Shown here in pieces: positions 1-27,068 of a DNA stretch of 27,068 bases. A program made the position numbers and the translations under genes. Positions within the stretch are counted from its first letter, which is position 1. Every line of letters starts with the position of its first letter. Origin of the DNA: a candidate division KSB1 bacterium (lineage in GTDB: Bacteria > Zhuqueibacterota > JdFR-76 > DREG01); assembly GCA_022566355.1 (NCBI GenBank), contig JADFJB010000059.1, positions 1 through 27,068 of the forward strand, read 5' to 3'. Under the pieces are notes generated by a model, which was not told the DNA's origin, did not search any database, and saw only the letters and a list, made by a program, of their open reading frames with translations.

Positions 1-579
1 TCCATAAGCAAATGTGGCATTTTCGTTGTCATAGGGAAGGTTTTTTGAATATCCCAATGTAAAAGTCGACCGTATACTTGTAGAAACCGGAATGTTTAAA
101 TCTGGGTTGGTTTTTCCCGAAATAACTAACGTATCTAAAGTATAGTGAGTAAAGAGTTCTGGATGAAGGCCGAATCCACTGTTCTTTCTTACACTTTCGA
201 ACAAACGGTATCGTAAAACACCTTCACCCGGTATTTCGGAGAGTTCCTTTAACTTTTCGTAAAAGTCACCATCTTCGATTTCTAAACCTGACAATGCATT
301 TTCAATATTGTCACGCTCTTTAAGCAAGAATTTGTAAATATCAAGAGAATTTTTATCAAAAATTCCCTGAGCATTAATGAGTACAGTTGTATAAGCACGA
401 TTTAACCTACTAAGCCCCGCTGGATTAAAATATAAGGTGTTTTCATCATCGGCGACGGCTACAAAGGCATTCCCCATTCCGATCGGTCTAACGCCACTGA
501 ATGATTGTCCTTCAAGAGAATTTGTAACAACTATAATTAGGAATAAGCTAAAAATACTTTTGTTCTTCAAGAGGCTCAT
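1..579 (-). CDS. PorV/TraF-like outer-membrane protein, 3' end cut by window edge
   Basis: The frame opens at an ATG at 579 and stays open for 193 codons to the left edge, so the C-terminus is missing. The first 25 residues form a signal peptide (Lys-rich start, hydrophobic core, then EGQSFSG). Next comes GMGNAFVAVADDENTLYFNP followed by AGL, a motif typical of the PorV / UPF0164 / TraF-like outer-membrane barrel families that include type IX secretion accessory proteins. The rest is a soluble-looking segment running into likely barrel strands. It starts 10 bases after the stop of the barrel protein at 590-1177, so the two are probably co-transcribed. The family is fairly clear from the motif. 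The precise role (secretion shuttle, lipid transport or an unknown function) is not. Confidence 0.75.
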   Translation of the reverse strand, partial: MSLLKNKSIFSLFLIIVVTNSLEGQSFSGVRPIGMGNAFVAVADDENTLYFNPAGLSRLNRAYTTVLINAQGIFDKNSLDIYKFLLKERDNIENALSGLEIEDGDFYEKLKELSEIPGEGVLRYRLFESVRKNSGFGLHPELFTHYTLDTLVISGKTNPDLNIPVSTSIRSTFTLGYSKNLPYDNENATFAYG

Positions 580-589
580 TTTTTAACTT

Positions 590-1177
590 TTATATTGTTA
601 ACAAATTAGTTAAATTTGTAGGTATTTTGCTGGTTATACCGAATAGCAGTTCAAATGCATTTAGTTTTTTAACAATTTGGAATCGCGTTTTAAAAGCAAG
701 GTCAAAATATTTATGCACGTTATATCTAGCGTACCCAGAAAATGCAAACCCTAATTTTAGATCACTATTTTTTGAGGTGTTATTTGTTGAATTATTTAGC
801 TTTGTGTTAAGCAGATGTACAATTAGCCCACCCCCAATCTTCAATTGAATTTTGTTCCCATTGAAGGCGGTATATTGTGGAACAAAATAGACAGCATAAT
901 CTCTGAAATCAATATTGTCTACGGATTTGCCCCAGGTTATAAAGCTTACATCATATGATATTTGGAATTCATTTAGAAGCTTAAAGACGTTTAACTTGAA
1001 GTTAGAGTGGTAAACCGTCTCGAAAGATAAGGTATTGCCAACTTTGTTAAAACTTGGCCCAACAAAAAAAGAGAGCGAGTTATAGTTATCGGCGGGATTA
1101 ACGGATTGAGCAGATAAAAATGGTGCATTGATAAGGACTATCAAACAGATTTGTAAAGTAACCTTTCTTACAAGCAT
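590..1177 (-). CDS. small outer-membrane beta-barrel-like protein, function unknown
   Basis: This 195-residue protein has a clear signal peptide (hydrophobic stretch at residues 7-22, cleavage near AQS at 23-25). The mature part is rich in alternating polar and hydrophobic residues with Asn, Tyr and Phe, for example FKTRFQIVKKLNAFELLFGI, which suits a small 8-stranded barrel. It has no Cys, no heme motif and no catalytic motif. I do not recognise a family. It lies just upstream of the PorV/TraF-like gene (10-base gap), suggesting a shared transcript and an envelope role. About 280 AT-rich bases separate it from the gene remnants to its right, so it probably has its own promoter. A TTGACA box lies at 1413-1418, but no convincing -10 box follows it. 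Confidence 0.65.
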   Translation of the reverse strand: MLVRKVTLQICLIVLINAPFLSAQSVNPADNYNSLSFFVGPSFNKVGNTLSFETVYHSNFKLNVFKLLNEFQISYDVSFITWGKSVDNIDFRDYAVYFVPQYTAFNGNKIQLKIGGGLIVHLLNTKLNNSTNNTSKNSDLKLGFAFSGYARYNVHKYFDLAFKTRFQIVKKLNAFELLFGITSKIPTNLTNLLTI

Positions 1178-1423
1178 TTTAATTGACCCTTAAAATAATT
1201 CACAATTAAAATTATTCTACAAAGAAGAACCTTTAACTTTTTGGAGAGATTAAATAAAATATTTTAAAACGGGGCCCATATTCAGCCAGATTGTAGACGA
1301 AAAGATCTAGGTCAAATTTGAGAGTGCAGAACAAGTTAGGCCTTTATCCCTACACAGATCAGATTCCTACTTTACTTACCATTAATATTAAAATGTTAAA
1401 ATTATTTAAAAATGTCAAGTGAT

Positions 1424-1442
1424 TTCTAAAAGAATTTTAGAA
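1424..1442 (-). terminator. perfect 8-bp inverted repeat, possible weak terminator
   Basis: TTCTAAAA and TTTTAGAA are perfect inverted copies around a 3-base loop. The element lies about 17 bases past the stop of the barrel-tail fragment on the minus strand. The stem is AT-only apart from one pair and no clean T-run follows, so termination is only a possibility. The rest of 1178-1458 is AT-rich and I see nothing else in it. Confidence 0.3.
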
Positions 1443-1458
1443 TGAATCAATTTCGTAT

Positions 1459-1653
1459 TTAGAGCTTTATCTCAAGCTGCGCACTCACCCTTCTATCTAA
1501 ATTGGCATTAATTTGATCCGCACCGCTGCCGATCACGTCGACGTCATCTCGGTATGTTTCAGCGTATTTTAAATAGGCCGCAAACATTTTGACGGGCCGG
1601 TACTTAAGAAAATACCAGCGGTTGCCGCCTCTCGCCTGAATTGGGCCCTGAAA
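1459..1653 (-). pseudogene. C-terminal fragment of an outer-membrane barrel protein (helix-hairpin-helix type suspected)
   Basis: One frame is open from 1653 to a TAA at 1459-1461 without a start codon. From about 1623 it reads NRWYFLKYRPVKMFAAYLKY and later DVIGSGADQINANLDRR, ending in QLEIKL. Such an ending (aromatic alternating strands, an IGSGxDxI-like turn, NxxR, then a strand ending at the C-terminus) resembles the tails of large barrel proteins with an N-terminal helix-hairpin-helix region in FCB bacteria; that assignment is from memory of the family. Its reading frame differs from that of the kinase stump which runs into it. I read it as the tail left after a deletion or rearrangement removed the rest of its gene. 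Confidence 0.55.
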
Positions 1654-1799
1654 TCAGGATTATCCGAGTAATCGGCGGAAAATATTTTGACGGCGGCCTT
1701 GCGGCCTAGCTCTAAATCCTCTGCGAGATATACCTCCCCCATCCCGCCTCGGCCAAGCTGCCTGATTATTTTGTAATGCGAAATCGTTTTACCAATCAT
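1569..1799 (-). pseudogene. N-terminal stump of a Hanks-type Ser/Thr protein kinase
   Basis: From an ATG at 1799 the protein starts MIGKTISHYKIIRQLGRGGM and contains the Gly-rich ATP loop (LGRGGMGEVYLAE), the beta-3 lysine (AVKI, K38) and the start of helix C (FRREA, E57). After about residue 60 kinase similarity stops. The next 16 residues are a frame-shifted reading of the barrel-tail fragment (1459-1653), and the frame ends at 1569. HRD, DFG and the whole C-lobe are missing, so it cannot be an active kinase (the family needs about 260 residues). Its N-terminus resembles the start of the second kinase domain at 20139-23687 (ETISHFKIIERLG). It follows the truncated phosphatase in the order expected of a PP2C-kinase pair, so it was probably once part of that operon. 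Confidence 0.75.
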
Positions 1800-1886
1800 G
1801 ATATGGTTATCTCAAGATAGTGTTTGGTTTTAGTCTGGAGATAATTTCCGGTTATGCAATACAACAAATTAAAAGTTGAAAGGTCC

Positions 1887-1910
1887 AAAGTCAATGATTT
1901 TCTTGACTTT
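1887..1910 (-). repeat. 8-bp inverted repeat in the gap between PP2C and kinase remnants
   Basis: AAAGTCAA and TTGACTTT are perfect inverted copies around an 8-base loop. They lie in an AT-rich stretch (about 1800-2010) that seems to replace the missing phosphatase C-terminus. It could act as a transcript-end hairpin or be a scar of inserted DNA. No terminal repeats or transposase remnants were seen around it. Confidence 0.3.
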
Positions 1911-1940
1911 ATTTGAATATTTGGATAGATAGATAATTTT

Positions 1941-2360
1941 TCAGATTGTGGACATAGTTTTAAATGTGGTTGGATAATAATTCTGAAAAAAAGTATTTGG
2001 AAGACAAGCAAGCACTGTACAAGTAGTTCCCATTCCCTGGTATTCAGGTTTATTTATAGAATAGCTGTAAATCTGGTGGTTTGCCGCCTCGAATGCTTTT
2101 CTAATACCTTTCGCAGCATCGTTGGTCGAATTTGAAAAATAGGCGCGTTGAACAGCGTCGACTGCCAATCTACTAGCTTCTTGCCCACCGCTGTGCCCTC
2201 CCATGCCGTCCGCAATGATGAATAGCTGCCCGTTTGGTACTGAGAGATCGTCGTTATCTGGAGGGAATTTACCATAACTATCCTGGTTCTCGCTTCGGAC
2301 CAACCCAATATCGGAATTATACCCGACTGTTATAGATAATTTTTTGCCTATCCTTAACAT
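1941..2360 (-). pseudogene. PP2C-family Ser/Thr phosphatase, C-terminally truncated
   Basis: PP2C (PPM/Stp1-type) enzymes remove phosphate from Ser/Thr and use two metal ions held by Asp residues. The first 118 residues fit well: SDIGLVRSENQD (metal Asp D27), IIADGMGGHSGG (D51) and GMGTTCTVL (109-117). After that the protein runs into ACLPNTFFQNYY and stops at 139 residues, about 100 short of the usual 240. The GDSR strand and the later DG and DN metal-binding motifs are absent. The downstream DNA to 1800 is AT-rich and shows no remainder in another frame. The start lies 1 base after the stop of the FAD-FHA-ferredoxin gene, so it was translated as part of that operon. It is unlikely to be an active phosphatase. 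A frameshift alone does not explain the loss. Confidence 0.8.
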
Positions 2361-2361
2361 T

Positions 2362-4710
2362 TTATTTCTGCTTTAGAATCTCCACCTCCACGGCCCCTTT
2401 CGGTCTTGACACACAGGCAAGGCGGTATTGATTCGGATCAAGGTCACAAATGTCTTCCAGAGTATCTCTTTCCTCGTCATCCATCTCATTCAGATTTTCT
2501 TTTCCTGAAATGATTCGGATCGGATCTCTACCACAACCTCCTGCATGACAATCCGCTTCGATGTCAACATCATTTTTCTCGGCGATCTCACATATGGATT
2601 GGCCCGGTGCTATCGGAAAACTCTTGCCCTCATTCTTAAAAGTCACAGCCATGTCTCTCTTTGGAGTTGGTTCGGAAGAGATTTTCGGTTCAGCCGGTCT
2701 CTCCGCCAATCCAGCTTCTGGTTGTTCCGTGGGTTTCTCGGTTACTATTGAAGCTTTGGATATTATGCTGAAATGAACATCAGGACGGACCTTTTCTTCT
2801 TCCAGGCTCAACCTAAGAGTCTGCCGGCCCACTCGAAATTGATCGCCATCCTCCAACTTTACAGCATTTTTGACCTTCAGATAGCTGCCGTTCATACTCC
2901 TTAGGTCTTTTATGAATAATCCTTCTTCTTTCACGGACATGGCGAGATGGCTGCGTGAAAGGGTCATGTCATTTTTTTGCAGCGTGATACCCGGTGACTG
3001 CCTTCCGACGACAATAGTTTTTTCCGGTAAGGTATAACGACCTATCTCTTTCCCTGTTTGATCATAATGAACAAAGCCATAACCGCCATTCTCTTTTCGA
3101 ATGAGCAAGAACTGTCTGCCGACACGCAAAAGATTCCCCGGTTCCGCTTTAATGTATCTGCCTTCCGGCGCTCGCAGGAAAACTCCGTTTGCACTGCCAT
3201 CATCGCGGAGAAAATAACCATCGGGTCCGTGCGAAACAGATGCATGCTTGTCCGATAACATCGTGTCGTCGGGAAAGTTAATATCACATTCTTTCCTGCC
3301 GATGGTAGCGACTTGATTCTTGAGCAAGGGATAGTGATCCTCATCGACATCGTCTTGAAGAACCCGGATAAGGTATGCCGGATGTTCTTCCTCTATACGG
3401 GCAGGTTCGACGCTTTCCTTCGGTGGGCCTTCGCTATCCACGACAGCCACGGGTTTCGAGATAGCCTCCTTAGCCTCTTCTACCTTTTTCTCTTCCTCAA
3501 CGAATTCCAACTCAACATGAATTTCGTCTTTTCCTGCCAGTTTCTGCGCAATCACTTCAACCACCTTAACCCCGTCAGTCACCGCGGATTTGATGTTGCC
3601 CAAATGCTTGATTTTTCGAAAGGATGCAGGGTCGGAGTCGAAATCATCGGTTTCAAAATGAGCCTTGCTCAAAATGTCCCCGATCAAATAGACGTTTGGC
3701 TGCTGGGTTTCCAGCAAAGGGGTTACAATCATACGCTTCTTGTTATCTGTTCCCGTTGCCATATAAATTCCTATTGAATTAAGGAACCGCTCTGGGATTT
3801 CCTGGCCGATGCAGGTAATACAGTTCTCTTTTGGAAATTCCAGGTGGGCGCTCTCATTGGGACGTCCGGGAATAACCTTGCGGTCAATTCGAACGGAGAG
3901 ATATTCCTTGCGATCCTCCGACGTAACAATCGCATTGGGTTCGCTGTGCGGAAGGTTGCAGATGTTGCCATTTCCCACAAATGCATCAAAAAAAACGTCT
4001 GCCAGGGCTTTGGAAACCAGGGGCATTTTGTCGCCTCGATGGGACCAAAACACTTCAGTTTTAACATTTGCCTCGGCTTTCGCATTGGATATGGCAATCA
4101 CTGCTTCGGCGGCCGATGTGCCTCCGCCTATTACACAAACAGGAGCGCTCACATAATTATCAGGATCCGAGAGTCGATAGGCGATCCCCTCGGTGTTGCC
4201 TGGTATGTCAAACCGCCGCGGCATTCCGGAACCAACTGAGAGTACGATGTGCTTCGCGAGTATAATTTCCTCTGACTTGGTATTATGGTTCCAGTTCTTC
4301 GTTTGCCAAATTCCATCTTTTCCGGGCTCCAGGCCGGTTAGCTCGACACCAACTTTTGCCGGAATATTATTTTCTCGATAGTAATTCTTCCACTTCCCAA
4401 ACATTTCATCCTTATCGATGGGAGAGAAGTGTAGTAAAGGAATTAGTTTATCTCCCTTGGGAAATCTCATTTTGTCAGCACCGCCGAAGCCTGGGAGCAG
4501 AAGCTTATCCTTGGCATAATCGCGGATCCGCTTCATCAAATCGTCAATATCGATCACCAGCGCGGAAAGCCCTAATTCTTTGGCGCGAAAGGCGGCGGCC
4601 GTTCCGCCCGGCCCGCCACCCACGATGAGGACATCCAGGACTTCCGGCAGCTTGACAGGCTCATTCAGTATAAATGTGCCGTCTTCCAGGATTTCTTTGT
4701 TTTTAGGCAT
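2362..4710 (-). CDS. FAD-dependent oxidoreductase fused to two FHA domains and a C-terminal ferredoxin domain
   Basis: This 782-residue protein is cytoplasmic, with no signal peptide or membrane span. Residues 25-395 form a thioredoxin-reductase/YpdA-like two-Rossmann flavoprotein: FAD loop GGGPGG (31-36), second dinucleotide loop GGGTSAAE (195-202), and VYLIGD (340-345), the usual FAD-contacting aspartate motif. A charged linker (400-440) leads to FHA 1 (GR 471-472, SDKH 486-489, ANG 507-509) and FHA 2 (GR 569-570, SRSH 585-588, MNG 606-608). After a Pro/Glu linker, residues 688-780 look like a [2Fe-2S] ferredoxin with C721, C726 and C766, but D729 occupies the usual third Cys position (CHAGGCGRD). 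A C297-x2-C300 pair in the flavoprotein part is also notable. It probably moves electrons between NAD(P)H and the adjacent Fe-S/cytochrome chain while docking phosphothreonine partners. The partners and direction are inference; the domain calls are firm. Confidence 0.88.
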   Translation of the reverse strand: MPKNKEILEDGTFILNEPVKLPEVLDVLIVGGGPGGTAAAFRAKELGLSALVIDIDDLMKRIRDYAKDKLLLPGFGGADKMRFPKGDKLIPLLHFSPIDKDEMFGKWKNYYRENNIPAKVGVELTGLEPGKDGIWQTKNWNHNTKSEEIILAKHIVLSVGSGMPRRFDIPGNTEGIAYRLSDPDNYVSAPVCVIGGGTSAAEAVIAISNAKAEANVKTEVFWSHRGDKMPLVSKALADVFFDAFVGNGNICNLPHSEPNAIVTSEDRKEYLSVRIDRKVIPGRPNESAHLEFPKENCITCIGQEIPERFLNSIGIYMATGTDNKKRMIVTPLLETQQPNVYLIGDILSKAHFETDDFDSDPASFRKIKHLGNIKSAVTDGVKVVEVIAQKLAGKDEIHVELEFVEEEKKVEEAKEAISKPVAVVDSEGPPKESVEPARIEEEHPAYLIRVLQDDVDEDHYPLLKNQVATIGRKECDINFPDDTMLSDKHASVSHGPDGYFLRDDGSANGVFLRAPEGRYIKAEPGNLLRVGRQFLLIRKENGGYGFVHYDQTGKEIGRYTLPEKTIVVGRQSPGITLQKNDMTLSRSHLAMSVKEEGLFIKDLRSMNGSYLKVKNAVKLEDGDQFRVGRQTLRLSLEEEKVRPDVHFSIISKASIVTEKPTEQPEAGLAERPAEPKISSEPTPKRDMAVTFKNEGKSFPIAPGQSICEIAEKNDVDIEADCHAGGCGRDPIRIISGKENLNEMDDEERDTLEDICDLDPNQYRLACVSRPKGAVEVEILKQK

Positions 4711-4793
4711 GAGTGGTAAGTTCCTTTAAAGGATTTCTTATTTCAATGATTTCTCATAAAACAGCAATCCCACCGATCCCATTGGGGACATCA

Positions 4794-5819
4794 TTATTTC
4801 GATAAAAGCTTTGCTTCCACCTTACCAAATTTGATGATAGCATCAGGCTCAACCTCAAATTCTGCCTCCATCTCTTTATCATCGAGGAATGTGTGGTTCT
4901 TGCTTTCCAGGTCTTTAATCTTTACTTTGTTAGAAGAAACTGTGACTCTCGCATGTTTCCGGGAGATTGACGGATCATCGATATGTATCTCGCATTGAGC
5001 AGACCGCCCAATTACATACTCACCTTCTTTCAATTTAAAAGTCTTGGACTCATCCTCAAGATTTGTAAATTCCAAGATGAGTTGTGGCGTCTCATGAACT
5101 GGCGATTCCTCCCGGGTTTTTTCCGCTTTAAGTTCTGGGATTTGTATGAAATCAGCGTCAAAAGTCGTCTCATTTGCTTTGGAATTTCGAACAACATCAG
5201 AATCAATATTTTCAGATTCGGAGATTCGCGGCAGCGGCAAGAATTCATCACCCATTTTAGTTTTGTCTGCCTCTGCGACCGCCGACTTTTCTTCCCCAGC
5301 ATCCTGCTCTTTGGCAATATCGGGTGGAGTTATAATCTCGTCATCGAACCTGGTTTTAGCGGTATCAACTTCCAGCTCTTGCCTGGTTTCCTGAGGTTTA
5401 CCTTCTTCCAATATCTGCGGTAATTGCACTGGTTCCGGATCAAACTTGGTCTGATGGATCTGTGCCTCAGGTTTTACCTGGGCTACTTCGGCATCGCCAT
5501 CTTTAGGTCTCGGTGAAACGTCCAAAACTTGAAATATGAATTCAAACACTTTTGCAAACGTAATGACATGCAGCTTGCCTAGCTTTTCTTTGCGTGTTAC
5601 CCTCATTCCATCGAGTTTTGTGCCGTTACGGCTGTTCAAGTCCTCCAGGTAATAGGATTTCCTGTCCTCATCAAAAGAGATTTGTGCATGGTTTCCTGAT
5701 ATCACGTTCGGATAAAGTACAATATCATTCTCCGGTTTAGAACCAATAGTAACCCTGCTTCCTACCTGGAATTCAGATCCAGCCAATTGACCGGTTTTGC
5801 AAAATAATTTAGCTTTCAT
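4794..5819 (-). CDS. two-FHA-domain protein with four TxFD-type repeats in the linker
   Basis: This 341-residue soluble protein has an FHA domain at each end. FHA 1 (about 5-95) has GS at 26-27 in place of the usual GR, GNHAQI (42-47) and NSRNGTKLDG (62-71). FHA 2 (about 248-338) has IGRSAQ (270-275), SISRKHARV (284-292) and ESKNHTF (305-311), where His replaces the Gly of the usual NG. FHA domains bind phosphothreonine peptides, often with Asp at +3. The acidic linker (101-245) carries four regularly spaced 13-residue cores starting at T124, T156, T187 and T218, three of them with the Thr-x-Phe-Asp pattern. It follows the 10-heme cytochrome by 15 bases and precedes the FAD-FHA-FHA-ferredoxin gene by 83 bases. 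An adaptor that is itself phosphorylated, in the style of GarA/OdhI, is the best inference; no enzyme activity is expected. Confidence 0.85.
   Translation of the reverse strand: MKAKLFCKTGQLAGSEFQVGSRVTIGSKPENDIVLYPNVISGNHAQISFDEDRKSYYLEDLNSRNGTKLDGMRVTRKEKLGKLHVITFAKVFEFIFQVLDVSPRPKDGDAEVAQVKPEAQIHQTKFDPEPVQLPQILEEGKPQETRQELEVDTAKTRFDDEIITPPDIAKEQDAGEEKSAVAEADKTKMGDEFLPLPRISESENIDSDVVRNSKANETTFDADFIQIPELKAEKTREESPVHETPQLILEFTNLEDESKTFKLKEGEYVIGRSAQCEIHIDDPSISRKHARVTVSSNKVKIKDLESKNHTFLDDKEMEAEFEVEPDAIIKFGKVEAKLLSK
5130..5450 (-). repeat. four 31-32-residue protein repeats encoded in the FHA-FHA linker
   Basis: Translated on the minus strand, the cores are TKFDPEPVQLPQI (124-136), TRFDDEIITPPDI (156-168), TKMGDEFLPLPRI (187-199) and TTFDADFIQIPEL (218-230), spaced 32, 31 and 31 residues apart. 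The consensus is T-x-F-D-x-[ED]-x-[VIL]-x-x-P-x-[IL]. The DNA copies have diverged, so what is conserved is the protein pattern, which points to selection on the motif. Confidence 0.8.
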
Positions 5820-5834
5820 TTTTACAGATTCAGA

Positions 5835-7385
5835 TTATTGGAAATACAACAACAAATTAGATCTTTGACTCTTGTTTGGATGAAAATAGTGACATGTAGT
5901 ACAGCGATTGGAAGTCAGTTTCGGTTGATGACATTCCTGACAGGTCTCGATCGTGGGTATATTCTGAATTGCTGCTCGATCTATGGATGCGTCTGGTTTA
6001 TTATTACTTGTGAGTATCTCTGTGAATGGAATTCCTGTATGACATTCTAAGCATCTTTTTTGCAAAATATGATCTCTATGATTGAATTCAGCCCGCCGTA
6101 AGACTCTTTGATCCTTCTGGACGCGAACAACAGTTGCATTTTCTACTTCATGACACATCTGGCAAGGTTGGGTGAGCTTGTCAACTAAACTCTCATATTT
6201 CTGGAAGTCATTTTCCGTTAATCTTGGATTCGGCTCCATGATACTCAAAAGGAATTTGGTGTCATCGAGAGTGCTGTAAGGGTCTCTAAGTCTTTTTTCA
6301 ATTTGCTTCAGTGCACGATCTATACTTACCAGGTCACTTTGCACCTGTCGCTCCGGACGCGCCCGCAGTTCAAGTAAATACTCTTTTAGTTTTGCAATTG
6401 CTTCTTCATACAACAGCTTCACTTCGTGAGCAGGCACATCTGCTGAAGCGGTAAGCAGATCTGCAATGCCGATATTCGGAAATATTCTTCGTCGTATCAA
6501 TTTCATATTCTCCATAATCCACGGATCTTTGTGGTAGATGGGAGATTTTCTTATGTTATTACCCCGTTTCCTGAATTCATTATGATTAACATAAAATGCC
6601 CACAGAGTACCTGGCCCTTTAAGTTTTTTGATACCCTGCAAAGTTTCAACACCAGGCGTGTTTGATCCGGTTCTGATTGGCAGCCAGGGAGTATTTATAC
6701 TGGAGGTAAGGTGACACGTATCACAGTGCCGGTCAAAGCTAATCGCTTCAAAACTCTTGCCGTCGGATTTGGTATTATGACAACGCAGACAAGCCTTTTC
6801 AATGTCGACCAGGTTTTCTCGTTGCATTACCCTGTTCACATGGTCAATGTGGGTGAATTTTAGACCCGAATTATCCGGAATCTTCTGTGCGGCAAATTCA
6901 AATTCAGGATGCTTTTGATTGAACGAACCAAACTGATGGCATTTGAGGCATTGTGAATCAGTCAGTTTAGTAATGTTTGCATCACGCCCTAAGTGTTCTG
7001 CATGGCACGAGAAACATGGCGTTTCACTTACGGAAGAAACAAGCCGTCGAAAATCATCGGAACGATAAAGATAATGTGAATCGTAAGAATAAACACCTAG
7101 TTTATCCCCAAATTTTTCGTGACACACATTGCACTTTTCATTAGTAACAGATGCAAACTGATCGTGACAGGCGGCACAATCGTTTCCAAAATTTGCATGG
7201 TTTGACGATAACGGCCCGTTGGATATGAAGCTACTTTCTTGAAAGTTTATGTTGATTAATGCGTAACATAAAATTAAAGCAGCCGCCACAACTCCAATCC
7301 ATATCATGTTTTTGCGGGACGGTGGGAAAATATATTTCTTTGAAATTGGGAGGTTGCTATCCCCAAATGTGCCTTTTCTTCGCAT
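5835..7385 (-). CDS. membrane-anchored decaheme c-type cytochrome
   Basis: This 516-residue protein has ten CXXCH heme-binding motifs at residues 70, 85, 124, 146, 199, 221, 408, 445, 482 and 495. One N-terminal membrane span (about 27-46, IWIGVVAAALILCYAL) has no obvious cleavage site, so the protein is probably tethered to the inner membrane with its hemes in the periplasm. The hemes form an N-terminal group of six and a C-terminal group of four. Between them lies a heme-free segment (230-405) with a long charged helical part (about 320-400). Additional His residues (for example in THIDH, NHRDH, KHPEF) can serve as distal ligands. It sits between the cytochrome b and the FHA genes and is the natural periplasmic electron acceptor or donor for the membrane cytochrome b. 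The exact family is unclear; the arrangement recalls NapC/NirT-fed multiheme cytochromes without being one. Confidence 0.88.
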   Translation of the reverse strand: MRRKGTFGDSNLPISKKYIFPPSRKNMIWIGVVAAALILCYALININFQESSFISNGPLSSNHANFGNDCAACHDQFASVTNEKCNVCHEKFGDKLGVYSYDSHYLYRSDDFRRLVSSVSETPCFSCHAEHLGRDANITKLTDSQCLKCHQFGSFNQKHPEFEFAAQKIPDNSGLKFTHIDHVNRVMQRENLVDIEKACLRCHNTKSDGKSFEAISFDRHCDTCHLTSSINTPWLPIRTGSNTPGVETLQGIKKLKGPGTLWAFYVNHNEFRKRGNNIRKSPIYHKDPWIMENMKLIRRRIFPNIGIADLLTASADVPAHEVKLLYEEAIAKLKEYLLELRARPERQVQSDLVSIDRALKQIEKRLRDPYSTLDDTKFLLSIMEPNPRLTENDFQKYESLVDKLTQPCQMCHEVENATVVRVQKDQRVLRRAEFNHRDHILQKRCLECHTGIPFTEILTSNNKPDASIDRAAIQNIPTIETCQECHQPKLTSNRCTTCHYFHPNKSQRSNLLLYFQ

Positions 7386-7428
7386 CCTGGCTTCTTTATT
7401 TTATGCTAAATTAATCCAGTGACTTCAT

Positions 7429-8277
7429 CTAATAATAGAATACTGAGTAAAGATGTAATCCTACTAGAACGATTAGAACGATTGATACGGGAATGTGAAG
7501 GTAAAGCCACCAGCGTAATGCCTTTTGTAGTGTATAGTGTGCATCAAATTCCAGTTTGGTTTTGTATATTTGTTCTAATTGATCTAGTTTTTCCCTTTGT
7601 TCTGCCGGCAGTAGCTTGCGCAAATAGCTGAAATGTTTTGTTTGAGTCCGGATTCCACCCGTGATATCCATATAATAAATCCATCGTGTTTCCGGTCCGA
7701 CAAATGCCGCGGCCAAACTGTTTTGGTAGAACTCCCTAATGGATTCGTCGCAGCTTTCGATTATTTCCTCTGCCCTTTGCCTGATTTCGTGAATGAGTTC
7801 TGGAATTCTCTCATAATGAATTTCGTATTTAAGACCTGAAGTAAGTGCTCTTGGAATCCACTTTTGCAGAATTACGCCCAAGATCCCACTCAAAGTAATC
7901 CATATGCTTAAGTACCACAACCAGATTGTAAGTGTGCCTGTTGGGTAACGAAAACCGGTGTGCATAAAGACCAGGAGCAGGAACAACGTACCCCCGTAGA
8001 CATGGAACTGAACCCAGGTGTGTGATCTGCCCAGACCCAGCTTTGAAACCCATTTCATCCGCCGCCGCCGAATGCCATAGGCTGCAGCGCCCAGCACAAG
8101 AATGGCGGCCGCGATACCATAGCCGATACCCCAGTTGCTGCCGGGATGAACTTGCCAGAAAGAAGCATTGATCAGATAAATCGCGAAACATACAATGCAT
8201 GAGATGACAAACGCCCAAAACCATAAACGCGATCTTACCCAAAACTTGATATAGAATGTGTTATCTTGCGGACTCAT
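7429..8277 (-). CDS. di-heme cytochrome b-type membrane protein
   Basis: From the ATG at 8277 this is a 282-residue protein with about five membrane spans. Two helices each carry a His pair 14 residues apart, H92/H106 (FHVYGG...FMHTG) and H261/H275 (YLHIPV...GLHLYS). This is the classic arrangement for two stacked b hemes crossing a membrane. A soluble helical loop (about 145-255) separates them. I chose ATG 8277 over a GTG 42 bases upstream, which would lie deeper inside the Fe-S gene and add a polar leader. The chosen start still overlaps the Fe-S gene's end by 17 bases, implying translational coupling. By position it should pass electrons between the four-cluster Fe-S protein (or quinone) and the 10-heme cytochrome. 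It resembles ferric-reductase-like or b561-like transmembrane cytochromes, but I cannot name a family with certainty. Confidence 0.82.
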   Translation of the reverse strand: MSPQDNTFYIKFWVRSRLWFWAFVISCIVCFAIYLINASFWQVHPGSNWGIGYGIAAAILVLGAAAYGIRRRRMKWVSKLGLGRSHTWVQFHVYGGTLFLLLVFMHTGFRYPTGTLTIWLWYLSIWITLSGILGVILQKWIPRALTSGLKYEIHYERIPELIHEIRQRAEEIIESCDESIREFYQNSLAAAFVGPETRWIYYMDITGGIRTQTKHFSYLRKLLPAEQREKLDQLEQIYKTKLEFDAHYTLQKALRWWLYLHIPVSIVLIVLVGLHLYSVFYY

Positions 8278-9913
8278 TGGTTGATAACAATTGCTGGAAT
8301 TCCTCGATGCTGCCCACACGGAAGGCGCAGCCGTGTGGACAATTGCTTACACATGCCGGTCCGTGTCCGGTATCATAACATAAATCACATTTTGTGGCCA
8401 GAAGGCGTTTTGTACCGCGCAGGCCTTGTGGTACCATATCACCGGGCCAAACTTCTCCGGTATCAAACATAGTGATCGCATCATAAGGGCAATTATTCGC
8501 ACAGGATTGGCAGCCGATGCATAATTTCTCATCTATGGCCACCACGTCTCCCACGTTGGTGCGGTGAATGGCTCCGGTCGGACATCCAACCAGACAAACG
8601 GGATCACGGCAATGGTAACATGCGCGCGTAATGAGGAGGTTATCGTATTTCTCACCTTCGCGCACAAACCTGGGCAGTCCGCCATGCGTGTCCGCACATC
8701 CCTTCATGCAGTCGTCGCAACGCGTACAAATATTTGTGTCAATCACCAGAATACTGTTCCCCTGCACCAAACCCTTTTCGAGAGCAAACTCAATGAACTC
8801 CGACTGGCCTATGTTCTTCTTGTTGGAACCGGTTTCTTTGATTCTGGCTATGGCTGCTTGCCACAATTGTCTCTCAATTCCGGGGAATTGCTGCATCACT
8901 TGCTTCATATCGTCATAGTTTATCTTGATCAGTTCCGAGAACTCCACGGAGGATGCAGTAAGGTAGCAGCCGTCTAAATCCTGGATGAGCAATTCCACTT
9001 CACCAAGGGTCATCCCCTTGGACAAATAGGATACCACAATTTGATTGTCACCAATCGCCTGCGAAAGTTTTACAAATCCGGAACGCACAATGTAAAGTGC
9101 ATCGCTGGAATCACTTTCATGAACAATGATTTGATCCGGCTCACAGGACAACAACTCTACTTTCTCCTTAAGTGCGCTGATAAAACTATCTTCGCAATTC
9201 CGGAATAACGGGGTCAACTTAAGCTGCGCAAACAGAGACCTATCTCTATAAGCCTTATCAATCCGATCCTTGAAAGCCGTGGATTTTCGTCTCATCAAGC
9301 GTAGTGCGGGCACCCGCACTTGAACGATTTCACAGTCCGATACGGTTCGAGCCGTCACCGACTGCGGCCATCCACTCAAGGCTCCGATCTCGCCAAAGAT
9401 TTCTCCGGGCCCCAGTGTCACCTTATCCCCTATCGGTATATTGAAGTCCATTACGGACAAAAACACCAGGTCGGCTTGCTGTTTACCCTGCTTTTTGATT
9501 TGGGTGTGAAAAACGGTATCCGAAAGCGATACTTTTTCGCGATCTCTCGCCTGGGTTTGCGCTTCGCTGAATACTTGGGTTCGGTGCGAATCGAATCTGG
9601 GGCTGCCCAATTGTGTATCGGTCTGCACTTTGGAAAGATAGACCTCAACGCTGCCCTTGACTACAAAAAATGCCAGATCGAGATAGGAACCTTCCTCAAA
9701 AATGATGGCGTCCTTCTTCCATTTCGCAACAGAGATATCCGTACTGATCCTTTCTAGAAACTTGTCATCATAGTCCTTAAACGGGGCATACTTTTTTAAT
9801 TCATTTGGTGACAATTTTTCTGATAATTCTAGTATTCCGGTACTGGCGCCATAGGAACTCCAGCGGTCTCGGTATTGCTCTAAACGTTTAATTTGAGTGG
9901 GTGTAGTTACCAT
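8261..9913 (-). CDS. two CNB-like domains fused to a four-cluster [4Fe-4S] electron-transfer subunit
   Basis: This 550-residue cytoplasmic protein has no Tat or Sec signal. Residues about 43-210 and 235-350 are cyclic-nucleotide-binding (Crp-like) beta rolls: GEIFGEIGALSGWPQS (170-185) and GMTLGEVELLIQD (300-312). The first has a roughly 50-residue insertion (100-150). In both, the conserved Arg that binds the cyclic-nucleotide phosphate is absent (Gln184 in the first, none near Gly315 in the second). Residues 390-535 form an HybA/DmsB/NrfC-type ferredoxin with 16 cysteines for four [4Fe-4S] clusters: C396/399/402/406, C432/435/440/444, C465/468/471/475 and C509/512/521/525. No DNA-binding domain is present. 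It is probably the cytoplasmic electron-wire subunit of a membrane complex with the overlapping cytochrome b, its rate set by a ligand or partner bound to the beta rolls. Confidence 0.88.
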   Translation of the reverse strand: MVTTPTQIKRLEQYRDRWSSYGASTGILELSEKLSPNELKKYAPFKDYDDKFLERISTDISVAKWKKDAIIFEEGSYLDLAFFVVKGSVEVYLSKVQTDTQLGSPRFDSHRTQVFSEAQTQARDREKVSLSDTVFHTQIKKQGKQQADLVFLSVMDFNIPIGDKVTLGPGEIFGEIGALSGWPQSVTARTVSDCEIVQVRVPALRLMRRKSTAFKDRIDKAYRDRSLFAQLKLTPLFRNCEDSFISALKEKVELLSCEPDQIIVHESDSSDALYIVRSGFVKLSQAIGDNQIVVSYLSKGMTLGEVELLIQDLDGCYLTASSVEFSELIKINYDDMKQVMQQFPGIERQLWQAAIARIKETGSNKKNIGQSEFIEFALEKGLVQGNSILVIDTNICTRCDDCMKGCADTHGGLPRFVREGEKYDNLLITRACYHCRDPVCLVGCPTGAIHRTNVGDVVAIDEKLCIGCQSCANNCPYDAITMFDTGEVWPGDMVPQGLRGTKRLLATKCDLCYDTGHGPACVSNCPHGCAFRVGSIEEFQQLLSTNESAR

Positions 9914-9965
9914 GTTAAATTCAATAGATTATGCAAGAAGGAAGCCTTGCGGAATCAAAATCGTT

Positions 9966-12020
9966 TTATTGCTGGCGTCCAATTTGTTCATATAAAAGTT
10001 CTATCCGTTTCTTTAAGATGAGTAATATTTCCTCAATCGATGTGCTGTCGTTAATAGCCGGAAATGGCGGTAGTTTGATATTCTTCTTTTCGATAAGCTG
10101 ACCAGGGTTTATGTTCACTGGTGGCGGTATTGGTGGCGTGACATCTGTTGGCTTCTGGCGATCTGCAACCCTTGTCTGGCTTAAACCAGCTTCTTGGGAT
10201 TCGGTTGGTAGTCTGCGCGAAACGATTTCAACTTCAGGAATGGCGCCTCTTTTCCGTTTTGTTTCCGCGTAGGCAGTCCCCAGTTCTTCAACGCTGACAA
10301 TTGGGCTCTCCCAATGTATAATTTTTTTATTCCACTCTACCAAATTGAAAGTTTTCCCTTTTGGACGTCCCGTACCGGTTGGATGCCCTGCGGATATTAA
10401 CCTTGGGTCGGTGATATAATGACATTGTGCACAGGCTTCCGCCCTAATGCCCACATTCTCTAATTGAACCATACCAAATTTTTCACCCTCCAGGTAAGCC
10501 CTTCCTTCCTCCTGATGGGGTTTGTTATATCCACTTGCAGGTCCATGGCAGCTTTCACAACTGACGCCATCGAATACTTGTTCAGATGCTTGATCCGTAA
10601 TGATCGTTCCGTGGCAATCCATACAGAGATTATCTCCCCGGGTCATATCTAAAACACTAAGACCGTAATTTCTTGCTAATTGAATATTTTTTTGAGTTTT
10701 ATTAAAAAATGGCTCTGCCGAATTAAAGTGCTTATCTGATTCCCACCATTTAATCTGATCGGAGTGACAATTGCAACCTGGAAAAATCGTCTTGAACTTT
10801 GACCGAGGCCGAATATAGTTTTTCTTTGCATAAACCGGAGGCGGATTACTCTCTGTCTCAGCTTGAGCTTCGCCGGCTGGTTTTAATTTCTTGTCGACTA
10901 TGGAAACTTGATCCGTAATGGTTGTGGATTCCGGTTTTTCAAGCGTATCAATCGTTTCGACTACAAACAGGTTTTCCGTTCCTGCAATCACACCGTCTAG
11001 AGCAGTAAGCTCACTGCCATCATTTCTACTGATAAATGTTTTGGTGGCTTCGCTGATTTTTGCAGCTACATCCAAAAGAGCAGATTCGTTGTTTGGCCCG
11101 ATATTTACATCACCAAGCAGGCTTAGCATATCCTGAACTTCCTTAATTGCTATCCTTTTCTGAATTGCCATAAGGCTGTTAACGACGCTCCTTACTCTCC
11201 TATTCATTGCGCGGCCATAACCGCCGGTCTCTTTTGACACAGCCATGCCACGAATGCTATACTCCAAATCCACCGCTTTGCCAACAACATAAAGGATGCG
11301 GTTTTGTTCTTGTGATCGCTCCGCGTTTTCACTTCGCGAGGGGTCAAATTGAGCCTGTAGAAAATTGTGTCGAATCTCATCAATCCGATCAAGTAAATCG
11401 AAATCGCGACTACCACTTGTATGCCCCCCGACATTCACTAGTTTTTCGTGCGGGACTGTATGGCATTGAAAGCAGTTTGCCACAACTCCGTAAACCTCAG
11501 ACGGCCGCAACATCCCATTTTTTTTACTTTCCAGAATTCGCTGTTCCTCGTGCTCGGCCGATTCTGTGTTATATTTCGCTCCTGGTCCGTAATTATTATG
11601 AACATCAATCCAATCTTTGGCTGCACCGTGGCAGGATTCGCAAGAGACACCTGATATTGCACGAAGCTGTTCATTTTTTATAACACCGGTATAATGACAT
11701 TTCAAGCACAAGCTCTCCCGCTTAATAAATTTAAAACTCATATTTTTTGTGATTCTTTCGGCTAATTCTTTGCGGTGAAGCGTCTTAAAACTGGTGGAGT
11801 GCTTGGTCTTTTCCCACACACCATATTCTAATTGGTGACATTCGTTGCACGGCTTCGCTGTTACAATCTTTTTGGGATCGTGCCAAAGAAATTTCTCCTT
11901 CGTGGTTTCCTGGGCTGAACTTGTTGAAAAGCCGGACCCGGAAACAATCCCCAAAAGAACCCAATAGGTGAAATTCTGTAATCGTGATTTCATTTTTAGT
12001 AAACCAATAATTTGAGTCAT
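9966..12020 (-). CDS. periplasmic or outer-membrane multiheme cytochrome c (7 CXXCH plus one CXCH)
   Basis: This 684-residue protein has a signal peptide; cleavage is likely near SSAQE (34-38). The ATG at 11993 (residue 10) gives a cleaner signal and is a plausible true start. It is built as two related four-heme modules. Module 1 has CXXCH at 58, 105, 127 and 183. Module 2 has CNCH at 416 and CXXCH at 466, 488 and 530. Both share a GVSCESCHG core and a K-x-G-M segment, so they arose by duplication; the first heme site of module 2 has lost one residue between its cysteines. A heme-free helical segment (about 205-400) joins them. The tail is Pro-rich and ends in a helix (660-682). The heme layout resembles the cytochrome c554 group. 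It lies immediately downstream of the porin (5-base gap), as expected for a porin-cytochrome conduit. Confidence 0.85.
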   Translation of the reverse strand: MTQIIGLLKMKSRLQNFTYWVLLGIVSGSGFSTSSAQETTKEKFLWHDPKKIVTAKPCNECHQLEYGVWEKTKHSTSFKTLHRKELAERITKNMSFKFIKRESLCLKCHYTGVIKNEQLRAISGVSCESCHGAAKDWIDVHNNYGPGAKYNTESAEHEEQRILESKKNGMLRPSEVYGVVANCFQCHTVPHEKLVNVGGHTSGSRDFDLLDRIDEIRHNFLQAQFDPSRSENAERSQEQNRILYVVGKAVDLEYSIRGMAVSKETGGYGRAMNRRVRSVVNSLMAIQKRIAIKEVQDMLSLLGDVNIGPNNESALLDVAAKISEATKTFISRNDGSELTALDGVIAGTENLFVVETIDTLEKPESTTITDQVSIVDKKLKPAGEAQAETESNPPPVYAKKNYIRPRSKFKTIFPGCNCHSDQIKWWESDKHFNSAEPFFNKTQKNIQLARNYGLSVLDMTRGDNLCMDCHGTIITDQASEQVFDGVSCESCHGPASGYNKPHQEEGRAYLEGEKFGMVQLENVGIRAEACAQCHYITDPRLISAGHPTGTGRPKGKTFNLVEWNKKIIHWESPIVSVEELGTAYAETKRKRGAIPEVEIVSRRLPTESQEAGLSQTRVADRQKPTDVTPPIPPPVNINPGQLIEKKNIKLPPFPAINDSTSIEEILLILKKRIELLYEQIGRQQ

Positions 12021-12025
12021 CCGTT

Positions 12026-13540
12026 CTAAAATCTGAATAAAAGCTCCAGTCGCCCACCAAAACGGAATTCATTTGTGCTAACAGGTACGTCGAACTCGTA
12101 CACAGCAAATCCATCCACAACAATAATTCCTCTCCTGCCAAAAGCCGATTGAAAACGTGCACCTCCGGCCACGGCAGATTGATCGTCGTCTAACGAACTA
12201 TGTCTGCCACCCAGCTCAAAAAGAAGTTGTTTTCGGGTATGAGCGAAAAACATTTGATAACCCAACGCTCCACCCAGCGATTCATCTGCCCGGTTGACCA
12301 ATGGCGATCCCGCCGCGCCGAGGCGGCCCAATCCAACGCTAGCAAACAGGATACCTGTGCGACCAAGAGGGCCGCCCATTGCAGGTCCGCGAGTTGCAGA
12401 CCGAAAATTCTTGATGCCCCAAAAGCTGTTGAAATAGATCAAATTATGATTGCCTTGCGGGGTCCAGGATATTTCGCTGAACAGAAGGACGCCCTGTTCG
12501 TTGTGCTGACTTTCTTCACCTATTGGCAAGGAGCTCACAACCCGGAAGGATGTATTATATTTACCCAGGCGTTGGACTGCGCTCAATCCAGCATAAATTC
12601 CATCCCCGGTAATCGGGTTAGAATTAATATAAACAACATCGAAAGCCACTGTACTTTTTCGCCAGTCGGTTTCGGTAAAGAATCCGACCATTGAGGCGCT
12701 GCTATCCTGCTCGGGTAAATTGGTCCGATTAATCTGGTTCCAGCCGTACAGAAGGGTCCAACGAAAATTGACTGCTCCAAATTTTTTCCCGTTGATTTTG
12801 GTTATTCCTACAGCGTCGATGTTATCATTAATAAGCAACCCTTCTTGAAAGCTAATTAATTGCCGTCCCACTGAGAAACCGAAATCGAGACCGCGTTTAT
12901 CATCTCTGTCCAAATTGGGAAAGAGTTCACCAAATTCACCTTCGAAAAATAGCGTCGTTAGTTCGAAATTCAACTCATCTTCAAAACCATTATTTAATGG
13001 ATCGGGTTGAAAAGTAACCCCTGTAAATCTGCCATTCTGATCGAGTGGACGAAAACCGAACAAAAGCCTTTCTGTAAACGTTAGATACAGATTTCCAAAT
13101 AAATCGAAGCGGTTTGCCCATTCGGACACTTGCGTAGTTCCGTTGTCAAAGGTCTGCAATCCCGTTCGGTAAGTACCGAAGGCAATAAAATAGGGCTGCC
13201 ACACTGCTCCGGTTGGAAGCTTAATGCCTTGATTTAGGGTTCCGGTTCCAAGAAATTTCTGCCCAATCTCAAGAAGAGGTTTTGGCCTTTGAGGGAAATT
13301 TTTTAATTGCAACGGTATATACTTATCAGTTATTCGACTATCGTGTTTGCCCTTATGCTTTTTGTCATCATTTTTGTTATTATTGGCTTTATCATTTCTT
13401 TTGAGTGTATCTGCCTGGATTATAGAAGTTAATCTCTCCATTCCAAAAAAAGGATTGGAAAACGCGTTGCCCCAAAAAATAAGGCAAAAAATGGATCCAG
13501 TGGTCAAATATCGAAGAAATTTTAAAATAGAATGGGTCAA
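12026..13540 (-). CDS. outer-membrane porin-like beta-barrel between two cytochrome genes
   Basis: The start is TTG at 13540, 7 bases after the upstream stop. It is chosen because it supplies the signal peptide (residues 8-28, ending NAFSNP), and later ATGs would remove it. A purine-rich AGAGGGG lies upstream. The 504-residue product has an odd Lys/Asn/Asp/His-rich segment after the signal (48-69). A long series of amphipathic strands follows, with aromatic girdles and Gly/Asn turns, and the last residues are LELLFRF. A C-terminal Phe is typical of Bam-inserted barrels. There is no heme motif. Flanked by 5-heme and 7/8-heme cytochromes, it is a good candidate for the barrel sheath of an extracellular electron conduit, comparable in role to MtrB or the Geobacter porin-cytochrome systems. 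I see no clear sequence relation to those families. Confidence 0.75.
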   Translation of the reverse strand: MTHSILKFLRYLTTGSIFCLIFWGNAFSNPFFGMERLTSIIQADTLKRNDKANNNKNDDKKHKGKHDSRITDKYIPLQLKNFPQRPKPLLEIGQKFLGTGTLNQGIKLPTGAVWQPYFIAFGTYRTGLQTFDNGTTQVSEWANRFDLFGNLYLTFTERLLFGFRPLDQNGRFTGVTFQPDPLNNGFEDELNFELTTLFFEGEFGELFPNLDRDDKRGLDFGFSVGRQLISFQEGLLINDNIDAVGITKINGKKFGAVNFRWTLLYGWNQINRTNLPEQDSSASMVGFFTETDWRKSTVAFDVVYINSNPITGDGIYAGLSAVQRLGKYNTSFRVVSSLPIGEESQHNEQGVLLFSEISWTPQGNHNLIYFNSFWGIKNFRSATRGPAMGGPLGRTGILFASVGLGRLGAAGSPLVNRADESLGGALGYQMFFAHTRKQLLFELGGRHSSLDDDQSAVAGGARFQSAFGRRGIIVVDGFAVYEFDVPVSTNEFRFGGRLELLFRF

Positions 13541-13547
13541 CGTAGCT

Positions 13548-15371
13548 TTATTTCCCCTCTTTAGAATTATTATTATTCTGTGTTGATTGAATATCAGAGG
13601 ATATCCTGCCAGGCTTCAAATTTATATTGCGCTCCCATAAGACCAGATGGCCGGCAAGAACTTTATCGGCCACTTCACGAGCTGACATATTATAGTCAAA
13701 TCCAACGTCTTTAATCTCATGGACAAGGTTAATAGGAACCATCCCTGCAATCAATTTAATATTGGCGTTATAAGGAGCAATGCTTCCAGCCAGTTCAGAA
13801 GACTTCACTTCATACCTGGGCCACTTACTGGTAAGCGGTGGCAATACCGTTCTGTGCTTTCGCGCTCCCACCGGGCGTCCCAGCAAAATAGTCGATCTTG
13901 TTGAAGGTCGTAAAAATGGCAAAGGACTGGAAGAATAATTCAACGCCAAAACCTGTTCGCGTTCACCACCTCGTAGCAATCTGACAAGAAATTTTGATTG
14001 TAGGTTGAATAAATATTTGTCTTGAGGAAGTTCACCATTATGCACGTAGAGTGAATGAGCGTCCCGGAGATCGCCATTGGGGTCTTGATCACCGGACTTA
14101 AAAACAACCTTCCCCTGGCTATCGGTAACAGTCACCTGGAGAAATACCACGCGTTCGGCATCAAAGCCGGTTGGGACACTATGGCCGTCTGTAACATTGC
14201 TCACTTGAACTTTAAAAACGATACCCGAGTTATCCGCTTTCTCAATGAGTATCTCGCCTAATTCGTAACCTGCCCGCAGCACTTGCTTTCGCTGCTTCTC
14301 ACTTTCTTTTAATGATTTGAGATTCTCTGCGATTATGTCTCGAGCATCATAGCGGTCATCAACAGAAGTCCACCGAGGTGGAAACTCGAATCCTTCCGGG
14401 ATGCTATCTTCAAATTCATCTGTGCCCCAACCTGCTTCATAATCAAAGGTCAACCATTCGCGGATAGTTGCCAAATCGGCAGCTTGTGAATTGTGCGGAA
14501 AAATACCCGGGTGTATCACAGAATAGTCCGGACCTGCGAACATATGGTTGGTTCGCTTTCGTGGTTTGGTCAGCTTACCGCCAACAATAGCTGCAGGAGC
14601 TATTTCGTACCCTAAAGGTTTACCCGGCTCCTTTCCCATGTGGCAGTCTTGGCAGGACACACCTTTCTTGCTTGCGGGTGAAGTTTTGTAATCGCTAAAT
14701 GCTTCCTCTAATCGAAATCCGTTCACAAGATTAACGTCGTGGCAAGTAGCACAAAATCCTGAAGTCGACATTTGATCTAATTTTATAATGTTGGTGTGAA
14801 TTGCTCGTCCTGGTTTGCCTCGCTCAGTATTGACATTGTATTCGCCACTTGAAATCACGCGACTGAGTTCTTCATTTCCTGTTGGGCCAAATACCGTATC
14901 AAAAATATCGCCTTCAACAATAGCCAACCTGCCACTAACCTTGCCGTAGGCATTCTTTAAGCGATGGCAAACAATACAGGTTACTCCTTCCCGCGAGGTT
15001 GGGTGGCGATCTATATTGGTCATAAATTCGGGTTCATTTTGATTCATGCCAACCGGGTTATGGCAACGAATACAGAAATCGCCGTTGGTACCATTCGTAA
15101 TTTTTAAGACCGTGGCTTGCATAGCGTTAAAGATGGGGCTCATCTGGGCATAAGCATGCGGTGAGACAGCCCAATCCCGATAATGATCAGGATGGCATGT
15201 CCTGCAGGTTGCGGCAGAAGGAAATTTTGCTTCCAAAAGCGCGTCATTTTCGTTAGAAGATTGTGCGGAAAGTAGATCGGGGAATAAAAGCAAAATCATT
15301 ATGCAAGCTAAACTGAAATTCTGAAAAAAATGAAGAGCACTACTTTGCCGGTAAGATATGTATATAGTCAT
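13548..15371 (-). CDS. pentaheme c-type cytochrome with C-terminal beta-rich domain
   Basis: This 607-residue exported protein has a hydrophobic signal at about 14-36 with cleavage near SAQS. Five CXXCH motifs lie at residues 56, 100, 132, 207 and 240, within the first 250 residues, in a pattern close to the cytochrome c554/multiheme family (CRTCHPDHYRDW, later CQDCHMG). Residues about 375-570 are heme-free and beta-rich, including GHSVPTGFDAERVV, a motif often found after the heme region in this group. The ATG at 15371 is preceded by TTAGGA about 8-13 bases upstream. It is the first gene of the tightly spaced redox block, with the porin 7 bases further on. It may be the surface or periplasmic partner of that porin. 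Whether it ends up outside the cell cannot be told; no lipobox Cys follows the signal. Confidence 0.87.
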   Translation of the reverse strand: MTIYISYRQSSALHFFQNFSLACIMILLLFPDLLSAQSSNENDALLEAKFPSAATCRTCHPDHYRDWAVSPHAYAQMSPIFNAMQATVLKITNGTNGDFCIRCHNPVGMNQNEPEFMTNIDRHPTSREGVTCIVCHRLKNAYGKVSGRLAIVEGDIFDTVFGPTGNEELSRVISSGEYNVNTERGKPGRAIHTNIIKLDQMSTSGFCATCHDVNLVNGFRLEEAFSDYKTSPASKKGVSCQDCHMGKEPGKPLGYEIAPAAIVGGKLTKPRKRTNHMFAGPDYSVIHPGIFPHNSQAADLATIREWLTFDYEAGWGTDEFEDSIPEGFEFPPRWTSVDDRYDARDIIAENLKSLKESEKQRKQVLRAGYELGEILIEKADNSGIVFKVQVSNVTDGHSVPTGFDAERVVFLQVTVTDSQGKVVFKSGDQDPNGDLRDAHSLYVHNGELPQDKYLFNLQSKFLVRLLRGGEREQVLALNYSSSPLPFLRPSTRSTILLGRPVGARKHRTVLPPLTSKWPRYEVKSSELAGSIAPYNANIKLIAGMVPINLVHEIKDVGFDYNMSAREVADKVLAGHLVLWERNINLKPGRISSDIQSTQNNNNSKEGK

Positions 15372-15401
15372 TAGTTTTCCTAATTTTTTCTAAAAAAGTT
15401 A

Positions 15402-15503
15402 CTATAGGGCCACAGTGTGCTCCCCAACGACGATGGCAGCAAAAACCGTTGTGTTGGTGGTTTTATAAGATCCAAACCTAAGTGGAACTAAGTCATTGTA
15501 CAT
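15402..15503 (-). CDS. possible 33-codon small ORF upstream of the redox operon
   Basis: An ATG at 15503 opens a 33-residue frame containing NTTVFAAIVVGEHTVAL and ending with TAG at 15402-15404. It fills most of the gap between the large secreted protein and the pentaheme cytochrome, and its base composition is less AT-rich than other gaps. No ribosome-binding site precedes it, and the candidate promoter nearby would start transcription at about this ATG. It could be a leader peptide, the relic of a longer gene, or chance. Confidence 0.25.
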   Translation of the reverse strand: MYNDLVPLRFGSYKTTNTTVFAAIVVGEHTVAL

Positions 15504-15506
15504 TTT

Positions 15507-15536
15507 ATCAAAGATTTTAACAACTTATTTTGTCAA
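15507..15536 (-). promoter_or_regulatory. candidate sigma70-type promoter for the redox operon
   Basis: On the minus strand TTGACA (15531-15536) is followed after 18 bases by TTTGAT (15507-15512). The -35 box overlaps the last codons of the secreted-protein gene. It lies about 135 bases upstream of the pentaheme cytochrome start. The -35 is perfect, the -10 weak (4 of 6). Confidence 0.35.
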
Positions 15537-18500
15537 AAGCATCTTTCTGACATTCAAAAATTCGCCTGCTGTCATGCGAAGCAGGTATACGCCGCTTGCC
15601 ATGGGGATACCTTGATCCGTGGTTCCATCCCAACTAACTGTGTACCGACCGGCGCTCTGTTTTGCATCTAACAAGGTTCGAACAAGCTGTCCCCTCAAAT
15701 TGAAAACAACAATCTTAACGAGACTCGTTGTGGGCAATTCATAGTTGATGCGGGTTTCAGGATTGAATGGATTGGGATAATTTTGGGACAACGTAAATGC
15801 TTCCGGAATTCCTGAAAACCCCAAATCGTTGCTATTGATAAAATCTGTTTGACCCACGACAATTCGAAAATCTCGTTCAGTACCTTCTTCGCCTGCGATG
15901 AATGTGTACGCATTTTGTTCGATTAGATTGACAGAAATCCGACTGGTCTTGTCAATCAAAACAACCTCCATCTCAATGGGCAGGTTCTGAACATTCGCCA
16001 GAGACAAGACAATTTCAGAATTCGGGATATTGGATTTCAGATGAAGATCCCAGTAGTGACCTTCAGTGTTGATGGAGCGAAAATCACCAGTGTAAAGACC
16101 GGGATAGGTGTCCCAATCTTCATGGGGAAAATAGAGCGACACGAAGCTGTCGAAAAACGGCGCCTCGGAAAAATCGTTTTTGTCCCACTCGTCGGATGCT
16201 CCGTTTAAAACGCCAATGTAATTATCTTTGTCCAAAAAGCGGCCGCTTTGCGCAGTGAGCTGCAGCGCCCACTCATCATTTTGCAATTTAAAAAGCTCCG
16301 ACAAGCCCAAACTTTGTTTGGCAACGACACTATTGCCAGTTGAAGATTTTGGTGGAATTTCAATTGTGGTCGTGCCGCCTAAGTTGTTGACGAAATAGCC
16401 CTGGTAGGGCACCAACTGAGTACGCATAAAGTCGTAACCTGTGGCATCGTTGCTCGAACCGGAGTAGCCGACCAGACGATTTTCAACATTAGTGCCTTTA
16501 ACCACATCGCTCCAATTAACTGTAAAGGCAAACGGGTTGCCGATCTGATTCCATCCTGTTTGTAGATTAATCACGTAATTCCCCTCAGTAGTCACGCTTT
16601 TTCCTGACCCAGTACCAAGGGATTTTGAGCCTCTGGTTATGAACCAAAATCCTCGTCCGGGATCCAGATTTCCCGTATTAGGAAATTCATCAAAATTGCC
16701 ATTTATATAGCGCAGAAGACGCCACTGGGTATCATCATAAGTTCCCAAATCATCCACAAAGACACTCGATGGCGAGGAATTATCCAAATCGATGGGCACG
16801 GAAATCATACGGTAAGCCAAGTTTGGCGATGAGAAAGACAAATTGCTGCTGGTAACCTGAATAATCTCCGGGTTGTCTTGTGGGTTCGTTGCTGGAAATG
16901 TCGTTGAATTGCCTGTTGGGTCTTGAGTAGAAAAGTAGTATTCCACACCTCTTTCAGTAACGAAGTTGGGCAGAATGGCCCCTTCCCAAATTGCTCCACT
17001 TGTATTTGTCATGACGCTCGAAGAATAAGAGCTTGCGCCACCGCGGCGATAAAAAAGTGTTGCGGATTGCACGTCCACGTTATCGGTTATTGTAGCTGAG
17101 ATGGTTTGGCTTTGGCCTGATGATATGGAAGAATTTGCAGAGTGTGTGATTACTGGTGGGTTAACGTCTGAACCAGCTTGATCAAAAGCCGCCTGTGCAG
17201 CATCGGCATTAGCCTGCAAATCGGCTAAGTCCGTGCCACCTACAATGGCAAATACGGCTCTGACGCCATCACCAACCGGTATTTCGTACGGCCCAACAGA
17301 GATCATTGGTCGGTAGTCAGTGGTATCCGTTGGCGTATCTTCAAATGTAATCATCCAACTAAAAAGCAAGGAGTCGCCACCGTCGTCTACTTGGGCATTG
17401 AACGTATGTCCGGAAACTTCACCTGAAAGGACACGAACGCCATAATAATTCGGATTGTCTGCACCGTCAGCTTCGAACACATAACTGAGCTTTCGGACAC
17501 TATCGAATCCTGCAAGATTGTTGCCAGCAGAACCCACATCCCAATCTATTGCCACACCAAAATAGATGCCGCTTAGATCCGTTGTGGTTTCGTTGAAAAT
17601 GGTATAATCCATTATGACATAATCATCGTCAGGCGGCGTTGATTTTGAATAGGAATCTTGGGAAATAGTGATCCCTATGGGGTTATCAGCGCGTCGATCG
17701 CTAAAAGTGCTCGTGAAAGCCTGATCAAACCCGGGAATAGGGCTTTGTGTTATTGGACTCATAGGACCTGTTGCAAAATGACTGTCATCCTCAAGCGCAT
17801 CCAATCTTCCTGAAACTTGTGATTCTGACTGACCTATCACCACATTCCCATCGAAAAGGCCGTTCATCCCGTTAAATTGAAAACCAGAACCAAGGCTAAG
17901 ATCTGGACGGCCTCCTACTTTGCCACTGTTGAATACAGAAAGTACAGTATTGTTATTGTTATGTTCCAGATGCATCCTGGGGAAAGCATCCACCCAAATA
18001 GTAAAAGTTTCCTGAGTGGTACCGGCGGCGTTTGAAGCCTCTAATACGATATCATGAAAACCCTCTTGCCCGGAACCCGGCGTCCAATTGAGTGTACCAG
18101 AATTTGCATCCATGGTCATTCCTGATGGTGCGGAAATAAGTGAAAAAGTTGGCTGTGGGAAACCTGTTATAGTAGGAGAGACGCTATACGCAGCCCCTAC
18201 TACTCCGTAAAGATTATCTATATCTATTCCAGGGATAATTTGAAATGTCCACCGGATAATGGTACCCGCTTTGGGTCTGGGAAGGCCATTGGCTGAATTT
18301 ATGGTAGTCAAAGGATTATCATCCAAGGAATTTACGGTAATACGGGCTAAAACTTCTGCTCCCACAATTTCTCCAACTGTCAAATCGGGCATTCCGGTAG
18401 CTTCTTGATTCTCGAACTTCACCTGAAGGTCCTCATAACTGTTTTCAGGATAAACTAAATAGATCCAATCTGATTGTCGAGCAAGATTTAATGGCCAGGG

Positions 18501-19148
18501 AGAAGGTATATCATTTCTTATCCCCCATCTAGTGCTATCAGCAAAATCTGCCGGGAAAGTTGCAACTATCATCTGAATATCATCCGATGGATCATCCGGT
18601 GTTCCGTTTAAATCCCAACCAGTGATAGGAACCTTATAAATTCTTCCTGTTAAAAAACGATCGTAAGCTAATCCAACTTCATCATCACCAAATCGTATTT
18701 CATACATCGGACTCACAACATTATCTATATTCCTCAACATCTGCTGTAAATTCGTTCCATCTGGGCCAGATTGAGACACATAAAATTGGCCCCCATCATC
18801 AGGTGAAACGGAAGACGATGAAGCTCCATTTATTTGTGCAGTAAATTCATCTGGATCTGCCACTAAATCAATAGCTGCTGAATCAACTGTACCTTTATAT
18901 ATAAAACGAGGTGTAATTGGCCCTGTGCTGTTAGCTACTATTTCAATGGATAGAAGCTTAATTGCTGGAGGTAGTAAATTAAGTTTTTGGGACCGCTTTT
19001 GAAACCAATCCTTCTTGGAAAACCCTTCTTTAGAAAAGATCTTTGGCGATGATTTTTTAGGCTTTAAAATATCATCTAATTTTTCCTGACTGAAAACAAG
19101 CGAATTTAACATCATAAAGAGGATTATCAAAAACTTACCTTTAATCAT
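15525..19148 (-). CDS. large secreted protein with putative Ig domain and C-terminal sorting domain
   Basis: This 1207-residue protein begins with a signal peptide (residues 4-20). Residues about 318-388 form an Ig-like (He_PIG) domain recognisable from PSGMTMDANSGTLNW. The middle is beta-rich with repeated Asp/Gly-rich segments and two regions resembling fibronectin or bacterial Ig strands (about 655-765). The last 96 residues start at SGIPEAFTLSQNYPNPFNPE and continue with VFNLRGQLVRTL and GVYLLRM, the FlgD-like/type IX-style C-terminal sorting domain common in FCB bacteria. This signal directs proteins to the surface, where it is often cleaved. There is no catalytic motif and no heme. AGGA lies about 10 bases upstream of the ATG. 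It follows the kinase and the small exported TPR-like gene and precedes the redox operon; its role is unknown. Confidence 0.85.
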   Translation of the reverse strand: MIKGKFLIILFMMLNSLVFSQEKLDDILKPKKSSPKIFSKEGFSKKDWFQKRSQKLNLLPPAIKLLSIEIVANSTGPITPRFIYKGTVDSAAIDLVADPDEFTAQINGASSSSVSPDDGGQFYVSQSGPDGTNLQQMLRNIDNVVSPMYEIRFGDDEVGLAYDRFLTGRIYKVPITGWDLNGTPDDPSDDIQMIVATFPADFADSTRWGIRNDIPSPWPLNLARQSDWIYLVYPENSYEDLQVKFENQEATGMPDLTVGEIVGAEVLARITVNSLDDNPLTTINSANGLPRPKAGTIIRWTFQIIPGIDIDNLYGVVGAAYSVSPTITGFPQPTFSLISAPSGMTMDANSGTLNWTPGSGQEGFHDIVLEASNAAGTTQETFTIWVDAFPRMHLEHNNNNTVLSVFNSGKVGGRPDLSLGSGFQFNGMNGLFDGNVVIGQSESQVSGRLDALEDDSHFATGPMSPITQSPIPGFDQAFTSTFSDRRADNPIGITISQDSYSKSTPPDDDYVIMDYTIFNETTTDLSGIYFGVAIDWDVGSAGNNLAGFDSVRKLSYVFEADGADNPNYYGVRVLSGEVSGHTFNAQVDDGGDSLLFSWMITFEDTPTDTTDYRPMISVGPYEIPVGDGVRAVFAIVGGTDLADLQANADAAQAAFDQAGSDVNPPVITHSANSSISSGQSQTISATITDNVDVQSATLFYRRGGASSYSSSVMTNTSGAIWEGAILPNFVTERGVEYYFSTQDPTGNSTTFPATNPQDNPEIIQVTSSNLSFSSPNLAYRMISVPIDLDNSSPSSVFVDDLGTYDDTQWRLLRYINGNFDEFPNTGNLDPGRGFWFITRGSKSLGTGSGKSVTTEGNYVINLQTGWNQIGNPFAFTVNWSDVVKGTNVENRLVGYSGSSNDATGYDFMRTQLVPYQGYFVNNLGGTTTIEIPPKSSTGNSVVAKQSLGLSELFKLQNDEWALQLTAQSGRFLDKDNYIGVLNGASDEWDKNDFSEAPFFDSFVSLYFPHEDWDTYPGLYTGDFRSINTEGHYWDLHLKSNIPNSEIVLSLANVQNLPIEMEVVLIDKTSRISVNLIEQNAYTFIAGEEGTERDFRIVVGQTDFINSNDLGFSGIPEAFTLSQNYPNPFNPETRINYELPTTSLVKIVVFNLRGQLVRTLLDAKQSAGRYTVSWDGTTDQGIPMASGVYLLRMTAGEFLNVRKMLLTK

Positions 19149-19330
19149 TTTTTATTTCCTTTATTTAAATCACAACAAATATGGAGATTAGGGAGTGAGA
19201 TCATTCATGACTAGATCTGACATTACTTTTTAACTATCTCAATCCCTGAACTGAGATAATTTTATTTTTTCTTTGTGGCTTCTGTGAGCACTCTGGGTCT
19301 CTTTTAATAATAGCTGTACCTTAACTTTTT

Positions 19331-19372
19331 GCGGTTACCCTGATGGCTATATGACTATTGGGGCTTCACCGC
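19331..19372 (-). ncRNA. structured leader candidate, faintly like the 3' half of a GEMM (c-di-GMP-I) riboswitch
   Basis: In the 247-base leader of the secreted-protein gene the minus strand reads GCGGTGAAGCCCC, about 20 bases, then GCCATCAGGGTAACCGC. GCGGT pairs with ACCGC, and CCC with GGG inside. The GAAGCC and GCC-GGGTAACC segments recall the GEMM core, but the 5' half (GGCAAACC plus a GNRA hairpin) is not visible. The remainder of the leader (19149-19330) is AT-rich with no clear signals except AGGA before the start. Confidence 0.22.
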
Positions 19373-19395
19373 ACCTTAGGTTTAGATTAGAAAAT

Positions 19396-20061
19396 TCAAT
19401 TGCCACCAGGCGCACCAGGAGGGTTAGGCAATGTCGTGTCGCCTGTAACAGGAGGAACAGTAGGTGTTCCACCGTTACCGCCACCTCCCAGAGCTAGCGC
19501 CAACCCGCCGACAATGGCCGCTACACCAAATCCTATCAAGAATTTCTTGTTGCCACCGTTTTTTTGAGGTTGTGGCTTGGCAACCTGCTCGTCGATCGGT
19601 TTGTCAGCCTCAGCAGGTTGTTCTTGCGGTTGTTCAACCAACTCTTTCTTTTTTTCCTCCTCCATGTGTTTTCTCATTTCTCCTACCATATTCGTAAAAG
19701 GTGGCGGGTCTTGAACCGGATCAGGCTGCCAGTCGGGCGCCAATTCCAGTAGTTTTCTTATAGCATCTCTAGCTTGATCGAGATAGTCTTTGGCGAGGAA
19801 GGTCAGGCTGAGCAGTCGATATGCCTTACTTTTTTCTTCGTCTTTGATACCAACCGGCAAACAGCTTTCCAGAGTTTTGATGACATCATCAAAGAGACCA
19901 TCCTTGTATTGCTGTTCAGCCTTTGCCACGGCCGCCTCACATGTATCCTGCGCCCAAGCTGTTGAATTTGCCAAGGGGTTTAGAAGAATTGTGCTAAGAA
20001 AGGCCAAAATCACAAAACCTATCAATCTCTTGTTTATCAAATTATGTTTAAATGTTTGCAT
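19396..20061 (-). CDS. small exported TPR-like protein with C-terminal membrane span and Gly/Pro tail
   Basis: This 221-residue protein has an N-terminal signal (residues 12-38, ending TAWAQDT). Residues 40-110 hold two TPR-like helical hairpins (AKAEQQYKDGLFDDVIKTLE and YLDQARDAIRKLLELAPDW). An acidic Glu/Gln/Pro linker follows (130-168), then a hydrophobic span (174-191, FLIGFGVAAIVGGLALAL) and a GGGGNGG/Pro tail. Two Cys (41, 67) flank the first hairpin and could form a disulfide. This layout is familiar from small genes beside PEGA-kinase genes in FCB bacteria, but I cannot name a function. It is 77 bases downstream of the kinase gene and has a strong ribosome-binding site, so it is probably co-expressed. 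A role in relaying or scaffolding the envelope side of the kinase is possible. Confidence 0.7.
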   Translation of the reverse strand: MQTFKHNLINKRLIGFVILAFLSTILLNPLANSTAWAQDTCEAAVAKAEQQYKDGLFDDVIKTLESCLPVGIKDEEKSKAYRLLSLTFLAKDYLDQARDAIRKLLELAPDWQPDPVQDPPPFTNMVGEMRKHMEEEKKKELVEQPQEQPAEADKPIDEQVAKPQPQKNGGNKKFLIGFGVAAIVGGLALALGGGGNGGTPTVPPVTGDTTLPNPPGAPGGN

Positions 20062-20066
20062 AATGG

Positions 20067-20072
20067 CCTCCC
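20067..20072 (-). promoter_or_regulatory. ribosome-binding site of the small TPR-like gene
   Basis: GGGAGG lies 5 bases upstream of the ATG at 20061. It is the clearest Shine-Dalgarno sequence in the window and confirms this start. Most other genes here have weak or no such site. Confidence 0.7.
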
Positions 20073-20138
20073 GGCTTTATGGGGTCTTCCCCAAATTATT
20101 ATCTAAATGTCTCCGATTTTGGGGGTAACCAAAATTAG

Positions 20139-23100
20139 TCATCTGATTTTCTTGAGTGTAAACTTTAAAGGTTTCATGTTTTCCTCAAAATTGATCACCC
20201 GTTCACCGCCTTCGAGAACATAACCCTCTCGTCTTACTGAGATCTCTTTTAAACCCACAGACACCTTAATTTCTTTTGGTGTTACCTGACCAATGTCTTC
20301 GTTGTCTATATAAATTCTTCCCCAGGTTAGTTTTCCTTCCGAATCCTGAGAGAGAATGGTAACTGCCACCTTTTTGTTGAAATCGATTGGAATATCCAGG
20401 GTTTTGTCTTGTTGGATTTCTACTGCCTTTTGCCACGTACCCAAGGTCGGATGTACAACACTTATCTTATGGCGGCCAACTTGCAGCTCCATAGAAAACT
20501 GGGCGAAGGCGTCTTTTTTCTGTAGCCTGTCATCTATATAAATGGATCCAAACGGCCGCACCAGCATCTTTAATCCTCCGATTAAAGCGATCAGTTTTCC
20601 ATTAGTCTGATTCACTTCGTTAGGTTCTAATGCTATGACAGTTTCGTAGTCTTCATACCCCTCTTTCCGCAGGATAATATTGTATGAACCAATTTTCTTG
20701 TTTTGTTGGTAAGGAGTAGTACCCTCAATCTGGCCATTCAGGATAATTGAGGCACCGGAGGGTTCTGAAGTAATGTCGATAGCGCCGGTTAACACAGCTA
20801 AATTTGCCTCAATGGGGGTCAATATATTTGGACGCACATTAATAGCTTGTGAAAAATCTTGATATCCCTCGAGGCTGACCATGACTTCATAATTGTTGAC
20901 TGCCATATTTTTGTTCTTATAAGGGGTGTTTCCTACTTTTTTCCCATTTAACCACACCGAGGCTCCTGAAGGGTACGAGGTAACGATTAGTTCACCGACA
21001 TCAACGGGGATTTCAATTAATTTTTCCCCTTTGTCGGCATTTGCAACCTCGGATTTATTATCGTCTCTTTGCCTGGCCGGTACAGTGAGTGAATCGCCAT
21101 CTGGCGCCAGGGTTTCCGTGTTGGCATTTTTAGCTTCTGATGTTAGGTTAAGCGTTGCTTGTTTTACATCAGCAACAGAGCCAGAGATTTCAGCCTCATC
21201 TCCCTGCCTTAAATCCTGCCAATAGTACCAGCCTCCTACAAAGCCTGTGATAATTATGATAGCAGTCAAAGTATATAATAAAGTTTGGGGACGATTTCTT
21301 CCTACTTCAATGGATCTAGCAACCCCTGCTTTCTTTAGCTTACTCTCTATACTTTTTTCCGCTATTTTCAGTCCGCTACTTGCATCTTTATTTTGAGGTT
21401 CAATTTCCAGTATTCTCTTATACGTTTCAATGGCTTGCTCAAATTTTTTCTTGCCTAAGTACGCTTGCGCTTTCGATATTAGTTCATCAACCCGTTCTAA
21501 CAGTTCTATCTTTTTTTGAATCTTTTCAATGAAATCAGCAGATTCTTTATGTTCAGGGTCTACGGAAAGAATCTGCTCGAACGCATTTAGGGCCTCTTTA
21601 TATTTGCCATTTTCAAAATGGCCCCTTCCCGCAGTCAAAAGTTTGCTGATCTGGTGTACTTCTTCTTGTTTTTGTTTACATTGGTCAATTAAGTCAAGCA
21701 ATTCTTGATCCTTAGGATCAAGAATTGATGCAGCTTCAAATCTTGATAAAGCATCGCTGTATTCCTTTGTATCAAAATAATCCTTGCCGTTTTCTATCAG
21801 CATTGCCAGTTCTGCTGACCGTTTCGATTGCGTTTTCTTAGCCTTAAAAAGCTGCTGATCAATATTTTCAAGATCATCCAATACTTCTTGCATGGAAGCA
21901 TATCTGTCATTAACCTCCTTTTTTAGGGCTTTAGTTATTACCTGCTCAAGTTGAGAAGGGATTTTTGGATTCTGTTCAGTTACAGCAATTGGATTTTCGT
22001 TAACAATCGAATAAAGCATGGCCGCTTCGTATTCAGCTTCAAACGGCAATTTACCAGTCAAAATCTCGTAGATCAGCACACCGAACGACCAAATATCACT
22101 GCGGTGGTCTAAGTCAAGGCCTTTAACTTGTTCTGGTGACATGTATGGCAGTGTGCCTAGGGTGGTGCCCGGTGTAGTGATTTTTGTGCCACCTGTGAGC
22201 TTAGCAAGTCCAAAATCGACAATTTTCACTTGACCTTCGGTTGTGATAATGATGTTCGCTGGCTTGATGTCTCGATGGACGATGCTATGCTTATGGGCTT
22301 CAGCCAAACCGCTGGCGATTTGCTTAAGGACATTGAGACACTCTAAAATCTCCATTTTGTATTTGATACATTTTTCTCTTAAGTCTTCTCCTTCATAGTA
22401 GGCCATGCAAATGAACATCAGACCATCCTCAGTATCATTTATTTCATGGATGGTGCCAATATTAGGATGGTCAAGAGCTGATGCGGCCCGTGCTTCTTTC
22501 AAAAAACGCTTTTTGGCTGTAGTGTCGCGAGTCAAGTCAGGTGACAAAAACTTAAGAGCTACGACACGGTTTAGTGTGATATCCTTGGCTTTGTAAACCA
22601 CTCCCATTCCACCCCCGCCAAGCCTTTCAATAATTTTAAAATGAGAAATTGTCTCGCCGGCAATCCGCCCAGTCAAAATCTTAATTGTTGCAGATTCTCT
22701 TTCCCTGTCTATCAATCTTTTAATATTTAAGTTTGCTTCTTTGTGATTCGGATCAATACGCAAGACTTCATTAAATTTCAGAATGGCATCATTGAGTCGA
22801 TCCTGCTCTGCAAGCAAATGGGCTTCTTCTAGTAAATCTTTTGTCCTTCTTTCCTTTTGTGCTTTGTCAAGAACGGTTTCTAAATCCTTTAATAAATCAG
22901 AGCAATTATCATATCTTGAATCCACATTTTTCTCAAGACATTTTGATAGAATAGTCTGTATCTCATTTACTAGGCCGCTTTCCTTTAAGTCTATTTTTTC
23001 AGGTTCCTCGTGCAAAATTCTGTACAAAACGGTAGTATCATCTCCTTCAAATGGTTTTTTATAGGTCAAAAACTCATAGAAGAGAACCCCAAAGGAAAAA

Positions 23101-23687
23101 ATATCAGACCTGTAATCAACAGCTATTCCTTTTACTTGTTCTGGTGACATATACCAGGGGGTGCCAATTCGCGTTCCGACCTGCGTCAGCAAAGTTTTGG
23201 TTTCAGAACCGGCAGACCCAGTATCGGGCTTGGCGATGCCAAAGTCAATAATCTTGACCCGGCCATTTTCCAGAATTTTGATGTTCTCGGGTTTAATATC
23301 TCGGTGAATGACTTTATTAGCATGTGCAAACTGTAACCCTTTGCAAATCTGTTTTGCACAGTCCAATTTTTGCTGAAGGTTTAAAGGTTTTTTTTCGTCG
23401 ATTATCAGCCGCAGGTCAGGACCTTCCAAGTATTCCATAACGATGTAGGTTCTTCCGTCCACTTCACCAAAATCGTGGACGATCGTGATATTCTCGTGCA
23501 TTAGCTTGCCCGCGATTCTAGCTTCCCGATAGAATCGAGCTTTAATTTCGGGGATCTCTAAAACTATTTCCGAAATAACCTTGATGGCGACGTAGCGTTC
23601 GATTAGTGGGTCATAGGCCTTGTATACGACCCCCATTCCGCCCTTGCCAATTTCCTCGAGTATCTGGTATTTACTAATCTTTTCCAT
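20139..23687 (-). CDS. membrane Ser/Thr protein kinase with two kinase domains, TPRs and PEGA repeats
   Basis: Kinase domain 1 (about 7-270): Gly loop GKGGMGVVY, K36, HRD (D130), DFG (D148), GTPWYMSPE. A TPR-like unit sits at 285-318. Kinase domain 2 (about 350-605): GGGGMGVVY, K379, HRD (D473), DFG (D491), GTLPYMSPE. Both keep all catalytic residues and should be active. Three more TPR-like units follow (624-657, 680-715, 735-770), then one membrane span (803-821). Outside are two clear PEGA repeats (PSGASVWLNGKKVGNTP at 907-922, PSGASIILNGQIEGTTP at 977-992) and two degenerate ones (about 1037-1105 and 1107-1177). PEGA domains are thought to bind envelope surface structures. The protein would sense something outside the inner membrane and phosphorylate cytoplasmic targets; the FHA proteins at 2362-5819 are attractive but unproven partners. 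Two kinase domains in one chain is unusual. Confidence 0.92.
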   Translation of the reverse strand: MEKISKYQILEEIGKGGMGVVYKAYDPLIERYVAIKVISEIVLEIPEIKARFYREARIAGKLMHENITIVHDFGEVDGRTYIVMEYLEGPDLRLIIDEKKPLNLQQKLDCAKQICKGLQFAHANKVIHRDIKPENIKILENGRVKIIDFGIAKPDTGSAGSETKTLLTQVGTRIGTPWYMSPEQVKGIAVDYRSDIFSFGVLFYEFLTYKKPFEGDDTTVLYRILHEEPEKIDLKESGLVNEIQTILSKCLEKNVDSRYDNCSDLLKDLETVLDKAQKERRTKDLLEEAHLLAEQDRLNDAILKFNEVLRIDPNHKEANLNIKRLIDRERESATIKILTGRIAGETISHFKIIERLGGGGMGVVYKAKDITLNRVVALKFLSPDLTRDTTAKKRFLKEARAASALDHPNIGTIHEINDTEDGLMFICMAYYEGEDLREKCIKYKMEILECLNVLKQIASGLAEAHKHSIVHRDIKPANIIITTEGQVKIVDFGLAKLTGGTKITTPGTTLGTLPYMSPEQVKGLDLDHRSDIWSFGVLIYEILTGKLPFEAEYEAAMLYSIVNENPIAVTEQNPKIPSQLEQVITKALKKEVNDRYASMQEVLDDLENIDQQLFKAKKTQSKRSAELAMLIENGKDYFDTKEYSDALSRFEAASILDPKDQELLDLIDQCKQKQEEVHQISKLLTAGRGHFENGKYKEALNAFEQILSVDPEHKESADFIEKIQKKIELLERVDELISKAQAYLGKKKFEQAIETYKRILEIEPQNKDASSGLKIAEKSIESKLKKAGVARSIEVGRNRPQTLLYTLTAIIIITGFVGGWYYWQDLRQGDEAEISGSVADVKQATLNLTSEAKNANTETLAPDGDSLTVPARQRDDNKSEVANADKGEKLIEIPVDVGELIVTSYPSGASVWLNGKKVGNTPYKNKNMAVNNYEVMVSLEGYQDFSQAINVRPNILTPIEANLAVLTGAIDITSEPSGASIILNGQIEGTTPYQQNKKIGSYNIILRKEGYEDYETVIALEPNEVNQTNGKLIALIGGLKMLVRPFGSIYIDDRLQKKDAFAQFSMELQVGRHKISVVHPTLGTWQKAVEIQQDKTLDIPIDFNKKVAVTILSQDSEGKLTWGRIYIDNEDIGQVTPKEIKVSVGLKEISVRREGYVLEGGERVINFEENMKPLKFTLKKIR

Positions 23688-23925
23688 TACGTGAATTAAT
23701 ATAATTATTGACCAATGGAATATTTTACGGGGTTATCATAAATGATAATGCTATTGCCTCATCGTAATCAGATTAATCATACTGCAACGACTTGTGATTT
23801 TTGGACAAGATGGTATCCCGACGTTAAATGACTTCGCAAGTGAGTTAAGTATGTTCTTTGTCAATTTTATTCCTAATTTTTTTTCAATGGCATCTAATTA
23901 ACTTTATATGAATTATATATCCATC

Positions 23926-23962
23926 ACTTCAGTAACATCTTTGCAACGATCATTTCTGAAGT
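23926..23962. repeat. conserved stem-loop inside the repeat, 7-bp arms
   Basis: ACTTCAG (23926-23932) and CTGAAGT (23956-23962) are perfect inverted arms around a 23-base loop. The loop is almost unchanged in copy B, where one arm has a single mismatch and the loop has lost one base. It lies in the presumed 5' leader, between promoter A and the kinase start. Confidence 0.5.
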
Positions 23963-24087
23963 CTAAAATAGTGGTGTTCAGAGGATTCGTTATTTATTTT
24001 TTTTCAACAATTACATATCTAAGAGATTTACAGAGGAGGATGACATTAAAATTCCTATTTAACAATTTCTACATAAAATGTTAACGT

Positions 24088-24116
24088 AGTTTAACATCAA
24101 ATAATTGTTTTGTCAA
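24088..24116 (-). promoter_or_regulatory. promoter A, sigma70-type, upstream of the kinase gene
   Basis: TTGACA (24111-24116), a 17-base spacer, then TAAACT (24088-24093). The same two boxes and spacing occur in promoter B, with one spacer difference. It implies a leader of nearly 400 bases before the kinase ATG. Confidence 0.55.
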
Positions 24117-24368
24117 GAGAAATTATATTTTATTGCATGGTAAGGTGAAGGTAAAAAATTAAAACAACTATTAATATTTATTAACTCCTAATTTTACAAT
24201 AAGTTAAATACTTTATTGATTTGTATTTTAGAGACTTTTTTAATTAATATTCAGCGGATAGAGTTTATCCCCCCACGGCGGCGGCATAGCAGAAAACGTC
24301 GATGGTATTTTAATAAGCGATTCAAGAATATAAATCTATCAAGAACAGTTTCGCTTTTTAACCTTCAA

Positions 24369-25406
24369 TCAAAAAGTTTCCGGCAAAGTGTAAGCAATCG
24401 TTTTCTGTCTTCGACCTTTTAATTCAACTGGGCCAAGCTTTATAGGTTTGAAAATTTCATCGATATGTTTCGCGGTCGTGTCGCCGAGAACGAAATCATA
24501 CCCGCGTGCGCCGGCGACTGTATTGAGGTGAAAAGCCACGTTCACCGTGTCCCCTAATACAGTAAAATCCCTGGAGCCGCGTGCGCCAACGGTGCCAATC
24601 ATTGCCTGGCCAGTATTTAGAGAAACACGGCAGTCCCAATCATAGGCGTACCCGTGCAGGCAATCCGGACTTTCTGAAAAAAACCGGGTCTCTTTTTTTA
24701 ATTCAACCGCGGCTCGGGTTGCCTCAATCGCTAAAATCTTTGCGTTTAAATCCTCGCCGGGCCAAAAAGCCATGACACAATCTCCTATGTATTTGTCAAC
24801 TTTGCCGTCATATTCACGAATAATTTGCGTCATTCTTTCAAACCAGGACTGCAGCGTTCTGGTAACATCTTCATAAGGTAAAAGTTCGCTGAGTTTAGTA
24901 TAACCCACGATATCTGCTACCAGAACTGTCACGACGCAGGAAGTGGTTATTGGATCAAACCGCGTTCCCACAAGCTGCAAATTTGTTTTAGAGTCAATAT
25001 CCGAAAGCAGTTCGATTTTTAGTTTTGCAGATCCAATTTCGACGATGTCTCCGGTTTCGAGCTTTACCGGAGTGGTCACCGGATTGCCGTTGACAAAAGT
25101 GCCGTTGGTGCTTTTCAAATCGCTCACCCGAAGAGATGAGGTCGATGATGTTAAAATTGCATGATACCGGGAGACGTTGGGAATGTCGAGAATCAACTCA
25201 TTTGAAGCATCTCTGCCCATCCGGATGGTTTTTTCTTTATATACGACCATGTGCTCCGGAATAGTCACGTTCTGTGTCTGCCGGTATTCGACCAGGGAAA
25301 TTGTCTTTTTTGCGCCGGGAATAACAATTCGCCCGCTGCCCGGTTTGGCCTCAACTAAAACGATAGCAAGTGGTTGTTCAGATTCCGTTAGATTCTCTGG
25401 TGACAT
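24369..25406 (-). CDS. FHA domain fused to a class III adenylate/guanylate cyclase
   Basis: This 345-residue soluble protein makes a cyclic nucleotide if active. An FHA domain (about 55-132) shows MGRDASNEL (63-71), SRYHA (79-83) and STNGTFVNG (99-107). The cyclase domain (about 155-340) has both metal-binding Asp residues (VADIVGYT, D165; KYIGDCVMAF, D209), Lys205 at the adenine-specifying position, Thr282 in the usual companion position and the ribose Asn (GDTVN, N289). The transition-state Arg expected four residues later is His293 (NVAFH). The Lys/Thr pair suggests ATP over GTP. The His substitution makes full activity uncertain, although the residue could still donate a positive charge. 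A single-gene transcript is expected, from promoter B. Phosphothreonine binding by the FHA domain would tie cyclase output to kinase activity. Confidence 0.88.
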   Translation of the reverse strand: MSPENLTESEQPLAIVLVEAKPGSGRIVIPGAKKTISLVEYRQTQNVTIPEHMVVYKEKTIRMGRDASNELILDIPNVSRYHAILTSSTSSLRVSDLKSTNGTFVNGNPVTTPVKLETGDIVEIGSAKLKIELLSDIDSKTNLQLVGTRFDPITTSCVVTVLVADIVGYTKLSELLPYEDVTRTLQSWFERMTQIIREYDGKVDKYIGDCVMAFWPGEDLNAKILAIEATRAAVELKKETRFFSESPDCLHGYAYDWDCRVSLNTGQAMIGTVGARGSRDFTVLGDTVNVAFHLNTVAGARGYDFVLGDTTAKHIDEIFKPIKLGPVELKGRRQKTIAYTLPETF

Positions 25407-25559
25407 TTATCAAATGAGTTTAGTATGAAAGCAATTTACAAATATATGATAAATTAGTCAAGAGAACTGCAAAAGAAGAGATTCGTTGCAAGGAAGTCTT
25501 TATGTGTCAGTCTGTTTTAATTATTCGTTCACAATGCCTTTTTTGTAGGTAGTAAAAAC

Positions 25560-26110
25560 CTTTCGTCGTCAAGTGGTAAAGTATATCCTTAATCAATTTT
25601 ATTCCAATCTTTTCTAAGAAGTAACTATTTAATTTTTTTCGAGCTATAGCTCCGCCACTTCAGTAACATCTTTGAACGATCATTTCTCAAGTCTATAATA
25701 GCGCTATTCAAGCGGATTATGAGCAGTTATACAAAGATTTTGTAGAAAAGAAGTTCTTTAAATGAAAAGCTTAACAAATAATCCATTTATCAAATTCTAA
25801 ATAATTTTAAAACTTTGTTTATTTTGTATAACGAAACCTAAACTACTTTTTTGAGATCAAGAATATTTAAGCAATTATCTACTCGAAGATTACATAGCGC
25901 ACTGGTCTTTATTTATTCTATTTTCAACAATTACAGGACCAAGAGATTTTGCAGAAGTTTAACATTAAATAATTGTTTTGTCAAGAGAAATTATTTTTTT
26001 TTGAATGGTTAGATGGATGTATATAATCAAAACAAATATTTATATTTGTTAACTCTCAATTTTACAATAAGTAAAATACGTTATTTATTAGCATTTTAGC
26101 AGGCCTATTA
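25560..26110. repeat. copy B of the diverged direct repeat
   Basis: Counterpart of 23830-24240 in the same orientation, about 1.73-1.87 kb away. It lies at the same distance from its downstream start codon (about 150 bases) as copy A does (about 145). It carries an extra stretch around 25735-25915. Confidence 0.75.
25956..25984 (-). promoter_or_regulatory. promoter B, sigma70-type, upstream of the cyclase gene
   Basis: TTGACA (25979-25984), a 17-base spacer, then TAAACT (25956-25961). Both boxes are identical to promoter A. The neighbouring bases in the repeat are less conserved, which supports function. Confidence 0.55.
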
Positions 26111-26158
26111 TTTTGGGTAGTACTGAAAATTCTTGAATTGTTCTTATTATGCGTTTTC

Positions 26159-27068
26159 TTAAATGGCACCATAGGCTAACATCGCATCGGCTACTTTAAT
26201 GAAACCGGCTAAATTAGCCCCTTTGACATAATTGATAGATCCATTCTCCTCCCCGTAAGTAACGCATTGTTGATGGATGTTTTTCAGACGTAATTCCAAT
26301 TCTTCAGAAGTCCAGGCAAGGCGGATACTATTCTGAGTCATTTCTAAGCCTGAAACGGCAACACCTCCTGCATTGGAAGCTTTTCCTGGGCCATAAAGTA
26401 GTTTCGCGTTTTGAAATACTTTTATGCCATCTACAGTAGTTGGCATATTTGCACCTTCCGCGACTGCTTTACATCCATTATTAACCAAATCTTCTGCGTT
26501 CATTTTTTCGATTTCATTTTGTGTCGCGCATGGGAAGGCTAAATCGCAAGGGATCGTCCATGGTTTTTTACCGGCGTTGTATTCACAGTTATATTTTTCA
26601 GCATATTCTGAAATCCGACCGCGTTTTACCGTTTTTAGATCGATTGCATAATTGAGCTTATCCTCATTAATCCCATCAGGGTCATAGATAAAACCGGAAG
26701 AATCGGAAAGTGTAACAACTTTACCGCCTAATTGAATGATCTTTTGAGTACAATACTGGGCTACATTTCCTGAACCTGAAACCAGGCATGTTTTACCTTC
26801 AATTGAGTCCCCCTGGTTTTGAAGCATTTCTTCCATAAAGTAAGCACAGCCGTATCCCGTCGCTTCCGTTCGTATCAGGCTCCCGCCATACTCTAAAGAT
26901 TTGCCGGTGAGGACACCGGTAAATTCATGGCTTAAACGCTTATATTGACCAAACATAAAGCTTATTTCCCTGGCGCCCACGCCAATATCTCCTGCGGGAA
27001 TGTCAATGTTAGCGCCAATATGTTGAGACAATTCAGTCATAAATGCCTGGCAGAACCGCATTACTTCT
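26159..27068 (-). CDS. gdhA: NADP-type glutamate dehydrogenase, N-terminus beyond the window
   Basis: The frame runs through the right edge: codons for Glu and Val precede MRFCQAFMTELSQHIG, so the Met at 27061 is internal. About 302 residues are visible of a family length near 450. Glutamate dehydrogenase interconverts 2-oxoglutarate plus ammonia and glutamate. Visible are DIPAGDIGVGAREISFMFGQ of the substrate domain, TGYGCAYF, the dinucleotide-binding loop SGSGNVAQYC, and the conserved end GGVAVSGLEMTQNS with the final FIKVADAMLAYGAI. The match to hexameric bacterial GdhA (E. coli type) is strong; NADP specificity is inferred from this family. The catalytic Lys lies outside the window. It appears to be housekeeping, unrelated to the signalling genes, and is separated from them by 0.75 kb. 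Confidence 0.95.
   Translation of the reverse strand, partial: EVMRFCQAFMTELSQHIGANIDIPAGDIGVGAREISFMFGQYKRLSHEFTGVLTGKSLEYGGSLIRTEATGYGCAYFMEEMLQNQGDSIEGKTCLVSGSGNVAQYCTQKIIQLGGKVVTLSDSSGFIYDPDGINEDKLNYAIDLKTVKRGRISEYAEKYNCEYNAGKKPWTIPCDLAFPCATQNEIEKMNAEDLVNNGCKAVAEGANMPTTVDGIKVFQNAKLLYGPGKASNAGGVAVSGLEMTQNSIRLAWTSEELELRLKNIHQQCVTYGEENGSINYVKGANLAGFIKVADAMLAYGAI

Follow-up and report, generated by a model that had tools for sequence, protein, structure and literature searches.

The closest described system is the PCC4 cluster (He et al. 2017), an outer-membrane conduit type. According to the parts of that paper that deal with PCC4 (PMC5566968), the cluster comprises a porin, 4-, 5- and 10-heme periplasmic cytochromes and a five-TM IMP, and in subgroup II a PF13247 Fe-S gene lies upstream of the IMP. 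The IMPs of PCC3 and PCC4 carry a common signature, SGXXG on TM4 and WX3HX13H on both TM3 and TM5. In the same parts, PCC4 is known from iron oxidisers and Hyphomicrobium, and quinone exchange is proposed for this class of cytochrome b, which is likened to bc1 and hydrogenase-I b subunits (PMC5566968). In its passages on Group-1 PCC, a 2026 study (PMC13264449) reports a large decaheme and a porin of approximately 20 strands, with a ferredoxin-NADP reductase nearby.

The window, the whole stretch of 27,068 nucleotides analysed from a candidate division KSB1 bacterium, contains a cluster that resembles PCC4 in its porin, its 5- and 10-heme cytochromes and a PF13247 gene that immediately precedes the gene of a five-helix IMP with both motifs. 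Because these features occur together with the cytochrome b signature, the cluster is placed with PCC4, a putative assignment made by gene content and motifs rather than by sequence comparison with the PCC4 type genomes. As the preliminary description claimed, the cluster consists of nine consecutive, closely spaced or overlapping genes: all nine ORFs are found, every one on the minus strand, and the gaps in transcription order are 7, 5, 52, -59, 43, 15, 83 and 1 bases. The domain content given there is likewise borne out by Pfam, heme counts, a barrel model and the His motifs of cytochrome b. Among the electron-chain genes, Pfam recognizes the 10-heme cytochrome, two cNMP_binding domains with Fer4 (PF13247), and C554-type cytochromes; the other matches are Pyr_redox with two FHA domains and Fer2, a pair of FHA domains, and the N-terminal part only of PP2C_2. 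The three multiheme cytochromes contain 5, 7 and 10 CXXCH motifs, and an Rfam search of the window gives no match. The gene directly upstream of the operon (15525-19148) encodes a secreted protein of 1207 aa, which has Ig-like domains and, at its C terminus, a sorting domain.

Outer modules and inner-membrane core

The first gene (13548..15371, minus strand, as are all operon genes below) encodes C5, a secreted 5-heme cytochrome with a Cytochrome_C554/NapC-like heme region and a C-terminal non-heme domain; the N-terminal heme part resembles PDB chain 5ze8, "cytochrome c552". The product of 12026..13540 has no match in Pfam, and no relatives of it are found on plasmids. Its AlphaFold model (pLDDT 68) is an outer-membrane beta-barrel of approximately 18-20 strands, with MOMP, AlgE and OprD as the best PDB matches. 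The low-confidence model is smaller than the MtrB-type sheath expected for a wire, a point against the conduit reading, and any heme chain through the barrel is putative. C7, a periplasmic cytochrome (9966..12020), contains seven CXXCH motifs and one CX1CH site (GCNCH, 10764..10775), where many relatives carry an eighth CXXCH. This third cytochrome, with 7/8 hemes in the window, has 3 or 4 in several related loci and 4 in the published outline of PCC4.

The C-terminal part of C7 matches the 3-heme protein (C3) of an alternative outer module, and two interchangeable modules are in fact found on one core: C5-barrel-C7, as in the window, or an HbpS-like protein, a barrel, a 10-heme LVIVD cytochrome and C3. 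Over 24 rows of the FAD-protein tree, the module type switches at least four times. The cluster may be read as a periplasmic or outer-membrane reductase that contains no wire, in which the 5-heme or LVIVD cytochrome is the terminal enzyme and the barrel is a channel for a soluble substrate. The modest size of the barrel model and its likeness to substrate-type porins, the match of the C5 heme part to a solved cytochrome c552, and the HbpS-like haem-protein gene of the alternative module all agree with such an enzyme; however, no known catalytic site is identified, and two outer cytochrome modules on one core fit a general conduit at least equally, so that we regard the reductase as unlikely.

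The fourth gene (8261..9913) encodes a CNB-CNB-[4Fe-4S]x4 protein (PF00027 twice; PF13247, E 2e-9) without TM, presumed to be cytoplasmic, and overlaps the start of the cytochrome b gene. A canonical cNMP-binding (CRP/CNB) sensor has a conserved Arg in the phosphate-binding cassette. The cassettes are non-canonical in both CNB domains of this protein; across 35 relatives the CNB1 cassette GWPQSVTA is nearly invariant, and Gln replaces the phosphate-binding Arg in 34. This invariant cassette possibly points to a different ligand or to a structural role. A gene 9 kb upstream of the operon (24369-25406) codes for a class III nucleotide cyclase that carries a fused FHA domain. It was considered as a cNMP source for the CNB protein and dropped, being unlinked in other loci and CNB1 lacking the Arg.

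The next gene (7429..8319) encodes a five-helix di-heme cytochrome b with the PCC3/PCC4 IMP signature: four invariant His (106, 120, 275 and 289) in two WX3HX13H motifs, and SGXXG. A Foldseek search with this protein gives no significant match, and in a fold comparison heme-b proteins appear at Z 6.4-7.8 amid unrelated helical bundles. C10, the 10-heme cytochrome (5835..7385), has one N-terminal TM and a conserved predicted cytosolic tail (7305..7376), the consensus of which, KGxF[GS]xxxLxVxxxYxxPxxR, is found in 41 of 43 relatives. The TxxD of the window's tail was rejected as a phospho-site, since Thr is present in only 14 of 41 relatives.

Conservation and gene fusions

Near- or full-length FAD-FHA relatives are present in 8 other genomes among the 59 of the same phylum that were searched, all outside the taxonomic order to which the window belongs, and in one genome (G056) the eight-gene operon recurs with its gene order unchanged. 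A scan of a species-genome collection with an alignment query, an earlier single-protein query having returned none, reveals 49 loci in about ten phyla; a scan of viral contigs finds no relatives. By profile annotation, the recurrent core order is CNB-[4Fe-4S], di-heme cytochrome b, C10, FHA-FHA and FAD-FHA-FHA-Fer2, found in KSB1, Ignavibacteriota, Chlorobiota, Zixibacteria, Acidobacteriota, Nitrospirota, Rhodothermota, Bacteroidota and Gemmatimonadota; in a Myxococcota locus the core genes are rearranged. The distribution is patchy, with 6 positives among 297 genomes of Acidobacteriota. The FAD-protein tree tracks phyla almost fully, with 10 changes where the minimum is 9, which suggests that the system is old rather than recently spread.

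Within KSB1, the FAD protein and cytochrome b occur together in 8 genomes, cytochrome b alone in 3, the FAD protein alone in 1 and neither in 47 (Fisher 6e-7, an indicative value because the genomes are related). The core genes are also fused. On megaplasmid pMSHV of Sphingobium herbicidovorans, a single FAD-CNB-CNB-4Fe4S protein is followed by cytochrome b and by a 10-heme cytochrome whose N-terminal domain is FHA-like (weak FHA match, E 0.005; Yop-YscD, 4e-6), and the LVIVD module adjoins these fused genes. The CNB-[4Fe-4S] protein is fused to cytochrome b in KSB1 genomes and in a Nitrospirota locus. These fusions tie the parts of the system together. An apparent FHA2-FAD fusion in L028/L046 was discarded, the frame crossing a stretch of N.

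In loci L024, L026 and L027 and in KSB1 family f16, the FAD-FHA and PP2C genes are separated from the cytochromes, and the f16 arrangement would be expected if an unrelated operon for Ser/Thr phospho-signalling had come to lie behind a PCC4 cluster by chance. Linkage in the large majority of loci from many phyla and the Sphingobium fusions, which join FHA to the 10-heme cytochrome and FAD to the CNB-FeS protein, make such chance neighbourhood very improbable. The preliminary description named singly scattered homologues as the case that would speak against one functional unit; order and fusions are instead conserved across phyla. Since the gene set recurs in about ten phyla, it is a real and largely unstudied machine, not a local accident, kin to a conduit type that has been described briefly, and it probably moves electrons between the inside of the cell and the outer surface, with readers of protein phosphorylation at its inner end. 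Three KSB1 genomes (G013, G028 and G030) retain the conduit and a kinase and have no FAD-FHA gene, so the flavoprotein is not obligatory.

Flavoprotein and phosphothreonine layer

The flavoprotein (2362..4710) is a fusion of an FAD/NAD(P) oxidoreductase (Pyr_redox), two FHA domains and a [2Fe-2S] domain. Its second FHA domain is canonical and nearly invariant: the pThr-binding residues (GR, S-R-x-H and N-G) are present, with G569, R570, S585 and N607 conserved in all 52 relatives, R586 in 51 and H588 in 48. In the first FHA domains of both the flavoprotein and the adaptor, these residues are partly kept. The Fer2 domain (2398..2637) departs from the four-Cys plant type, with C-x4-C-x2-D where C-x4-C-x2-C is expected; the third cluster ligand is Asp in 41 of 46 sequences. 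An extra Cys (C707) is present in most Asp-type relatives and is usually missing where the third Cys is kept, a pattern that would possibly reflect a ligand swap.

The adaptor (4794..5819) is an FHA-linker-FHA protein whose second FHA domain is near-canonical, with the binding residues kept in 41-44 of 46 relatives. Scores of FHA domains against OdhI/FhaB models are below the family cut-offs. The selectivity of FHA domains is often set by the residue at +3 from the phospho-Thr, which is acidic for some. The linker (5157..5450) carries four repeats at a spacing of 31-32 residues, three with candidate phosphothreonine sites of the form T-x-Phi-D (TKFD, TRFD and TTFD) and one degenerate (TKMG). 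Across adaptor linkers, T-x-Phi-[D/E] occurs 54 times against 10.5 +/- 3.1 in shuffled sequences (maximum 23 in 2000 shuffles), an approximately five-fold excess in counts that are non-independent because the sequences are related. Control versions of the motif (Ser, reversed and basic) are near expectation, with no clear enrichment.

The last gene (1941..2360) is the remnant of a PP2C phosphatase, of which the N-terminal half is left (139 aa, against approximately 269 in relatives), and just behind it is the decayed N-terminal remnant of a Ser/Thr kinase (1572..1799, minus strand), best matched by the operon-linked kinase of a related locus, L030 (58% over 64 aa). In the window itself, both the phosphatase and the kinase next to it are dead. 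An intact dual Ser/Thr kinase-TPR-PEGA protein (20139..23687, minus strand) is encoded approximately 5 kb upstream of the operon and is homologous to a kinase encoded just behind the operon in G035; it possibly supplies the lost kinase activity. Of about 31 loci whose sequence continues downstream for at least 1.5 kb, 11 have a Ser/Thr kinase gene no more than 1 kb from the FAD gene, and one more (L040) has PP2C without a kinase, so that a kinase or PP2C adjoins about two fifths of the testable loci and about three fifths have no nearby kinase. Genomes contain 3-53 kinase domains; in one there are 3 in 4.2 Mb, one of them inside the operon. The adjacency is far above random placement, as judged on genomes picked partly after the adjacency was seen. 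The claim that the operon encodes phosphothreonine readers is upheld by the canonical FHA residues and the repeatedly adjacent kinase and phosphatase genes. In the Sphingobium locus (L138), a metallophosphoesterase gene (15940-16788) directly follows the FHA-10-heme gene, in the place that PP2C or a kinase takes in other loci.

Proposed electron path and comparison with known systems

From the observed gene content, order, conservation, motifs and fusions, a PCC4-class trans-envelope conduit with a cytosolic NAD(P)H inlet, outward flow and phosphothreonine gating is proposed, a reading that we hold at about even confidence. Electrons would pass from NAD(P)H to the FAD and Fer2 groups of the fusion protein and to the four [4Fe-4S] clusters of the CNB protein, then cross the inner membrane by way of the two b hemes to reach the anchored C10, and from there to the 7/8-heme periplasmic cytochrome and the 5-heme cytochrome at the barrel. 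At the membrane, the transfer would be similar to that in NOX or ferric reductase, with the flavin inside, two b hemes across the membrane and a multiheme chain as the acceptor. Ser/Thr kinases may phosphorylate Thr in the T-x-Phi-D/E repeats of the adaptor linker, the FHA domains of the adaptor and flavoprotein may read the phospho-Thr, and docking or release of the flavoprotein would gate the flow from NAD(P)H, with PP2C reversing the phosphorylation. A trans-envelope multiheme chain, as claimed in the preliminary description, is supported. That the genes provide each step starting with NAD(P)H, as claimed there, is presumptive: the transfer from the flavoprotein to the CNB protein is a proposal, and the CNB domains are without the canonical Arg.

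The flow may instead be inward and linked to quinone, as in the model of He et al.: an extracellular donor such as Fe(II) or Mn(II) would deliver electrons through the porin and cytochromes to cytochrome b and quinone, and the FAD, CNB and FHA proteins would serve only in regulation or on a side branch. The occurrence of PCC4 in iron oxidisers and Hyphomicrobium and the likening of this cytochrome b to bc1 and hydrogenase-I b subunits agree with uptake, and heme-copper oxidase genes, found in 11 of 12 genomes checked, provide an electron sink. However, in nearly all loci cytochrome b has a flavoprotein or a multi-cluster Fe-S protein as its neighbour or fused to it, and flavoproteins of several different types occupy that place; we regard quinone-linked uptake as a serious rival, though a less likely one than NAD(P)H-driven flow. 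In the KSB1 PCC3-like loci (L125-L128, L131, L134 and L137), a [4Fe-4S]2-FAD protein (approximately 430-475 aa) precedes the di-heme cytochrome b and a 20-heme cytochrome, and in several a 28-43-heme cytochrome and a gene of barrel size are found as well; cytochrome b stands between the flavoprotein and these large cytochromes. On plasmid pSLIN01 of Spirosoma linguale (L139, 10817-14438), the gene of an FNR-type FAD/NAD/Fer2 protein adjoins those of a related cytochrome b and a 7-heme cytochrome, with copper-handling genes alongside. Because different flavoproteins, [4Fe-4S]2-FAD or FNR-Fer2, recur at this class of cytochrome b, gated outward flow driven by NAD(P)H is favoured. A more specific proposal is offered tentatively: a NOX-like transmembrane NAD(P)H dehydrogenase, gated by phosphothreonine, would circumvent the quinone pool and supply interchangeable outer-membrane cytochrome modules in about ten phyla, as a respiratory or redox-export conduit that Ser/Thr kinases switch by way of FHA domains. 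If it is true, widespread outer-membrane conduits of mostly uncultured phyla are wired to cytosolic NAD(P)H under eukaryote-like kinases, and a kinase-regulated, NAD(P)H-fed conduit would add a new principle to extracellular electron transfer. The fused version on the plasmid of the cultured S. herbicidovorans makes the predictions testable.

The statement in the preliminary description that no described system has this composition is unsupported as worded, in view of PCC4 (PMC5566968) and the 2026 group (PMC13264449). Group-1 PCC is taken to be the alternative outer module seen here; the window has the other module, and FHA, CNB and kinase genes are without mention in the passages on that group. 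PCC3 shares with the window a cytochrome b of the same class, which in KSB1 loci is beside a flavoprotein, and differs in its 20-heme and 28-43-heme cytochromes and in having no CNB or FHA. NOX and ferric reductase (FRD) likewise hold two b hemes in HX13H pairs, with the NAD(P)H-flavin side presumed inside, whereas the window's flavoprotein is separate and of the Pyr_redox type and the acceptor is a multiheme cytochrome. The adaptor resembles GarA/OdhI in being an FHA protein that bears its own candidate phospho-Thr segment, but it has two FHA domains, linker repeats and no known TCA-cycle target. A 10-heme "forkhead-associated protein", tabulated in 27 of 87 Gallionellaceae iron oxidisers (PMC10734462), is consistent with an FHA-C10 fusion. 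In open-licence papers no description of FHA together with multiheme clusters was found, and the PCC4 passages (PMC5566968) make no mention of the FAD-FHA-FHA-Fer2, FHA-FHA and kinase/PP2C genes. The part of the system for which these papers yielded no description is the phosphothreonine layer, consisting of the invariant FHA domain of the flavoprotein, the linker motifs and the adjacent kinase and PP2C genes.
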